From Paenibacillus alkaliterrae (GTDB taxonomy: Bacteria; Bacillota; Bacilli; Paenibacillales; Paenibacillaceae), in assembly GCF_021532375.1 (NCBI RefSeq), contig NZ_JAKGAP010000032.1, forward strand, positions 1-64,000: a DNA stretch of 64,000 nt. The letters run 5' to 3'. Every line of letters starts with the position of its first letter. Within the stretch, counting starts at the first letter, position 1. The position numbers and the translations under genes are program-made. Under the pieces are notes generated by a model. The model saw nothing but the letters and a program-made list of their open reading frames with translations. It ran no database searches and was not told the DNA's origin. This document shows positions 1 to 64,000 of this stretch, one piece after another.

Positions 1-351
1 TTTGGCATTGATGAAGAACTTCGCCAGCATGTAGCCCAGAATCAGTTCCAGCACGATGGATACGAAAGTCAGCCGCATCGTCTGGCTGATCGAAGTAAGA
101 AACGTCGCATCCTGCAGCAACAATTTATAGTTGAGCAGTCCGACGAATTTCTGCATCGCAGGCCGCGATAAATTCAAATTCGTTAAGCTTACAAAGGCGG
201 CATAGATTAGCGGATATACCGTCCAGAACAATAGAAACAAGATCGTGGGTAAAACCAACAGCCAGCCGACAATCGACTTCTTTTTGATCTTTTGTTTCTC
301 GGACAATAACGGCACGAGCGCTGGTTCTATAGGCTTCATTGTTGTGCTCAT
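1..351 (-). CDS. Sugar ABC transporter permease, MalF-type (N-terminal part, cut by window edge)
   Basis: Reading leftwards from an ATG at 349-351, preceded by a GAGGTGAGG ribosome site, the frame stays open to the window edge (117 codons). It encodes a charged cytoplasmic start (EKQKIKKKS), a first membrane helix (WLLVLPTILFLLFW) and the start of the second (LTFVSIVLELILGYMLAKFF). This layout is typical of the MalF-type inner-membrane subunit of binding-protein-dependent sugar importers. A second in-frame ATG at 337-339 is less well placed. The gene is divergent from the DeoR regulator to its right, and a cre-like box lies just upstream, so glucose repression is likely. Substrate unknown; the neighbouring polyol-phosphate dehydrogenase hints at a sugar alcohol, which is inference. 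Confidence 0.88.
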   Translation of the reverse strand, partial: MSTTMKPIEPALVPLLSEKQKIKKKSIVGWLLVLPTILFLLFWTVYPLIYAAFVSLTNLNLSRPAMQKFVGLLNYKLLLQDATFLTSISQTMRLTFVSIVLELILGYMLAKFFINAK

Positions 352-378
352 TTCCTCACCTCATTTAGTTTCGTTGAT

Positions 379-393
379 TGGAAAGCGCTATCA
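379..393 (-). promoter_or_regulatory. cre-like CcpA box upstream of the permease
   Basis: TGGAAAGCGCTATCA fits the CcpA consensus TGNAANCGNNNNCA. It lies 28 bases before the start codon of the permease, where it could block transcription when glucose is present. Assigned by motif only. Confidence 0.6.
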
Positions 394-501
394 ATTTTGT
401 TCGTATCCAGATAATACCTCATTAAAATGAACAAATCAACAAAAATATAATCAAAAATGAAAGTAAAAATGGATTGTAAGCGTAATAATACGGCTTTTAC
501 A

Positions 502-577
502 TTGACAAACGTGCATCTTTAAACAATAATAGTCAATATCAAGCATTATCAATCAACTACAGAATATTCTCGACTAT
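502..577 (+). promoter_or_regulatory. Promoter of the DeoR gene with a nearby inverted repeat
   Basis: TTGACA at 502-507 and AATAAT at 525-530 are 17 bases apart, a near-ideal sigma-A promoter facing the DeoR gene. AATAATAGTC (525-534) has a matching GACTATT at 571-577, forming an inverted repeat around the likely transcript start. This is a plausible self-regulation site for the DeoR protein, by inference. Confidence 0.6.
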
Positions 578-605
578 TGGCTATTTATGAAAGGAGAGGG
601 TACAA

Positions 606-1367
606 ATTCTTGCAGCCGAAAGAAAGATTCGCTTGATTGAACTCGTCAAGCAACAAAGAGTTGCCTCCGTGACTGACCTTGCCTCGGAATTCCAGGTTTC
701 AGAGGCCACCATACGGCGCGATTTATCGGAAGTCGAACAGGAAGGTTATTTGAAACGAACGCATGGCGGCGTCATTCTGGACACAAGCGCCAATCACGAA
801 CCCGAAGTCTCACAGCGATTGAATGATCAGAAGGAACAGAAAGCTCGTATCGGCAAAGCAGCGGCAGATTTGGTCCAAGATGGCGAACACATCATTTTAG
901 ACTCGGGAACAACGACACTATATATCGCGAAAAATTTGGTGAATCGCTCCAATATCACCGTCATTACCAATGACATTAATGTTGCCGCAGAACTACGCGA
1001 GGCCAAAGGTATTACGGTAATCGTAATAGGAGGCATACTGGCACCCAACAGTTATATGCTTAATGGTATGTTTGCTTTGAATACCTTAAAGACATTGCAT
1101 GTTCAAAAATATTTCCTAGGCACCAGCTCGATACATGCCAAATACGGTTCCACCAATACGAACGCAGATGTCGTCGAAGTCAAAAAAGCCATGATTGAGG
1201 TGGCACAAGAAATCATTATCACCGCGGATGATACGAAAATCGGGAAAGTCACCCTGCATGAAGTCGCACCGATCACAAGCATTCATAAGTTTATAACCGG
1301 CATAGAAGCTTCAGAAGTGCAGCTGAAAGGCTTTAGAGACATGGGAATTACAGTGATCCAAGTTTGA
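606..1367 (+). CDS. DeoR/GlpR-family transcriptional repressor (probable ATT start)
   Basis: A 253-residue DeoR-family regulator. The N-terminal winged helix-turn-helix contains VTDLASEFQVSEATIRRDL followed by a THGG turn, and the C-terminal sugar-phosphate-sensing domain has the usual DSGTTT motif. Family members normally begin MLAAERK..., and here the sequence reads ILAAERKIRLIEL. An ATT codon at 606-608 sits six bases after a strong AAGGAGAGG, while no ATG or GTG is in a suitable place. TTG at 633 would remove the conserved first residues. The gene is followed 47 bases later by a polyol-phosphate dehydrogenase, probably its target. DeoR proteins usually respond to phosphorylated sugars. 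Confidence 0.88.
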   Translation: MLAAERKIRLIELVKQQRVASVTDLASEFQVSEATIRRDLSEVEQEGYLKRTHGGVILDTSANHEPEVSQRLNDQKEQKARIGKAAADLVQDGEHIILDSGTTTLYIAKNLVNRSNITVITNDINVAAELREAKGITVIVIGGILAPNSYMLNGMFALNTLKTLHVQKYFLGTSSIHAKYGSTNTNADVVEVKKAMIEVAQEIIITADDTKIGKVTLHEVAPITSIHKFITGIEASEVQLKGFRDMGITVIQV

Positions 1368-1414
1368 TCGTTATACCATGATGGCAAACAATAATTTGGA
1401 GGGTGACTAGAACA

Positions 1415-2503
1415 GTGGACACATTGACTACCGTACAATCCCGTACCTATCGTTTGGTTCAGCCGGGTATTATGGAAGAATTTCTAATCGACCGAGTGGT
1501 TCGCGAAAATGAAGTTGTAATCGAGCCGACACTTTCGAGTATTTGCCACGCAGACTTACGTTACTATACCGGGAAGCGTCGACCTGAAGCACTGAAGAAG
1601 AAATTGCCTATGGCATTGCTTCACGAAGGAGTAGGAACAATCGTAGCAAGCAAAGCCCCTGATTTAAAACCGGGACAGCGTGTTTTGATCGTTCCCAATA
1701 TCCCCGGCTACCTGCTTGATGGTGTCGAACCGGAGGATTGCTGTCCGGCTTGCAGTGGGGAATTAGGTGAAAACTACTGCCAGCGCGGTCGTTTTCTGGG
1801 CAGTGGATATGATGGTATCGCCCAAAGCCGATTAGTGATGCCGGCTAAAAGTGTGCTTCCGATTCCGGACGAGGTTCCCGATAACATTGCGGTATTGGCC
1901 GAACTCATCTCTGTTTCTTACCAAGCGATCAAACACCTGAAAGACTCGTTTAAAACGGCAAAAGTAGCGGTTTTCGGAGACGGTCCGGTCGGCTATTTGA
2001 CAAGCTCATTGATACACTATCTATTCAGAGTGGAAACTGAACGTCTACTGGCGTTCGGAGCAATCGCGGAAAAACTGAATGAATTTCAATTTGCCAAACG
2101 TGCGCTTGTACAAGACTATGATTTCGATAATGGGGAAAAAGTAGATATCGCCATTGAATGTACGGGAGGCCATTTCAGCTCATCCGCCGTCAACCAGGCG
2201 ATCCAGATGATGAATCCCGGCGGGCGAATCATTCTGATGGGCGTCACGGAAGAACTGGTTTCGATCAACACCCGGGATGTGCTCGAGAAAGGCCTCATCC
2301 TCGTCGGTAGTAGCCGGAGCACGATTCCGGATTATCCTCCTGTTGTAGAGGCCATGAAAAATCCGCAATATCAAAAAGCACTGAAGCGTTTGCTGCCGAC
2401 TCAAGTAATCGGCATTCATTCGATTGAAGATCTGAAACAATCTTTTGACGAGACAGCCGAACACCGTGATTGGAAGAAGACGGTTCTTGATTTTCATTGG
2501 TAA
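1415..2503 (+). CDS. TarJ-like zinc-dependent ribulose-5-phosphate reductase / polyol-phosphate dehydrogenase
   Basis: A 362-residue medium-chain dehydrogenase resembling TarJ, which reduces ribulose 5-phosphate to ribitol 5-phosphate with NADPH. Supporting features are the SICHADLRYYTG segment that supplies the first catalytic-zinc ligand, LLHEGVG, a cysteine cluster (CCPAC...C, about residues 109-121) for structural zinc, the nucleotide-binding GDGPVGYL, and the C-terminal VGSSRS typical of this subfamily. The GTG at 1415 lies eight bases after GGAGGGTGA and is preferred over the GTG at 1403, which is inside that ribosome site. No TarI, TarK or TarL gene is near, so it probably serves catabolism of a pentitol or related polyol rather than wall teichoic acid synthesis. 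A hairpin terminator follows. Confidence 0.82.
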   Translation: MDTLTTVQSRTYRLVQPGIMEEFLIDRVVRENEVVIEPTLSSICHADLRYYTGKRRPEALKKKLPMALLHEGVGTIVASKAPDLKPGQRVLIVPNIPGYLLDGVEPEDCCPACSGELGENYCQRGRFLGSGYDGIAQSRLVMPAKSVLPIPDEVPDNIAVLAELISVSYQAIKHLKDSFKTAKVAVFGDGPVGYLTSSLIHYLFRVETERLLAFGAIAEKLNEFQFAKRALVQDYDFDNGEKVDIAIECTGGHFSSSAVNQAIQMMNPGGRIILMGVTEELVSINTRDVLEKGLILVGSSRSTIPDYPPVVEAMKNPQYQKALKRLLPTQVIGIHSIEDLKQSFDETAEHRDWKKTVLDFHW

Positions 2504-2510
2504 TCAAAAC

Positions 2511-2568
2511 AAAGAAGCAACTCCAGGATGTTTGCCAAAACGCAAACACGGGGATGCTTCTTTTTTTA
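2511..2568 (+). terminator. Rho-independent terminator after the TarJ-like gene
   Basis: Arms AAGAAGCAACTCC and GGGGATGCTTCTT pair, with an inner TTTGC/GCAAA step, and are followed by a run of T. The next 308 bases up to the insertion sequence (2569-2876) hold no convincing gene. Confidence 0.85.
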
Positions 2569-2876
2569 AAGGCCTTAGTTATACCACCGATGACTAGAAT
2601 GTCTCTCTCCACAGTTTTTCCACTGTGTAGTCCTGCCAATATTTTAACGAAAATATACACTAAGACAATTGTTGCAAGTAAAAAAAACGATTTTCCCTAC
2701 TTTACGGCAATCAAATTAATTCTAGCCGGTCCGCATGAACAATCGTTCAGCTGAACAAACCTAATTGGAGTTGTCTATTTATCTCAAGTTAGTGTATATG
2801 AAAATTTCCATTGAACATCTACAGGTACAATCTACATCTTTATTTTCCATGATCAACTATTTGACCGAAGTTATAA

Positions 2877-4680
2877 TATGATTCGCCCCCAAAAAGGTCT
2901 TAACTCGAGATTTTGATATAACCACGCCCGAACATTTGTTAAAATGGAAATATTCAAAGAATTGACCGGGAGAATTACAAATGTTCAAGTACGGAAGAAA
3001 AGAACAACAGATCACAATGGATAGTCCCATTATGCAACTTCCAAAATCCTTGGTGGAATCTCTTGAGAAAGGTTGGGCGGGATCCTTCTACGCTAACGTG
3101 TTTCTGTCCGTTAATGAAGACCGCTTCCCTCCCATGTATAGCCAGATTTACAGCCGACCTAATCGGCCAGTAAATATCCTCATCAGTTTGCTACTGCTAA
3201 AGGAATTGCATGGGCTGACGGATGAACAGCTAATCGCATCTTTGTATTTCGATTATCGTTTTCAATACGCTCTCGGTATAAGTGATATTGAGAGTGAAGG
3301 AATCTGCATCAATACGCTCACTAACTTCAGGATGCGACTGCTTCAATATGAAGCGAAACATCAGGAAGACCTATTCGAGCAAGAGATGAAGGCCCTATCT
3401 GACAAACTAGCAGAACTCGTCGGAATGAATAAAAGCATGGCTCGTATGGATTCCTTTATGGTCAGTAGTGCGTGTAAGAAGCTCTCCCGGCTTGAACTCG
3501 TCTACCGCGTGGTTACGGCTATGATTGAGGCCTTGCATAAACAAGATAAGGGACTGGTACCCGAAGCATTTCAAGACTTCTTAAAAGAAGGGTACCGCAA
3601 CACACTTCTTTACCACACACGCAGTGAAGAGGCTGGTTCCAAGCTGGAACATCTCATCGATCAAGCCAGCGAATTATACAACCATGTGAATCGACTACGT
3701 GATTTTCACGGCACCACAGCCTACCAGCAACTTACTCGTCTACTGCGGGAACAATGTATTGAAACCGAAGAAGGCGTACGCATTGCCATCGAAGGAGCTA
3801 AGCTGAAGCCTGATGGTCTTCAAAATCCATCCGATTCTAGCGCCACCTACCGAAACAAAGGTGGTAAGGGACACATCGGTTATGTGACCAATATCGTTGA
3901 AGTACGAGACGTCGAGAAGGATCTTGGTCTCATACTCGACTTTGATGTGCAGCCAAATATACACAGTGATGCTGCTTTTGGAGAAGCGTTCGTACAAAAG
4001 AGTCCACTCGCAGAAGATATTGAAGTACTGGCTGTCGACGGCGCCTACTACCGCGAAGAAACCGTCAAGGCTGCAGAAAGCAAGAATATTGAAATGAACT
4101 TCTCTAATATGACAGGACGAAAAGCAGCCGTAGATCATATTCCTGTGACTCAATTTGAAGTGAATGACGAACAGATCATTACCGCCTGTCCCGCTGGACA
4201 TGCACCTCTTCGGTCTTCGTATAACGAAGAGAAGCAGGTATACAAGGCAACGTTTGATAAAGGCGTATGTCAAACCTGCCCCATGCTTTCTACCTGCCCT
4301 GTGCAACAGCAGGTAAAGAATAACACCGTTCGGTTTACGGAAACCAAACGTCAGTCCGATGCCACGAGAATTAAACATGGAACAGAGCGACACCGTGAAT
4401 TATCTAGGTTTCGGGCGGGAGTCGAAGGTATGGTTTCAGCCATAAGACGTCGATTTGATGTGGATAATCTCCCCGTCTTTGGTTTGCTGCGTTCAAAAAT
4501 GTGGATAAGTGCAAAGATTGGCGCATTTAACTTCAGTTCAGTGTTCAAATACCAAACGAGAATGGGGTAAACCCTCTCAAAGTTGGTTTTTCCAAAAATA
4601 TTATCCCCAGATCGCCTGTTTGATTTGAAGGAGCGAAACGCTCTGGAAAGTCATATATACCTTTTTGGGGTCAAATCATA
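2877..4680 (+). mobile_element. IS1182-family insertion sequence, about 1.8 kb
   Basis: One transposase gene is bracketed by imperfect inverted repeats of 22 bases at 2877-2898 and 4659-4680, both containing TATGATT and CCCCAAAAAGGT. Length, single reading frame and IR placement suit the IS1182 family. Flanking bases are AT-rich (ATAA/ATATT) and no clear target duplication was defined. It sits between the terminator of the TarJ-like gene and the tail of the levanase gene. Its reading frame is intact, suggesting recent arrival. The hairpin GAGCGAAACGCTC at 4631-4643 lies inside the right end. Confidence 0.85.
2981..4570 (+). CDS. IS1182-family DDE transposase
   Basis: An intact 529-residue transposase. 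The N-terminal 40-110 region (RPVNILISLLLLKELHGLTD) is the DUF772-type domain of IS1182/IS5-like transposases. Probable catalytic acids are Asp in RMDSFM (about 156), Asp in LAVDGAYY (about 351) and Glu in AGVEGMVSAIRRRF (about 481). A cysteine motif (CQTCPMLSTCPV) before the last acid is usual in this family. It catalyses cut-and-paste movement of the surrounding element. Confidence 0.93.
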   Translation: MFKYGRKEQQITMDSPIMQLPKSLVESLEKGWAGSFYANVFLSVNEDRFPPMYSQIYSRPNRPVNILISLLLLKELHGLTDEQLIASLYFDYRFQYALGISDIESEGICINTLTNFRMRLLQYEAKHQEDLFEQEMKALSDKLAELVGMNKSMARMDSFMVSSACKKLSRLELVYRVVTAMIEALHKQDKGLVPEAFQDFLKEGYRNTLLYHTRSEEAGSKLEHLIDQASELYNHVNRLRDFHGTTAYQQLTRLLREQCIETEEGVRIAIEGAKLKPDGLQNPSDSSATYRNKGGKGHIGYVTNIVEVRDVEKDLGLILDFDVQPNIHSDAAFGEAFVQKSPLAEDIEVLAVDGAYYREETVKAAESKNIEMNFSNMTGRKAAVDHIPVTQFEVNDEQIITACPAGHAPLRSSYNEEKQVYKATFDKGVCQTCPMLSTCPVQQQVKNNTVRFTETKRQSDATRIKHGTERHRELSRFRAGVEGMVSAIRRRFDVDNLPVFGLLRSKMWISAKIGAFNFSSVFKYQTRMG

Positions 4681-4794
4681 ATATTAAATATCACTAGGGT
4701 ATTCTTATCCATGGGGTAATCCTCTTCGATGGATTATGGACAGGTACTACCTGCCATTTCATTGAAAAGGAAAATTAATGCAATGTTAGTGACT

Positions 4795-5572
4795 TTAAAT
4801 ATACGAAATATGCTCTAGCATGCTGCTAATAATCGTTACCGCCTGCGCTCTTGTCAGCGTGTCCAACGGATGAAGCTGCATGCTGTCGTCCCCCCGAACG
4901 ATGCCGGCCTTAATTAAACAGGCAATAGACGGCTTCGCCCAGTCCGACGCTTGCGCTCCATCTCCATACTGCTGCAGTACGGCATCTGCTTCTTCCTCCG
5001 TCATCGGAACATACGAATCGCCCAAAACAAGTTGAAGCGCATTCGCGAGCATCACCATGCCCTGCTCCCTCGTCATGTTGCTGTCGCCTTGGAACGTTCC
5101 ATTCTCAAAGCCGGAGACGATCCCGCTTTCACTCGCGATAACTACAGGATCATGCTCCCACGTTCCGTCTCTCACATCAGAGAAGGCGCTGCTCTCTTCT
5201 ACTGCGCGCATGAAGCCAAGCGAGCGAACCGCAATAGCGGCGAACTCGGAACGAGTTACTTTGCGATTCGGAGAAAACGTATCCTTCCCGCTCCCGGAAA
5301 CGATGAGTCGTGCTGTCATGCTGTCTATCGCTTCTCTCGCCCAATGTGCTTCTGTATCCATGAATCATTTATCGTTCCGCAGGAGCGTATACATGGAGCT
5401 GTTGTTCCAATCCGTAACTTTCGCATTATACTGATTCTCGTTCCGTTCTATCAAAGTCGGCAAAGGGTAGGCCGTTCCATCCGTATATACGACTGCCGCC
5501 GTCGATACGTTAGCGGCATCCAAGTCTGCTGGCAGCGTGACATATTTGACCGTTTTCACTTCGGTTACCAAC
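4795..5572 (-). pseudogene. Detached C-terminal part of the levanase: wall-domain tail plus three SLH repeats
   Basis: This stretch continues the levanase in another frame. Near 5568-5572 one extra base shifts the frame: the main protein reads ...GGRTIDIV then junk, while the other frame picks up VTEVKTVKYVTLPADLDA. At 5365-5367 a TGA interrupts RNDK-stop-FMDTEAHW in the same frame. Downstream are three SLH repeats (start motifs HWAREAIDSM, ...EHDPVVIASESGIV, DWAKPSIACLIKAGIV, each with TR-E/AQ), which normally tether enzymes to pyruvylated wall polymers. Removing one base and reading through the stop gives about 1,851 residues. Without them the enzyme would be secreted and freely released. 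Either sequencing error or real decay is possible; two separate lesions favour decay. Confidence 0.85.
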
Positions 5573-8500
5573 AATATCAATTGTTCTTCCTCCAAAGCTG
5601 AGCTGCAGTGTCACACTGATTGGATCAACCAGCAGATGATAGCCGCCTTTGGCAGCAGTAGCTGCCGCAAGCTTCCTTTCCTGCTCTGAAGCTTTGACAA
5701 TTGATGCGCTCACCTTAATGTCAGCTAATACGGCCTCGTCGCCAAACGGTTTAATGGTCTTATTCCAATCCTTGCTTCCTTGTATCGGAAATATGCCATA
5801 TTCAGTATGAACAGTCAGACTTGAACCTTTTTTACTTAGCAGCATCAAGTCCGGGACGGATAGGCCATCAAGCCTTACATCGCCTTCTTCCGGGACGTGA
5901 ATGGTCAGTTTATGGCTGCTTCCTTTTCCAAGCAGCTGCTTGAGCTTATTCGCATCCACCGTAATCTTAGTCAACGCGCCCCCAGCCGTTTGCTCGGTTT
6001 TGCCGACTGCGAAGGTCACCTCTATCCCGTCGATATGGGCAATAATCTTCCCGTTATCTGAGGTTCCTTGGCTCGGAGTGTCGCCGCTATCACCACCCGT
6101 TCCCTCGCCCGGGATGCCGTCACCCCCTTCCGCCGGAGGCGCAATTTCCACAAGCGTCCATTTTTGCGCCTCAAAATCATTGCGCTCCCACATCTGGACA
6201 GCGGTTCCGTCCTCGGTTCCGCCGTTAACAATATCGAGAGCTTTGCCGCTATTGGCCGCGACGAAAGCAAGTGTACCGTCTTCATTCGCCGGCATTGTCC
6301 ACCGTTGATTGTCATAGCCGAAATTACGCAATATTTGGACGTGCGAGCCGTCATCCGAGCCGGATGCGTTAAGGACTTTGCCGCTTACGGCTCCGCGGAT
6401 CGTATAGCTGCCGTCTTCATTCGGCTCGACATACCACTTTTGGCTGTCCGCTCCGGAATCCGTTCGGATTTTAACGTGAGCGCCGTTTGATGCATGGTCA
6501 GCCTCAAGCACTTTTCCGCTGCCCGGATTTACGATTTTGTAGACGGGCTCCTGCTTCGGCTCGCCGATCAACGCGAACACATTTTGGTAATAGGCTCTGC
6601 CGCCGAACGCGTTTAACCCGAAATACCCCCGGCTGAACGTGACGTCGTTCACGTCAATAACCGGCTCGGCGCTGTCATCGAAATAAATCTTTATGCTCGA
6701 ACCATTCGCAACGATCTTGACGTTATAGGTTTTGCCCGGCATGACGAATGCCGGCACCTTCGCGAGCAATTGGTCATCATGGAACGATCCGTCATCCTTA
6801 TAAAATAACCGCAGCGATTTCATATTCGGATCGATGTTAAAATAATACCCGCTTGAGCCGTCCGCATTGGCGCGAAACAGCATCGATGCGGCTCCCCCGG
6901 CCGGATCCAGCTTCACATCCGCCTCGTAAGCGAAGTTGCGCGCGCTATCCGCCGACATATAATGTGTATCCTTATCGAACATGCCGGCAATGCCGTCCGA
7001 TGTCGTCAGCCATTGTCCTTTTGACGCCGCTTTCCACCCGGACAGGTTCGTATGGAATTCACCTGCTGTTACGACTGTTTCACCGACAATACCTCCATCC
7101 TGTGTTGCCGCCGTAATAACAGCTCTGCCCTCGCCGACCGCCGTCACCGACGCGCCGCGGGAATCCGCAGCGGAAACGGCTGCTACCGCAGTATTGCTGG
7201 AGCTCCATAATAGTTCCTTATTATTAGCCGTGTAAGGCCGTACAGAAGCATATAGCCTGTGTGTCTGACCAACACCAAGCTCCAGCTTGCCGAGATCCAT
7301 GACAACCTTAGCAGGTGACTGGCCCCCAGCCATTTCATCACGCCATATATTCGACAACGGATAGACGTTTAGCGAAACGACTTTTACGTTTCCGTCCTTA
7401 GCGTAGAAGCTCATGCCATCTCTAGCTGCTCCAGGAAAGATCAAGCTGGAAATAACGGCTTCTCCGTCGTTTCCAAATACCTCTACCGACGATTTGTCAA
7501 CGAAAATACGCATTTGGATACGGTTATTCTCATCAGGAGTAAGGCTCGCTGCTTGCTCAGGCCTGAATAGCTCCGTAAAGTCATTCCGGCCAGCCTCGGA
7601 TCGATCGACAAACAGGCTTGCTGCACCTTGCTGATAACCGACGATCGTCTTTTGTCCGCCAAGCTCACGAACGGTGAAGCCGAATTCCGTTGCTGCATGT
7701 TGTGCAGGCAGCTCCAGATCTGCCACGATTTCATAAGCAGTACCCGACAGGCCAGCAAGCAAATTCCCGCTGCTTGGCGTTACGGTCTCATTGCTCCAAG
7801 AGTCTGCGGCTCCCCGCAACGTTTCAAGCTCGACGACCGGCTTTTGTACGAGACGAACGTCCCCATTGTCATTTTTCTTAAGCTTCAGCTCCCGCGGTAC
7901 GGACATTTGACCCTTCCAAGGAGAGGTTGGGAAGCTGAACGGATAATCCCAGTTCGACATCCAACCGATCTCCACTCTGCGTCCATCCGGCATATCCGCA
8001 AATGTCATAGCTGCATACATATCTCTTCCACTCTCGTATCTCAATACGGTTTCGGCCGGATTGTCGCTGGTAAAGCGCTGCCCGTCAAAGCTGCCGATAA
8101 AATATTCCGAATCGGAGCCGTTCGTCTCCGCCCTTGCTCCGGTACTGAAGAGGAGCACCCACTTCTTCTCTCCATCGACGTATAACGGGAAGAAGTCCGG
8201 ACATTCCCACACACCTCCGTTATGAACGTAAGCTCCGTACCCGAACGAATCAATCGCCGTCCAGTCAAGCAGGTTTGTTGATTTGAAGAAGCGAATATGA
8301 TCGCCGCCAGACACGACCATTACCCACTGGTTATGCTCCTCGTCCCATACAACCTTCGGATCGCGGAAATCCCAGCCCGCGCCCGCACCGCCGATATTTT
8401 CGATAATGGGGTTTCCATCATGAAACTCCCATGTACGTCCTTTGTCGCTGCTGTAAGCAACGCCGATTTTCTGATTGCCGTTCCATTTGTCCGGATTGAA

Positions 8501-10351
8501 AGAGGTATAGTAAGCGATTAGACCGCCTCCCTGCACGCCGTTAAACAATCCTGATTTGTTTTCTGTATCCGCTGCCGCCGAGCCAGACCATGCGTGCCCC
8601 ATCTCGTTCCATTTGATCGCGATCGGCAGCAGCTTCCAATGAACGAGGTCGGTGCTCACCACATGCGCCCATTGTCCGCCGTCCTGATGAAACAGATGAT
8701 ATTCCCCTTGAAAATAGACCAGCCCGTTAGGGTCGCTCGCCCACCCTCCCGCCTGAGTGAAATGATATTGCGGGCGATAAAGCTCCGCATAGTAATCCGG
8801 TCGCTCCGTCACGTATACGTTTTGAAAATAGGCTGCGCCGTTCGTAACGCCTAAGCCGACGGTTCCGCTAAGCACTTCACCGTTTTGTACCGATAGGACT
8901 GGCGATGCGTAGCCGTCTGCGAAAACATCGATATCGGAGCCATTTGCCGCAACCTCCAAATGGTAGCTTTTGCCCGCTTGGACCGTGAAGGCTGCGCTTC
9001 CAAGCTCGGTTCCATCGCCAGCCTTCGCCAACCGGATACGGCTTGCCGCAGCGTCTAATTCAACGATATAGCCAGCCGTACCGTTTGAATTAGAACGGAA
9101 CAACAGTCCTGCTTTCCCGCCGCCATCCGCTATCGTAACATCTCCCTCCAGAACGAAGTCGGAGGCCGGGCCCGAGGATACGCGATACGCGGCGCCGCTT
9201 CCCGGACTTACCGCCTTCAGTCCTTCCAGATGCGGAGTCCATGTGCCTCCTGTCGCCGACCAGCCTGTCAAGTTCGTTCTGAACCCGGCAGCCAATATGT
9301 TTTGGAACACCGCAGCGCCGTTGCATACCTGCAAACCGGCTTGCCCGCTTGTGTATGTATGATCGGCGACCGAAATTTTAGGCGCGTACCCGCTGCCCCA
9401 GTAGACCTTTATCGACGATTGCTCCGCTCTTATCCGAACGTGATAAATGTTTCCGATAACAAGCTCGGCAGTGCTTACGCCGAGCTCGCGATCTCCGTTC
9501 GTGTCCATTAGCCGTATGCGGCCGGCATTCGGATCAATCTGCAGCGCATAGGCCTGCGAGCCGTTCGCGTTAGACCGGAATAACAGGGTCGCTACCGCGT
9601 ATTGATCACGTATGAGAACATTCGCCTCATACGTGAAGTCATCCGCCACCGTCGAAGCCATTGCGTAAGCGTTCTCATTTTCTGGCGCTATAGCTTCCCA
9701 GCCTTGGGACGTGGTTGTCCACTGGCCTCCGCTAGTCGTCCAACCGCTCAAATTCGTATTTGTCTCTTGTATATCGACACCGCTAAACTGAACGTTACCG
9801 TTATAGATATGAAGGCCGACATTGCCGCCAATATAAGAGGTGCTTTGCGCGTCGATTACCAATTGATTGTTTATATAAATGCGTAGGTTTGAACCGTCTG
9901 CTGCAATTTTGACATGATAAGCAACACCCGGCTCAATGGCAGTCGTATAAGGCTGACCGACGTCGCTATTAGTCGCCCAATCAAACAACCGTACCCGATC
10001 CATATTCGGATCCAGGTTGACGACGTACCCTTCGGTGCCTTCTGCGTTCGCTCGAAACACGAGCGAGCCTACGTCATATGGCGATGCGCTGTTTACCGTT
10101 ACTTCCGCCTCATATACAAAATTCGTTCCTGCAGTTGTCGTCGACATCAAGAAAGCATTCGCATCTGAACCGCTGCTCCCGCTAACCGCCGCACGCCCCT
10201 CCGGCGTCCAGCTTCCCGAAAGCGGAATATAGCCCTGCATAACCTTTGCCGTATCCGCAGCGTATGCGCGATCGCCCGGGCTGGCCGGCAACAGCAACGA
10301 CCAGATGAGCACAACGGACAGCAACGCCACCCATAATTTATTTAAACTCAC
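5510..10351 (-). CDS. Secreted multi-domain GH32 levanase/fructanase with several CBM66-like modules
   Basis: A 1,613-residue exported fructan hydrolase. It starts at GTG (10349-10351) with AGGGGG seven bases before, and has a signal peptide ending AYA at about residue 31. Order: three CBM66-like levan-binding modules (about 35-200, 205-360, 365-515, each with NLTGW/NLSGW and LFR-NA-GT/S-GY motifs); GH32 propeller and beta-sandwich (about 525-1010) with the nucleophile Asp in SDPNG (538), RDP (664) and the acid/base Glu in ECPD (718); a Big2 immunoglobulin-like domain (1014-1095); a fourth CBM66-like module (1099-1260); a ricin-type CBM13 trefoil (1269-1400); a Gly/Ser/Pro linker; and an S-layer-associated domain. 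The natural C-terminus is lost by frameshift. It would release fructose or short fructans for the importers encoded upstream in the same locus. Confidence 0.92.
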   Translation of the reverse strand: MSLNKLWVALLSVVLIWSLLLPASPGDRAYAADTAKVMQGYIPLSGSWTPEGRAAVSGSSGSDANAFLMSTTTAGTNFVYEAEVTVNSASPYDVGSLVFRANAEGTEGYVVNLDPNMDRVRLFDWATNSDVGQPYTTAIEPGVAYHVKIAADGSNLRIYINNQLVIDAQSTSYIGGNVGLHIYNGNVQFSGVDIQETNTNLSGWTTSGGQWTTTSQGWEAIAPENENAYAMASTVADDFTYEANVLIRDQYAVATLLFRSNANGSQAYALQIDPNAGRIRLMDTNGDRELGVSTAELVIGNIYHVRIRAEQSSIKVYWGSGYAPKISVADHTYTSGQAGLQVCNGAAVFQNILAAGFRTNLTGWSATGGTWTPHLEGLKAVSPGSGAAYRVSSGPASDFVLEGDVTIADGGGKAGLLFRSNSNGTAGYIVELDAAASRIRLAKAGDGTELGSAAFTVQAGKSYHLEVAANGSDIDVFADGYASPVLSVQNGEVLSGTVGLGVTNGAAYFQNVYVTERPDYYAELYRPQYHFTQAGGWASDPNGLVYFQGEYHLFHQDGGQWAHVVSTDLVHWKLLPIAIKWNEMGHAWSGSAAADTENKSGLFNGVQGGGLIAYYTSFNPDKWNGNQKIGVAYSSDKGRTWEFHDGNPIIENIGGAGAGWDFRDPKVVWDEEHNQWVMVVSGGDHIRFFKSTNLLDWTAIDSFGYGAYVHNGGVWECPDFFPLYVDGEKKWVLLFSTGARAETNGSDSEYFIGSFDGQRFTSDNPAETVLRYESGRDMYAAMTFADMPDGRRVEIGWMSNWDYPFSFPTSPWKGQMSVPRELKLKKNDNGDVRLVQKPVVELETLRGAADSWSNETVTPSSGNLLAGLSGTAYEIVADLELPAQHAATEFGFTVRELGGQKTIVGYQQGAASLFVDRSEAGRNDFTELFRPEQAASLTPDENNRIQMRIFVDKSSVEVFGNDGEAVISSLIFPGAARDGMSFYAKDGNVKVVSLNVYPLSNIWRDEMAGGQSPAKVVMDLGKLELGVGQTHRLYASVRPYTANNKELLWSSSNTAVAAVSAADSRGASVTAVGEGRAVITAATQDGGIVGETVVTAGEFHTNLSGWKAASKGQWLTTSDGIAGMFDKDTHYMSADSARNFAYEADVKLDPAGGAASMLFRANADGSSGYYFNIDPNMKSLRLFYKDDGSFHDDQLLAKVPAFVMPGKTYNVKIVANGSSIKIYFDDSAEPVIDVNDVTFSRGYFGLNAFGGRAYYQNVFALIGEPKQEPVYKIVNPGSGKVLEADHASNGAHVKIRTDSGADSQKWYVEPNEDGSYTIRGAVSGKVLNASGSDDGSHVQILRNFGYDNQRWTMPANEDGTLAFVAANSGKALDIVNGGTEDGTAVQMWERNDFEAQKWTLVEIAPPAEGGDGIPGEGTGGDSGDTPSQGTSDNGKIIAHIDGIEVTFAVGKTEQTAGGALTKITVDANKLKQLLGKGSSHKLTIHVPEEGDVRLDGLSVPDLMLLSKKGSSLTVHTEYGIFPIQGSKDWNKTIKPFGDEAVLADIKVSASIVKASEQERKLAAATAAKGGYHLLVDPISVTLQLSFGGRTIDIVGNRSENGQICHAASRLGCR

Positions 10352-10381
10352 GATAAATCCCCCTTAACGTTTTAATTTCAA

Positions 10382-10395
10382 TGAAACCGCTATCA
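10382..10395 (-). promoter_or_regulatory. cre-like box upstream of the levanase
   Basis: TGAAACCGCTATCA matches the CcpA box consensus TGAAANCGNTNNCA and lies about 30 bases before the GTG start, so the levanase may have its own glucose-repressed promoter. The half GCTATCA is shared with the box at 379-393. Confidence 0.55.
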
Positions 10396-10525
10396 ATTAT
10401 TTGCGTGATCTAAATCAGCATCATACAAAAAACTCATATACCGCGAGCGAGGCATATCATTCCACTGCAGTTACTGCAACAGAAAAGGCCGATTCGGCTC
10501 TTTTCACGAGCAATGCCGGCCGTTC

Positions 10526-10870
10526 TATTGCAATTATGCAACTAGTAATTAGCTCTAATGTGCTGCGCGTGGCCTCAATCGAGCCTCAAATGGGCTAGAC
10601 CGTGGAAATAAAGCTAATAATTAGCGTTATTTCCTTCAAACAAACCAAAATTGCAAAAATAGAGCTAGAAATTAGCTCAATTGTGCTTCGCACAGCCTCA
10701 ATCGGGCCTCTTACGCGCCAGAACGAGAAAATAGATCTAAAAATTAGCGCTATTTCTTACAAACTAACCAAAATTGCAAAAATAGATCTAGAAATCAGAT
10801 CTATTGCGCTTCGCTCGGCCTCAATCGTGCCTCGGACGCATTAGATCGTGGGAATAAAACAAATAATTAC
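10526..10870. repeat. Tandem imperfect 123-bp repeat (about 2.8 copies) in the levanase upstream gap
   Basis: The gap between the GH32 gene ending at 10914 and the levanase (10352-10913) has no gene but holds copies starting at 10526, 10649 and 10772, exactly 123 bases apart. Each begins ATTGCAA, carries GCCTCAATCG-GCCTC in the middle and ends with an A-rich part. Two short inverted repeats recur in each copy: GAGCTA/TAGCTC in copy 2 becomes AGATCT/AGATCT in copy 3, and AAATAA-GCTAAT/ATTAGC-TTATTT sits at the end of copy 1. The pairing is kept while the bases change, which suggests an RNA or DNA hairpin. Confidence 0.75.
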
Positions 10871-10913
10871 ACTATACAGCCCCACCATTCGCACGTTGGA
10901 TCAATCGCATCCA

Positions 10914-12407
10914 TTACCAAATCGAACTCAGTTCCCATGCATCCAACGTTTCGATAACGGCCGACCCGCCGCGGGCGAAGAACTTGATCCCCACGTTAGC
11001 CGGATCCGGGTAAAGCCGGTTCGTGATCACGATACGGCCGTCATTCGCAAACAATTCGACCGAGGACCGGTCGATGAACAGCCGCAGTTGTACGCGTCCG
11101 TCCGCCGCAGGCTGCAGCGGCGCTGCGCTGACTCCGCCATCGCCCGCTCCGCCAAGATTTCGGTCCATATAAAGCTTTTGCTCCGACTTGGCGTAACGAA
11201 TCTCCGTGTATGACGAACCATCCTCTGAGCAGCGAATCCGCAGTCCGAACTCCGAAGCATCTGAAGAAGACATATCGAACACTGCGATCAGTTCTAACGA
11301 ATCGCCGCGAACGCCGGGTATTTCGACGAAACGGCCTTCATCCAAGGTAAGATCCGCTGCTGCGGCATGCCGGCCCCGCAATGCAATCAATTCCGGCACC
11401 GGATTGCTCCGGAGCGATCCGTCCGCTGCAAGCGTCAGCTCGCGCGGCAGCGTCATCGCGCCAAGCCAGCCATGCGCCTGCTCCGGCATCGTTGCGCCCC
11501 ATATGTTCATCCATGCGATCATGATTCTTCTACCCTTGTCGTCCAATAGCGATTGCGGCGCATAGAAATCGAAACCGTAGTCTATTTGCTCAGCATATTG
11601 CTTATCAAAGCGGCAGCTTTCGTAATCGAATGTTCCCGACAAATACAAGTTTTTGACCGGCGCTATATTCATTGGGGAAATAAGCAGAACATGCTTATCC
11701 GCATCCCCGATCGGGAATAAATCCGGGCATTCCCACATGTCACCCATCGAGCCGTCGCTTTCCGCCGCAGCGCCTGCAAATTCCCACTTCAGCAAATCGC
11801 AGGATGTATAAACAATCGCTTTTCCAATGCCGTCTTTGCCATAGCCGACTACCATATACCACTTGCCGCCGCGCTTCCATACCTTCGGATCGCGGAAGCC
11901 GAAGCGCTTCGCATCCGGAGAATCGCCGATTACCGGGTTTGCCGCATATTTATCGAATATCACGCCGTCCTTGCTCGTCGCCAGGCACTGTACCTCTTCC
12001 GGCGTTTTTCCGTCAACATGCCCCGTATAGATCAGCGTCAAGGTTCCATTGTCGTCTACCGCACTGCCCGACCAGCAGCCTTGCCCGCCATCACCGCCCT
12101 TGTCATACTCCTCGGATGGCGCGAGCGCAACCGGAAGATGCTCCCAGTGGACAAGATCCTTGCTCCTAACATGTCCCCAGTGCATCGGCCCCTGCTTCGC
12201 TTGATACGGGTCATGCTGGTAGAACAGATGATAATCGCCGTTAAAATGAATCATTCCGTTCGGGTCATTCATCCATCCGGCCGTCGGCATAACGTGGTAA
12301 TGCAGGCGGAACGCGGCATCCACGGCGTTTCTTTTCTTTAATAGCGCTTCATCGGCTTGCGCGATGAACGCTTGATGCTTGCTATGCTTGTTTGTCGTAT
12401 GCTCCAT
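10914..12407 (-). CDS. GH32 beta-fructosidase (sucrose/sucrose-6-phosphate hydrolase type), cytoplasmic
   Basis: A 497-residue GH32 enzyme with no signal peptide. Catalytic motifs are complete: WMNDPNG (nucleophile Asp), FRDPK (transition-state stabiliser) and MWECPD (acid/base Glu), followed by the C-terminal beta-sandwich with VQLRLFIDRSSVE. It would split sucrose, sucrose phosphate or imported fructo-oligosaccharides. ATG at 12405-12407 is chosen because AGGTG lies six bases upstream; the GTG at 12416 is too close to any ribosome site. It follows the second importer on the same strand and is probably part of the same transcript. The next gene downstream is the levanase. Confidence 0.93.
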   Translation of the reverse strand: MEHTTNKHSKHQAFIAQADEALLKKRNAVDAAFRLHYHVMPTAGWMNDPNGMIHFNGDYHLFYQHDPYQAKQGPMHWGHVRSKDLVHWEHLPVALAPSEEYDKGGDGGQGCWSGSAVDDNGTLTLIYTGHVDGKTPEEVQCLATSKDGVIFDKYAANPVIGDSPDAKRFGFRDPKVWKRGGKWYMVVGYGKDGIGKAIVYTSCDLLKWEFAGAAAESDGSMGDMWECPDLFPIGDADKHVLLISPMNIAPVKNLYLSGTFDYESCRFDKQYAEQIDYGFDFYAPQSLLDDKGRRIMIAWMNIWGATMPEQAHGWLGAMTLPRELTLAADGSLRSNPVPELIALRGRHAAAADLTLDEGRFVEIPGVRGDSLELIAVFDMSSSDASEFGLRIRCSEDGSSYTEIRYAKSEQKLYMDRNLGGAGDGGVSAAPLQPAADGRVQLRLFIDRSSVELFANDGRIVITNRLYPDPANVGIKFFARGGSAVIETLDAWELSSIW

Positions 12408-12485
12408 GTAACTCACCTACCCTTGCATGCGTTTTTAATTATGCCAAACGGATTGCAGCTCCATTCTTGCCGTATATAACGATAC

Positions 12486-12511
12486 CCGCCGCCATGCATG
12501 CATGACGGCGG
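12486..12511 (-). other. Strong hairpin after the binding-protein gene (possible mRNA stabiliser)
   Basis: Two 11-base arms (CCGCCGCCATG and CATGACGGCGG, one mismatch) surround a CATG loop. There is no T-run on the transcribed side, so it is not a classic terminator. Hairpins in this position often protect the abundant binding-protein message relative to neighbours; that role is inference. Confidence 0.5.
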
Positions 12512-12528
12512 ATATTGCAGCTTCTTGT

Positions 12529-13884
12529 TTATTGAGTCAAAGTAATTTTAATGCCTTCCTCAAGCATGCTTTTTGCAGCAGCCGCGAACGTTCCGACTGG
12601 CGTGCCGTCCTTGATGCCGGTCAAAGCAGCCGTGTTCGCATCCCAGTACTTCTCGACGCCGATTGGCGCGAACAGGATTTTGCCCCCGAGCTCGTTCATT
12701 TGATCAACCTTCTCTTGACCAAATTGCTTCACATTGTTTTCCGCAGCAACCTTAAGCTCGTTTTCGGACATCATCTTGATGAATTCAGCGGCGCCTTGCG
12801 GGTTTTTTGATACCGTCGGGATCGACCAGCCGGACATTCCGCCCGGACCGACATCCTTGGTGCCTTTAGGCCCTGTCGGAACCGGTACGAAATCGATCTC
12901 GTAATCGCTTTTGAATACCGTGAAGCCGCCGAAGCCGTATTCTGCCGTCATGGCCAGCTTGCCGTTTTTGAACTCCGCATTGAAGTAGTCGCCTTCTTTG
13001 TCTTTATCGATATATTTATCTTTCAAAAGCGCGTCTTGCGTGAACTGCATCGCTTCCTTCACGTTGTCGGACTCATAATTCGATGTGATGGAACCGTCTT
13101 CCTTGTAGGAAAGAAGCGTCAAACCGTTGGAAGCAACCATCAGAGGATAGCCTGCATCCCACCAGCCAAAGCCGTATTGATCGTTTTTGCCGTCGCCGTC
13201 CGTATCCTGCGTAAGCTCCAGCGCAGTCGAACGGAATGTTTCCCAAGTCCAGTTGCCTTCGCTGTAAAGCTCGCCCGGCGATTTTACGCCATTGTTATCG
13301 AACAAGGTTTTGTTGTAGTAGATCACGATCGGAGCCGCGCCTACGCCCGCTGCATAAGGCTTGCCGCCGAATGTGAATGCGTTCGTTACCGAAGCGTTCC
13401 AGAACCCGTCCGTCATATCCATGTACTGATCAAGCGGCTGCACGATTTTTTTCAAAGGATAGACAGGGAAGTTCTGATCGTTTGCTTGCGCTACGTCAAC
13501 CTGGTCGCCTGCGTTTACCATCGAAATTAGCGTTGACTTTTGATCGCCCCACGGCACTGCGATTACGTTTACTTTACCGCCGTAAGCCTGCTCGAATTGC
13601 GGAACCGTTTCCCATACCGCGTCATAAGCGGCAGGGTTTGCCGCTTTATTTTCATCGTATTGCTCTTTGGATGTATGGTATAAGATCGTAATATCGCCGT
13701 TTTCCAGCTTAGGCGCTTCTTCCTGTGCTTCTTCTATTGCTGCCGGCTTGTTGCCGGTATTGTCAGCAGAGCCTTCATTTGTTTTAGTGTTGCCGCCATT
13801 ATTGCCGGAGCAGCCGGCCATTACCGTGACGATCATCATAACCGCTGCAATCATAACTGCCATTGATTTCATTTTTTTAACCAT
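12529..13884 (-). CDS. Sugar-binding lipoprotein of an ABC importer (fructan locus, set 2)
   Basis: A 451-residue family-1 solute-binding protein. The lipoprotein signal runs MVKKMKSM...TVMAGCSGN with the acylated Cys in MAGC at about residue 24, then an Asn/Gly/Thr-rich spacer. The body has the usual WETVPQFEQAYGGKVNVIAVPW start, WTWETFRSTALEL hinge region and GPGGMSGWSIP near the end. It would capture fructo-oligosaccharides or sucrose outside the membrane and pass them to the two permeases encoded upstream (14001-15884). Gene order permease-permease-binding protein is reversed from the commonest order. The ligand is inferred from the neighbouring GH32 genes. Confidence 0.9.
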   Translation of the reverse strand: MVKKMKSMAVMIAAVMMIVTVMAGCSGNNGGNTKTNEGSADNTGNKPAAIEEAQEEAPKLENGDITILYHTSKEQYDENKAANPAAYDAVWETVPQFEQAYGGKVNVIAVPWGDQKSTLISMVNAGDQVDVAQANDQNFPVYPLKKIVQPLDQYMDMTDGFWNASVTNAFTFGGKPYAAGVGAAPIVIYYNKTLFDNNGVKSPGELYSEGNWTWETFRSTALELTQDTDGDGKNDQYGFGWWDAGYPLMVASNGLTLLSYKEDGSITSNYESDNVKEAMQFTQDALLKDKYIDKDKEGDYFNAEFKNGKLAMTAEYGFGGFTVFKSDYEIDFVPVPTGPKGTKDVGPGGMSGWSIPTVSKNPQGAAEFIKMMSENELKVAAENNVKQFGQEKVDQMNELGGKILFAPIGVEKYWDANTAALTGIKDGTPVGTFAAAAKSMLEEGIKITLTQ

Positions 13885-14000
13885 TCTAAAATGCCTCCCC
13901 TAATTTGTGCTATTTCGCAAATCCGCCTGACACTTCACCGCAAACCTCCTGGCCTGGCCTCGCCTCCCTTCCTGCTTGCACACAACTTAGTAATGCGTCT

Positions 14001-14960
14001 TTATTTAATGGCGACATGCTCGATGCTGTCCGTGAAGTAACGCTGCGTAACCAAATAAAGAATGAACAGCGGCAAAATAGCGAGCAAAGCGCCTGCTTGA
14101 ATCCGTGTTACGACGACCAGCGGATCGCTGATCGTTTGCACATTGACGACGGCCTGCAAATCCACGCGAAGCGACGATAGGGCGATGGCGAAGTTTTTCT
14201 TCAAGTTGCCCAGCAGCAGATTCGACATGTAGAACTCGTTCCAATGCCAGACGAAGGAGAAGAGAAACACGGTAATAATCGCGTTCTTCGCGTTCGGAAG
14301 CATAACGGTGAAGAAGGTTTTGAACGGTCCGCAGCCGTCCATATAAGCCGCATCCTCAAGCTCGTTTGGCATCCCTTTGAAAAATTGGCGGAAGATGAAG
14401 ATATATAATCCGGAGCGAAGCCCCATGCCAAGCATGGACGGCAGGTAGAAAGCCCAGTAGCTTCCGACTAAGCTCACCGAGTCCGGTCCGCCGGTCACCA
14501 TGGAAGTAAGCTTCATGATGCCGAAAGCATCGAAATATTTCATGTCCGCGTAGAGCGGCAAAATGATGGTCTGGACCGGCACGACCAGCGTCAGAATAAC
14601 GAGCGTGAACAGCAGCCCCGAGAAACGGAACTTGAATCTCGCAAAGCCGTAAGCGACGAAGGCGCATGATAATACGTCCAGGAGGCCGCAGCCGATGCCG
14701 ATGATCATGCTGTTTTGCAGCGCATCCCAGAAATCCATGACGCGCAGCGCGTCGGCGAAATTGCTGAGCGTAAAGGTTTTCGGAACCCAGATGACGCTCG
14801 GATCCATCGCTTCCTCCGGACGGCGGAGCGCCATGCTCAGCATATACAAGAGCGGATACAACAGCTGATAAGCCAGTGCCGCCAGAAGAGAAAAGCGAAT
14901 AATGGAAGTCAGTGTCTTCCGCGCCCGTTTCATCTGCTTTTTCTGAATGATTGCGTTCAA
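14001..14960 (-). CDS. Sugar ABC permease, MalG-type (set 2)
   Basis: A 319-residue membrane protein with six predicted helices and the MalG-type EAA loop (EDAAYMDGCGPFKTFFTVMLP), which contacts the ATPase. The start is TTG at 14958-14960 after a GCGGGGAA ribosome site; the next in-frame ATG (27 bases on) lacks one. It lies 21 bases after the MalF-type partner. Together with the binding protein at 12529-13884 it forms an importer lacking its own ATPase gene. Confidence 0.92.
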   Translation of the reverse strand: MNAIIQKKQMKRARKTLTSIIRFSLLAALAYQLLYPLLYMLSMALRRPEEAMDPSVIWVPKTFTLSNFADALRVMDFWDALQNSMIIGIGCGLLDVLSCAFVAYGFARFKFRFSGLLFTLVILTLVVPVQTIILPLYADMKYFDAFGIMKLTSMVTGGPDSVSLVGSYWAFYLPSMLGMGLRSGLYIFIFRQFFKGMPNELEDAAYMDGCGPFKTFFTVMLPNAKNAIITVFLFSFVWHWNEFYMSNLLLGNLKKNFAIALSSLRVDLQAVVNVQTISDPLVVVTRIQAGALLAILPLFILYLVTQRYFTDSIEHVAIK

Positions 14961-14981
14961 TTCGGGTTCCCCGCTTTCCGT

Positions 14982-15884
14982 TTAATCCTGCATGTAGACG
15001 ATGCGTTTCTTGAGCAGCATGTAGACAGCGCCAAGGAACACGGCGATCAACAAGCAATACAGCCACGCGAGCGCGCTGCTGTAACCGAACCTGACCTGCG
15101 AGAAAGCCGTGTTGTAAATCATCAGAATAACGCTGTTGCCGTAATCCGTGAACGTGTCGATAATGGTATAAACGATATTGAGCAGCATCATTGGCGTCAG
15201 CATCGGCAGCGTTATTTTCCAAAATTGCTCCCAAGGTCTCGCCCCTTCGATCGAAGAAGCTTCGTACAAATAGCCCGGTATGGCATGAAGGCCTGCCAGA
15301 AACAGCAGCACCTGCACGCCGGACCGCCACGTCAAATCGAAAATACGGGAAATGACGTTATTGAAAATTTCAATGAGCTGCGCTCCCAGGCCAAGCTCGT
15401 TCAAGATACCGTTAATCCCGGCACCCGTGAACAAATACACGCTTTCCGCCCCGCCGCGCATCCCTTGCGAGAATACATCCTCCTTCAAAATTTGCATGAG
15501 CACGCCTGAGGCGATAATGACCGGAAGGAAGGAGACGGCACGCATAAATCCTCTGCCCCGGAACTTGTTCTTCAGCAGCACGGCCACGAACAGGCTGTAC
15601 ACCAGAATAAGCGGAACGCCGTAAAGCATGTTGACGAAAGAATTCGTCACTTCTCTAATGAAAGCCGGATCCTTGAACAGCGCGTACTCAAAGTTGTCCC
15701 AGCCGATGAATACGCCGCGCAGCCCTTCTGGCGTCATCTCCAAGTTTTGAAACGAATAGAGGAGCGACGTGAATAACGGTTTGGCGAAAAACAATATAAA
15801 GCCGAGTATCCAAGGAAGTACGAATAGAAAGCCGTACAGCTCTTTTTTCTTCGTATATGGCAAAGCCCGTAGTTGTCTGATCAT
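14982..15884 (-). CDS. Sugar ABC permease, MalF-type (set 2)
   Basis: A 300-residue inner-membrane permease. The first helix follows TKKKELYGFLFVLPWILGF, and the EAA loop reads EASSIEGARPWEQFWKITLP. It starts at ATG 15882-15884; its AGGGGGTGA ribosome site overlaps the stop codon of the DUF5696 gene, so translation of the two is probably coupled. This ties the second importer to the upstream cassette and argues for one long transcript from about 24.9 kb. Confidence 0.92.
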   Translation of the reverse strand: MIRQLRALPYTKKKELYGFLFVLPWILGFILFFAKPLFTSLLYSFQNLEMTPEGLRGVFIGWDNFEYALFKDPAFIREVTNSFVNMLYGVPLILVYSLFVAVLLKNKFRGRGFMRAVSFLPVIIASGVLMQILKEDVFSQGMRGGAESVYLFTGAGINGILNELGLGAQLIEIFNNVISRIFDLTWRSGVQVLLFLAGLHAIPGYLYEASSIEGARPWEQFWKITLPMLTPMMLLNIVYTIIDTFTDYGNSVILMIYNTAFSQVRFGYSSALAWLYCLLIAVFLGAVYMLLKKRIVYMQD

Positions 15885-15895
15885 GCGTTCACCCC

Positions 15896-18118
15896 CTAAC
15901 GGATGAGGTAGCCCAGCGCCGGAATGCTTTCAGCGCCGACGGCAGCCATCTCATTGTTGTAATTGACGACGGCTGTCTTGCCGTTCTCGAATGTCGTGCG
16001 ATATACGCCTTCTTGCAGCTTCTCATGGTTCGTAATCGCACGCCCCATCACCTCGCCTAGCGCTTCGTTCAAGCTGTCGTATTGTTCAGTCATATCTCCG
16101 TACAGCAAGTTGAAATCCGCGCTGTAAAGCGAGTCGTATTCGGTATTCGCAAGCAGCGCGGAATCTCTCGCGATAAACCGGTAGGCCGGATAAGTGCCTG
16201 TTTCAATCAGCTTCAGCAAATACCGCTGCGGCATGCTCGAGAGGTTAACAGGCTCGCTATAGGCCGGTATAAGCCCGCTTAACGCGATGCTGTAGAACGG
16301 AACGGCTTCATCCTCCGTATCGAATCCGCTGGAGAAAAGCGGCACATCCGACAAGCTTTCCGCATAGGGGAAGGCGTAAGCGTTCGGGTGATCGAACATC
16401 AAGCCTCCGAGATTGCTTTGGCCTTTCTTGAGACCGCTCTCCCATGCCGTACCGGTTGCGTTCTTAGGCTGGCTGTCTCTGCGAAAATCGGAATAAATGA
16501 TCGACCCTACCGTTTGCAGCGAAGCATACTTTAGGCCGCCCTTCGCTGCGGCAGCGGTAAACCGGTCGACCGCTTCGTTCACCGACTCCGGCTTCAGCAA
16601 ATACCAGCGCTTTAAATCTTTGTTTTTCACACGGTCGCTTAACCGGTAATCATACTTCAGCGCAGGAGCGCGGCTGATTCCTTTCGCGGCGTCCCAAAAC
16701 TTGCTAAAGCCGTTGCCGCCTTCATACAGCTTGACGGGGTCGGCGGCAGGGTAGAACTTGACACCCTTAGCCTCCAGCTCCTTCGCCAGCGTCTTAAAGC
16801 CTTTGTTTCCGCCAAGCTTGCCTTCCGCGTCCAGCGATACCGGAATTTCATCCTTTGCGCCGCCCGCCGTCCAGCCTTCCAATCGGACGGATAAGTTTGC
16901 GAAGCCGTCGCCGAGCAAGCGATCCGCCGCTTTTCCCGCATCCTTGAATGAGGTCAGCACCTCTACGGTGTTATAGGGAACACCAAGGAAGGTTGCCTTC
17001 TTCTTCACCCCTCCTACAAAGTCGACTAGCAGCGGAAGCTGCTTCTCTCCTGTTGCTCCTGCCTCAGCAGCCGGCTTCACGCCCAGCTCATTTTGCAAAT
17101 AGCTGCGGTACTTGCCCGCCATGCCTGCATAATCGGCTTCGTCTCCATTCAGGAAATAATAGTTGACTGCATAGGCAGCGCCGCCCGTCATGGACTGCGA
17201 GGAACGCGTTACCTGCTTCTCGTTAAGCGTGCCTTCAAGCAGCAGGTTCGTTTCGAACTCCATCATGTTCAAATAACTGAAGACGTTATTATATTGGTTG
17301 TTTTTGCGGCTTACTTCCGCCGTAATTCCGGCTTGGTAAGCGCCTTTATGAATGACGGCGACGAAGGCCGAATTATCCTTCTTCATTCCGAATACCGGCA
17401 GCCTGACCGTTTCCTTCTGCTCCATCTTGCTGGGCAGGTCGAGCGATTGGTCTTGGCCGTATACCCTTTCGTTATAGCTTTTGTAGATGCTTTTGTTATT
17501 GTTGAAGTTGATTAGCGCCCCGCTGCCGTCGGGCACGAATAAATAACCTTCGTTCGCCGCTCCGGCTGCTCCGAAGAAAGGCAGCAGGCTTATGTTCACG
17601 AGCTTGAACTTGCCGGCCTGCTTCATTCCTTCCGTTACGATCGATGCGGAGAACGCATCGCCGCTTAACGTGTACCTTACCGGCACCGTAAAGCCCGCTT
17701 TCGGAAATTCGTACGTCACTTCGATTCCGTTCTGCACCTCAGTCCATACGGGCTGTGTTTCCTTCACGCTTCCCGTAAAGCTATTCAATTGAAACGGCTT
17801 GTTTTGGTCATCCACGTAATCCAGCAGCAATTGCGCTGAAAGATCCATTTTTTTGGCCCCTTTGGCCAGCTTATCCGCTTCCCGGTCGACTGGATTGCTC
17901 GTCCAAACGGCTCCTGACACCTTATCGGTCACCGTAATCTCAGCCGTTTCCGGGTTGTAGTCAAGCGCAAGTCTGCCTGTGTCGGCCGCTCGGACAAGTC
18001 CGCCGCCATTCGCTGCGCTCTTTGTCTGATTCGCCGCGAAATTTACTTCAATCCCGCCGGTTGCGGTTATAACAAGCAGCATAGCCGCCATGAAGGCCGT
18101 CCATAATCGTAAGTTCAT
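15896..18118 (-). CDS. DUF5696 protein, exported, probable barrel-type enzyme of unknown activity
   Basis: A 740-residue protein starting at ATG 18116-18118 (GAAAGGGGAAGG before it) with a signal-like N-terminus (LWTAFMAAMLLVITATGG). An upstream extension to 18259 would run into the YIP1 gene and is rejected. I recognise the DUF5696 family, common in Paenibacillus next to sugar importers. The N-terminal third looks like a beta-rich domain (RLALDYNPETAEITVTDK, VWTSNP). The middle has repeated barrel-like strands (LPLLVDFVGGVKKKATFLG, NLSVRLEGWTAGG, KFYPAADPVKLY). No catalytic residues can be assigned. Position in a fructan locus suggests a role in glycan processing at the outer membrane face, which is inference only. 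Confidence 0.8.
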   Translation of the reverse strand: MNLRLWTAFMAAMLLVITATGGIEVNFAANQTKSAANGGGLVRAADTGRLALDYNPETAEITVTDKVSGAVWTSNPVDREADKLAKGAKKMDLSAQLLLDYVDDQNKPFQLNSFTGSVKETQPVWTEVQNGIEVTYEFPKAGFTVPVRYTLSGDAFSASIVTEGMKQAGKFKLVNISLLPFFGAAGAANEGYLFVPDGSGALINFNNNKSIYKSYNERVYGQDQSLDLPSKMEQKETVRLPVFGMKKDNSAFVAVIHKGAYQAGITAEVSRKNNQYNNVFSYLNMMEFETNLLLEGTLNEKQVTRSSQSMTGGAAYAVNYYFLNGDEADYAGMAGKYRSYLQNELGVKPAAEAGATGEKQLPLLVDFVGGVKKKATFLGVPYNTVEVLTSFKDAGKAADRLLGDGFANLSVRLEGWTAGGAKDEIPVSLDAEGKLGGNKGFKTLAKELEAKGVKFYPAADPVKLYEGGNGFSKFWDAAKGISRAPALKYDYRLSDRVKNKDLKRWYLLKPESVNEAVDRFTAAAAKGGLKYASLQTVGSIIYSDFRRDSQPKNATGTAWESGLKKGQSNLGGLMFDHPNAYAFPYAESLSDVPLFSSGFDTEDEAVPFYSIALSGLIPAYSEPVNLSSMPQRYLLKLIETGTYPAYRFIARDSALLANTEYDSLYSADFNLLYGDMTEQYDSLNEALGEVMGRAITNHEKLQEGVYRTTFENGKTAVVNYNNEMAAVGAESIPALGYLIR

Positions 18119-18149
18119 GCTGCCTTCCCCTTTCTGATCAACGTTCGCT

Positions 18150-18782
18150 TCATAGGCGGAACAGCAATTCGTTGTAAATCGTATAGATGAACACGTACAC
18201 CTGCTGGAAGAGCGTGTAGAAAAGCACCGCCAAAAAAATAACGATCCCCATAGCCGCAAATGTCAACGCAAACGACTGCAACGTTTTGACCGCGCCGTAA
18301 TCATGGATGGTCAGCATGCCGATAAACATCAGCACCGCGCTCCAGATCATCGCGACCGTCGTTATATAGCCCAGAAACATGCCTTCCTCTTGAACAAGCG
18401 CCTTACTGAGCAGCGTAGAGAGAATGATGGATGCCACGTAAGGAATTAATGCATAGGCGCTGACGATTCCAATCTGAACCGCTTTGCCCTCGCCGTCCAT
18501 CCACGTTGCAACCGCCCAGTTGCCCGCCACCCAAAGCGCATACAGCACAATCGTTTTCGCTGCGATCAGCCACACGTTCAAAGCGCTCAGATCGGCCAGG
18601 TTGAATGTATAACCGGTGCTCTGCCGCTTAAAGACGGCAGCGATGAAAAAAACGAGAACGATGAAACAAGATGCGAGCACCGAGCCCTTGCCCTCCTCCT
18701 TGACCGAATAAAAACCGTCAAAGGGATGAAGCAGGCAGCTTAAAGGATTCAACTTCTTGCTGGAAGCGGAAGTTGCACTCAT
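18150..18782 (-). CDS. YIP1-family membrane protein
   Basis: A 210-residue polytopic protein with about five hydrophobic helices (GSVLASCFIVLVFFIAAVF, LIAAKTIVLYALWVAGNW, AYALIPYVASIILSTLLS, YITTVAMIWSAVLMFIGM, ALTFAAMGIVIFLAVLFYTLFQQ). It matches the bacterial YIP1 family pattern (HPFDGFYSVKEEGKGS). The ATG overlaps the stop of the preceding NHL gene (ATGA at 18779-18782), showing translational coupling. Function is not known. Repeated association with binding proteins and DUF5696 suggests that it helps assemble or regulate a membrane sugar-uptake complex (inference). Confidence 0.82.
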   Translation of the reverse strand: MSATSASSKKLNPLSCLLHPFDGFYSVKEEGKGSVLASCFIVLVFFIAAVFKRQSTGYTFNLADLSALNVWLIAAKTIVLYALWVAGNWAVATWMDGEGKAVQIGIVSAYALIPYVASIILSTLLSKALVQEEGMFLGYITTVAMIWSAVLMFIGMLTIHDYGAVKTLQSFALTFAAMGIVIFLAVLFYTLFQQVYVFIYTIYNELLFRL

Positions 18783-20248
18783 CGGTTAACCTCCCTTCGA
18801 CTCTTGTGCCTTGCCGCTCTAACGCCCTTGCAGCCGTAATAGCCAGCCAAAGCGCAGATGAAAATCGTCATGATGATTGGCAAATTATCCCGCACCGCCT
18901 GCATCCTGATTTGTCCGAACGTATCCGAGTAGCCGGAACGATCCGTTCCCTGCCGGTAATAGACCAGCGCCTCGCCGTATTTCCCTGCCTTCTCGAGCGC
19001 CTTCGCGATCCCGGTATAAGCGATGCTGTTATTGGCATTCCTCTTGGCCACGTCTTCCCAGATGACCGCCGCTTCCTCGTAAAGCCCTTGGTTGTACAGC
19101 ACGGTTGCTTGACGGACAAGGCTTCCATATTCCGAAAGCGCGAACCTCGTTATATTGCGTTTCGTGGAATCGAGTACGAGCATTTCGCCCTTCCAATACG
19201 ACACGGCCGACGGCTGCAGAAATGTCCCCTTCTGATTGCCCAGCGAGCCAAACACTGCGATGGGGTTGCCTTCCGAATCGTATTCGAAGACGCGTCCCCG
19301 CGTCCGGTCAAGTCCTGCAATGAAGCCGTCCGCGTCTATCGTCAAGTCGATAAACGAGGTATCCTGCTTTACCCCTTGCTTGAACGAAAACTCCTTGTCG
19401 CCGAAATCTGCCGCTCCTTGCTTGCCCGTCAAAACGTTGTTGCCAAGCGGGTTCAGCTTCTTTATCTCTTCCCGCGAATTTTTGGAAATGATCGTCGTGG
19501 TGTAAACAAAGTTGTCTTTACCGATCTCTAGGTTCGAATATTCAATAGGCAGCAGCTTCATCATGGCCGCCCGCTGCTCTTTCGACAGGATGTTTTTCCA
19601 AAAAGTCTCCATCACGACGGCCGGCGTCACTTCAACCCGGTTGCTTCCGAAATAACCCGTAAATTTTCCTTCGCTGTTAAACTGCATCAAGCCGTAAAAC
19701 TGACCTTCCGACAGCACGTATATCCGGCCCGCATTGTCAGCGGCCACTTTGGTCGGCTTGAATGGAAAACCTTCCGGTATGAGCGGATCGCTCGGCTTCT
19801 CGATCACGAGCTCTACCTGCTTATCCGCATTAACGCGAAGAATGCGGCCGTTATCCTTGTCTGCTATATACATCGTTCCGTCATCGGAAACGAACAGTCC
19901 CATTGGCGTCGCCAGCGTCGTTTCTTTGCCGTCCCAATCCAGCTTGTCGATGATGTCAACCGTCTCAAACCTGTCGTTCAGCTTAACGATTCGTTTATTG
20001 CCGGTGTCTGCGATGTAGATCGCGTTGCTCTTATCGACGTACAGATCCTGCGGCTCGCTGAACAAGCCGGCTCCAAGCTCCAGTCCCGTATAGGACTGCT
20101 CCGGCAAATAGCTTGCTGGAGCCGCTTTCGATTTATCCCACTCGTTATATACATAAGACTGGTAAGGCGCTTCGGCCTTCACCGTTAACGGCGCTGCGGC
20201 CAAAACCGGGAGAAGCAGCGCGGCAGCAAGCACGATTTTGATTTTCAT
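18779..20248 (-). CDS. NHL-repeat / TPR exported protein with a C-terminal membrane anchor
   Basis: A 489-residue protein starting at ATG 20246-20248 behind AAAGGAGGGGCC. It has a signal peptide ending near VKAEA (about 26), NHL propeller repeats (FSEPQDLYVDKSNAIYIADTGNKRIVK-like units, about 60-370), a short TPR stretch (YNQGLYEEAAVIWEDVAKRN and YGEALVYYRQGT, 385-440), and one membrane helix near the end (LPIIMTIFICALAGYY) followed by a basic tail. The propeller would face outside and could bind glycan or protein. It overlaps the next gene by four bases. Exact role unknown. Confidence 0.82.
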   Translation of the reverse strand: MKIKIVLAAALLLPVLAAAPLTVKAEAPYQSYVYNEWDKSKAAPASYLPEQSYTGLELGAGLFSEPQDLYVDKSNAIYIADTGNKRIVKLNDRFETVDIIDKLDWDGKETTLATPMGLFVSDDGTMYIADKDNGRILRVNADKQVELVIEKPSDPLIPEGFPFKPTKVAADNAGRIYVLSEGQFYGLMQFNSEGKFTGYFGSNRVEVTPAVVMETFWKNILSKEQRAAMMKLLPIEYSNLEIGKDNFVYTTTIISKNSREEIKKLNPLGNNVLTGKQGAADFGDKEFSFKQGVKQDTSFIDLTIDADGFIAGLDRTRGRVFEYDSEGNPIAVFGSLGNQKGTFLQPSAVSYWKGEMLVLDSTKRNITRFALSEYGSLVRQATVLYNQGLYEEAAVIWEDVAKRNANNSIAYTGIAKALEKAGKYGEALVYYRQGTDRSGYSDTFGQIRMQAVRDNLPIIMTIFICALAGYYGCKGVRAARHKSRREVNR

Positions 20249-20268
20249 GGCCCCTCCTTTTACCTCCA

Positions 20269-21138
20269 TCATTTGATCCCTGCGAAGGTCATCGTCTCTA
20301 CGACCTTGCGCTGCAGCAAAATAAATACGATAATCGGCGGGATCATGAGAATGACCGCGGCAGCGGCACCTGCCCCCATTCTCGCGATGGGGTCGCCCGC
20401 CACGATTTGCTCAAGCGCCATACGGAACACTTTTAGCGACTCGCTGAAAATCAGTTCTTTCGGCGCGGAGTTCCAAAGATTTATGAATTGAAAAATAACA
20501 ACCGTCATAATGGCTGGCGTTGAATTCGGCCAGATGATCGAGAAAAACGTTTTGAACTCGCTTGCTCCGTCGATCCGCGCCGCTTCCAATATCGCGTCCG
20601 GCAGCTGTTCGATGAACTGCTTCATCAGGAACAAGCCAAGTGAAGCTCCGATCCAAGGCAGAATCAAGGCAGCGTACGAGTTCACGATGTCGAGTTGCGA
20701 CATGAGCACGAATTGCGGAATGAACGTCACCTGCGGCACGAACATAAGCGCCATTACGATGATGGAGAACAGGATGTTTCTGCCCGGAAACTTGTGCTTC
20801 GCCAGCGGATAAGCGGCCATTGCCGCAAACAGCACGTGCAACACCGTACCTAAGATAGAAATAAATGCCGTGTTGAGAATGTAACGCGACAGCGGGACCC
20901 ACATATTCGATGCCAGCTGAAACAAATCCGTAAAATTATTTAATGTCGGCCTCATTACGATCAGCCTGGGCGGGAACTGAAGCAGCTCGTCGATCGGCTT
21001 CAGCGCAGTGATAATGGCGAATAGAAACGGAAACGCTGAAAACAGACCGAGAACCGCCACGAATCCGAATATCGCGATGTTGCCGGCAAGCGAGCGTCTT
21101 GCTTTGATGCCGGATTTTTTTGTAGTTATTTTGAACAT
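20269..21138 (-). CDS. Sugar ABC permease, MalG-type (cassette set 1)
   Basis: A 289-residue permease with six helices and an EAA loop (EAARIDGASEFKTFFSIIWP). It starts at ATG 21136-21138 after CAGGAGGAC. It pairs with the MalF-type protein 16 bases upstream and with the large binding protein before it. Its stop is 20 bases before the NHL gene start, consistent with one polycistronic message. Confidence 0.93.
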   Translation of the reverse strand: MFKITTKKSGIKARRSLAGNIAIFGFVAVLGLFSAFPFLFAIITALKPIDELLQFPPRLIVMRPTLNNFTDLFQLASNMWVPLSRYILNTAFISILGTVLHVLFAAMAAYPLAKHKFPGRNILFSIIVMALMFVPQVTFIPQFVLMSQLDIVNSYAALILPWIGASLGLFLMKQFIEQLPDAILEAARIDGASEFKTFFSIIWPNSTPAIMTVVIFQFINLWNSAPKELIFSESLKVFRMALEQIVAGDPIARMGAGAAAAVILMIPPIIVFILLQRKVVETMTFAGIK

Positions 21139-21154
21139 GCATGTCCTCCTGCGA

Positions 21155-22054
21155 TCAGATTCCGACCTTCTGCAATATTTTCGTAACGAGCCGGTTCGTG
21201 AATACCATCATGAAGAACAAGACGACCGCCATCGCGGATGCATAGCCCATCTCGTAACGGATACTGCCGTAATCCATAATGTGGGTAACCATCGTTTCGC
21301 CCGCGTACTCCGTGCTCGGAAACCCGGCAAGCTGTATGGACACGTCAGCTACGCTGAACGATATAACGATCTGCATGACCGCCCCGAATATAAGCTGCGG
21401 TATCATCGAAGGCAGCGTAATGTACCATAGCTCCTGAAACCGGTTCTTAATGCCGTCCATCACTCCCGCTTCGTACAAGCTGCGGTCGACGGTTTGAAGA
21501 CCGGCCACAAACGCCAGGAAGCTGATGCCAAGACTCATCCACAGCTGCACAACGATCAGAATGAGCAAAATATACTCTTTATCAATCAGCCATGCGACGG
21601 GATCGCTAATGATACCGAGACCCATCAGCATCCCGTTCAAGTAGCCGTAAGCATCCGGGCTGAAAATCAACCGCCACATCGGGAACACCGATACACCGAT
21701 AATGGTCGGGATATAGAACACGGTCGTCGCGATCGAGCGAAGCGTCCGGGACAAATCGTTAATCATCCAAGCGACCAGGAAGCTAAGCAAATAGCTGACC
21801 GGGCCGGTGACGAAAGCGAAGAACATTGTGTTTTTGAGCGCAATGATGAAGATGTCGTCATCCAGAAACAACCGGATATAGTTGTACCAGCCAATGAAGC
21901 GCGGCGGCTCGATCATGTTGTAATAAGTAAATCCGAGCACGATCGACAAGGCGACGGGAAGTATGGTGAAGAGCAGAAAGAAAATCATGAACGGAGTCAT
22001 CAATAAATAACTTTCCTTATGTCTGCCGATGGTCCGGATTAACGGTTTGTTCAT
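21155..22054 (-). CDS. Sugar ABC permease, MalF-type (cassette set 1)
   Basis: A 299-residue permease beginning at ATG 22052-22054, overlapping the stop of the binding-protein gene in an ATGA. The EAA loop reads EAGVMDGIKNRFQELWYITLP. The first helix (SYLLMTPFMIFFLLFTILP) is typical of MalF-type subunits. Works with the MalG-type protein at 20269-21138. Confidence 0.93.
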   Translation of the reverse strand: MNKPLIRTIGRHKESYLLMTPFMIFFLLFTILPVALSIVLGFTYYNMIEPPRFIGWYNYIRLFLDDDIFIIALKNTMFFAFVTGPVSYLLSFLVAWMINDLSRTLRSIATTVFYIPTIIGVSVFPMWRLIFSPDAYGYLNGMLMGLGIISDPVAWLIDKEYILLILIVVQLWMSLGISFLAFVAGLQTVDRSLYEAGVMDGIKNRFQELWYITLPSMIPQLIFGAVMQIVISFSVADVSIQLAGFPSTEYAGETMVTHIMDYGSIRYEMGYASAMAVVLFFMMVFTNRLVTKILQKVGI

Positions 22055-24891
22055 TGCTCCACCCCGAATTCATACCTTTTTCGTTTGATTTCTTCATTGA
22101 TGTCCTTGTTCCAATAGAAGAGGCTCTCCCTTGCGTTACCCATTTGGAACACGACTTCGCGAAACGCATTATCGATGTTTCTTGACGTATAGTAGCCTCC
22201 CGGCAGCTCCGGAATTTCTTTCACCTGATCCCATTGCTCGGAGAGCATAGCCTGCTCCGCGCGGCTCCAGTTCGTTGATTCGAAGGCAACCAGATTGGCC
22301 GGCACTCTTCTGCCAAGAACGCCCATCTCATTTTCCAGCTCGCTGACGAATTTGCTTTGCGTCTCCGCTTCATTCCACCATTTCATAAACGCCCATGCAT
22401 CATTCACATTGGAAGCATCCTTCAAAATGATGGCTGCCGTGCCGGTCGCTCCCGTCGAGCGGTCGATCGCACCGTCCGCTTGCTTCGTCCCCGGGATCGG
22501 AACCATATCCCATGTACCCGTAATTTCCGGCGCTGCGGCTGCCAGGCGGGTATACAGCTTATAGCTGGAAACGACGATCGGCATTTCACCGGTGCGGAAC
22601 CGGTTAAAGTCATCCTTATAAAGCGGATAGTCGTATAAGTTATAGAAATCGGTCCATTGCTTGAAGGCTGCATAAGCCTGCGGCTCATCGAAGCGAGTGC
22701 CGTCCTCGCCCGCGTTATAGATGCCGCTTCCGCTTTGCATAAGCAGCGTCGGGAACAAATTGAGCGAGCCGATCCCTTTCGTCAGAAGCTGGAAGGCGTC
22801 CAGGTTCTCGTAAGGCAATCCAATTTGCATATTGTTGTTTTGCAGCACCGGAGCGACTTGGAGCAGCTCCTCCCACGTTTGCGGCGGCTCGATGCCAAGC
22901 TCCTTCAGAACGTCTTTTCTATAAAACAGCATGAAAAATTCCTGATCGTCCGGAATGGCGAATGTTTTTCCCTGGTACTGATAAGGAACGAATGCAGAGT
23001 CTGTATACTCGCTCTTCATGGGCTCGAATTCACTGAACTGATCAAGCGGGGCAAGCGCACCGCGTACAGCCAAGTTCATCGCGTCGCCGCGGCTGGTGAA
23101 CAAATTGACATCCGGTCCTTCACCCGCCATAACGGCGGTAACGAGCGATGTGCCGACCAAATTCAGATTGACGCTAATTCCGCTCTCCGGCGTGAACGAC
23201 TCATCGATCAATCGCTTCAAGACGTAAGCTTGGTCGCGGCCGAGACCGGTCCATACTTGAATCGAGCGCTTCGCCTCCTCGTCCCCTTCCATCGAATCGT
23301 AATTTTGCAGGAAAGAGCCTGCGAATGCGCGTATTTCATGTATGCTTTGCGCGATGATGCCGGCTTCCGCCTTCGGCTTCCCATAATCCGGCGATGCGAT
23401 ATAGAGGTAATCGAGCTTCAGCGGCTGCTTCTTCGCGCTCAGCATCCAATCGGCTAAAGCGGTGATATTCGTTTTATAGTTTTCAAGCCGCTTCGGAATT
23501 TGGTCCGGCCGAGCAATGAAGCCGTCCAGCTGCAAGGCAAGCAGACTTAGCGTTCTAGAGCCGGCGTTCGCCTGCCCTGACATCTCATCCAGCTTGCTTG
23601 CTTCACCCTTCAATTGAGCGGAAAGCGTCTGGAACTGCCCGATTAATCCAGGAACGCTTTTATCGATCTCATAATCGCGGTATACATCCGGGTTTACGCC
23701 CGTAATCATCACGATTTTGCGATAAATTTGGTTAAGGTCGTACACCATCTGCTGAACGCTTTGCACGGCTGGAGCCAGATCGCCTAGCGTCACCTCGAGC
23801 TTCAGCTCATGCTCGCCCTTTTCCAAGTAGAACAGGTAAGGCTCGCCCGTCTCTTCGCCCAGCTCCTTTATGGCCCATTTCAGCTCGTACGGGAAACGAA
23901 CCGCGTTCATTTCTTCGAATGGCGCTTGGCCGTCCAATAACATTTTTCTGGAAACGAATGAGCCCTTTACTTCGTTCTGGTGATAGCGGGCGCCAATTTT
24001 GTACCACCCGTCCTCGGGCGCTTCGAACTTCCAGCTAATCCATTGTCCGGGAATGTCCCAATTGTCGCCGCCGATTGTATTGATCCGAAGCTGGACCGGA
24101 CTGTATGGCGCGGTTAGCGGCGACTTTTTGTCGGTGGTAGGAAATAGGCCTGAAGCCGACTTCGCGTACGCATGCTCCGCTTGAACCGGTACAAACGCTT
24201 CGCCGCCCTTCTTGCCCAAAAACTTTTCAAACGACGCTTTATACGCTGAATAAGATGCTGCTTCGTCAACCTTCGATAATCGAATGTAATCAACGACCGC
24301 AGCCTCTCTTACATTTTCCAGCCGGATCACATGCTCGCCCTTCGTAAGCGCCAGCTGCAATGGTCCATCTTCCATTTCGCCCGCTGCCGCAACGACTGTA
24401 TTCAGCCAAACCTCGCCTTCCAGCTGTTTGGGACGAAGCTCGTTTCCGCCGCTCTTCCTAAGCGGTCCCGGCTCATCGTAGAACAGGCGGTTAAGCTCGA
24501 AGGGCGCATACGGATCGGAAATCGCTTTGCCGTCGACGTAGAGCAGGAACTCGATCGGCTGCCCGTTTCCTTTGAGCGGATAGTAACCGACAGACAGCTC
24601 GTAGCTTGCCTCGTCGGCAATATCAACCGTCCACGCGAGCGTTTCTCCTTCCTTCCACTCCGCGGTTTTTTTCCTTCCTTCCCATTCAGGAAGTATAGCC
24701 GCATTCGCCAGCGATCCGTTCATGCTGCCGGCATTCAATATAATGCCGCCGGACGGACGCTCCGCATCCGACAGCTTGTATATGACCGCTTCAGCGGTTT
24801 CTTCCTCGGAATAGGAGAAAACGGCTGCCGCGCCTATCGTTACGATGAGAAGCGAGAACATCACAGTGTAAAAAATCCAATTTTTATTCAC
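22051..24891 (-). CDS. Fused sugar-binding protein: two carbohydrate-binding-like domains plus family-1 solute-binding domain
   Basis: A 946-residue protein. Start GTG 24889-24891 has GGGGG six bases before, better than the TTG at 24897. Residues 5-28 form a membrane anchor without a lipobox Cys. About 40-210 looks like a CBM35/galactose-binding sandwich (ending AAVVDYIRLSKVD), and about 235-385 is a second similar one (GQWISWKFEAPEDGWYKIG ... KGEHELKLEV). A helical spacer follows, then from about 545 a full solute-binding fold (SIQVWTGLGRDQAYVLKRL ... AGEGPDVNLF ... WAFMKWWNEAE). Ordinary binding proteins have about 430 residues, so the extra domains are notable. It may hold long glycan chains while passing fragments to the permeases (inference). 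Confidence 0.88.
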   Translation of the reverse strand: MNKNWIFYTVMFSLLIVTIGAAAVFSYSEEETAEAVIYKLSDAERPSGGIILNAGSMNGSLANAAILPEWEGRKKTAEWKEGETLAWTVDIADEASYELSVGYYPLKGNGQPIEFLLYVDGKAISDPYAPFELNRLFYDEPGPLRKSGGNELRPKQLEGEVWLNTVVAAAGEMEDGPLQLALTKGEHVIRLENVREAAVVDYIRLSKVDEAASYSAYKASFEKFLGKKGGEAFVPVQAEHAYAKSASGLFPTTDKKSPLTAPYSPVQLRINTIGGDNWDIPGQWISWKFEAPEDGWYKIGARYHQNEVKGSFVSRKMLLDGQAPFEEMNAVRFPYELKWAIKELGEETGEPYLFYLEKGEHELKLEVTLGDLAPAVQSVQQMVYDLNQIYRKIVMITGVNPDVYRDYEIDKSVPGLIGQFQTLSAQLKGEASKLDEMSGQANAGSRTLSLLALQLDGFIARPDQIPKRLENYKTNITALADWMLSAKKQPLKLDYLYIASPDYGKPKAEAGIIAQSIHEIRAFAGSFLQNYDSMEGDEEAKRSIQVWTGLGRDQAYVLKRLIDESFTPESGISVNLNLVGTSLVTAVMAGEGPDVNLFTSRGDAMNLAVRGALAPLDQFSEFEPMKSEYTDSAFVPYQYQGKTFAIPDDQEFFMLFYRKDVLKELGIEPPQTWEELLQVAPVLQNNNMQIGLPYENLDAFQLLTKGIGSLNLFPTLLMQSGSGIYNAGEDGTRFDEPQAYAAFKQWTDFYNLYDYPLYKDDFNRFRTGEMPIVVSSYKLYTRLAAAAPEITGTWDMVPIPGTKQADGAIDRSTGATGTAAIILKDASNVNDAWAFMKWWNEAETQSKFVSELENEMGVLGRRVPANLVAFESTNWSRAEQAMLSEQWDQVKEIPELPGGYYTSRNIDNAFREVVFQMGNARESLFYWNKDINEEIKRKRYEFGVEQ

Positions 24892-24922
24892 GGCCAACCC
24901 CCGAATTCGTTTTTTCCGCGCT

Positions 24923-24942
24923 ATCGGCCCCGATCTATCGGG
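24923..24942 (-). promoter_or_regulatory. Overlapping inverted repeats upstream of the cassette (possible operator)
   Basis: ATCGG-CC-CCGAT (24923-24934) and CCCGAT-CT-ATCGGG (24929-24942) overlap just before the start of the fused binding-protein gene. Their spacing from the GTG (about 35-50 bases) fits an operator or an mRNA leader hairpin. No regulator for this operon is encoded next to it. Confidence 0.4.
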
Positions 24943-25060
24943 ACTGGAGCCTACTTCATTGCTGCTGCATCAACAATATATCAAAACGGAAATCACACTT
25001 ATTTCATAATGCTCGGGAAATGACTTTCAAAGTTTTCGGATGGTGAAAAATGACAAAAAA

Positions 25061-25247
25061 AGGCCTTATCCCGCTGAAACAGGTTAACAGCACCTGAAAC
25101 GGCGATATAAGGCCAGAAACGTGAGTATGGATAAGGATGCCCAGTAACTTCGCGCTCCCGGGCCACTTTCGGCGTTCTGTAGTGGATTTTTCCAGCAACT
25201 TCGGTCACTTGGGCCTCGGTCGAAGCTCTAAAGTGTACAATTGCTGC
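25061..25247. repeat. Hairpin plus two copies of the 51-bp dispersed repeat
   Basis: GGCCTTATC...ATAAGGCC with inner CAGGT/ACCTG forms a long imperfect hairpin at 25064-25112. Then two 51-base units (25127-25177 and 25178-25228) and the start of a third, each with CCAG(T/C)AACTT in the middle and ending in a CTC or TTC. The second copy matches the units at 33746-33898. The rest of 24892-25327 shows no gene. Confidence 0.65.
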
Positions 25248-25327
25248 TAAATGCGATCACCTAATCGTTCTTCGCAAGAAAGTGATAGAAGAAACTATTC
25301 ATATGAAAGGCCTTGCTCCACAACGTT

Positions 25328-25606
25328 TTCAACGATCGCTGAGTTATACGGCATACCCGAATTATATGAATGGGTAAGCGTTCCATCTCTTTGCATATCG
25401 CTCAAGAGAGCATTGAACAACGGGCTTCCCCAGCTAAAGAACGGATCGCACGGAAAATTCAGGAATATATTTTGCACAATTTCCGTACAAACGTAACTAT
25501 TGAAGAGCTGAGGTAACGGAGTACCTCGGATACTGTGATCAAGCCTACTTTAACCGTATATTTTAAAAATGGATGGGAGTAAATCCAAGCCACTTCATAT
25601 AACCAT
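25328..25606 (+). pseudogene. Remnant of a YesN/AraC-type regulator
   Basis: Pieces of an AraC-family C-terminus are readable only across frame changes: TIAELYGIPELYEWV in one frame, SLHIAQESIEQRASPAKERI then RKIQEYILHNFRTNVTIEEL in a second, then YCDQAYFNRIF-stop-KWMGVNPSHFI in a third. The final part is the classic second helix-turn-helix and tail of AraC proteins. At least two frameshifts and one stop codon (TAA) make it non-functional. It may once have regulated the fructan or mannoside operon beside it. Confidence 0.65.
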
Positions 25607-25656
25607 GAACCAATTCGCCGTGGATTAGCCTTCATCGTCACTCGTTTTTTCTTTGT

Positions 25657-25987
25657 TTAATTACCACTGAGCATAAGCGAGTTAGGTGATTGGTAGTCGA
25701 TGACTACGCCGCCCGCGAGCAGCTTCGTCCCTTCCCTACTCTTCTTAGCATACGCGGGAATAATAACTACGAGAACAGCAGCGTCCGGAGCAATCGTAAT
25801 CATCGTTTTTCCATTGACGTTCGTTTGAATATAAGCATGCGAAGCCGCATCATAAATATTCGATGTCTCCGTTCCGATTTCCACTGTTACGCTTTTTTTT
25901 TAATCCCAGATCGATCGAACCCCAACTCCAATCTCTCATTTGAAAGGGCATCGGCAGGTTCGGCATTTTTTCTACTTTGCGAATCAT
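25657..25987 (-). pseudogene. Truncated remnant of a larger gene (start and end fused)
   Basis: From ATG 25985-25987 the frame gives MIRKVEKMPNLPMPFQMRDW...LGLKKKA then stops just after a run of nine A. In another frame it continues TVEIGTETSNIYDAASH... to GVVIDYQSPNSLML at 25657. The two halves look like the beginning and end of a bigger carbohydrate-related protein with the middle deleted and a slip in the A-run. I do not recognise the parent family with confidence. Confidence 0.5.
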
Positions 25988-26001
25988 AAGGTTGGCTCTC
26001 C

Positions 26002-26877
26002 CTATTTAAAATCTATCCAGATAGCTGTTTTATCATCGGATTTTTTGACACGCGGATATTGAAGACATTGCGGGTCCCCTTCCTCCAATTGAATCAGCCA
26101 GTTTACGTAGCCTTCAAGTCCCTTATCCAATATGGACCGGGTGACCTCCTCCGCATCCGCTGCCGGGAAACCGGCAGGCTTCGGCATGTATAAGCCATCT
26201 GAAATGAGCAATAACGCTTTTAATTGGATTCTGTTTATTCTTCCGGATTCTATGTAGCGGGACAATGCAGGGTCACCGTTAATCACCGCATAGCCTTCCG
26301 CCGTATTGGCCGTATTGCGCCCGTTAATAATTTGAGGTTTCACATGCGCCCACAACTCGGTGTTCGTTCGAAGCCCGGCCTCGACACCTTCCGCCCAGAG
26401 CTCCCTCGTCCTATTATCCACATGCGCAAGCTGATCATGCGTCACGGTACGTATAGAGCCATCCTCATACACCGCGGCAAGCATACAATCTCCAGCCTGG
26501 GCGTATTCGATAAAATCCTCCTCGATACGGATCAGAACAGCACAAGCTCCCCATAACTCATCTTTGCGATCCGCCCGAATGCCTTGCTTGACCATTTCAT
26601 CGTGCAATATCCGATTGGCCTGAAGCATGGCTTCTGCCGGATTCCAATCGCTTCCTGATGATGACGGCATGCCGTGCAAGAAATCCGCAATAATCCGGGA
26701 TGCGTAATAACCGCCGGTTGCACCATTCTCGCCGGTGAAGGGCACCAGCGATGTTGCCCCGTCGATAACTCCATACATCGCGAGAGCAGGATGCTCGACT
26801 AGAGCATCCTCATTCCAACTATTGCTTCCTTTCAAGGACAGTTTTGTTATTTCCATCATTTCCGTCTCCTTCTCCAT
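26002..26877 (-). CDS. PP2C-like serine/threonine phosphatase
   Basis: A 291-residue PPM/PP2C-fold protein. Metal-binding motifs seen: NEDA (22-25), VIDGATSL (37-44), AGDCM (about 137), ISDGLY (about 225) and DDKTAIWI near the end; these acids normally hold two Mn/Mg ions. The start ATG 26875-26877 follows AGAGGAGAAG and is preferred over the ATG at 26898. It lies after the terminator of the mannoside importer operon on the same strand, so it may have its own promoter or receive read-through. Its substrate is unknown. Confidence 0.8.
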   Translation of the reverse strand: MEKETEMMEITKLSLKGSNSWNEDALVEHPALAMYGVIDGATSLVPFTGENGATGGYYASRIIADFLHGMPSSSGSDWNPAEAMLQANRILHDEMVKQGIRADRKDELWGACAVLIRIEEDFIEYAQAGDCMLAAVYEDGSIRTVTHDQLAHVDNRTRELWAEGVEAGLRTNTELWAHVKPQIINGRNTANTAEGYAVINGDPALSRYIESGRINRIQLKALLLISDGLYMPKPAGFPAADAEEVTRSILDKGLEGYVNWLIQLEEGDPQCLQYPRVKKSDDKTAIWIDFK

Positions 26878-26908
26878 GTTAACTTCTCCTCTCATCATTC
26901 CAGCATAT

Positions 26909-26953
26909 GAAAAAACCCGCCGTATCCGGGGGCAAGCCTCCGTTGGCGGCAGG
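26909..26953 (-). terminator. Terminator after the mannoside ABC operon
   Basis: On the minus strand a CCTGCCGCC...GGCGGG stem is followed by six T. It separates the binding-protein gene (ends 27002) from the phosphatase gene. Confidence 0.75.
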
Positions 26954-27001
26954 TGTTTAGGTGAAGCCGGTCAAGCGGGCAAATAACGCTGTTAAAAGCT
27001 A

Positions 27002-28282
27002 TTACTTAATAATAGCATTAAATTTCTCGATCGTGCTCTTTACCGCTGCATTCACATCATCGCCTTTTTCAATCGCTTGCGTCAGCTTTTCCCAAATCGC
27101 TCCGTCAATTTCTCCTTGCTTAGGCTGATTGTTGAAGCCTCTGGCAAATTCGGATGCTAGACGAATGGTTTCTACAGCATATTCTTTTTCCGGACGGCTT
27201 GTTTTAATAAGATCGAAGCCGCTTTTCGTCGGCGCCACTACCTTCCATTGATGAATCGCACCCGTCATATCGACAAGTGCTTTTGCCGCGACGCTAGGAT
27301 TTTTCGTAGTGCTGGACATTGCCGTCACACCGATCCAACTGAACGTAACCTGATTTGTTCCTTTTGGAGGCACGGCCATGCCGATCTTGAAGTTTGTCGT
27401 TTTCTCGAAATCATCGCCCGCGCCGCCTATGAACATTGCAACCTTGCCTGTTTTGAACATATCGCCGTTACCCATGGAATCCGCTTGAGCTCTTGCGGGA
27501 GCGATTCCCGATTTTACGATCGTTTGATACATTTCCAAGCCTTTGATGGATTCAGGAGAATCCAGCGTAATATTGCCTTCTTTGTCAAACACATCGCCGC
27601 CGTAAGACCACGTATACATAGCTGTTGGTATATTATTCAGCAATGCGCCCCATTCACCGTCTTTGGTCAGTTTCTTGCCGGCTGCGATAAAGTCATCCCA
27701 GGTCCAATCGTTTGTCGGAAGCTCGACACCCGCTTTTTCAAACATATCCTGATTGTAATAAAGCACATAGGGCTGTGAAATCCATGGCAATGCATACAAA
27801 TCATTCTTATAGGTACCTACGTCGAGTGCGCCTTGGAAATAGTCATCCGCTTTATAATTGCTAATAGTGGACACATGCTCATTAAGCGGAGCGATCGCCC
27901 CCAGGCTTGCATACTGCGCAATATATTCCTGTGACAACCACATAAAATCCGGAGACTGCTTGCCTGCAATCATCGTTTGAAGCTTTTGATAATAGTCAGC
28001 CGGAATACTTTGCACTTCGATTTCATAGTCTGTCGCGCTTGCATTCACCTTCGCTACCAGCTCTTCGAATTCTCTAAGCTCTTCCGCTCCTGCCCACGTC
28101 GCAACCTTCAATTTCACTTTCTCGGCCGGCTGCCCGGCGTTTCCGGCATTGTCTGCGGTTACATTGTTGTCGGCTGGCGCATTGCCGTTATTCGAGTTTC
28201 CGCCGCATGCGGCCAATACAACCGTAAACGCTAACACCAAAGCGAGAAGCAGTCCCAGTCTTGCAGTTGCATACTTTTTCAT
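27002..28282 (-). CDS. Sugar-binding lipoprotein (mannoside operon)
   Basis: A 426-residue family-1 solute-binding protein with lipobox LAAC (Cys about 26) and an Asn/Gly-rich spacer. Body motifs include KLKVATWAGAEELREFEEL, SPDFMWLSQEYIAQYASLG and NDWTWDDFIAAGKKL. It would catch oligosaccharides for the two permeases encoded just upstream. With GH130 in the same gene block the ligand is probably a beta-mannoside or mannosylated oligosaccharide (inference). AGGGGAAC lies before the ATG. Confidence 0.92.
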   Translation of the reverse strand: MKKYATARLGLLLALVLAFTVVLAACGGNSNNGNAPADNNVTADNAGNAGQPAEKVKLKVATWAGAEELREFEELVAKVNASATDYEIEVQSIPADYYQKLQTMIAGKQSPDFMWLSQEYIAQYASLGAIAPLNEHVSTISNYKADDYFQGALDVGTYKNDLYALPWISQPYVLYYNQDMFEKAGVELPTNDWTWDDFIAAGKKLTKDGEWGALLNNIPTAMYTWSYGGDVFDKEGNITLDSPESIKGLEMYQTIVKSGIAPARAQADSMGNGDMFKTGKVAMFIGGAGDDFEKTTNFKIGMAVPPKGTNQVTFSWIGVTAMSSTTKNPSVAAKALVDMTGAIHQWKVVAPTKSGFDLIKTSRPEKEYAVETIRLASEFARGFNNQPKQGEIDGAIWEKLTQAIEKGDDVNAAVKSTIEKFNAIIK

Positions 28283-28364
28283 GTCTATCGTTCCCCTTAT
28301 TATTTATTTGAAATTGATATCGACGAATTAGTCGAAAATCAAGCTTCATTCAGATGAAATGTGT

Positions 28365-29219
28365 TTAGCCTTTAATACCGCTTAGCTTAATGCCTTCCAC
28401 AAAATGCTTTTGTGCCATGAAGAAGACGATAAGAACCGGAAGCAGCGCAAGAATCGAACCCGCCATGAGCGGTCCCCATTCCACTTTCATTACGCCTTTG
28501 AACATCGACAAGCCGAGCGTCAGCGTAAATTTATCGACATCATTCAAATAAATCAACGGACCGAGCAAATCGTTCCAACTGCCTTGGAAGGAGAAAATCC
28601 CGATCGTAACCAATGCGGGAACAGACAACGGGAGAAAAATCTTGCAGAAAATTTTAAAGCTGCTCGCTCCGTCGATATACGCCGATTCCTCCAAATCCTT
28701 CGGAACCGAAAGGAAAAATTGTCTCAGAAGAAAAATGAATACGGGCGCTCCTCCGAAAAAACCGGGAACGACAAGCGGCAGGATCGAATTGCTCCAACCG
28801 ATTTCACTGAAACCGATAAACACAGGAATCATCGTTACTTCCCCTGGCAGCATAATGGTGGCGAGCACTAACAGAAACCAAATGTTTTTCCCCGGAAAAT
28901 TGAATCTCGCGAAACCGTAAGCCACAAAGGCGGAAACGAACACGTTAGACAACAGTTGAAAAAAAGTAATGACTGCCGTGTTTTTAAAAAGAACGAAAAA
29001 ATTAATCTCGATAACGGCTCTCGCATAATTTTCCCAATGCAAGCCGTCCGGTAAAAACCGGGGAGGGATTTCAAAGATAACATCTCCCGATTTAAGAGAG
29101 GTGGAAATCATCCAGATTAGCGGAAACAAAGTACTTAAGGCGAAGATCCCTAGTAAAACGTACAGAATAATACTGCGCCAGACCCTTTTTTGTCTTCTTC
29201 CCATTCCGTAAGAAACCAA
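28365..29219 (-). CDS. Sugar ABC permease, MalG-type (mannoside operon)
   Basis: A 284-residue permease with EAA loop EESAYIDGASSFKIFCKIFLP. The start is taken as TTG 29217-29219, because GGGAGGTGAGG lies seven bases before it and overlaps the stop of the MalF-type gene; a longer version from 29279 would overlap that gene by 55 bases. The next in-frame ATG (29204) also remains possible. It forms a pair with the gene at 29225-30118. Confidence 0.9.
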   Translation of the reverse strand: MVSYGMGRRQKRVWRSIILYVLLGIFALSTLFPLIWMISTSLKSGDVIFEIPPRFLPDGLHWENYARAVIEINFFVLFKNTAVITFFQLLSNVFVSAFVAYGFARFNFPGKNIWFLLVLATIMLPGEVTMIPVFIGFSEIGWSNSILPLVVPGFFGGAPVFIFLLRQFFLSVPKDLEESAYIDGASSFKIFCKIFLPLSVPALVTIGIFSFQGSWNDLLGPLIYLNDVDKFTLTLGLSMFKGVMKVEWGPLMAGSILALLPVLIVFFMAQKHFVEGIKLSGIKG

Positions 29220-29224
29220 ACGCC

Positions 29225-30118
29225 TCACCTCCCTTTCCGCTTTTTCTTGGTACTGACTTCGGTTTCGTAATAAACCCAAGCCGAGGATGACTTAAAGGCC
29301 AAAAGGGTAAGCAGCATGATGATGACGAACAATATCCATGCCATCGCGGTAGCATAGCCCATTTTAAAAAACTTGAACGCGTTCTCATATAAGTAAATCA
29401 TATAGAACCGTCCCTCATTTTCGGCCCCGCCGATAATATAGGCATCTCCGAACTTTCGCATAGCTCCTACAATTCCCATGATGAGATTGTAAAATATAAC
29501 CGGGGTCAGCATAGTCAACGTAATATGCTTGAATTTCTGGTAGGCATTCGCCCCGTCGATATCCGCAGCTTCGTACAAATGTCCGGGAATATCCTGCAGA
29601 CCGGCAAGATAAGTAAGCATTCCGCCGCCCGCACCCCATATCACCATCATTAAATAGGAAGGCATGACGAGTGCGCCGTCGGTAAGCCAGCCAAGCGGAG
29701 CAATTCCAACCTTGGAGAGCAGTAAATTAATGAGTCCGAAATCCGTGTCCAAAATCCATTTCCAGAGCAGCGAGATCGAAACGCCGGACACGATCGCCGG
29801 CATGTAAAGCGCTGTCCGAAAGAAGTATACTCCTCGCACCTTCGTATTCACTAAAATCGCGATCAGCATCGAGGTCGCAATCCCGAGCGGCACCGAAATA
29901 ATCGCAAATTTAATGGTCACCCATAATGCCTTGCGGAAATCCTCATCTTTTATGAGATCTAAATAATTATCGAAGCCTACGTACTTAGGCTTGTTGAACG
30001 TATCCCACTCCGTAAGACCCACATAAAAAGCAAAGATGAGGGGGGCGATCGTAAAAACAAGAAATCCGATAATCCACGGGGATATATAAACATAGCCCGT
30101 ATATTTTTTTGACCGCAC
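29225..30118 (-). CDS. Sugar ABC permease, MalF-type (mannoside operon)
   Basis: A 297-residue permease, first gene of the importer transcript. Start is GTG 30116-30118 behind GGGGGAGAG. EAA loop EAADIDGANAYQKFKHITLT. First helix YISPWIIGFLVFTIAPLIF. A promoter and an operator-like palindrome lie directly upstream. Confidence 0.92.
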   Translation of the reverse strand: MRSKKYTGYVYISPWIIGFLVFTIAPLIFAFYVGLTEWDTFNKPKYVGFDNYLDLIKDEDFRKALWVTIKFAIISVPLGIATSMLIAILVNTKVRGVYFFRTALYMPAIVSGVSISLLWKWILDTDFGLINLLLSKVGIAPLGWLTDGALVMPSYLMMVIWGAGGGMLTYLAGLQDIPGHLYEAADIDGANAYQKFKHITLTMLTPVIFYNLIMGIVGAMRKFGDAYIIGGAENEGRFYMIYLYENAFKFFKMGYATAMAWILFVIIMLLTLLAFKSSSAWVYYETEVSTKKKRKGR

Positions 30119-30195
30119 ATTCTCTCCCCCTGTGAATATATTGAAATGTCCTAGCTACATGACAAACATCGGAATCATGCTAATAGTAACTTGAA

Positions 30196-30245
30196 ATGAA
30201 AACGTTTTATATTTATTATTTTAAATTACTTTTCGTTTTTGTCAA
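30196..30245 (-). promoter_or_regulatory. Promoter and operator for the mannoside importer
   Basis: On the minus strand TTGACA (30240-30245) and TAAAAT (30218-30223) are 16 bases apart. Just downstream, ATGAAAACGTTTTAT (30196-30210) is a near-palindrome suited to a LacI-family repressor or CcpA. This shows the importer can be transcribed apart from the GH130 pair. The rest of the 30119-30320 gap is AT-rich without a gene. Confidence 0.6.
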
Positions 30246-30320
30246 CATTATTATTTTATCAGTAATTGTAAATAAATAGTTTTGTAATGTAATTTGTAAT
30301 CTTAAATTACGTTCAAATCC

Positions 30321-31409
30321 TTAAAGCGTGCACTTTTCCGTTAATAGCTGCTCATAGACCAGGCTGTTTAAAATTTCTTGCAGACTAAGCTCCGCGCAGG
30401 CCATTGAGGTGTCGGCTGCCCCGTAATACATTTTCACCGTATCTCCTTGAACGATCACGCCGCAGGAAAATACGACATCTCCAAAGAAGCCTTCCTTCTC
30501 GTAAGGAGCATCCGGTTCCAGCACAGGTAATGCGGAACGGGCTAATACCTTCGCGGGATTTTCCAGGTCGAGCAGAACCGCTCCCATGCAGTAACGATGC
30601 TCCTTCGTTGCGCCATGGTACAATTCGAGCCAGCCTTTTTCCGTTCGGATGGGAACCGCTCCTCCGCCTATCCGGCCGCTGTCCCACATGCCTTTGCGCA
30701 GTCCAAGCAGATGCTTGTGATTGCCCCAGTAAAGCAAGTTGTCCGATTCGGCGATCCAAATTTCCGGCATGCCTACGCTTTTCATGGTTGGACGGTGAAG
30801 GGCATAATATTTCCCGCCAATTTTCTCCGGGAAGATCAATACATCCTTATTATCCGGGCAAAATATCATACCATGATGCGTAACGTTGATGAAATCTTTA
30901 GTGGAAACCATGGATTCACCGATCCCAACAGGGGAAACAACTGAAAAGTAAATATAATAATCATCACCCATTTGCGTGACGCGCGGATCCTCTACGCCGA
31001 ATACTTCTTGCTCGTTGGAAGGGTATATGAACGGTTTGCTGTCTATGGAGAAATGATGCCCATCGGCGCTTCGGGCTATCCGGATATATGAAATTGACGT
31101 CAAGTATGCAAAGGTAGCGCTCTGGGACCGATCTCTTACGACTCGCGGATCCGAGAAATCATACCTTTCATCATCTCGGTGTAATTCCACTAGATCAATA
31201 ACACCTGTTTCCGGATTATATATCGGAGCAAGCACGATGTTTGGATCATCGCTTACAGGCTGTTCAGCAACTCTAAGCAACAGCAGCGTTTCGCCGTTGT
31301 ATTCAGCAACGCCCGCATTAAAAGCACCGATGACCTTATAGCCTTCATGATAGGGCTGTACGTCAGCGGGCGTAATAATCGGATTTTGTTCATAACGATA
31401 AATGTTCAC
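30321..31409 (-). CDS. GH130 family beta-mannoside phosphorylase/hydrolase
   Basis: A 362-residue five-bladed propeller enzyme of family GH130, which acts on beta-mannosides such as mannosyl-glucose or mannosyl-N-acetylglucosamine, usually by phosphorolysis. Seen motifs: FNAGVAEYNGETLLLLRV, FSDPRVV, VEDPRVT (catalytic Asp region), WDSGRIGGGAVPI and ELYHGA. No signal peptide, so cytoplasmic. Start GTG 31407-31409 after GAGGTGAG. It follows DUF1861 with two bases between the genes, so both are co-translated. Phosphorylase or hydrolase cannot be told from motifs here. Confidence 0.9.
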   Translation of the reverse strand: MNIYRYEQNPIITPADVQPYHEGYKVIGAFNAGVAEYNGETLLLLRVAEQPVSDDPNIVLAPIYNPETGVIDLVELHRDDERYDFSDPRVVRDRSQSATFAYLTSISYIRIARSADGHHFSIDSKPFIYPSNEQEVFGVEDPRVTQMGDDYYIYFSVVSPVGIGESMVSTKDFINVTHHGMIFCPDNKDVLIFPEKIGGKYYALHRPTMKSVGMPEIWIAESDNLLYWGNHKHLLGLRKGMWDSGRIGGGAVPIRTEKGWLELYHGATKEHRYCMGAVLLDLENPAKVLARSALPVLEPDAPYEKEGFFGDVVFSCGVIVQGDTVKMYYGAADTSMACAELSLQEILNSLVYEQLLTEKCTL

Positions 31410-31411
31410 GA

Positions 31412-32371
31412 CTATCTCACCTCTAGGCCTTCAAATTTTAAAAACGGATCCGGAATGGTAATTCTGTGAGCCTCCGCATCGCTGATGCCGGCATACAAAT
31501 CGGCGGAACCGTCTTCCTTCCTAACAAGGCCTCCGCTAAAAACAACATCGTTCAGGTCCTTCCGTTTAGCCTCGCCGGGCAGAAACTTGTCTCGGACGGC
31601 TATAAGTTCAATATCTGAATAATCTCCCGTAAACGGGTCCAACGCAAAGACCATCGGATAATAATGACGATTTTCCGCTTCATCGAAGCAAGCAATGTGG
31701 CCTAGAATGCCGATCAGTCCATTGGACAGCAAATGAGCCTCGTTCGCGCCGCCCCACTCCGTTTCAATAAATTGATCCTTCAAAAGCGGAGTCTCCTCAA
31801 CCCGCTCAATCGTCAGTTCAGCAAGCGAAGCCAATCGCGTGAATCCGATCTTTCCTCGGCCACCCTTCTCCCCCTGAGGTCTAGTGAGCATGGCTATACT
31901 GCCGTCATGAAGCTCCGCTATACGAAGGTCCTTCATTCCGTTAGGTCCTGTAAAAAACAACTCTAAATCTTGGAGACGCTTCCCTTTGTACATAACCGTC
32001 CTCCAAGCTAGTGCTCCGACATTGGTAGGATGAGGATAAATCTCTACGCCGCCGAGAACGATTTCCCCGCCAATTCGAGTATAGAACGGATCCTGAAGCG
32101 TAAGCTTTGGCATTCCTTCTCTAGGCACCCATTCATCGCTTCGTTCGACAAAAAACATAATCTCAGAATGCTCGCTGTCCCTGAACTCAACACGCCCGGC
32201 AATAACGAGCTCCCCTTCATCCACGAACGGAGCGGTAATGTTATATACATCACGCTCCCCCACTCCCGTTAACAGAAGCTTAATAGGATTTATTACGGAC
32301 CCGGTATTATTCAAATATTGTTCCAACAGCGTTTTACAAGCTATCGCTTCATTTTTGATCAGCTTAACCAT
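31412..32371 (-). CDS. DUF1861 (MTP-1-like) propeller protein, putative glycosidase
   Basis: A 319-residue DUF1861 protein: IKLLLTGVGERDVYNITAPF start, VIAGRVE, GPNGMKDLRIAEL and LNDVVFSGGL motifs. The family is predicted to fold as a five-bladed propeller like GH32/43/130 and often sits next to GH130 genes, but its activity is not established as far as I know. ATG 32369-32371 with AAGGGGGGAAAG is preferred over the upstream 32392 start. Divergent from the LacI gene with its operators in between. It likely handles the same mannoside as GH130. Confidence 0.85.
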   Translation of the reverse strand: MVKLIKNEAIACKTLLEQYLNNTGSVINPIKLLLTGVGERDVYNITAPFVDEGELVIAGRVEFRDSEHSEIMFFVERSDEWVPREGMPKLTLQDPFYTRIGGEIVLGGVEIYPHPTNVGALAWRTVMYKGKRLQDLELFFTGPNGMKDLRIAELHDGSIAMLTRPQGEKGGRGKIGFTRLASLAELTIERVEETPLLKDQFIETEWGGANEAHLLSNGLIGILGHIACFDEAENRHYYPMVFALDPFTGDYSDIELIAVRDKFLPGEAKRKDLNDVVFSGGLVRKEDGSADLYAGISDAEAHRITIPDPFLKFEGLEVR

Positions 32372-32398
32372 CACTTTCCCCCCTTGATACATTCATAA

Positions 32399-32557
32399 TT
32401 GTAACGTTACTTTAAAATTACTTTACTTTATTTTTTGAATTAATGTTCATTATTATTGACGGAGAATAAAAAGTCAACCCAAACCATAAAAATTAAAATT
32501 CACTATAATAACAGTTCCTTTTTGCTATTCAATACGATATAATTTGTAACGTTACAA
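32399..32557. promoter_or_regulatory. Two LacI-type operators in the divergent promoter region
   Basis: TTGTAACGTTACAA (32544-32557) is a perfect palindrome. TTGTAACGTTACTT (32399-32412) shares the core GTAACGTTAC. They lie before the LacI gene and before the DUF1861 gene respectively, so the repressor probably controls both directions. Confidence 0.72.
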
Positions 32558-32607
32558 CTTCGCTTAATCAGAGCAGCACGACAGATTAATTGGAAGGGAA
32601 CGGTATC

Positions 32608-33633
32608 ATGAAGCAGCTAAAGGTTACCATGCAGATGATTGCTGATACTTTACATATTTCTAAAAACTCCGTGTCTCAAGCCCTTACGGGAAAAGGCGGA
32701 GTTAGCGATGAAACGCGGCAGCTGGTAATCGAAACGGCGCAGAAACTTGGGTATCGGTACTCAGAAACCCGAAAGAACAGACAGCCCGAGCGAAGCGGCA
32801 GTATCGCTTTGATCGCTTCGGATTTTGCTTTCTCTCAGAGAAGCTTTTTTGGCGAGATTTATTTATCCATTGAGCAGGAGTGCTCCAAACGAGGGATGAC
32901 TTTGCAAATTCAATCGGTAAACCCGCAAGCCAGAGATGGATTGGTATTGCCGTCATTTCTGCAAAACCAAAGCGTTGACGGCGTGCTGGTTCTCTCTCAT
33001 ATCAGCACAGACTATATCAATACCGTGCTTGCAACCGGAATCCCTACCGTTCTCATCGACCATCACCATCCTCGTATTCATGCAGATTGCATTTTAACCA
33101 ACAATCGTTTTGGCGGATATGATGCGGTTAATCATTTAATTCGATTAGGCCATAAGCAAATCGGATTTTGGGGCAATGTCTCCTTTTCACCTAGCTACCA
33201 GGAACGTTTGGAAGGATACCATATGGCCATGAACGAAGCCGGGCTTGCCGTTAACCCTGATTGGCTGGTTAAAGATGCCTCGGAGGAGTCGACCGATGTA
33301 ACCGACAAGTTCTTAAGAATGACTTCTCTGCCAACGGCTTGGTTTTGCGTCAACGATGGTTTAGGTTTTCTTTTAATTTCGTCCCTTCAGCAATTGGGCC
33401 ATAAAGTTCCTGATGATTTCTCCGTGTGCAGCTTCGACAACGGCCAGCTATCGCGCATCAATACGCCGACGACGACTACGATGGGCGTCGATTTGAGTAA
33501 ATTCGGCCAAAAAGCCATTCAACAATTATTTTGGCGAATTAACAATCCTTCGGAACCCTATATCGAAATTCTTCTTCCTACGACCTTGATCGAGAGAGAA
33601 TCGACAAGTAAGCCTTCTGACGACATTTCCTAA
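32608..33633 (+). CDS. LacI-family repressor of the mannoside genes
   Basis: A 341-residue LacI regulator. DNA-binding part TMQMIADTLHISKNSVSQALTG at the N-terminus (with NSVSQAL in place of the common ATVSRVL), then a sugar-binding domain with HISTDYINTVL, VLIDHHHPRIHADCI and VCSFDNGQLSRI. ATG 32608-32610 follows GGAAGGGAA; the start at 32590 has no ribosome site. It is divergent from DUF1861-GH130 and flanked by GTAACGTTAC sites. A hairpin terminator follows the stop. Confidence 0.9.
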   Translation: MKQLKVTMQMIADTLHISKNSVSQALTGKGGVSDETRQLVIETAQKLGYRYSETRKNRQPERSGSIALIASDFAFSQRSFFGEIYLSIEQECSKRGMTLQIQSVNPQARDGLVLPSFLQNQSVDGVLVLSHISTDYINTVLATGIPTVLIDHHHPRIHADCILTNNRFGGYDAVNHLIRLGHKQIGFWGNVSFSPSYQERLEGYHMAMNEAGLAVNPDWLVKDASEESTDVTDKFLRMTSLPTAWFCVNDGLGFLLISSLQQLGHKVPDDFSVCSFDNGQLSRINTPTTTTMGVDLSKFGQKAIQQLFWRINNPSEPYIEILLPTTLIERESTSKPSDDIS

Positions 33634-33675
33634 GATGCGCTCCGGTTGAGTCTGTATAATAGTTTCGTATTATGT

Positions 33676-33710
33676 GGTTAACCAGCAAAAACTGGTTAAC
33701 CTTATTTTTT
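33676..33710 (+). terminator. Terminator after the mannoside LacI gene
   Basis: GGTTAACCAG and CTGGTTAACC form a perfect 10-base stem followed by CTTATTTTTT. Confidence 0.88.
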
Positions 33711-33745
33711 ACGTTAAAATTAGCATTAGCCGACGAGAACGATTT

Positions 33746-33898
33746 TAAAGTGTATTAATCCAGTAGCTTTGGTCTTTCGAGCCTAGATTGGAACTCTAAA
33801 GTGTATAAGTCCAGTAACTTTGGTCTCTCGAGCCTTGATTGGTGCTCTAAAGTGTATAAATCCAGTAACTTTAGTCTCTCGAGCCTCGATCGGAGCTA
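33746..33898. repeat. Three tandem 51-bp repeats
   Basis: Units at 33746-33796, 33797-33847 and 33848-33898 are each exactly 51 bases and share TAAAGTGTAT at the start, CCAGTA(A/G)CTTT in the middle and CGAGCCT near the end. A fourth start (TAGTGTACAAATG) follows. No gene occurs between 33634 and 33921 apart from the terminator. Related units occur at 25127-25228. Confidence 0.85.
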
Positions 33899-33921
33899 TA
33901 GTGTACAAATGCTTAAAGATT

Positions 33922-35538
33922 TTAAGCTTTGCTATTGTACCGCTCGCGGTACTCTTTCGGGCTGGTGCCGTAAAATTTCTTGAACGAGGTGCTGAAGTAG
34001 CTCGAGCTGGAGATGCCGACGAGCATGGCGATGTCGGTCAGCCTCAAGTCGCTGTGCGAGAGCAGCTCGCACGCCTTCTTCATACGCAGGCTTGTCACGT
34101 ATTCGCTAAACGTCACGCCGACATGCTGCTTGAACAAGCCCGATAAATACGTCTCGTTCAAATGAAACATACCGGCGAGCGAGGTTAGCGTCAGCTCATA
34201 GGCAAAATTATCGTCGACGTACTTTTGAATGGCCTTCACGATAGACTGACCGCTGGAGCTGCGCGTCTTCAGCGCCTCTTTCATTACTAAGCGAGCCAGC
34301 TCCTCCAATTGCTCAAGGATTTGCTCACGCGAATGAAAATCGCCGATCGTCATTTGACAATCCCACAGCCGTTTCTGCAGCGCCGTCTCGCCTTCCCCGT
34401 ATTTTTTGGCGATGGAATGAAACAAAAGCAATATTCGCGACGCGACGAACGTAAACGAAAACATGGGATAGTCGATATGCTTCGGAACAATGCGCTCCAT
34501 TAGCGCCGAATAAGCTTTATAGTCCCCGTTCTCGACGGATACGACGAGCTGCCTTTCCATTTCCGGCGAGAACGCCGCAATCAAATCATGCACCTGACGC
34601 TCGCCTGCCGTATTCGTACCATGGATGGTGCTGCGGCTCCACGACAGCATGCTCGAGGAATATCCATTCTTGAATTGCCGCAAGCCGCTAACCGCTTCCC
34701 CTGCGCCGATCACACAATCGAGTTTCAAATAATACCGGATTTGATGACGAATTTGACGAATGAAGCTATCGGCAAAATCCGTCTCGTCACGTTCCTCTAA
34801 CGCATGCACCAAAAAATGCATCATCGACGGATGGCTTGCGTCATAGAAAGGATAAACCTGCCGATGGCTGCCCGCAGATTCCCTGCACAGCATTTGAAAA
34901 GCCATATGCAGCAGGTCAATATGCTCCCGTTCATCCTCCAACCTGCCTGGCGGCACTCTCATTTCGACTGTAATGAAACGAACCGGAAGGCTTTCGTTAA
35001 CGAAAGCGGACAATTGCAGCTGCTCCAGCCTTTCCTTCATGGCCAAAAGGCTGAAAAACTCCTCCTTTACTAACCGGAGCAGCATCTGCTCCTGCAGGGC
35101 AATCAACTGCTGTTCGCGTTGCAGCCGCTCGGTGCGCTGCGCTTGCTCATCGGTTTGATCCGCGGCAATTTCCGCAGACAACTTCTCAAGCAAAGCGGTC
35201 AGCTCTTTGCGGCCAACCGGCTTAAGCAAATAGTCCTTCACGCCCGCTTGAATAGCGGCCTGCATATACGCATAATCGGAATAGCCGGATAGGACGACAA
35301 TTCTAAGCGCCGGATACAATTGCTTGCATGCTTTAATCAACCCGATACCATCCATTTGCGGCATGCGAATATCGGTAATGAGCACGTCCGGAAGCCGGCG
35401 CCCGCTAAGCAGTTTCAACGCTTCCTCGCCGTTAGACGCTTCCGCTTCGATCTGAAAACCCGCAGCATTCCAGTCAATTTTTGCCTTGATGCTATTTCGT
35501 ACGCCCGCTTCGTCATCGACAATGATAATGCTGTACAC
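33922..35538 (-). CDS. YesN-type response regulator (REC + AraC DNA-binding domain)
   Basis: A 538-residue response regulator. The receiver domain has IIVDDE, the phosphoryl-acceptor Asp in DVLITDIRMPQMDG (about 55) and VLSGYSDYAYMQ. A long central region (about 140-420) follows. The C-terminal AraC pair of helix-turn-helices spans about 430-535 (LTSLAGMFHLNETYLSGLF; YFSTSFKKFYGTSPKEYR). Start GTG 35536-35538 after GGTGAGGT. It follows the YesM kinase by eight bases. It would activate carbohydrate genes when the kinase senses its sugar. Confidence 0.94.
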   Translation of the reverse strand: MYSIIIVDDEAGVRNSIKAKIDWNAAGFQIEAEASNGEEALKLLSGRRLPDVLITDIRMPQMDGIGLIKACKQLYPALRIVVLSGYSDYAYMQAAIQAGVKDYLLKPVGRKELTALLEKLSAEIAADQTDEQAQRTERLQREQQLIALQEQMLLRLVKEEFFSLLAMKERLEQLQLSAFVNESLPVRFITVEMRVPPGRLEDEREHIDLLHMAFQMLCRESAGSHRQVYPFYDASHPSMMHFLVHALEERDETDFADSFIRQIRHQIRYYLKLDCVIGAGEAVSGLRQFKNGYSSSMLSWSRSTIHGTNTAGERQVHDLIAAFSPEMERQLVVSVENGDYKAYSALMERIVPKHIDYPMFSFTFVASRILLLFHSIAKKYGEGETALQKRLWDCQMTIGDFHSREQILEQLEELARLVMKEALKTRSSSGQSIVKAIQKYVDDNFAYELTLTSLAGMFHLNETYLSGLFKQHVGVTFSEYVTSLRMKKACELLSHSDLRLTDIAMLVGISSSSYFSTSFKKFYGTSPKEYRERYNSKA

Positions 35539-35545
35539 GTCTACC

Positions 35546-37329
35546 TCACCCCTTAACGGCGGGAATGCTGATCCGAATGACCGTTCCTTCGCCGCGACTC
35601 GACTCTATGCTGACTTTAAACTGTTCCCCGTAGTATAGCCGACACCTGGACAATACATTGCGCAGACCGATACTGTCACCGCCGCTGTTCAATATGTCTA
35701 CCGAATCGGCGCTGACGAGCTCTTCCATTACATGATCAATTAATTCGGCATCCATGCCGATCCCGTTGTCGGCTACCTTGATAAAGAGGCGCCCCTCCCC
35801 GGTTTTAACGCGAAGAGCTATTCGGGCTACGCCGCCCTTTTCCAGACTGTACTTCACTGCATTTTCAATGATGGGCTGCAAAATGAACTTGGCGATCAAC
35901 AGCTGATTCGATGCCGTATCCTCTTCTATCTCGACTTGCAGCCGCTCCTCGTAACGCAGCTGAAGGATGAATAAATAATCGCGGATATAATTCATTTCCT
36001 CTCTTACTTTGACCAAATCGCTGTTTAAATTCAGCGAATACCGCATCATTTGCCCAAGCGCTTCCGTCGCATCCATCAGCACGTCATTGCGCTTCATCGC
36101 TGCAAGGCCACCAATAATTTCCAACGTATTGTTGAAAAAATGCGGATTAATTTGAAGCAGCAGCGCTTTATATTCCGCGTTTTTCCTTCGTAGATTCGTC
36201 TCGAATTCCGTCTCGATCAGATAACGGAGCCGTGTTGTCATATTCTCGAATACCCTTGTTACATAACCGACCTCGCTGTGACCGGTTCTAACCGCCGGCA
36301 TCATACTGAGCGCCTGTGCAAATTCGCCCCGTTCCACATGCTTCATCGCTCTGGCCATCGATGTTAACGGTCTCGTTATGCCATACGACAGCCAGAAGGC
36401 GGCAAGAATGACGAGCAATAATAAGACAAGGCTGACGAGCAGCATCGTACGGCGAATTTGATCGATTTTCACGAACAGCTCCTTCTCGGGAACTTCCCCG
36501 ATCACATACCAATCCTGTGCTTCAAAATAGCGGTAAAACAGCAAGTACGTTTCATCATCGCTATGAATCGGAAACACGCCGCTCGTAACATTGCCGGGAG
36601 CCGCTTTAATTTCAGCGAGACCGTCCGTTAGAAAGGATGGCCCGTCTTCAGGCAGCCGCTGATTCAGCACACTGCTGCCGTCTGAGGCAAGCAGAAACGC
36701 GCGGCCGGTTTCACCGAAACGTATTTTCTCAATCGCATCCCTCAGCACCGAAGTCGGATAATTCACTTTTACAAATCCAGACTGTGTAAACGATTGCAAT
36801 TGAACTAAGGGCAGCATATAGCTGTTAACGAGCCGCGATTTCATGATTTCATCCGCTTGATCGGGATCGGAATGGGCTTTCGTCCATCGCTTGTCATCAC
36901 TCAAGAACCGTTTATACCACTCCTGTTCCAAATACGTTCGATCCTGCGTCCACACGCCGCCTCCGAAATCAGAAAAGACGCCGATGGAGATGCCGCTGGA
37001 GTTGTTGATCGAGTAGGAAGACACATATTCAACCAGCTTTTGCTTCGCGAGCAGCCGCTCCTCCATCGAACTATCCGGGCTCATTAATGCTGTAACCCAA
37101 TCCTGCGTCACCCGGTTGCTCATCACTTGATTGCCGATTTCTTCGACTTGGGTCATAAACGTATTGACATGCGAGCCGAATTGCTCAATCGTCTGTGACG
37201 TAGACGTCTCAATAGATTGACGGATAAGCTTGGCGGACTCTTCGCTTAATAGGAATACGAGAGCGATAAAGGGGACGATAAGCAGGAAGGAGAAAGCCGC
37301 CATCAGCCGGCTTCGCAACGAAAAAAACA
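35546..37329 (-). CDS. YesM-type sensor histidine kinase
   Basis: A 594-residue membrane kinase: helix at about 10-30, extracellular sensor domain, second helix LLVSLVLLLLVILAAFWL (about 300), HAMP (ITRPLTSMARAMKHVERG), phospho-acceptor His in INPHFFNNTLE (about 396) and ATPase boxes QPIIENAVKYS and DNGIGMD. Start ATG 37327-37329 has GAGAGGGG eight bases before. It lies directly after a binding-protein gene that probably feeds it a signal. Confidence 0.93.
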
Positions 37330-37357
37330 TAAGGCAGCCCCTCTCTTTTAAATACAC

Positions 37358-38698
37358 TCAATTGGCAATCGATTTAGAATCGGCATACGCCTTATCGATC
37401 GTGCTGATTGCATCATCGATCGCCTCATCCAGGTTTCGTTTCTCCAGCGTCACTTCCACAAACAAATTTTTGACGGCTTCCGACACTTGAGGAAACACCG
37501 GTGTAATGGGACGCGGTCTGCCGTACTTTTGATTTTGGATGACGAATATATTTTTGGGATACTCGTTCAGCTCCGTAAATTCCTTAGCAACCGAATACCT
37601 TGCTGGGATGTCCTTCGTAACGCTGCTGTACAGCTTCAATCCCTCGTACCCGGTCATCCAATTCACAAACAGCCAAGCTTCTTCCGGATGCTTGCTTTTC
37701 GTGGAGATGCCCAGCGCCCAGCTGCCGTTCGCAACGGCTTGTCTGCTCCCCTTCGGCAGAGGGGCGACATCGAAATCCTCTCCCAGCTTAAAATCCGGAA
37801 ATTTCTCGGCAATATGCGATAATGTCCAGGTGCCGTCGATCGTAATGCCAAGCTTGCGGTTCGGAAAAGCGTCAACCGGATATTCGAACGAGGCGACCTT
37901 ATATTTCGTAAACAGCTCGGTATAAAACGTTAATGCCCGCTTCGTTTCGGGCGAGTCCAGAAACCCTCTCGCCGTAGTCCCCTCCGCATTCATCACGTCT
38001 CCGCCGAATTGCCATATAATCGGATATTTAAAATAAGCGGTTGCCCCCGCATTTTGAAAGCCTTGGGCCGGATCGATGCCGTAAATGCCGTTCGCGGGAT
38101 CATTAATTTTCACGGCCGCCTCCAGCACCTGCCCCCACGTCCAAGCTTCGTCGGGATTACGGGAAGGCAGCGGAATTCCAGCGGCTTCGAACATCTTTTT
38201 ATTATAAAACATCGCGATCGACGACTCCGTCATAGGAGCCAAATAAATGTCGTTCTTATACGTGTAGCCTTCAATCGTCGTAAGCGGTATATCCTCCAAA
38301 TTCCCATCCTTTTTGAAATGTTCCGTAAGCGGTATAAGAGCCCCCGCCTGCGCGTAAGAGGCGAGATTAGGAGCGTCGACGGCCATGATATCGGGCGGAT
38401 TGCCTGCAGCGACTGAGGTTCTTAGCTTTGTATCATAATCGCTGTAAGGAAATGGCGTCATTTCTATTTTAATCGTTGGATGCTTCTTCATAAAAGCTGC
38501 GGTCAATTGCTCGTAAGCCGTATTTTCCGCGTTATTTCCCGAGTTTCGCCAAAAAGTAAGCGTTACCGTTTTTTCAGCTGCGACATGGTCTATTCGACCC
38601 TTATTGTCCGTCAAATGGCCTTCGCCTTTCATGCAGCCCGTTATAATCATGACACACATTGCCGTCATCATGGCGATTGTTCTATATTTTACCCGCAC
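37358..38698 (-). CDS. Sugar-binding lipoprotein linked to YesM/YesN
   Basis: A 446-residue solute-binding protein with lipobox IITGC (Cys about 22). The body includes TLTFWRNSG, ANGSWALGISTKSKHPEEAWLFVNW. Start GTG 38696-38698 after AAGGGGG. No permease gene is adjacent; the only partners are the kinase and regulator downstream. It could deliver ligand to YesM, like other binding proteins that act as sensors, or serve a permease elsewhere. Confidence 0.9.
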   Translation of the reverse strand: MRVKYRTIAMMTAMCVMIITGCMKGEGHLTDNKGRIDHVAAEKTVTLTFWRNSGNNAENTAYEQLTAAFMKKHPTIKIEMTPFPYSDYDTKLRTSVAAGNPPDIMAVDAPNLASYAQAGALIPLTEHFKKDGNLEDIPLTTIEGYTYKNDIYLAPMTESSIAMFYNKKMFEAAGIPLPSRNPDEAWTWGQVLEAAVKINDPANGIYGIDPAQGFQNAGATAYFKYPIIWQFGGDVMNAEGTTARGFLDSPETKRALTFYTELFTKYKVASFEYPVDAFPNRKLGITIDGTWTLSHIAEKFPDFKLGEDFDVAPLPKGSRQAVANGSWALGISTKSKHPEEAWLFVNWMTGYEGLKLYSSVTKDIPARYSVAKEFTELNEYPKNIFVIQNQKYGRPRPITPVFPQVSEAVKNLFVEVTLEKRNLDEAIDDAISTIDKAYADSKSIAN

Positions 38699-38897
38699 GG
38701 ATCGGCACCCCCTTAAATTATCATGATCTGATGCAGCATGTTATCCAATCAGAATAACAGATTTCTTGGATGGAGTACTTATCATTTTCTCTGTTTTACA
38801 GTTTAAATATTCTCAGGTTGTTTCAAAGGCTGGAGAATGGGTAATAAGAGTACACCAAACAAAACAAATCGCTAATTAAAAAGGCTGGTGAGGATCG

Positions 38898-39779
38898 ATG
38901 GAAAAACAACGTATTCACGCTGGTGGCATCGATTTCGTCTATGAAGAGTGCGGCAGCAGCAACAGCAAAGTAATCGTATTGCTTCACGGATTTTGCGGCT
39001 CTTCCCTATATTGGCATAAAATATGTCCGGTACTGAGCGAGCAATATCGCGTTATCATACCGAATCTGCGCGGTCATGGAGGCTCCCAAAGCCCCGAAGG
39101 CACGTATTCAATGGAAATGATGGCCGAGGATATCGCGATGCTGCTGGAATCGCTGCAGATTGATAAGGTTGTCATGTTCGGTCATTCCTTGGGCGGTTAC
39201 GTAACCGCCGCCTTCGCCGAGCGATATCCGGACAGGCTTTCCGGCTTCGCTCTGATCCATTCCACGGCACTGCCGGATACGGAGGCAGCGAAAGAGAAGC
39301 GGAGGCAAGATATGGCGGACATTCGCGCAAATGGAATTACTCCTTATGTTCGCGGCATTATTCCGAACTTATTTAAGGAAGAGAAGCTTGAGGAATTGCA
39401 TGACGAGGTTGATCAGCTGATTGGCGTCGGGCAGCAAATGACGGAGCAGGCCGCAATCTCGACGCTTGAGGGCATGATGCAGCGTCCCGACAGAAGCCAT
39501 GTGCTGGCTGAGGCCAAATATCCGGTATTGCTTGTTGCCGGCGCCGAGGATGCTGTCGTTAAACCGGACGATACGTTTACCGTTACGAATCTTCATGAGG
39601 CCGAAACGACCTACAAATACCCTCATATCCTGGAGACAACCTTCGAGGATGTCGCGCATATGAGTCTCGTCGAGGTTTCCGATCAGCTTGCAAGGGTTAT
39701 GGCCACCTATTTGCAGACGCTCTATGAGCGCGAGGAGAATAGAACCGAGGGAAAGACGGACGTTGCAAGCGGAAAATAA
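38898..39779 (+). CDS. Alpha/beta hydrolase
   Basis: A 293-residue hydrolase: oxyanion region LLHGFCGSSLYW, nucleophile Ser in GHSLGGY (about 96), Asp in GAEDAVVKPDD and His in EDVAHMSLVE. Cytoplasmic. Start ATG 38898 behind GGTGAGGA. Probably an esterase or lactonase; no substrate can be named. It stands alone, with a terminator following, and lies divergent from the binding-protein operon. Confidence 0.88.
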   Translation: MEKQRIHAGGIDFVYEECGSSNSKVIVLLHGFCGSSLYWHKICPVLSEQYRVIIPNLRGHGGSQSPEGTYSMEMMAEDIAMLLESLQIDKVVMFGHSLGGYVTAAFAERYPDRLSGFALIHSTALPDTEAAKEKRRQDMADIRANGITPYVRGIIPNLFKEEKLEELHDEVDQLIGVGQQMTEQAAISTLEGMMQRPDRSHVLAEAKYPVLLVAGAEDAVVKPDDTFTVTNLHEAETTYKYPHILETTFEDVAHMSLVEVSDQLARVMATYLQTLYEREENRTEGKTDVASGK

Positions 39780-39801
39780 TTTTGCCGATTACGATTATAC
39801 C

Positions 39802-39850
39802 GCGGGCTGTCTTTGAAGTAGATAACTGCTTCGGGGACAGCTTTTTTTGC
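39802..39850 (+). terminator. Terminator after the hydrolase gene
   Basis: GCTGTC...GAAGTA and CTGCTTC...GACAGC pair, followed by seven T. Confidence 0.75.
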
Positions 39851-39861
39851 TGTTTTATGGA

Positions 39862-39896
39862 TTTACACTGCCATACTTGTATGGTAGTATGGTAGC
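39862..39896 (+). promoter_or_regulatory. Promoter with built-in GntR operator
   Basis: TTTACA (39862-39867) and TAGTAT (39885-39890) are 17 bases apart. The palindrome CCATAC-TT-GTATGG (39871-39884) fills the space between them and GTATGG is repeated at 39887-39892. A protein bound here would block RNA polymerase. Confidence 0.68.
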
Positions 39897-39919
39897 GTGA
39901 GATCGAAAGGAATGATCGT

Positions 39920-40597
39920 ATGGACTTCCGTATTCGCCCGCAGCCCGTCTCCACCAGGGATGCGGTCTACTATCAGCTAAGAGAGCAAATTTTGAAGCTT
40001 GAGCTCCCTCCCGGAACGCCGCTATCCGAGAATGAAACCTCCGTTCTGTTCAAGGTTAGCCGAACGCCCGTCCGTGAAAGCTTCCTGAGGCTTGCTCAAG
40101 AAGGTCTGGTGCAGGTTCTTCCGCAGCGGGGCACATTCGTATCGTTAATCGATACGGCTCTCGTCGAGGAAGCCAGGTTTATGCGGGAGCAGTTGGAGAG
40201 AGCCGTTATCCTGCTCGCTTGCGCTCACTTTCCGGAGCAGGCGCTAACGCAGCTGGAGATGAATCTGCGGCAGCAGCAGGCTTGCCTTCAAGATCCGGAT
40301 GACAAAAGCATGTTCGAGCTGGATGAAGCGTACCACCGTATTTTGTTCGATGGCTGCAGCAAGAGCAATATGTGGGCGGTCATGCAGCAGATGAATACCC
40401 ATTTGAATCGCAGCCGCATGTTAAGGCTTGTCGACGATCATAATTGGGAGCAGCTTTATGAGCAGCATCGATTCATTTATGAAGCCATCGAAGCACAAGA
40501 TGCGCGGCGCGGCGAACAGCTGATGAAGGAGCATCTTAGCCTGAACATTGCGGATCAGGCTCTGCTGAAAGAGAAATACCCGAATTATTACAAATGA
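39920..40597 (+). CDS. GntR-family regulator (FCD type), probable uronate repressor
   Basis: A 225-residue regulator: winged helix at about 12-75 (GTPLSENETSVLFKVSRTPVRESFLRLAQEGLV) and all-helical FCD ligand domain after that. FCD members bind acids such as uronates. Start ATG 39920 follows AAAGGAA. Its stop is 21 bases before uxuA, so the three genes form an operon and the protein likely represses its own promoter until a hexuronate intermediate appears. Confidence 0.9.
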   Translation: MDFRIRPQPVSTRDAVYYQLREQILKLELPPGTPLSENETSVLFKVSRTPVRESFLRLAQEGLVQVLPQRGTFVSLIDTALVEEARFMREQLERAVILLACAHFPEQALTQLEMNLRQQQACLQDPDDKSMFELDEAYHRILFDGCSKSNMWAVMQQMNTHLNRSRMLRLVDDHNWEQLYEQHRFIYEAIEAQDARRGEQLMKEHLSLNIADQALLKEKYPNYYK

Positions 40598-40617
40598 CCG
40601 CAGGAGGCGTGTGTTTC

Positions 40618-41700
40618 ATGAAAATGACGTTCAGATGGTTCGGAGAAGGAAATGATACGGTTCCTCTCAGCTATATTAAGCAAATTCCGGCAACCGACGG
40701 CATCGTTTGGTCGCTGCATGACATTGCGGCTGGCGAGGAATGGCCGCTGGATCGTATTTTGGAAGTAAAGGAGCAGGCAGAACGTGCCGGCTTGCACATC
40801 GATGTTGTTGAAAGCGTTAACGTGCATGAGGATATCAAGCTCGGCCTTCCGTCTCGTGACCTATATATTGAGAATTACAAAAAGACGATCGAGAAGCTTG
40901 GAAGCGTTGGCGTAAAGGTCATTTGCTACAACTTCATGCCGATCTTCGACTGGCTGCGCACCGACTTGCATAAACCGATGGGCGATGGCGCTACCGCGTT
41001 ATTTTATGAAAATAGCCGAATCGCAAATGCGGACCCTTTCCAATTGGTGAAGGAAATTAATGCGAATTCCGCGTTGACGATGCCGGGCTGGGAGCCGGAG
41101 CGGCTGCAGCATTTGACCCGATTGTTCGAAGCTTATCAAGGCGTGACGGAGGAGCATTTGTGGGAAAACCTGCGTTATTTTCTGAACGAAATCATTCCGG
41201 TGGCTGAACGCAGCGGCATTCGTATGGCGATTCACCCGGATGATCCGCCTTGGTCCGTGTTCGGCTTACCTCGCATCATGACCTGTCAGGAAAAATTCCG
41301 CAAATTTTTGCAGCTTTATGACAGCCCTTACAACGGAATTACGCTGTGCAGCGGCTCGCTGGGCGCAAATCCGGACAATGATATTGTAGCGATGATTCAT
41401 GAATTCGGCGATCGCATTCCGTTCGCGCACATCCGCAACGTTCGCGTATATGACAACGGCGATTTCATAGAAACGTCGCATCGCACGCAAGACGGCTCCG
41501 TTGATATTGCCGGCATCGTTCGCGCGTATCACGAGATCGGGTTTACAGGCTATGCCCGGCCGGATCACGGCCGCCATATTTGGGATGAGAAATGCAGACC
41601 GGGCTACGGCTTATATGACCGCGCACTTGGCATCATGTATTTATGGGGACTTTGGGATGCTTATGAGCTTGAAGCAGAGAAGAAGGTGAGCGGCGTATGA
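40618..41700 (+). CDS. uxuA: D-mannonate dehydratase
   Basis: A 360-residue UxuA. It removes water from D-mannonate to give 2-dehydro-3-deoxy-D-gluconate in the glucuronate route. Motifs: [20 protein letters not shown] at the start, [20 protein letters not shown] and [11 protein letters not shown]; Cys and His residues here hold the metal. ATG 40618-40620 has GCAGGAGG eight bases upstream. Its stop overlaps the next start (ATGA). Confidence 0.95.
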
Positions 41701-42551
41701 TACAACTTCCCATTCATGAATCGCTTGCCGGCAAAATAGCGGTCGTCACCGGCGGCGCCGGCGTGTTATGCCGCGTCATGGCGTTCGAGCTGGCTCGTCA
41801 AGGCGCTAAGATCGCGATTCTAAATCGAACGGTTGAGAAAGGTGAAGCGGTTGCGGAGGAGATTCGCGCCGCAGGCGGTACCGCAATTGCGGTCGCTTGC
41901 GACGTAACAAGCGTCGAAAGCACTCGGGCGGCAGGCGCTGCCGTGCTCGAGCAGCTGGGTGCTTGCGATATCTTAATCAATGGCGCAGGCGGCAATCACC
42001 CGAGCGCGAATACGACGAACGAAACCTTTAAGCCTGAGCATTTGAATGCGGACAACATAACGACGCTGTTCAGCCTAAGCGTGGACGGCTTCCGCAGCGT
42101 CATGGATCTGAACTTCGTCGGAACGCTAATCCCGACGCAAATATTCGCGGAGCAGATGCTTGGGCGGACAGGCGCGGTCATTATTAATATTTCGTCCATG
42201 AGCGCCCCTTCGCCCATGACGAAGGTTCCGGCTTACAGCGCGGCGAAGGCTGCCATCGTCAACTTCACGCAATGGCTGGCGGTTCATCTGGCGGAGTCGG
42301 GCATCCGGGTTAATGCGATTGCTCCTGGCTTTTTCTTAACGGACCAGAACCGTAAGCTGCTCACGAACGAGGACGGCAGCTTGACCGAGCGCTCGGGCAA
42401 AATCATTTCCCACACGCCGATGCGGCGGTTCGGCAAGCCGGAGGATCTGCTCGGTGCCCTGCTGTGGCTCGCCGACGACACGACAGCAGGCTTCGTAACC
42501 GGAACGACGATTCCCGTGGACGGCGGATTTTTAGCTTACTCGGGCGTATGA
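41697..42551 (+). CDS. Short-chain dehydrogenase, probable D-mannonate (fructuronate) oxidoreductase
   Basis: A 284-residue SDR: nucleotide motif [12 protein letters not shown] near residue 18, NGAGGNHPS, catalytic Ser in [11 protein letters not shown], and Tyr-x3-Lys in YSAAK. The placement with uxuA indicates reduction of fructuronate to mannonate, the step before the dehydratase. SDR-type enzymes replace the long-chain UxuB in many Bacilli. It overlaps uxuA by four bases. Confidence 0.87.
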
Positions 42552-42637
42552 AGCTTAAGCGGCGAATTCCTTTTCTCCTCCGTATGAGATAGACGGCAAT
42601 ATGCCACCCTACAGGAGGAAGGGAGGGTGAAGCAGCT

Positions 42638-42763
42638 ATGACATCGTCCAAAAACCGTCGCGAAAACGCTTGGCATCTGCGCAAGCATACGCAGCAGCCG
42701 CATGGCAAAGTGAAGTCGCTCGAAGAGCTAAGCCAAGAAGACAGCTCCAAAGCGAAACAATAA
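42638..42763 (+). CDS. Small basic protein, 41 residues
   Basis: ATG 42638-42640 follows AGGAGGAAGGGAGG, an unusually long ribosome site. The protein is hydrophilic and basic (MTSSKNRRENAWHLRKHTQQ then an acidic LEELSQED). No transmembrane or signal part. It lies 86 bases after the mannonate oxidoreductase and before a terminator. Function unknown. Confidence 0.6.
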   Translation: MTSSKNRRENAWHLRKHTQQPHGKVKSLEELSQEDSSKAKQ

Positions 42764-42795
42764 GGTAACGGTCTTTTAACAGACAAAAACGATAT

Positions 42796-42840
42796 GAAAA
42801 CCTCCACCTGCAGGCATTAGCTGCAAATGGAGGTTTTTCT
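42796..42840. terminator. Bidirectional terminator between the uxu operon and the dehydratase gene
   Basis: AAAACCTCCA and TGGAGGTTTTT pair with an inner CTGCAG/CTGCA step. T-runs on both strands serve the two converging genes. Confidence 0.85.
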
Positions 42841-42858
42841 CCATTAAAGCTTGCGTAT

Positions 42859-43146
42859 TTAATCATTTTTATATACACGGTCAAATTGTGCAGCAGCTTT
42901 AAAATCAAGCTCGGTCAAGCCGCCATCCTTCCATGTCGTCATGCGCAGCGTTACCATCTTGTAATCGATGGCGATAAAGGGGTGATGATTCAGCTGTTCG
43001 GAAGCTTCCGCCACCCGATTCACGAATGCTATGCCGTCCAAAAACGCGCGGAACCGGTATTTTTTCACGATCCACTTGCCATCCTCCCGCTTCCAGCCAT
43101 CCAAGGCGGCGAGCTTCTCTTCCACTTGTTCTTCGGTCAGCTTCAT
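42859..43146 (-). CDS. Pterin-4a-carbinolamine dehydratase
   Basis: A 95-residue protein of the PCD/DCoH family, which dehydrates 4a-hydroxytetrahydrobiopterin. The pattern of the catalytic face is seen in EQLNHHPFIAIDYKMVTLRMTT. Start ATG 43144-43146 has GGAG eight bases before; GTG 43155 is an alternative. A phenylalanine hydroxylase partner is not in the window. Confidence 0.92.
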   Translation of the reverse strand: MKLTEEQVEEKLAALDGWKREDGKWIVKKYRFRAFLDGIAFVNRVAEASEQLNHHPFIAIDYKMVTLRMTTWKDGGLTELDFKAAAQFDRVYKND

Positions 43147-43164
43147 CCTCGTCACTCCCGCGTT

Positions 43165-43392
43165 TCAAAATGATGTACTTGATGAGGACCGCAGTTCATA
43201 AAGGTCCCGTACATCACATTTTACCGTGTCGGCGATGGATATGGCTACCTTGAGGGGCATAACCCGCGTATTTTCAATATAATCGTTAATCCGCTCCGGC
43301 TTAACAAGCAGCGCGGCCGCAAGCTCCAGCCTCGACATACCACAGTCGACTAAACGCTGGTCAAGTAAGCAGGATCCCAGCTCCCATTTCAT
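43165..43392 (-). CDS. Small XRE-type helix-turn-helix regulator
   Basis: A 75-residue protein: MSRLELAAALLVKPERINDYIENTRVMPLKVAISIADTVKC is the Cro/C1-type HTH (as split: first helix LELAAALL, recognition helix ERINDYIE). ATG 43390-43392 follows GGGAGGTC and is preferred over the 43437 start. 18 bases separate it from the dehydratase gene, so the two may be co-transcribed. 43393-43698 contains no gene I can support. Confidence 0.8.
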   Translation of the reverse strand: MKWELGSCLLDQRLVDCGMSRLELAAALLVKPERINDYIENTRVMPLKVAISIADTVKCDVRDLYELRSSSSTSF

Positions 43393-43698
43393 CGTGCTGA
43401 CCTCCCTAACATCATATAGCCTCTCGGCATTCGCCAAACTACACCATTATTGCCAAAATGGGCTTGATCTATTTATAAACTTGGGATTCATGCATAGCTA
43501 TTTCCCTGATTGCGGGCTTTCATGTACACTTAACCTATCATTCAACATCGTGAGGTGCTGCAACTGGGCTATCGTAGATAAGCTGCTGGCTATGGCTGAA
43601 CCAACTTAGTCATTCAACAAAAAGAGGCTGATCGCGCAAGGTCTCTGTGTCTAGACCAAACGGACAGCCTTGTAGATTATTTACGAGAAGGTTTCTCT

Positions 43699-43986
43699 TC
43701 ACTCAACAGCCATCTTAATCTCTTCATACTTCTCGTCGAACGAAATTCGCAGCGTCTTATTGTCCAAATACCACAGATTGTCTTCCTCTATATAATACGT
43801 GACGCCTTCTACGATTTCGCTAATCCCGATTCTCCTCGGAGCATCCTTGATCACACCGAGCGAAAGACCCGGATGCACACTGCCGCAGCCGCCCAAACGC
43901 ACAAATATTCGAATGGCATCCCCGTCCGCAAGCCCCATCTCCGACTTATACCAGCGCGCCGCCGGCTGCTCCACCACTAATTTCAT
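43699..43986 (-). CDS. HesB/YneR-like iron-sulfur-type protein
   Basis: A 95-residue member of the HesB/IscA fold (RIFVRLGGCGSVHPGLSLGV). Only one Cys is present, at the first conserved site (GGCG), and the C-terminal CxC pair of true IscA is absent. That fits the YneR-like branch with uncertain iron-sulfur role. AAGGAGCTG precedes its ATG at 43984-43986. Confidence 0.85.
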   Translation of the reverse strand: MKLVVEQPAARWYKSEMGLADGDAIRIFVRLGGCGSVHPGLSLGVIKDAPRRIGISEIVEGVTYYIEEDNLWYLDNKTLRISFDEKYEEIKMAVE

Positions 43987-44187
43987 CGCTGTCAGCTCCT
44001 TCGTCTATGTGTGATCTATCTATATAATCTATATGTGAACAAACCTATTTCCATTTGCTTATTTTTCAACTCATATCTCTCTCCATCATCGCCATTATGC
44101 AAGGTGCTGTCAACCTATACAGATAAGTTATAGTTTCTTACCTAATGGCAAATAACTAACAGAAGCCACAGGAAAGGAGTAGTGAGC

Positions 44188-44292
44188 ATGGGGAGTAATC
44201 CAATCAAACCCAACGGGTCGCAACATGTCGAGCGGCCTTCGAATGACCCGAAAAAGCAAGGAAGATCGGCAGCAAAGAAAAAATCAAAATAA
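44188..44292 (+). CDS. Small basic protein, 34 residues
   Basis: ATG 44188-44190 after GGAAAGGAGTAG. The product (MGSNPIKPNGSQ... with a Lys-rich KKQGR..KKKSK tail) looks like the short basic proteins common in spore-forming Bacilli. A strong terminator starts nine bases after its stop, supporting a real gene. Function unknown. Confidence 0.6.
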   Translation: MGSNPIKPNGSQHVERPSNDPKKQGRSAAKKKSK

Positions 44293-44300
44293 AACGTTGT

Positions 44301-44356
44301 AAAAGCGGCAGCCTTGGACCTTATTTTCATGTCCCGGACTGCCGCTTTGTTTTTTA
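44301..44356 (+). terminator. Terminator after the small basic gene
   Basis: AAAGCGGCAG and CTGCCGCTTT form a perfect 10-base stem with a GTTTTTTATT tail. Confidence 0.85.
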
Positions 44357-44383
44357 TTATGATCAATATGGAATGCTATCCAT

Positions 44384-44728
44384 TCATCTGGCCCGTTCCA
44401 AAGCCGCCAAACCAAGCGCAAGCGAGCCGCATAAGCCTGCATTATCGCCAAGCCCAGGTGAAACGATGTATTCGTCTATTCCGTTAAGAAGCGCCTCCGC
44501 GCTGACATAGCCGTTAAGATTTCTCTCCACCTCGGCCCGAACCATCGGAAGCAGCTGTTTCTGATGCATGACGCCCCCGCCCAAAATAACCCGTTTCGGA
44601 GATAATTCCCGCTTCAGCGTTTCGAGAAATGGAAAGCCGGACCAGCCCGGCTTCGGGGTAGTCGTCACACAGCCATACGTTGCGCTTGCCGGATCAATGT
44701 CGATCGGACCAAATGTTCCGATTCCGAT
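44384..44728 (-). pseudogene. Decayed ROK-family fructokinase
   Basis: Directly after the stop of the LamG-GH32 gene the same frame reads IGIGTFGPIDIDPASATYG, then TTTPKPGWSGF, jumps to LETLKRELSPKRVILGGGVM and ends GLCGSLALGLAALERAR. These are the substrate loop, PKPGW motif and C-terminal part of Bacillus-type ROK fructokinases (about 290 residues). Roughly the first 60 residues and an internal block of about 150 are missing, including the ATP-binding start and zinc motif. The product would have phosphorylated fructose released by the GH32 enzymes upstream. Confidence 0.8.
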
Positions 44729-47023
44729 TTACCAGTATATCGATTTCATTTCCCATATGTCCAATGACTTAATCCGCTGGTCCTCGTCGCCATAAAGCTG
44801 CAAGCCAAGCGCATCCAATCGGCCCGGATACACTCTTGTCGTCAAGCTTTTCAGCCCATTCGCGTAGGCCTCGACCATAGAGCGGTCCAAGTAAACCCGC
44901 AGCCTTAGCGCTTCTCCTCTCAGCTCCAGCTTGCCGCTTTGCACCCCGCCGATACGTTCCTCCGGAGCAGATGTGGCCTTCAAGCGATCAACACCGAATT
45001 CGGAGGAATGAGGATCATAATAAAGGAACGTCTCCTCTTCGCTTGCAGGTGAACGTCTGACCTTAAGCCCCATACGCGAGGTGTCTGTGACTGTGCCGGT
45101 ACCGGCTTCCGCTCCCGCCGCAAACTCGACCTGAATCTCCAGCATATCGCCCTGCACGTTCGCAAGCAGCCCGTTTGCCTCCGCCAACGTCTTATCTCGA
45201 AGCGAACAGAGCAGCTCGCCGCGCAGCGACTTCAGCTCCTCGATCGGTTCAACGCCGAGGCGCCCGTCTTCCCGCAATAACAATTGCACAGGCAAGCCGG
45301 CATTGTGTGCCCAACCGGAATCATAATCCAGCTGCGGCGTCCGCTCGCCCTGCGCGATCGTGAATACGATATTGCGGCCCGTCCTTGGATCAACCATTCC
45401 GCTCGGTCCGGTAAAATGAAAATCGCCGACGTCAATGAGCTGAGGCTCATCATGATCGGGAACGAAACGAAAGGCATCACAGTCGAATGCGCCAATCCAA
45501 TAGAATACCTCGACATCGGCTCCCGGGCCGAGCGGACTGATCAAGAATACATGCTTCTCCTCACCAGCGCCGTCCTTGCCGAGAGGCAGAAGAACCGGCA
45601 GCTCCCACATGTTGCCGAGATACGGATACGCATCGGGATCAGCGACATAAAAGGGGCCCTTATATTCCCAATCGATCATGTTGCCCGACGTATAAGCAAG
45701 CGCCGTTCCGCCTTGTCCATCCGTGCCCGAACCGATCAGCAAATACCATAGTTCTCCTTCCTTCCATACGAACGGATCGCGGAAGTCGCCGAACATGCCC
45801 TGCCCCTTCTCCTGCACGATCAAAGGCTCCTGATGCTTCTTCCATCGCACCAAATCGCTGTCGCCGTCCTCCAAGAAGCTGCTGCGGGCCAGTCCCACCC
45901 TTTGATTCGGCGATGCGCTGTCATCACCTGCCGTAAAGAATAAAGCCGGGATGCCGTTTTCATCATAGGCAGCGCTGCCAGACCATGCCCCATCGGGATC
46001 GACGGCCCCCTTCTCGGGCGCAAGCGCAATCGGCAGATCGCGCCAATGCACCATATCCTCGCTTACCCAGTGGCCCCAATGAATTTGCGCCCAATAAGGA
46101 CCTTGAGGATTATGCTGATAGAACAAATGATATTTCCCGTTAAAATAGATCGGCGCATGCGGTTCGTTCATCCAATGAACGGGCGGGCTCGCATGATACT
46201 GCGGACGATGCCGGTCCTTCAGGAGCGGCGCCCGGTCCAGCCGAATATCGGCCTCAGCGATTGCGGGAATGTCCCCTTCATGCGGCAGCAGCTCCGCTTC
46301 ATAATAGGCCGCGATTTCAGCCGTAGACAATGCGCGGTCATAGATCCGCACCTCGTCCATCAGCCCGTCGAACATATTATGGCGGAACGCTTCCGCAAGC
46401 ACCGCCGCTTGATTATTTTTCCCGATCAGCAGGTCGGAAGCGCACGGCGTCATTGCCGTATTCGCCGGCGTTGCCAGTTCGGCAACCTGCTCCCCGTTCA
46501 GGAACAGCTTCATGCCCGCCTGGTCCTTATCGAACGTTGCGGCAACATGGGACCACTTCTGCTTCGCAAGCGGCCGATCATGACACCAGAGCTCATGCCA
46601 CTCACCGCCCAGTCCGAGCTGGAGCGACCATGAGCCATGCCGATAAATGCCAAAAATAAATCCTTCTCTTGCTTCCCTGTCATGCTGATTCACAATCGCG
46701 GAGAGCCTTTGCTCCGCTCCCCATTCATACGAACGAGGCGCGACCCAGGCGGAGACCGTAAAAGCCTCCCCTAGCCTTGGCGAAGCGCCGGCCTTACGGG
46801 TAATCCAAGTCGAATAACCGTCAAACAGCAGTGAACCGCCATTCATCCCGAAACGCCAACCCGGATCAATCGCCTCCGTAAATCTGGCATCAAGCAGAGC
46901 GTAAGAGATCTCGTCCGCTTGGCCGCTAACGACATCCATAGCCGTGCGGCCACTGCCTTCATCCAGCGGCCAATGAGCAACTAGACCGGTACCTGTCGGC
47001 TTATTCCGGTTATTATTATCCAT
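44729..47023 (-). CDS. LamG-GH32 protein with altered nucleophile motif
   Basis: A 764-residue cytoplasmic protein. Residues about 10-245 form a LamG/concanavalin-like domain (LVAHWPLDEGSG ... LMDEVRIYDRALSTAEI). About 265-760 is GH32. The first motif is WMNEPHAP (about 284) instead of WMNDPNG, so the usual nucleophile Asp is Glu and the Asn-Gly is changed. FRDP (about 414) is kept and the acid/base site reads MWELP (about 473) instead of WECPD. The surrounding GKYHLFYQHNP and DRSMVEAYANG segments are well preserved. It may be an enzyme with different specificity, such as a transferase, or a binding protein. Start ATG 47021-47023 behind GGAGGA; it follows the normal GH32 by 29 bases. Confidence 0.88.
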   Translation of the reverse strand: MDNNNRNKPTGTGLVAHWPLDEGSGRTAMDVVSGQADEISYALLDARFTEAIDPGWRFGMNGGSLLFDGYSTWITRKAGASPRLGEAFTVSAWVAPRSYEWGAEQRLSAIVNQHDREAREGFIFGIYRHGSWSLQLGLGGEWHELWCHDRPLAKQKWSHVAATFDKDQAGMKLFLNGEQVAELATPANTAMTPCASDLLIGKNNQAAVLAEAFRHNMFDGLMDEVRIYDRALSTAEIAAYYEAELLPHEGDIPAIAEADIRLDRAPLLKDRHRPQYHASPPVHWMNEPHAPIYFNGKYHLFYQHNPQGPYWAQIHWGHWVSEDMVHWRDLPIALAPEKGAVDPDGAWSGSAAYDENGIPALFFTAGDDSASPNQRVGLARSSFLEDGDSDLVRWKKHQEPLIVQEKGQGMFGDFRDPFVWKEGELWYLLIGSGTDGQGGTALAYTSGNMIDWEYKGPFYVADPDAYPYLGNMWELPVLLPLGKDGAGEEKHVFLISPLGPGADVEVFYWIGAFDCDAFRFVPDHDEPQLIDVGDFHFTGPSGMVDPRTGRNIVFTIAQGERTPQLDYDSGWAHNAGLPVQLLLREDGRLGVEPIEELKSLRGELLCSLRDKTLAEANGLLANVQGDMLEIQVEFAAGAEAGTGTVTDTSRMGLKVRRSPASEEETFLYYDPHSSEFGVDRLKATSAPEERIGGVQSGKLELRGEALRLRVYLDRSMVEAYANGLKSLTTRVYPGRLDALGLQLYGDEDQRIKSLDIWEMKSIYW

Positions 47024-47052
47024 GAACACCATTCCTCCCGCTCGGGCAATCG

Positions 47053-48543
47053 TTATTTTCCTACCGTCTCAGTCACCCTTGCCGCGTAAATCGATTTCAA
47101 CGGATACAGCTTCAGCGATCGAAGCCATACTTCTCCGCCCTTTGCAAAAAGCTCGATCCCGTCGCTGCCCGCATGCGGGAACAGCTGATCGGTCATGACA
47201 AGGCCGCCTTCATCAGCGAAAATTTCAACGGAAGAACGATCCACCCATATGTGCAGCTTAACCGTGCCGTTTACGGGCCCCAGCGGCTCGCCGTGTCTGC
47301 AGCCGAACTGTGGATGAAAGTCTAATATCCCCGATTTCGTTCGATCGATAAACAATTGGCCGGCCGCGGCGTCATAGCCTACTATCGTCTCGCAGCTTTC
47401 GCCGACTCTTAACCTAAAGCCGAATTCGACAGCCGTATCCAGCTCAAATTCAGCCTCTATCTCGAATAGCTCGCCTTTATATCCGTCGAGCAGATTGTCG
47501 TCCGCCGATATCCGTTCATCCTGCCATTCGACAACCTCTTGCCGCAGCTTACGCAGCTCCTCAGGCGCTTCCTGTATAAGCTTCACTTGACCCTCGAAAT
47601 CGCGGAGCTTAAGCCTCCGAGGAATTGTCATCGCGCCGCGCCACTCATCCGTCGGAATCAAATTCGCGTATTTCCAATTATTCATCCAGCCGATAAGCAG
47701 CCGGTCGCCTGCATCCGACCATGTCACCCCGGCGTAGTTATCGCGGCCGTGATCCATCCACAGCACCGTCTCCGGCGAATTGTCGTTCATGAACGTCATC
47801 CCGTCAAACTCACCGATAAAATATTGCGTTCTCGACCCTTCAGGGCAATTCGCCTCATCACCGATGCTCACGAGCATTACCCACTTCGCAAGACCGTCCT
47901 TGCCCTCAATCGGCAAAGCGAACAAATCCGGGCATTCCCATACGCCGTCATGCGAACCTTCTTGCGCCCCGAATTCACTGGCAAACGTCCATTCTTTCAA
48001 ATCCGCTGAATGGTACAGGCAAAGCCGGTCTCCCGCCGCCAGCACCATAATCCAGCGCTTCGTGCCTTCATGCCAAAACACCTTCGGATCGCGGAAATCC
48101 GCGAACCGCTCGTCTGCAAGCACAGGATTATCCGCATAGGGATGCCAAGTGCGTCCATTATCCTTGCTATAAGCAATGCTCTGCCGCTGCTTGGACAGGT
48201 CTGTGCCCGGAATCATCTCCGTTTGCGTGTAAATCGCGACCAGTCCTGCTTTTCCATCGAAAAAGCCGCTCGTATCTTCAGCATCCACGACCGCGCTTCC
48301 CGAAAAAACCGTACCGTTATGATCCGGGTATAAAGCAATCGGAAGATGCTCCCAATGCACAAGATCCTTGCTAACCGCATGGCCCCAATGCATCGGACCC
48401 CACACGGTGCTATCCGGATGATGCTGGTAAAACAAATGATACTCTCCCTCGTAAAACACCATCCCGTTCGGATCGTTCAGCCAATTGGCTTCGGGTGTAA
48501 AATGAAACTGCGGACGCAGCGGGTGACCGTAAATAGGTTTCAT
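47053..48543 (-). CDS. GH32 levanase/sucrose hydrolase, cytoplasmic
   Basis: A 496-residue enzyme with complete motifs WLNDPNG, FRDPK and VWECPD and the usual WVDRSSVEIFA in the beta-sandwich. There is no signal peptide. It is closest in style to exo-acting levanase/inulinase types (GHDGRDNYAG-like region reads DHGRDNYAG). Start ATG 48541-48543 behind AGGAGGAGAG. It sits between the binding-protein gene and the LamG-GH32 gene in the lpl-type operon. Confidence 0.93.
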   Translation of the reverse strand: MKPIYGHPLRPQFHFTPEANWLNDPNGMVFYEGEYHLFYQHHPDSTVWGPMHWGHAVSKDLVHWEHLPIALYPDHNGTVFSGSAVVDAEDTSGFFDGKAGLVAIYTQTEMIPGTDLSKQRQSIAYSKDNGRTWHPYADNPVLADERFADFRDPKVFWHEGTKRWIMVLAAGDRLCLYHSADLKEWTFASEFGAQEGSHDGVWECPDLFALPIEGKDGLAKWVMLVSIGDEANCPEGSRTQYFIGEFDGMTFMNDNSPETVLWMDHGRDNYAGVTWSDAGDRLLIGWMNNWKYANLIPTDEWRGAMTIPRRLKLRDFEGQVKLIQEAPEELRKLRQEVVEWQDERISADDNLLDGYKGELFEIEAEFELDTAVEFGFRLRVGESCETIVGYDAAAGQLFIDRTKSGILDFHPQFGCRHGEPLGPVNGTVKLHIWVDRSSVEIFADEGGLVMTDQLFPHAGSDGIELFAKGGEVWLRSLKLYPLKSIYAARVTETVGK

Positions 48544-48583
48544 ATGATTCTCTCTCCTCCTATCGGCATTGCTCTCTCTTTTT

Positions 48584-50218
48584 TTATTTTTGCGCTTCCT
48601 TATAACGGTCAAGCGCGGTTTGGTATAGTTCCATCAGCTCGCTGAGGCCCATATCTTCTACTGTCTTCACATAGCTGTCCCACGCTTTGTCATCCATGCC
48701 GTCAACGATGAATTTCGCTCTTTGCGTATTGACGAATTTGATAAGCTCCGGCTCAATTTGGTTGATCGTATCCAGCTCCTCCGGCAGGAAGAAGATCGTC
48801 GGATAGTTTTCTTTCTCCATGAACGGCTCGTAATATTGCTCCAAATCCTTCTTCCGCTGCTGCGCGCGCGGCTCCATGTCTACAATGGTTTTGAAATGCT
48901 CGCTCGTAATGACGCCCGCACCGTTCGGTGCGACCTTCTGACGGAATTCCCCCATCGATACGCCTTCCTCAAGAGGAAGGTTCACAAGCTTGCCGTTCGC
49001 ATCCTTCTCATAAATAACGCCAATCGGGCCCCAGTGAATTTGCGCAGCCATGTACGGCTCATACTGCTGATCGATCCAGCGCATCGTGACTTCCGGATTT
49101 TCGTTTTCCTTCGTTATGACGAATGCGTTTCTGCCCGGGCCGCCGCCGTTGCCTCTGCCAATCGTTTTCTTGCCTGTCGGTCCTGTGAGCGGAGGAACGA
49201 GCGCATAGTTTTTCGCTTGCTCCGTACCCACGACCTCTTCGATTTCCCACCATACGTAGGAGCCGAGCGTCGGTTCAGCCGTTTTTCCTTTGGCCAAGTA
49301 TTGCGGCGCATCCTGCGTAAAGGATTCGGGATCAATTAAGCCTTGTTTGTACCATTTCTCGTTAAAATATTTCAATGCCTCTTTATATTCCGGTTGCGTA
49401 GCCGTGAAGATTACTTTGCCGTCTCTTACGATGCGGTGCTCCAGGTTATCCGGTAAGCCGAAGGCGCCGAACAGGCCTGCAATATCCATACACCACTGCA
49501 TATGCATGAAGCTAAGCGGAATTTCGTCGGCTTTGCCGTTGCCGTTCGGATCCTGCGTTTTGAAAGCGACAAGCGCCTCCGTATACTCGTCAAGCGTTTC
49601 CGGGAACTTCAAGCCCAGCTTGTCGAGCCACTGCGTATTAATAACATGGAAGAACGGATTTGTGCCAAGCTCGTTCTCCTCCCAAGTCGGCAGGCCGTAG
49701 ATATGACCGTTAGGCGCCGTGATTGCCGCTTTGATATCCGGCCTTTCTTCCAGCAGCTTCTTCAAATTCGGAGCATATTGCTCGATCAAATCCTCCAGAG
49801 GAATGATCGTTCCGTCTTCTCCGTAAGTAATCAATTCATAATCGGAAAATTGCGAAGCGTAAAACGCATCCGGGAGGTCGCCGCTGGCCAGCAGCAGGTT
49901 TTTCTTTTCCACATAATCGGTATCCGGGATATTATTCCATTCAATATGAACATTCGTATCGTTCTCGAGCCGTTTGAAAATTTCCATTTCATTATACTCC
50001 GGCGCAAGCGCCGCTTTCGGCGAAACGATTGAAAGTGTGATTTTCTCATTGACGATCGGAAGCCCATCCTTATTAAAGCTAGTCTCTTCCGTCGTCTGGC
50101 TGCCGTTTGTCTTGCCCCCGTTATTTGCAGCTTGATTACTTTTGTTGTCCGCACAGGCGGATAGCAGCAGGCTTGCCGTCAATAAAACGCTTACCCCGAT
50201 TGACGCTGTCTTCTTCAT
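48584..50218 (-). CDS. Sugar-binding lipoprotein, LplA-type
   Basis: A 544-residue solute-binding protein of the large LplA type. Lipobox LLSAC (Cys about 21), then a Asn/Lys-rich spacer. Motifs: HIEWNNIPDTDYVEKKNLLLASGDLPD, and a GRGNGGGPGRNAFVITKENENP stretch (partly shown). It should catch fructo-oligosaccharides for the LplB/LplC permeases upstream. ATG after GGGAGGATC. Confidence 0.92.
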   Translation of the reverse strand: MKKTASIGVSVLLTASLLLSACADNKSNQAANNGGKTNGSQTTEETSFNKDGLPIVNEKITLSIVSPKAALAPEYNEMEIFKRLENDTNVHIEWNNIPDTDYVEKKNLLLASGDLPDAFYASQFSDYELITYGEDGTIIPLEDLIEQYAPNLKKLLEERPDIKAAITAPNGHIYGLPTWEENELGTNPFFHVINTQWLDKLGLKFPETLDEYTEALVAFKTQDPNGNGKADEIPLSFMHMQWCMDIAGLFGAFGLPDNLEHRIVRDGKVIFTATQPEYKEALKYFNEKWYKQGLIDPESFTQDAPQYLAKGKTAEPTLGSYVWWEIEEVVGTEQAKNYALVPPLTGPTGKKTIGRGNGGGPGRNAFVITKENENPEVTMRWIDQQYEPYMAAQIHWGPIGVIYEKDANGKLVNLPLEEGVSMGEFRQKVAPNGAGVITSEHFKTIVDMEPRAQQRKKDLEQYYEPFMEKENYPTIFFLPEELDTINQIEPELIKFVNTQRAKFIVDGMDDKAWDSYVKTVEDMGLSELMELYQTALDRYKEAQK

Positions 50219-50330
50219 TTTAGTGATCCTCCCTTAATATAGGCAATCTATTTATCTATCATCAACCGGGTCCGGTCCGCGGTATTACGAAGCCCGGCGA
50301 TAATCAAATCGGATACGGCTGTCGCCGTCA

Positions 50331-51227
50331 CTAGCCTTTGATGGAGCCGATCATAACCCCTTTGACAAAATAACGCTGCAGGAACGGATAGAGGATAAGC
50401 AGCGGCAGGCTTGCGATAATAATAACGCCGTATTTGATCAACTCCGTTACCCGGAGCTTAGCGGCGTAGGACTCCACGTCAATCATCATGCTGGAGTTGA
50501 CCTGGTTCTGAACGAGAATGTTCCGCAGCACCAGCTGAAGCGGATATTTCGTTTCCTCATTAAGATAAATCATGGCATCGAAGAAGCCGTTCCAAAAACC
50601 GACAACATGGTAAAGCACCATCACCGCAATGATCGGCTTCGAGAGCGGAAGCACCATGCCTAGAAAAAATCTCGTGTTCGAGCAGCCGTCTATAAAAGCA
50701 GCCTCCCGCATTTCATCGGGAATCGAGCTCTGGAAGAAGGTACGCACAATAATAATATTGAACACGCCTGCGGCGCCTGGGACGACGAGCGCCCATATCG
50801 TATTAATCATGTTCAAATCCTTGATGAGCAGGTAGGTCGGAATAAGCCCCCCGCCGAAAAACATGGTGAACATGAAGAACCACATAAATAAGCTGCGGCC
50901 GACCAAATCCTTGCGGGATAACGGATAGGCGGCCATTAACGTAATCACCACGCTGATTGCCGTCCCAACGACAGCATAGAGCAGCGAATTTCCGTATCCG
51001 ATCCAGATGGCTGAATCGGCGAAGATACGTTCATACCCGTCAAGGGTCAGCCCTTTTGGCAGCAGCCAAATTTCGCCGGAGTAAATCCGGTTGGGATCGC
51101 TAAAGGAAGCGATCAGTACAAAATAAAGCGGATACAAAATAAGCAGCATTCCAATCGTCAGCAGCGTGTAATTCATGGTATCAAACAGCAGATCGCCCTT
51201 TGTTTTGCGTTTCAGCAGCATGTTCAT
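50331..51227 (-). CDS. ABC permease, LplC/YtcP-type
   Basis: A 298-residue permease. EAA loop REAAFIDGCSNTRFFLGMVLP. N-terminal FDTMNYTLLTIGMLLILYPL is typical of LplC. Start ATG 51225-51227 behind AAGGAGGGAAC; a longer start at 51248 would overlap the previous gene. The 112 bases to the binding-protein gene hold a weak CCGGG/CCCGG hairpin only. Confidence 0.92.
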   Translation of the reverse strand: MNMLLKRKTKGDLLFDTMNYTLLTIGMLLILYPLYFVLIASFSDPNRIYSGEIWLLPKGLTLDGYERIFADSAIWIGYGNSLLYAVVGTAISVVITLMAAYPLSRKDLVGRSLFMWFFMFTMFFGGGLIPTYLLIKDLNMINTIWALVVPGAAGVFNIIIVRTFFQSSIPDEMREAAFIDGCSNTRFFLGMVLPLSKPIIAVMVLYHVVGFWNGFFDAMIYLNEETKYPLQLVLRNILVQNQVNSSMMIDVESYAAKLRVTELIKYGVIIIASLPLLILYPFLQRYFVKGVMIGSIKG

Positions 51228-51241
51228 TGTCTGTTCCCTCC

Positions 51242-52207
51242 TTACCACAAGCTCGTTTCCGTCAGCTTCTTGGCTGCACGGTTCACGGTAACTAGCAGCA
51301 CTACATTAATAATGGCATTGAACAAACCGATCGCGGCCGAGAAGCTGTACTGCGCCTTCTGAATCCCCAGCTCATAGACATAAGTCGGAATGATATTGGA
51401 TGCGGCGTAGTTCAAATCCGTTTGCATCAGATAAGCCTTCTCGAAGCCGACGCTCATCACATTGCCGAGTGCCAGCACCATCAGAATAATAATCGTCGGC
51501 ATAATGCCCGGAACGTCCACATGTCTGACGCGCTTCCATTTGCTGGCGCCGTCCATAACGGCCGCTTCGTGAAGCTCGGGATTGACGCCGGCTAATGCCG
51601 CCAAATAGATGATGGTCGCAAAGCCCGTTTCCTGCCAAATCCCCGAAAGGACATACAGGGGGCGAAACCATCCTTCGTCAGCCATGAACATAACCGGTTC
51701 GCCGCCGAAAAACGTAATGACGTGATTCACAATTCCGCTGTTTGGAGATAAGAAGACGCCAAGCATCCCAACTAGAACGACGGTCGAAATAAAATGCGGC
51801 GCGTAAATGACCGTTTGCACGAATTTCTTATATCGCTTCGCCATCATTTGATTAAGCATGAGAGCAACTAGAATCGGGATCGGAAAGCCCAGCGCCAAGG
51901 AATACAAGCTTAGCAAAATCGTATTTTCCATGATCGGCCAAAAATTGTACGCCTCGAAAAACCGGATAAAATGCTCGAAGCCTACCCACTCGCTTCCCCA
52001 AATCCCTTTGCTTGCCCGGAAATCCTTAAAGGCAATCTGTACGCCATACATCGGGTAATACTTAAAAACCAGATAAATTAGCACCGCGGGCAGCAAGAAC
52101 AGGTACAGCTCGTAGTTTTGTTTGACTTGCACCCAAGTCCTATTGCTTTGCGTAATCTTCGTACTATCCTTCTCTTGTTGAAGAAGCCCAGGCTTTGCTG
52201 TCTTCAT
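51242..52207 (-). CDS. ABC permease, LplB/YteP-type
   Basis: A 321-residue permease, first gene of the second fructan operon. EAA loop HEAAVMDGASKWKRVRHVDVP. First helix LYLFLLPAVLIYLVFKYYPMYGVQIAFKDF is the LplB signature (partial). Start ATG 52205-52207. It stands immediately behind the promoter with LacI and CcpA boxes. Confidence 0.93.
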   Translation of the reverse strand: MKTAKPGLLQQEKDSTKITQSNRTWVQVKQNYELYLFLLPAVLIYLVFKYYPMYGVQIAFKDFRASKGIWGSEWVGFEHFIRFFEAYNFWPIMENTILLSLYSLALGFPIPILVALMLNQMMAKRYKKFVQTVIYAPHFISTVVLVGMLGVFLSPNSGIVNHVITFFGGEPVMFMADEGWFRPLYVLSGIWQETGFATIIYLAALAGVNPELHEAAVMDGASKWKRVRHVDVPGIMPTIIILMVLALGNVMSVGFEKAYLMQTDLNYAASNIIPTYVYELGIQKAQYSFSAAIGLFNAIINVVLLVTVNRAAKKLTETSLW

Positions 52208-52234
52208 CTTCCATCCCGCCTTCCGCTCTTGCGC

Positions 52235-52430
52235 AATCGTTTACGTAAACCTTATGAAAACCATGGAGAATAAATTTTGCAAACGATTAGTTTTCTTTAA
52301 ATCCTCAGAAAAACGTTTACGTAATCGTTTGCCTTTATTATAAGCGCTTTCATTAATGATCGTCAAGGTTATTTTTTTGTCCTTTGTTCACCGGTTGTTC
52401 CGGCTCAATTGTTTATTTAAACGTTTACGT
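52235..52430 (-). promoter_or_regulatory. Promoter of the second fructan operon with cre box and LacI operators
   Basis: TTGACG (52361-52366) and TATAAT (52337-52342) are 18 bases apart. TGAAAGCGCTTATA (52340-52353), a cre-like box, lies over the -10 region. LacI-type sites CGTTTACGTAAAC (52238-52250), AAACGTTTACGT within 52311-52330, and AAACGTTTACGT (52419-52430) surround it. The repressor gene upstream carries the same motif in its own promoter. Confidence 0.8.
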
Positions 52431-52437
52431 AGCAAGC

Positions 52438-52472
52438 AAAAAAAAAGAATAGTCAGCTCGAATGCCTGACTA
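52438..52472 (-). terminator. Terminator overlapping the end of the LacI gene
   Basis: ATAGTCAG and CTGACTAT form an 8-base stem; the second arm contains the TGA stop of the LacI gene and is followed by a long T-run. Confidence 0.8.
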
Positions 52473-53457
52473 TCAGATTTGCCGTTAACCGATGCTCCTG
52501 CATTGGAGCCTCCGGATCATCGATCCGCTCCAGCATAACCTCCGCCGCTTTCACGCCGAGCTCAAAGGCCGGCTGCTCGATGACCGTCAGCGGCGGAGAC
52601 GTGATGCGTGTCCACTGAAACTCATCATACGCAATGACCGCGATTTGCTCGGGAACGCTGATCTTCTTCTCTTGCAGATAAAACATGACGCCCATGGCCA
52701 TCACATTATCCGTAACGAAAATAGCAGTAGGCTGCTGCTTAAGCAGGGACTCCGTTATTTTGTAGCCGCTGTTCAGCGAGACCTCCCCGATGCTGATAAG
52801 CTCTGAATCAGCCGCTAAACCGGCTTCCGATAAGGCTTCGAGATAGCCTGCATGCCTCTCTTCCGTCGTAGTTAACGTATGCGGCCCGGAAATATAGGCT
52901 ATTCGCTTATGGCCGTTGCCGATCAGCATTTGCACGGCTTCCTTCGAAACGGTTTTGTTGTCGACGACGACGAAGTCCCTGTAGCTGTTGTTAGGCACCC
53001 GATCCAGATAAACAACGGGATAATCACCGAACAAACGCTCATAATCAAGTTCTCTGCTCGCCGGTGCCATAATGAGCCCGTCAATCATTTGGGAGCCGAG
53101 CATCCGGATTTCATTTGATTCGAATTGTTCCTCCTCATGCGAATCACTTAACACGAGATGGTATTGATGCTGCTTCAGAACGCTCTGTATACCCGCCGCA
53201 ACCGACATAAAAAAGTAATTCGACGTTTCCGAGGCCAGGATCGGAGCCAAAAACGCAATGACATGCGACTTGCGGCTTCTTAGCGAACGCGCGACGGAAT
53301 TGATCCGGTAATTCAAATCATCCATCGCCTGGTGTACCTTCCGCTTCGTTTCCTCAGACACGAAGCGGGTGCCGTTGATTACATGCGATACGGTAGCCGT
53401 AGATACATTGGCATGCTTCGCTACGTCTTTGATGCTTATATTTTTGCTATCGTTCAT
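52453..53457 (-). CDS. LacI-family repressor of the second fructan operon
   Basis: A 334-residue LacI protein. HTH SIKDVAKHANVSTATVSHVING; hinge NSVARSLRS; sensor domain with MIDGLIMAPAS, VVYLDRVPNNSYRDFVVVDN and VIAYDEFQWTRITSPPLTVIEQP. Divides the importer/GH32 operon from the VanW-like gene. GTAAACGTTTAC sites occur before it and before lplB, so it probably represses both until fructan-derived sugar is present. Confidence 0.92.
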   Translation of the reverse strand: MNDSKNISIKDVAKHANVSTATVSHVINGTRFVSEETKRKVHQAMDDLNYRINSVARSLRSRKSHVIAFLAPILASETSNYFFMSVAAGIQSVLKQHQYHLVLSDSHEEEQFESNEIRMLGSQMIDGLIMAPASRELDYERLFGDYPVVYLDRVPNNSYRDFVVVDNKTVSKEAVQMLIGNGHKRIAYISGPHTLTTTEERHAGYLEALSEAGLAADSELISIGEVSLNSGYKITESLLKQQPTAIFVTDNVMAMGVMFYLQEKKISVPEQIAVIAYDEFQWTRITSPPLTVIEQPAFELGVKAAEVMLERIDDPEAPMQEHRLTANLIVRHSS

Positions 53458-53515
53458 ATTCTCACACCTATGCTTGTCATTCTAATTTTGTAAATCGTCC
53501 TGCGCAAGCCTCCAC

Positions 53516-53527
53516 GTAAACGTTTAC
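53516..53527 (-). promoter_or_regulatory. Autoregulatory operator of the LacI gene
   Basis: GTAAACGTTTAC is a perfect 12-base palindrome 59 bases before the start codon, matching the sites in front of lplB. Confidence 0.7.
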
Positions 53528-53606
53528 ATAGCTTTACTTTATGTGAAACGCATAGGTTTGTCAATCGTATTGTAGCAGCTTAGCGTTATTTCGACTTCTT
53601 CATGGC

Positions 53607-53656
53607 AAAAATAAGCCGGCACGTCAGCTCGTTGGAGCAGGCGAACCGGCTTATTT
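53607..53656 (-). terminator. Terminator after the VanW-like gene
   Basis: AAATAAGCCGG and CCGGCTTATTTTT pair on the minus strand. Confidence 0.82.
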
Positions 53657-53666
53657 CCAAAATACG

Positions 53667-54599
53667 CTATGGCTTCATGCCATTTACGTTCATATCGAGC
53701 CTGATCTCCTCCGGCAGCTTCTTCGAAGCGCTCGGCACTTCGCGTTTCTTCACGTCGATGAGCTCTGAAGAGCAGAGTACGACACTGACCTGTCCGTTGC
53801 TTGCATACGCCCTGACAAGAATCGGCTGGCTGTAATTATTTTGAAACACAAAATCAGGACCGTACCAGCTGACCGTCGCATCACGGCCTGGCGGTACATA
53901 CGGCACGTTGCGGCTGTGGGAGTAACGTTCGACGATTCTCAGCCCTGCGCGGTCGACCGCGTTAAAAAGCGTGGATGAAATTTGGCAGATGCCTCCGCCG
54001 ACGTCTTCATAGACCTCTCCCCGCACGATGACTGGCGCCCTCAAATATCCTTTATCCTTTGTGCGCTTGCCGACTACCTGGTTGAACGAGAAATTCTCGC
54101 CGGGAAACACGACATAATTGTTAATGGCTTTCGCAGCAAGACCAATGTTCGAAGATCGATTTTTATTGCGGCTGTTGTAATAGGTTACGTATAGCCCGAT
54201 GCGTCTCGCCTTAATCGTAGACAAAATTTCGCTGTCGACCTTCGGAAAAGTCGTGATCAAGGGAACCTCCAGCGTGTATGTATCCCCTTCATAAATATAC
54301 TCATACAGCTGCCGCTTAAAAGTTAGGCGGTTCAGCCTGATTCCCGTCTTCTCCGGTATAATTCTGCCGGCTCCGTCAAGTGCCGCATTCACCGGCTTTC
54401 GCTCGGTTTTTTTGTCCACGCTGTCCATCAGCTTGTCTAATTTATCGTCGTCCACGAGCGGCACCCCGGGAAGGGGATGAACATATTCCTGATTCCTAAA
54501 TTCGGCGATCATTTGCCCCTGCTGCTCAATAGTCAGCATTTCCGGCCGCTCTGCAGGCTGCATCAATAAAAGCAGGGCTAAAAGCCAGTCCCATCCCAT
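53667..54599 (-). CDS. VanW-family protein
   Basis: A 310-residue protein with the VanW domain (about 130-280): KAINNYVVFPGENFSFNQVVG, GGGICQISSTLFNAV, YSHSRNVPYVPPGRDATV. A hydrophobic N-terminus (WDWLLALLLLMQ) may anchor or export it. VanW proteins occur in wall and resistance contexts, but their activity is unknown. ATG 54597-54599 behind CAGGAG. No van resistance genes are nearby, so resistance is not implied. Confidence 0.9.
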   Translation of the reverse strand: MGWDWLLALLLLMQPAERPEMLTIEQQGQMIAEFRNQEYVHPLPGVPLVDDDKLDKLMDSVDKKTERKPVNAALDGAGRIIPEKTGIRLNRLTFKRQLYEYIYEGDTYTLEVPLITTFPKVDSEILSTIKARRIGLYVTYYNSRNKNRSSNIGLAAKAINNYVVFPGENFSFNQVVGKRTKDKGYLRAPVIVRGEVYEDVGGGICQISSTLFNAVDRAGLRIVERYSHSRNVPYVPPGRDATVSWYGPDFVFQNNYSQPILVRAYASNGQVSVVLCSSELIDVKKREVPSASKKLPEEIRLDMNVNGMKP

Positions 54600-54783
54600 G
54601 TTCTGTCAGCTCCTGATCCAAAAGTAACCGACTTAGTATGGATTAAAACCGATACTGTCATACACAAGCTTTGACGTATACTAATGTCGGAGGCCGTGAC
54701 AAATCCCCATCCATTTCCTGCATATTTCCAGGCCGATTTAAAAATACTGGAGAGAGCGAATTTTTCATGCGGAGGGATCAGAA

Positions 54784-55953
54784 ATGAAAAGTCTATTTGC
54801 AAAATGGCTTGCCGCTGCAGCCGCGGCGGCGTTATTCAGCATGCTTGTCATTCAGGAGCCTGCTGTGGCTGCGGGAAAAAAAATCGATCATGCCTTTGTC
54901 TTGATGACTGTTCATGCCAGCAACACAGCGGATTTCGTCAGCGAGCTGGCCTTCAAGAGCAAAGTGCTGACGCGAGCGCTTAGCAATGCGAAGACGGAAA
55001 AAGCTCCGTCCGCGAACGTACTGCAGGATGTTGAGCTGACAATTACGCAAACGGTGGGTGACACCGGAAGCGGAACGCATTTCCGGCTAGAGCAGAATGG
55101 CCATTTATGGAAAGAATCGAGTGAGGAGCGGATCGTATTGTCTGATCAAGCCGCCGCCCTTCTGATCCGCTGCGCAACCGCGCTGAGGAACCAGCATTAC
55201 GGCAAGCTGATCGCATGGAACGATGCCAAGCAGCTGCTTCCGAATAAGAGCATTTTTACCGTGACGGATATCGAGAGCGGCTTCTCGTTCCGGGTTCAAC
55301 GGCGAGCGGGCAGCGACCATGCGGACGTACAGCCGGTGACGAAGGAAGATACGCGGATTATGAAGCAAATTTACAACGATAAATGGAGCTGGAACCGAAA
55401 GGCCGTTCTCGTTCAAGCCGGCGGGGAATGGATCGCTGCTTCCATGAACGGCATGCCTCATGGAGGCGACGGCATACCTGAGAACGGCTTTTCCGGCCAT
55501 TCCTGTATTCACTTTTACCTAAGCAGCACGCATAAATCGAATGTCCCCGATCTCGCTCATCAGGTCATGGTGCATAAGGCTGCAGGGAATTTGCCTGCTT
55601 ATTTCTCCGGCTTATCCCCTGCTTATCTTGCGAAAACCTTTGTCGCCGTCATGAACCACAAAGAAACCGGTTTGCTGCGGCAGTTGGCCATTGGATTATC
55701 GGAGGAGAAGCTGGCTTCCTTCGAGGCAGAAATGGAATCGCTCAGCTCCATCCGAGAGGAGCTGCCTCCGAAACGAAAGCGGGGGAGCCGTTTGTCGGAT
55801 AAGGAATACGGGGATGCCTTGACGGCAGAAGTGGAGCTTCCCGTTTCCCTTGAGAGAAAAGGGCATTCCCGGCAAAACGGGAAATACCGGTTCACGTTCA
55901 AACGTTCCTCGGCGCAATCTTCCTGGCATTTCGTTGACGTTTTGACCGATTAA
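54784..55953 (+). CDS. Exported protein of unknown function with a GHSCIHF motif
   Basis: A 389-residue protein with a clear signal peptide (cleavage near AVAAG, about 31) behind GGAGGGATC. An N-terminal part with WKESS and LSDQAAALLIR is followed by a middle domain with FTVTDIESGFSFRVQRRAGSD. MPHGG at about 222 and GHSCIHF at about 237 recall the His and Cys of L,D-transpeptidases (HG...SHGCIR), but the order of SHGC is changed. C-terminal basic KRKRGSR stretch. A wall-related role is only a guess. Next genes are VanW-like (divergent) and a cold-shock gene (converging). Confidence 0.72.
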   Translation: MKSLFAKWLAAAAAAALFSMLVIQEPAVAAGKKIDHAFVLMTVHASNTADFVSELAFKSKVLTRALSNAKTEKAPSANVLQDVELTITQTVGDTGSGTHFRLEQNGHLWKESSEERIVLSDQAAALLIRCATALRNQHYGKLIAWNDAKQLLPNKSIFTVTDIESGFSFRVQRRAGSDHADVQPVTKEDTRIMKQIYNDKWSWNRKAVLVQAGGEWIAASMNGMPHGGDGIPENGFSGHSCIHFYLSSTHKSNVPDLAHQVMVHKAAGNLPAYFSGLSPAYLAKTFVAVMNHKETGLLRQLAIGLSEEKLASFEAEMESLSSIREELPPKRKRGSRLSDKEYGDALTAEVELPVSLERKGHSRQNGKYRFTFKRSSAQSSWHFVDVLTD

Positions 55954-56004
55954 GCAGCCGGGAGCGTGAAACTTTTGACGTTCGGCTGCCTTATCAGACG
56001 ACAA

Positions 56005-56039
56005 AAAAAAATCCCTTAACGTAAGTTAAGGGATTTTTT
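56005..56039. terminator. Bidirectional terminator between converging genes
   Basis: ATCCCTTAAC and GTTAAGGGAT form a perfect stem with A-run and T-run on the two sides. Confidence 0.9.
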
Positions 56040-56046
56040 GCGGTTA

Positions 56047-56247
56047 TTACAGTTTTACTACGTTCTCAGCTTGTGGTCCGCGGTTGCCTTGAGTAACCGT
56101 GAATTCAACTTGTTGACCTTCGTCAAGCGATTTGAAGCCGTCGCCTTGGATCGCGGAGAAATGTACGAATACGTCGTTTCCGCCTTCAACCTCGATAAAA
56201 CCGAATCCTTTTTCTGCGTTAAACCATTTAACTGTGCCTTTTTCCAT
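56047..56247 (-). CDS. Cold-shock protein (CspA family)
   Basis: A 66-residue cold-shock domain with RNP1 KGFGFIEV and RNP2 VFVHFSAIQ. It binds single-stranded nucleic acid and melts RNA structure. ATG 56245-56247 behind AGGCTACAC-type site. A long leader with a strong inverted repeat precedes it, as is usual for csp genes. Confidence 0.96.
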
Positions 56248-56304
56248 TTTGTGTAGCCTCCAATAATTTATTTAACATGTTTTTTTTCGTAATAAAACTA
56301 AAAA

Positions 56305-56358
56305 TCACACATTGAAAAAGGTACCATTATACAAATGATCACCCTTTTCAATATGTGA
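56305..56358 (-). promoter_or_regulatory. Inverted repeat and promoter region in the csp leader
   Basis: Two 18-base arms (56305-56322 and 56341-56358), differing in three positions, could form a hairpin. On the minus strand TATAAT lies inside the loop and TTGAAA 14 bases before it, so the palindrome may act as DNA operator or as start of the RNA leader. The wider gap 56248-56433 has no gene. Confidence 0.5.
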
Positions 56359-56433
56359 ATTAAAGGTAGTATTTGCTTAGAAAGTAATTGTAGCATACAA
56401 AGAGATATAAAGCAATGCGATGATTATTGCAAA

Positions 56434-56482
56434 AGAAAGAACGTCTCCATTCACTCCGGCGAGCAATGAAGACGTTTTCTTC
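56434..56482 (-). terminator. Terminator of the inositol operon
   Basis: ACGTCT-CATT and AATG-AGACGT pair on the minus strand, followed by a CTTTCTTTT tail, just after the LacI stop. Confidence 0.75.
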
Positions 56483-56488
56483 TAATGG

Positions 56489-57514
56489 TTAATTATCTAT
56501 AGGATATGCCAGATTGACGCAGGCCGTGGATTCCCGCACGATAAGCTCCGTTCTCAGAGCGATGCGATGTTTAACGGTCGGAGCCTCCTGCGCAAACTGC
56601 TCCAGCAGCAAATCGACGGCGGAGGCGCCCAATTGCTCCATCGGCTGGGCGATCGATGTAAGCGGCGGATCGGTAACCGAAGCCAGAATCGTGTTATCGA
56701 AGCTGACAACCGACAGCTCGGAGGGAACCCGTATCCCCGCCTCCTTGGCCGCTTGGAGCGCGCCGACGGCAAGCAGATCATTGCAACAAAAAATAGCGGT
56801 CGGCCGGTCGCTGCCCTGAAGCAATGCGGCAGCTTCCCGTTTTCCGTCCTCCATCCGTTGCTTGCACGGCCGCACATGGCGCTCAGACATCATAACGCCT
56901 TCTTCCCCAAGCCTCTGCTTAAAGCCATGAAGCCTTTCGCGGCTGCTGCTGACCGTCAAGCTCTCGGACAACACAGCCATGCGGCGATGGCCGAGCAGCA
57001 GCAGATGCTCCGCCGCCGACCGGCCGCCTTGCCAATCATCCGCCACAACGGTATGAACGGAGACGGCAGATACCTCGCGGCCAATGATCACAACGGGCAT
57101 TGATTCGCCCAAATCACGCAATATATCCGTATTTTCCATGCCCGTACCGATTATAATGCCGTCTACCCGCTTCTGCTTGAGCACCGATATATATTGTTCG
57201 ATCCGTTCATCCTTATTGTCCGTGCTGCAAATAATAACGCTGTAGCCAAGCTGATGGCCCCTGTCCTCAACCGCTCTCGCCACTTCCCCGAAAAAAGGGT
57301 TCGCAATGTCCGGAATAAGCAGGCCTAACGTGAAGGTATGCTTTCCGGTCAAGGCGGAGGCGATGACGCTGGGCTGATAATGAAGCCTCTCCATAATCGC
57401 GAATATTTCTTCGCGTCTTTCCTGGCTTATTTTCCCTTTGGCATTGATTACCTTGGATACCGTCGCTATGGATACGCCCGCTTCCCGGGCTACATCGTAA
57501 ATTGTCGCTTTCAT
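56489..57514 (-). CDS. LacI-family regulator at the end of the inositol operon
   Basis: A 341-residue LacI regulator: HTH TIYDVAREAGVSIATVSKVIN; sensor domain LGLLIPDIANPFFGEVARAVEDRG, IIIGTGMENTDI and VVSFDNTILASVTDPPLTS. Start ATG 57512-57514 with GAGTGAGGA six bases before. A weak promoter (TTGCAA/CATAAT, 18 apart) lies in the 102-base gap behind iolB. It probably regulates the iol genes in place of the DeoR-type IolR of Bacillus subtilis. Confidence 0.9.
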   Translation of the reverse strand: MKATIYDVAREAGVSIATVSKVINAKGKISQERREEIFAIMERLHYQPSVIASALTGKHTFTLGLLIPDIANPFFGEVARAVEDRGHQLGYSVIICSTDNKDERIEQYISVLKQKRVDGIIIGTGMENTDILRDLGESMPVVIIGREVSAVSVHTVVADDWQGGRSAAEHLLLLGHRRMAVLSESLTVSSSRERLHGFKQRLGEEGVMMSERHVRPCKQRMEDGKREAAALLQGSDRPTAIFCCNDLLAVGALQAAKEAGIRVPSELSVVSFDNTILASVTDPPLTSIAQPMEQLGASAVDLLLEQFAQEAPTVKHRIALRTELIVRESTACVNLAYPIDN

Positions 57515-57616
57515 GCGCATTCCTCACTCACTCAAGTCGTCCTACCCTCTATTATGCTTGGAGAAAGGCAAAATTTGCAATCACAATCGCATAGTCGAAG
57601 CTCTGCATCAGGTAAC

Positions 57617-58426
57617 CTATTTCTTCAACATCCACTCATGCTCAGGATCATTATAAAACTTCCATGTCCGAACCGGTCCTGCCATCACATTCAAGTAATA
57701 AACCTCATAGCCAGCAGGGGCCGACACCGGATGGTAGCCTTTCGGCACCAACACCGCCTGGCCGTCCTTCACCGTCAGCGTCTCATCAAGCGAACGGTCA
57801 TCCGTATATACGCGTTGAATGGCAAAGCCCTGCTCAGGCTGCACGCGAAAATAGTACGTTTCCTCCAGCAGCGATTCGTCCGGCAGCGCATCGCGGTCAT
57901 GCTTATGCGGCGGATAGCTGGACCAGTTGCCTTCCGGCGTGAATACCTCGACGACAAGCAAGCTGTCCGCTGGCTCCCGCTCCGGCAAAATATTGTGCAC
58001 GAGCCGCTCCATGCTGCCGCTGCCGCGCAATTCTACGCCCACCTGCGCCGGCGCAATAAGCCGCGCTTCATGCCCGCCCCGGCCTGGAGCCGAGCAGATC
58101 GCCAGCTCAATCTCCGTCAAAGCGGTAATCTCGTAACGGTCTCCGTTTGGCACGTACACCGAATACGGGGGGATTTTCTCGAACACGCTCATCCGTCCGC
58201 CAATTTCAGACCATGAGGATGCCGCCGTCTTGACGCTTGCTTTTCCACTAAGGAGCACAAGGCATACTTCCTTGTCCCCTGTCTCCCTGCTGAGAAGCTG
58301 GCCGGCTTCAAGCTTCACCGCCTCAAACCCGACATACGTCCACCCTGCCGATTCCGGCGTAATGCTCAGCACGCTGCCGTCCGCGGCAGGGTGCTCCGAT
58401 GCGGGCACAATCAGCTTCGATTTCAT
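57617..58426 (-). CDS. iolB: 5-deoxy-D-glucuronate isomerase
   Basis: A 269-residue IolB. It turns 5-deoxyglucuronate into 2-deoxy-5-keto-gluconate. Cupin-fold metal ligands seen in SSYPPHKHD and the later YHPVSAPAGYEVYYLN. Its ATG overlaps the stop of iolG (ATGA), with AAGGAGGGG upstream inside iolG. Confidence 0.95.
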   Translation of the reverse strand: MKSKLIVPASEHPAADGSVLSITPESAGWTYVGFEAVKLEAGQLLSRETGDKEVCLVLLSGKASVKTAASSWSEIGGRMSVFEKIPPYSVYVPNGDRYEITALTEIELAICSAPGRGGHEARLIAPAQVGVELRGSGSMERLVHNILPEREPADSLLVVEVFTPEGNWSSYPPHKHDRDALPDESLLEETYYFRVQPEQGFAIQRVYTDDRSLDETLTVKDGQAVLVPKGYHPVSAPAGYEVYYLNVMAGPVRTWKFYNDPEHEWMLKK

Positions 58427-59475
58427 TGAATCCCCTCCTTCACATGCGCTTGCTTCGTGAACTCGTAAGCTTCCGCAAGCTTTACCGGTCTCCCCAGCTG
58501 AAGCGACCGCTTGGCCGCAAGCGCCATGAGCTCGGCCTGATAGCCGTCATAACCGCTGACCGGCACGTCCCTATTTTCAAGAATACATGTGATAAACTGA
58601 ACGGTTTCTTGGATGTAGGCATCATTATAGCGCTCCAGAAAAAAATGAAGCGGCTTGTCGCGGCGGACGCTCTCTGCCGTATGAATCTCCGCCGTATTCG
58701 GATAATCATTCGAAATCGCAGCACTGCCGCCCGATCCGAACACCTCGACCCGCTGATCGTAGCCGTACACCGCTTTCCGGCTGTTATCGATGACGCCCAG
58801 CGCACCGTTCGCAAAACGGATGGTTACGATCGCGGTATCCACGTCGCCAAACTCCGCAAACACCGGATCCACCAGCACGCTGCCGTACGCATGCACTTCT
58901 TCCGCCTCGCTGCCGGACAGGAAGCGCGCCATATCGAAATCATGGATCATCATGTCCATAAAAATGCCGCCCGACGAACGGATATACTCTTTGCCCGGCG
59001 GAGCCGGGTCGCGCGACGTAATTTTCACGAGATGCGCATCCCCGATTTGCCCCGACTGCACAAGCTCCCGCACCCGCTGAAAATTATGGTCAAAACGGCG
59101 GTTGAAGCCGACCTGCAGCTTCACCCCGACCGCCTCCGCCGCCTCAATTGCCTCTTTGGTCTGAGCGATATCCATGCTGATCGGCTTCTCGCAAAAGATA
59201 TGCTTGCCCGCGGCCGCGGCCCGCTTGATGAGCGGGACATGCGTGTCGGTAGGCGAGCAAATAAATACTGCTGAAATGGCCGGGTTATTCATCACATCCT
59301 CGCTGTCCTGCGTTACAATGCCAATGCCTCTGGCGGCAGCCCACTCGCGCAGGTTATCGTCCGCGAAAGGATCACTAATCGCGACGACTTCCGCGTTCGG
59401 AAGCCTCAGCACATTTTCCGCATGGATTTTACCGATCCTGCCTGCCCCTATAATGCCAATTCTGACTTTGTCCAT
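58423..59475 (-). CDS. iolG: myo-Inositol 2-dehydrogenase
   Basis: A 350-residue Gfo/Idh/MocA oxidoreductase: Rossmann GIIGAGRIGKIHAENV, CEKPIS, and the substrate loop GGIFMDMMIHDFDMARFL. It oxidises myo-inositol to scyllo-inosose with NAD. The 103-base gap to iolA contains an inverted CTACATG/CATGTGTAG repeat. Confidence 0.93.
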   Translation of the reverse strand: MDKVRIGIIGAGRIGKIHAENVLRLPNAEVVAISDPFADDNLREWAAARGIGIVTQDSEDVMNNPAISAVFICSPTDTHVPLIKRAAAAGKHIFCEKPISMDIAQTKEAIEAAEAVGVKLQVGFNRRFDHNFQRVRELVQSGQIGDAHLVKITSRDPAPPGKEYIRSSGGIFMDMMIHDFDMARFLSGSEAEEVHAYGSVLVDPVFAEFGDVDTAIVTIRFANGALGVIDNSRKAVYGYDQRVEVFGSGGSAAISNDYPNTAEIHTAESVRRDKPLHFFLERYNDAYIQETVQFITCILENRDVPVSGYDGYQAELMALAAKRSLQLGRPVKLAEAYEFTKQAHVKEGIQ

Positions 59476-59578
59476 ATCGTCTTGCTCCTTCTACATGTAG
59501 TGCAAAGCAGCCTTGCATGTGTAGGCGCGCCTTGCGCCGGCGGATTATCAGCGCAAAGCGACCATTTTTTCTTGCAGC

Positions 59579-61039
59579 TTACCAGCGCGAGGTGACCATT
59601 TTCTTTCTCGTATAAAACTCGACGCCGTCGGTGCCGTTCGCATGCAAATCGCCGTAAAACGATTTTTTCCAGCCGGAGAAAGGGAAAAACGCCATCGGTG
59701 CCGGAACGCCCAAGTTAATGCCGAGCATTCCTGCGTCAATCGTCTCGCGGAATTGGCGGACGCTGCTGCCGTCCTGCGTGAACAAGCAGGCCCCGTTCGC
59801 GAATTCCGAGCGGTTGGCGAGCTCGATCGCTTCGTCCAGCGTGCTGACGCGTACGATTGACAGCACAGGCGCGAAGATTTCATCCTCCCATATTTTCATC
59901 CCGCATTCGACCTGATCAAAAATCGTTGGGCCGACAAAGTAGCCCTGTTCGCCCGTTGCCGCATCCTTGCGTCCATCGCGCAGCAGCAGCGCGCCTTCCT
60001 TCTCGCCGATATCGATATATTTCAGCGTTCTCTCCTTGTGCGGCCCGCGAATGACCGGACCGAGGAAGACTCCTTTATCCATGCCGTTGCCGATGGCGAT
60101 GCCGTCGGCCGCTTCCTTTAATTTGCTGACGAGAGCATCGCCAACCTCGCCGACCGCGACAACGACCGCGCATGCCATGCACCGCTCGCCGGCTGAGCCG
60201 AAGGCTGCGCCTACGATCTGCTGGACGGCTGCATCCAGGTCCGCGTCCGGCATGACGATGGAATGGTTTTTGGCGCCGGCGAGAGCCTGAACTCTTTTGC
60301 CATAAGATGTGCCGGTCGTATAGACATACTCCGCTACGGGCTGGGAGCCGACGAAGGAAATCGCCTTAATGTCCGAGTGCTCCAGCATGCCGTTAACGAC
60401 ATCATGCGCACCGTGCACCACATTCAGCACACCTGCAGGAAGGCCCGCCTCGGCAAACAGCTCGGCAAGCCGGTTAGCGAGCAGCGGAGTGCGCTCCGAC
60501 GGCTTCAGCACGAATGTGTTGCCGCAGGCGATCGCCAGCGGGAACATCCAGCACGGCACCATCATCGGAAAGTTGAACGGCGTAATGCCCCCCACGACAC
60601 CGATCGGATACCGGTACATCGCCGACTCCAGGTTCGTCGCGATGTCAGGCAGCACTTTGCCCATCATCAGCGTAGGAGCGCCGGCGGCGAATTCGATGCA
60701 TTCGATCCCCCGCTGCACTTCCCCGTACGCTTCCGCGTAGCTTTTTCCATTTTCGCTCGTAATGATTTTAGCCAGCTCTTCCCAGTGCTCGACTAGCAGC
60801 TGTTGATATTTGAACAAAATTCGCGCACGTCTCGGAACCGCTGTCCGGCTCCAAGCAGGGAAGGCTTCCTTGGCCGCTTGAACGGCAGCATCCACCTCTG
60901 ACTTCGAGGATAGCGGAACGTAGGCCAGAATGTCCTCCGTCGCGGGGTTGAATACCGGCTCCTTGACCTCTGCTTCGGATGCGACCCACTGGCCGCCGAT
61001 ATAGTTGTTGACCGTCTGCGCATTGCTTGTGTTTACCAT
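59579..61039 (-). CDS. iolA: Methylmalonate-semialdehyde dehydrogenase (CoA-acylating)
   Basis: A 486-residue aldehyde dehydrogenase. Catalytic Cys in [11 protein letters not shown] region [21 protein letters not shown] (partly) and the MMSDH-type [14 protein letters not shown] end. It converts malonate semialdehyde to acetyl-CoA and CO2, the last step of inositol use. ATG 61037-61039. Confidence 0.95.
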
Positions 61040-61059
61040 CTTTCATCCATCTCCTCTCG

Positions 61060-62064
61060 TCAGTTCGGGCTTGCTGCATTGCTCTTCTCGATAAAATCGT
61101 TAACCTGCTCTGCCGTCGGCATCGCGTCGGAGCAGCTGTGGCTCGACACGACGATCGCTGCCGCCGCGCTGCCGTATTCCATGCTTTTGGCAATCGGCCA
61201 TTGCTGCATCAGCCCGTACAGGAAGCCCGCCGCATAGGAATCGCCGGCTCCGAACGTCTTAACGACATTGGCCTTGAAGCTTTTGGCACGATGGCTGGAG
61301 CCGTCCTTGGCATAAGCAATCGATCCCTCTTTGCCATGTTTGATAATGACGATCTGCGCGCTGTAATCGAACCATTTCGAGGCGGTTTTATTGTCGTCAT
61401 GGCCCGGATTGTCCTCGAACCTCTCCATCATGTCGAACTCCTCGCGCGTGCCGATGAGGATGTCGCATTTTTCAGCCGCCAGATTGTAGTACGCCGCCGT
61501 TTCCTCCTCAGAGGTCCAGGTGTAGGGACGGTAATCGAGATCGAAAGCGATGACGGCTCCGTGCCGTTTCGCATATTCCAGCGACTGGAACACCGCCTCG
61601 CGGGAAGGGCTTTGCGCAAGCGCCGTGCCGGAAATGAGCAGCAGCTTGGTACCTGCAACGATCTCCTCCTTCACCTCGCTTGCCTTCAGCAGCAGATCGG
61701 CGACATTGTCCCGGTACATCAGAATGCTGCAATCAGACGGGCTCTTAATCTCGGTAAAAGCAAGCCCCGTCACCGCGCCTGTATCGTCGGTCACAACATT
61801 GCCGGTGTCGATGCCATTCTGCTCCAGATAGCGGACGATAAAACGGCCCATCTGGTCATCCGCCACTTTGCCGATAAAGCCAGTCTGCATACCTAGCCTC
61901 GCCATGCCGATGCATATATTTGCCGGAGAGCCGCCGACGTATTTCGTAAAGGTAACCGTATCCTCCATCGGGCGGTTAATTTCATTTGCGTTCAAATCGA
62001 TGCACAGGCGGCCAACCGCCACAAAATCAAGCGTCTTCTGGTCTGGAAATCGAATGCTGCTCAT
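61060..62064 (-). CDS. iolC: 5-dehydro-2-deoxygluconokinase
   Basis: A 334-residue PfkB-family kinase that phosphorylates 2-deoxy-5-keto-gluconate. Motifs GGSPANICIGMARLG near the start and TFGAGDSYAAGFLYGL with the catalytic Asp near the end. Start ATG 62062-62064 behind AAAGGAGTAG. It follows iolE with three bases between. Confidence 0.95.
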   Translation of the reverse strand: MSSIRFPDQKTLDFVAVGRLCIDLNANEINRPMEDTVTFTKYVGGSPANICIGMARLGMQTGFIGKVADDQMGRFIVRYLEQNGIDTGNVVTDDTGAVTGLAFTEIKSPSDCSILMYRDNVADLLLKASEVKEEIVAGTKLLLISGTALAQSPSREAVFQSLEYAKRHGAVIAFDLDYRPYTWTSEEETAAYYNLAAEKCDILIGTREEFDMMERFEDNPGHDDNKTASKWFDYSAQIVIIKHGKEGSIAYAKDGSSHRAKSFKANVVKTFGAGDSYAAGFLYGLMQQWPIAKSMEYGSAAAAIVVSSHSCSDAMPTAEQVNDFIEKSNAASPN

Positions 62065-62067
62065 GCT

Positions 62068-62988
62068 CTACTCCTTTCTCAGCCCGGTCACAGGCACTAA
62101 CGAATCGATATAGTTCAATGCGCGAAGGGCGTATTCATAAGGAGGATGCAGAGCGGGATCCTGCTCGCCCTCCAGCATCGCCCAGCCGCTGTAGCCTTTG
62201 TCCTGCAGCTCTGTAATAATAGGCTCAAAATCAAGGCAGCCGTCGCCCGGAACGGTAAACACGCCTTTGCGAATACAGGTGACAAAATCAGCTTGCACAG
62301 CGCGGGCCTCATCCAGCACGGACTGGCGTACATCCTTCAGATGAATATAGGCAATCCGGTCAAAATGCTTGCGGAGAACCGCGAGCGGGTCTGCGCCGCC
62401 GTAATAGGCGTGGCCGCTATCGTAAAGCAGGTGCACGAGCGACGGATCCGTCAGCGCCATCAGCCGGTCGATCTCCTCCGGCCGCTCCACGACCGTGCCG
62501 CCGTGATGGTGATACGTCAGCTTCATCCCGTATTCGGCGGCAATGCCGCCCGCAGCGTTCAACCCCTCGGCCAGCGACTGCCAGCCCTCTTCGTCCAGGC
62601 GGAGCACTTCCTTCTCGTTCGGCGTCCGCCGCGGGTCAAAGTGGAGGGAGCCTCCCACTTCCGCCGTGCTGATGACCTTGCTGCCCATGCTGCTCAAAAA
62701 TGCGGCATGCTCCCTGTAGGAGGCCAGTTCCTGCTCGCGGTAAGCGGAATCGGAGAACAGCACCGATTTCCACTGCGAGACGAGCTGAATGCCGCGCGAG
62801 TCCAGCTCACGCTTTAGCAACGCCGTATCCTTGGGATATTTTCGGCCCATTTCCGTTCCCTTGAGTCCAAGCTTCTGCATATCGTCAAGAATCGTTTCGT
62901 ACGTCGTGTCAGCCCCGTGCTCGCGCACGTCCTCCCCGACCCAATTGATCGGGTGGGCGCCAATTTGAAACGTTAATTGCTCCAGCAT
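62068..62988 (-). CDS. iolE: Inosose dehydratase
   Basis: A 306-residue IolE: FQIGAHPINWVGEDV start, LTYHHHGGTVVE metal site, and HLLYDSGHAYYGG. It removes water from scyllo-inosose to give the dione used by IolD. ATG 62986-62988 with AAAGGAGGAAC upstream; the longer start at 63114 would enter iolD and is rejected. Confidence 0.95.
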   Translation of the reverse strand: MLEQLTFQIGAHPINWVGEDVREHGADTTYETILDDMQKLGLKGTEMGRKYPKDTALLKRELDSRGIQLVSQWKSVLFSDSAYREQELASYREHAAFLSSMGSKVISTAEVGGSLHFDPRRTPNEKEVLRLDEEGWQSLAEGLNAAGGIAAEYGMKLTYHHHGGTVVERPEEIDRLMALTDPSLVHLLYDSGHAYYGGADPLAVLRKHFDRIAYIHLKDVRQSVLDEARAVQADFVTCIRKGVFTVPGDGCLDFEPIITELQDKGYSGWAMLEGEQDPALHPPYEYALRALNYIDSLVPVTGLRKE

Positions 62989-63017
62989 ATCCGTTCCTCC
63001 TTTTGGGTTCGCTGCGT

Positions 63018-64000
63018 TTAAAGCTCTCTTGCCTTGCTGATTTGCTCCGCCATCTCCCGGTGGGAGTCGGTCACTTTGCCGCTCACAGACACTTCCGGAA
63101 CGCCGACGCGCCACCAGGATTCATAGCCGGACGTATTCGTGCCCGGCAGCACTTTAATTTCGATTAGCGTCGTAACCGTTTCCTCGCGGGCTTGCAGCAG
63201 CGCGGCACGCAGCTCCTCAGCCGTGTTCGCCTTATAAGCCTTCGCCCCCATGCTCTGCGCATGGGCGGCGAAGTCCATCTGCATGTAGTCTCCGGCAAGC
63301 CGTCCGCTTTCGGAGTCGCGGTAGCGGAATTCGTTGCCGAAGCCGTCGCTGCCGTGACCGCGCTGCAGGTTATGAATGCATTGGAAGCCGTGGTTGTCGA
63401 ACAGCAGCACCGTCATTTTTTTCCTTTCCTGAAGGCTGGTTACCAGCTCGGAATGAAGCATGAGATAGCTGCCGTCGCCGACGATCGCATAGACGTCGCG
63501 GTCCGGCTCAGCCAATGCCGCGCCGAACGCTCCGCTTATTTCGTAGCCCATACATGAGAAGCCGTATTCCATATGGTAAGTGCGCGGTTCGGTGGAGCGC
63601 CACAGCCGGTGAAGATCTCCGGGCAGGCTGCCTGCGGCGCAGACGATAACATCCGACGGCAGAAGCGTCTCGTTGACGACGCCAAGCGCGCGCGTCTGCG
63701 TCAGCCCTTCATCCGACTCCAGCGCGTACAGCCGGTCGACTTCGCTGTCCCAGTCTGCCTTTAGCTCCGCTAGCTCGGTTTTGCCGTAGCCGCTCCGGTA
63801 ATTCGCTGCTGCCAGCGCTTGATGCAGCGCCGTCAAGCCTTCCCGGGCATCGGCGGTCAACTGCAAGCCGTTCAGCTTCGCCGAATCAAAGCCGCTGACG
63901 TTCAAGTTGACGAACTTTACGTCTTCGCGGCCGAAGGCGGATTTCGACGCGGTCGTGAAATCCGAATACCTTGTGCCGATGCCGATAATAACATCAGCCT
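63018..64000 (-). CDS. iolD: 3D-(3,5/4)-trihydroxycyclohexane-1,2-dione hydrolase (C-terminal part, cut by window edge)
   Basis: The frame enters from the right edge (ADVIIGIGTRYSDF...) and runs to the stop at 63018, about 326 residues. IolD is a thiamine-diphosphate enzyme that opens the ring of the dione. The cofactor motif GDGSYLMLHSELVTSL...DNHG is seen, as is YGFSCMGYEISGAFGAALA. It is the upstream gene of the visible iol operon; more iol genes or the promoter should lie beyond 64,000. Confidence 0.94.
   Translation of the reverse strand, partial: ADVIIGIGTRYSDFTTASKSAFGREDVKFVNLNVSGFDSAKLNGLQLTADAREGLTALHQALAAANYRSGYGKTELAELKADWDSEVDRLYALESDEGLTQTRALGVVNETLLPSDVIVCAAGSLPGDLHRLWRSTEPRTYHMEYGFSCMGYEISGAFGAALAEPDRDVYAIVGDGSYLMLHSELVTSLQERKKMTVLLFDNHGFQCIHNLQRGHGSDGFGNEFRYRDSESGRLAGDYMQMDFAAHAQSMGAKAYKANTAEELRAALLQAREETVTTLIEIKVLPGTNTSGYESWWRVGVPEVSVSGKVTDSHREMAEQISKAREL

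Follow-up and report, generated by a model that had tools for sequence, protein, structure and literature searches.

A conserved gene cassette with two permease pairs, two binding proteins and a DUF5696 protein beside fructan hydrolase genes in Paenibacillus alkaliterrae

Why should an NHL propeller protein, a YIP1 membrane protein and an exported DUF5696 protein be encoded in the midst of sugar transporter genes? The question is raised by a 64,000-nucleotide stretch of the Paenibacillus alkaliterrae genome (assembly GCF_021532375.1, contig NZ_JAKGAP010000032.1, positions 1 to 64,000; hereafter the window), in which an initial sequence-only reading had proposed that six coupled genes encode one machine for glycan capture and uptake. 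The capture and import of large plant glycans by Gram-positive bacteria are less understood than the SusCD route.

Layout of the cassette in the window

The six genes assigned by the sequence-only reading to 15896-24891 do lie there, all on the minus strand, and they are coupled as it had described, with three ATGA overlaps (SBP/permA, permB/NHL and NHL/YIP1) and no gap over 35 bases, the two intergenic gaps being 16 bases (permA/permB) and 31 bases (YIP1/DUF5696). The unit does not end with them, however: it runs on past DUF5696 through permC (gap 11), permD (gap 21) and SBP2 (gap 116) to 12529. A single six-gene operon is thus ruled out, as permC, permD and SBP2 are linked too, and the real unit comprises nine genes (12529-24891), among them four permease genes in two pairs and genes for two binding proteins (Table 1). 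The DUF5696 reading frame has its mechanical start at TTG 18259, and ATG 18118 is preceded by an RBS-like AAAGGGGAAGG. Promoter and terminator scanning of 10400-25600 gave no excess over shuffled sequence (11 vs 13.4; 17 vs 18.4), so the scan is silent on co-transcription.

Table 1. Genes of the window cassette and the adjoining GH32 genes
Feature	Position	Strand	Remarks
Long SBP (NS)	24891-22051	-	946 aa from GTG
permA	22054-21155	-	CUT1-type permease, first pair; ATGA overlap with long SBP
permB	21138-20269	-	CUT1-type permease, first pair
NHL/TPR protein (H)	20272-18779	-	Start possibly ATG 20248
YIP1 membrane protein (Y)	18782-18150	-	
DUF5696 protein (U)	18118-15896	-	Exported
permC	15884-14982	-	Second-pair permease
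permD	14960-14001	-	Second-pair permease
SBP2 (s)	13884-12529	-	Lipoprotein sugar-binding protein, lipobox MAGC
GH32 fructan hydrolase	12416-10914	-	Substrate gene adjoining the cassette; outside the fixed core
1613-aa GH32 protein with lectin-type domains	10351-5510	-	Probable partner enzyme

Conservation and co-inheritance of the cassette

Related loci were compared in three sets. For the 100-locus set, all 94 rows scoring >430 bits outside the window's own genome were taken and 12 weak rows, scoring 20-50 bits, were omitted; its profiles were built from those same loci, so that the 80- and 19-locus sets serve as the independent test. Of 588 confirmed loci the former contains 80, all of which entered the gene-order comparison and 76 of which entered alignment A3; the latter consists of hand-picked regions from 19 genomes of the 37 with near full-length matches. 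Alignments A4 and A5 covered 65 of 69 long SBPs and 13 of 20 rows respectively, candidate scoring was limited to <=3 per genome in one survey step, and the DUF5696 rows of two genomes (G211, G252) include contig-end pieces. In the gene-order comparison, a locus could carry one unassigned frame on either side of DUF5696 (towards YIP1 or towards permC), or SBP2 between DUF5696 and permC, and still count as a match.

The 100-locus set covers 25 genomes of the taxonomic order to which the window belongs. In 97 of its loci the succession is long SBP, permA, permB, NHL-TPR, YIP1, DUF5696, permC, permD, and the remaining three run into contig borders. The same eight genes follow one another in 68 of the 80 named loci, nearly all from Bacillota, among the 80 listed of 588; 11 of the 12 others listed are cut by contig ends, and the twelfth (L181) carries two frames between permC and permD, as does one of the cut loci (L183). 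Cassettes occur in many Gram-positive bacteria with several copies per genome, reaching 10 to about 17 in some genomes of 2.2-3.0 Mb. Far from lying mostly apart from transporters, a distribution that would have spoken against the sequence-only reading, NHL and DUF5696 genes agree in copy number in 38 of 40 genomes, seven of which have neither, and the six cassettes of the window's own genome account for all of its Yip1 domains and strong NHL matches, six of each. The NHL and YIP1 genes are fused into one in 42/99, 23/76 and 11/19 loci of the three sets. Chance adjacency is ruled out by the conserved order and the agreement in copy number, an arrangement far beyond chance.

Pairwise distances of the cassette parts correlate at 0.85-0.96 (166 loci), which simple co-inheritance explains. 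Those of the long-SBP domains correlate about equally with NHL and DUF5696 (0.91-0.93) and with permA and permB (0.90-0.94), so that the ranking of distances is weak evidence. Taken together, these data support the cassette genes as one conserved, co-inherited unit. Within it, an ATGA overlap joins DUF5696 to permC in 65 of 99 relatives (the window has its 11-base gap instead), and in some loci NHL-YIP1, DUF5696, permC and permD occur without a nearby long SBP, the long SBPs being fewer than the DUF5696 genes in 5 of 40 genomes. These two features point to the second permease pair as the one tied to DUF5696.

Neighbouring hydrolases and the DUF5696 protein

The hydrolases beside the cassettes vary, mostly following the cassette subfamily, and represent many plant-glycan hydrolase classes across Bacillales and Clostridia. 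Hydrolase type tracks the DUF5696 subfamily for GH32, 10, 26, 30_2, 38, 43 and 106 (0/1000 shuffles each, the shuffles ignoring host relatedness). The window cassette, with its adjoining GH32 genes, is of the GH32 (fructan) type.

The window protein matches the DUF5696 family of Pfam at 650 bits; weak matches in two control genomes, Thermotoga maritima and Lactococcus lactis, both stayed under the cut-off. DUF5696 is predicted to take a GH129 glycosidase fold over its full length: the model matches DagB (5opq) with a Foldseek E of 1.4e-34 and NagBb (5wzn) with Z 28.2-29.0 over 561-576 residues, and the sequence profiles meet as well (E 5e-11 against DagB, 1e-6 against NagBb; hhalign 98.6%). 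The GH129 nucleophile (NagBb D435 = DagB D486) is D in 13 of 13 GH129 relatives, whereas the window protein reads S533-L534-Q535-T536 around this place, with no acid at 533-536; D576 stands at the place of the NagBb acid/base. The exact nucleophile column depends on method, hhalign leaving a gap after 534, three joint MAFFT alignments giving 533 and a plain reading of the printed strands 535. Lacking the nucleophile acid, the window protein is ruled out as an ordinary GH129 enzyme and, on its residues, seems to have lost its cutting site.

The family as a whole is less uniform. An acid stands at 533 in 1/77 sequences and at 535 or 536 in 108 of 180 copies (at 535 in 37/180; also at 576 in 35/180), and no candidate nucleophile column holds a family-wide conserved acid. 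At 535 or 536 an acid occurs in 4 of 24 GH32-type loci and is absent from the other 20, and GH76-type copies do not keep the acids either, while D536 is found in 16/16 members of the GH10 group and 10/10 of the GH30_2 group, 10/16 and 10/10 of these having an acid at 576 as well. Since acids are kept at the candidate places in the latter two groups, some DUF5696 subfamilies may be active enzymes. Such counts bear on the strongest alternative to a non-cutting role, namely that DUF5696 forms a new GH129-related family of working glycosidases and trims chains at the membrane on their way in, via D536 or via residues outside the GH129 pair. The full-length fold, the D536 groups and the acids conserved elsewhere (D197 in 180/180, E639 in 179/180, D544 and D603 in 157/180 each) all favour it. 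So does DagB: its activity is reported to require three more acids besides D486, one of them from the partner monomer, and D435 alone of the two NagBb catalytic residues is said to be kept (PMC5698469), so that active sites move within the GH129-like group and the acid/base place cannot decide the matter. Against it stand the lack of an acid at 533-536 in the window copy and at 535 or 536 in most GH32-type copies, the want of a family-wide acid at the candidate columns, and the variability at the position of NagBb D330, which in DUF5696 is S, T, E, N or another residue. On balance, we consider a working enzyme rather unlikely, yet the most serious of the alternatives.

The NHL-TPR and YIP1 proteins and nearby regulators

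The sequence-only reading had described an anchored NHL propeller with TPRs and a YIP1 membrane protein. The latter is borne out by a Yip1 (PF04893) match of 46.9 bits against a gathering score of 28.6 and by six hydrophobic helices in the hydropathy profile. The former protein is predicted to be exported and to combine an NHL propeller (Pfam E 1.1e-12) with TPR-like repeats and, at its C-terminal end, a membrane helix that 106 of 111 unfused relatives share; its TPR matches all fall under the Pfam cut-offs.

Regulators are frequent near the loci (AraC-type at 47/180, LacI-type at 40/180, YesM-type at 15/180), and none was identified directly adjoining the window cassette. Judged by gene content, the locus type appears to be a Gram-positive polysaccharide utilisation locus, with importer, hydrolases and (beside its relatives) regulators clustered. 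We know of no transport role for NHL, TPR or YIP1 domains, and this, together with the frequent regulators, would suit an NHL-YIP1-DUF5696 module that senses, or controls the quality of, glycan capture and reports it to the cell, both importers being ordinary. Pfam finds no signalling domain in the three proteins, however; the regulators change from locus to locus while the trio stays constant; and the trio sits within transporter genes, tied to permC by the overlaps described above. A sensor of this kind is therefore improbable.

Permeases and binding proteins

BPD_transp_1 (PF00528) was found by Pfam in permA and permB, and permC and permD match UgpA/UgpE-type NCBIfam models with scores under the equivalog cut-offs. 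Across the four permease families, 168/169, 164/171, 148/180 and 158/178 members carry a loose EAA pattern. With an SBP domain and a permease pair, the window proteins appear by sequence to fit CUT1 sugar importers. Of 180 loci, 31 have an ATPase gene nearby, in 23 cases immediately upstream of the long SBP, and none was seen among the neighbour genes examined beside the window cassette; we assume that cassettes without their own ATPase gene use a shared MalK/MsmX-type ATPase.

The long SBP consists of an N-terminal membrane helix, beta-sandwiches at ~50-210 and ~230-368, a helical segment at ~370-530 and a MalE-type SBP domain at ~540-946. Its AF2 model (pLDDT 86.9) shows both sandwiches, and the SBP domain, to which the Pfam matches SBP_bac_8/1 (PF13416/PF01547) in the C-terminal part are confined, superposes on 6dtr with Z 37.3 and rmsd 2.5 over 368 aligned residues. 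Structure-search lists for the protein were filled by SBP-domain matches. The N-terminal domains had been read as two sugar-binding-like domains. Two sandwiches are indeed present in the model, and their profile matches the cycloisomaltooligosaccharide glucanotransferase 5x7g (E 1.1e-8) in what we take to be its CBM35; sugar binding is plausible. Among 21 members, Pfam reports Golvesin_C in 19 (best E 1.4e-5), CBM_35 in 11 (best 6e-4) and CBM_6 in three, the sole match in the N-terminal part of the window protein being Golvesin_C (E 0.02), with no CBM_35. The window protein has a single hydrophobic helix (6-24) and no lipobox; in a crude test, only 55 of 166 long SBPs had a hydrophobic N-terminal segment nearby, a count that does not support anchoring across the family.

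SBP2, which matches PF01547, is the most variable part of the cassette. Its identity is 65% within and 25% between hydrolase types, against 72% and 47% for the long-SBP SBP domain, and its distances correlate at 0.88-0.89 with those of DUF5696, permC and permD but less with permA (0.77) and permB (0.81; 156 loci). By these sequence comparisons it is SBP2, rather than the long SBP, that differs most from one hydrolase type to another and is the probable hydrolase-tracking receptor. The earlier proposal that the long SBP holds specific chains is accordingly disfavoured, and with it the original picture of one importer complex in which the long SBP captures a specific glycan while DUF5696 and the propeller handle the chain. 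That picture could draw on the membrane helix and two sandwiches of the window protein and on the equal copy numbers of long SBP and DUF5696 in 28/28 genomes of the window's taxonomic order, but the unit includes a second permease pair with SBP2 as its hydrolase-tracking receptor, and the core occurs without a nearby long SBP. We regard it as the least probable of the three alternatives.

Proposed mechanism

Our preferred reading, to which we give a probability of roughly 0.45, is that the cassette encodes a machine with two importers by which Gram-positive bacteria take up glycans. The idea of a single glycan-capture and uptake machine is broadly supported by the conserved co-inherited unit, but with nine genes rather than six and with specific capture by the long SBP unsupported. 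The proposal builds on the observed gene order, linkage, fusion, co-inheritance, hydrolase-linked divergence and missing nucleophile acid of the window copy, and on predicted folds; from these we infer a physical complex, a hand-over of ligand, the roles of propeller and YIP1, and the ligand of the long SBP. SBP2 would hand a specific oligosaccharide to the permC/permD importer. Next to this importer, the NHL propeller and TPRs, joined to the YIP1 membrane domain, would form an assembly on the outside that holds the exported GH129-fold DUF5696. In the GH32 group DUF5696 would bind the chain uncut and present it to SBP2/permC/permD, whereas certain other subfamilies may have retained the ability to cut. 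The second importer, long SBP-permA-permB, which usually adjoins the core, would keep the polymer close by its N-terminal sandwiches, and its conserved SBP domain may import a ligand that many glycans have in common, or else a shared product. Energy would come from ATP via a MalK/MsmX-type ATPase, the gene for which lies near some cassettes; for the others we assume a shared one. Its own hydrolases would specialise each copy, the window copy for fructans.

Relation to known systems and implications

Individual parts of the cassette have familiar counterparts. CUT1 importers with a shared MsmX/MalK-type ATPase, such as AguEFG and LplABC, are alike in their SBP, two permeases, EAA-like loops and, mostly, the absence of an adjoining ATPase gene; the cassette differs in having two permease pairs and two SBPs in fixed order, with NHL-TPR, YIP1 and DUF5696 in between. 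Gram-positive polysaccharide utilisation loci, as such gene clusters are termed, likewise combine importer genes, hydrolases and regulators, whereas the cassette keeps a fixed transport core while the enzymes get swapped. DUF5696 shares its predicted full-length fold with GH129 and GH129-like enzymes (NagBb, DagB), but the nucleophile acid is missing from the window copy, and DUF5696 always lies inside an importer cassette in the examined loci. Athe_0595-0598 of Anaerocellum bescii is alike in combining two SBPs of different range in one sugar importer locus; it has one permease pair, and the words NHL, YIP1 and DUF are absent from the main text of its description (PMC12838199). In open-access PMC papers, judged by titles and abstract openings, no description of the cassette was found, nor any paper on DUF5696 or PF18952, and the cassette looks like an undescribed route for capturing and taking up plant glycans.

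By analogy only, it resembles SusC/SusD of Bacteroidota, with a repeated transport core, outside glycan-binding parts, many copies per genome and differing enzymes; the Pfam scan gave no SusC or SusD match for any cassette part, and transport here is of the ABC type. More tentatively than the mechanism itself, we suggest that the cassette may represent a distinct class of uptake system: a double ABC importer with a GH129-type protein, its active site lost (kept in some subfamilies), as glycan-presenting subunit on an NHL-TPR-YIP1 scaffold, duplicated and re-targeted to many polysaccharides as a functional counterpart of SusCD in single-membrane bacteria. The cassette is a strictly kept core that contains three gene families of unestablished role, and the analysis assigns a predicted fold to DUF5696, along with a role that can be tested, as a presenter in some subfamilies and perhaps an enzyme in others. 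It also predicts which of the two binding proteins determines specificity, and the substrates of many unassigned importers could be read from their neighbour genes.

Gene order of the cassette

The sequence-only reading described six coupled genes, and all six are present on the minus strand: a 946-residue binding protein (long SBP), two permeases (permA, permB), an NHL/TPR protein, a YIP1 protein and a DUF5696 protein, joined as tightly as described, with three ATGA overlaps and a largest gap of 31 bases. Their coupling stands, but the unit had been drawn too short, as it also takes in a second permease pair (permC, permD) and a second binding protein (SBP2). The NHL/TPR protein, which carries a C-terminal membrane helix, and the DUF5696 protein are both exported; for the latter, the ATG at 18118 is preferred as start over the mechanical TTG at 18259. 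An ordinary importer upstream lacks NHL, YIP1 and DUF5696, and so provides a contrast to the cassette inside the window. An SLH-domain ORF among the neighbouring genes could be an anchor gene in its own right, or a tail that has split off from the 1613-aa GH32 protein.

Features of the cassette and its surroundings in the window
Feature	Position	Remarks
Transposase gene (DDE_Tnp_1_6, DUF772)	2981-4570	Near fructan genes
188-aa ORF with SLH domains	4795-5361	148 bases after the 1613-aa GH32 gene
1613-aa GH32 gene	5510-10351	
GH32 genes		Beyond SBP2, same side of the cassette
SBP2	12529-13884	After permD, gap 116
permD		After permC, gap 21
permC		After DUF5696, gap 11
Long SBP	24891-22051	
No clear intact gene	24900-26000	Stretch of roughly 1 kb on the upstream side of the cassette; resembles decayed coding sequence
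Ordinary importer	27002-32392	SBP and two permease ORFs; accompanied by GH130 and DUF1861 genes
Regulators and SBP	33922-38698	AraC-type response regulator, Cache histidine kinase, SBP
GH32 gene	44729-47032	With lectin-like domain

All six full-length DUF5696 genes of the own genome lie in the same order, long SBP, permA, permB, NHL, YIP1, DUF5696 and second permease pair, with NHL and YIP1 fused into one gene at four of the six loci. Full-length copies occur in 25 of 40 genomes (own counted in; count from the match table). In a 100-locus set that takes in all 94 full-length DUF5696 matches from relatives, the complete order lies on a single strand at 97 loci, and the other three (L043, L116, L120) are on 6-10 kb contigs; the DUF5696/permC junction is an ATGA overlap at 65 of 99 loci.

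Because the profiles were made from these 100 loci themselves, two further sets of 80 and 19 loci serve as an independent test. A contig scan with the motif [VI]PDGSGALI yielded at least 588 confirmed relatives, and 80 of them were taken as the second set, from Paenibacillus, Cohnella, Lederbergia, Halalkalibacter and Gracilibacillus, from many MAGs with Lachnospiraceae, Oscillospiraceae or Clostridia in their titles, and from a single MAG titled Anaerolineaceae, possibly a binning error. The order was complete at 68 of the 80, and contig ends cut 11 of the other 12. Among 19 further diverse loci it was complete at 11 and rotated at three (L243, L245, L246: NHL-YIP1, DUF5696, permC, permD, long SBP, permA, ...); one locus, in one genome, has permB in two pieces around a 167-aa ORF (L251:5962-8821), and at four the examined stretch holds the core but lacks the long SBP, permA and permB, enzyme genes taking their place at two of these (L248, L249) and contig ends bounding the other two. 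SBP2-type genes lie at most three genes upstream of the long SBP at 92 of 180 loci, downstream of permD at 74, on both sides at four and on neither at 18. Of 398 evenly drawn Bacillota genomes, 39 had a DUF5696 match above cut-off, near full-length in 37 (own counted in).

Core and partner module

NHL-family and DUF5696 counts agree in 38 of 40 genomes (full-length DUF5696 rows in one subset), both being zero in seven; the exceptions are G012 (5 versus 4) and G252 (17 versus 20, contig-end pieces counted). All six Yip1 domains of the own genome fall within its six cassettes, and outside them only two weak, adjoining NHL-profile matches were found. Long-SBP N-terminal domains equal DUF5696 in number in 28/28 genomes of the window's order and in 7 of 12 others, long-SBP domains being fewer in the remaining five (4/10, 6/11, 10/20, 4/10 and 4/8). 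From these copy numbers and the own-genome placement, the tight core consists of NHL-YIP1-DUF5696-permC-permD, to which long SBP-permA-permB is a partner module, constant within the window's order. In the five genomes (G252, G211, G233, G304, G334; 2.2-3.0 Mb), with 8 to 20 DUF5696 rows and only 4 to 10 long-SBP rows, the core is amplified without the partner importer.

Distance matrices of nine core domains (166 loci) correlate at 0.85-0.96. DUF5696 and NHL follow permC/permD (0.93-0.94) more closely than permA/permB (0.86-0.89), as does SBP2 (156 loci; 0.88-0.89 with DUF5696, permC and permD, 0.77-0.81 with permA/permB). Counter to this ranking, the correlations of long-SBP domains are about equally high with NHL and DUF5696 (0.91-0.93) and with permA/permB (0.90-0.94). 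Since co-inheritance by itself yields high correlations, the ranking gives weak support to a possible grouping of DUF5696, NHL and SBP2 with permC/permD.

Flanking hydrolases and specificity

Flanking genes were clustered and one representative per cluster named by Pfam, giving GH32, GH43-CBM6, GH10, GH30_2, GH26, GH106, GH38, GH51, GH76, GH29 and other clusters, as well as regulators; ABC ATPase genes lie beside 31 of 180 loci, and at 23 of these the gene immediately precedes the long SBP. DUF5696 similarity within hydrolase type (GH10 0.643, GH30_2 0.607, GH26 0.578, GH38 0.536, GH32 0.515, GH43 0.510, GH106 0.440; random set 0.32) was reached in 0/1000 shuffles for each of these types, and a clear signal was absent for GH29 (69/1000) and GFO_IDH (478/1000). 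Across 78 loci with a single hydrolase label, identity within versus between types was 65% versus 25% for SBP2, 57% versus 33% for DUF5696, 72% versus 47% for the long-SBP SBP domain and 80% versus 60% for permA. Columns at least 90% conserved make up 15.6% of the long-SBP SBP domain and 2.6% of SBP2. Together, the identity drop and column conservation suggest that SBP2 is likely the specificity receptor and that the long SBP is probably the more generic of the two. The window copy falls in the GH32 group (24 loci, a PfkB kinase also at eight), so its substrate is likely fructans.

Two families without a Pfam match above cut-off are candidate enzymes: a 719-aa family (L186:15637-17796) at seven loci, all with GH106, and an 881-aa family (L193:14209-16854) with four genes beside cassettes.

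Predicted structures and the active site of DUF5696

In the model of the long SBP (pLDDT 86.9), a pair of beta-sandwiches, which by profile resemble CBM35 or golvesin domains, is followed by a helical segment and a MalE-type domain. The window copy clearly has a membrane anchor, but by a crude test only 55 of 166 relatives have a hydrophobic N-terminal segment. Profiles upheld the NHL and TPR assignments, and a lipobox-like motif occurs in 162 of 179 SBP2-type genes. Of the DUF5696 copies, 145/180 carry a hydrophobic segment at the N-terminus and 48/180 a lipobox-like motif.

AlphaFold2 (77 sequences; mean pLDDT 90.4) predicts for DUF5696 a beta-sandwich, a barrel and a C-terminal beta domain. 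The best solved matches, both over the whole length, are the GH129-type glycosidases DagB (5opq; Foldseek E 1.4e-34, TM 0.62 by query) and NagBb (Z 28.2-29.0, rmsd 4.4-4.6, 561-576 aligned), the next reaching only Z 19.4. Profile matches (DagB E 5e-11, NagBb 1e-6) and hhalign against Pfam GH129 relatives (98.6%) agree. In NagBb, we take Glu478 to be the second catalytic residue and Asp330 to contact the sugar. The Asp435 and Glu478 columns hold D and E in 13/13 GH129 relatives. According to the authors of the DagB structure, NagBb Asp435 equates with DagB Asp486, which is required along with three further acids, and the second NagBb catalytic residue is absent from DagB (PMC5698469).

The acid/base place falls on DUF5696 residue 576 by hhalign and three MAFFT alignments, and is D or E in 80/180. 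The nucleophile can be placed with less certainty (hhalign gap after 534, MAFFT 533, plain reading 535), with an acid at 533 in 1/77, at 535 in 37/180 and at 535 or 536 in 108/180; both places are acidic in 35/180 loosely and 7/180 strictly. D197 and N625 (180/180) and E639 (179/180) are conserved throughout. The window protein reads S-L-Q-T at 533-536, with D576, and 20/24 GH32-type and 3/3 GH76-type proteins lack an acid at 535/536. GH10 and GH30_2 cassettes carry Arg-Asp at 535-536 plus Glu/Asp at 576, D536 being present in 16/16 and 10/10, and both places acidic in 10/16 and 10/10, respectively. On these subfamily differences, the simplest reading is that DUF5696 of the window's GH32 group would be a pseudo-glycosidase, and that those of other groups may be enzymes.

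A proposed uptake system

The component pieces are of known kinds. The words DUF5696 and PF18952 did not occur in the open-access papers searched, nor was the cassette described among the open-access titles and abstract starts searched; within that search scope, neither the assembly nor its amplification nor its GH129-fold subunit has been described. Beyond the observed cassette anatomy, linkage and divergence patterns, we infer complex formation and hand-over. A specific oligosaccharide would enter via SBP2-permC-permD, while DUF5696, carried by an NHL-TPR-YIP1 scaffold, would bind chains and present them, and in some subfamilies might also cut them; the long SBP with permA-permB would act as a second importer, for a shared ligand.
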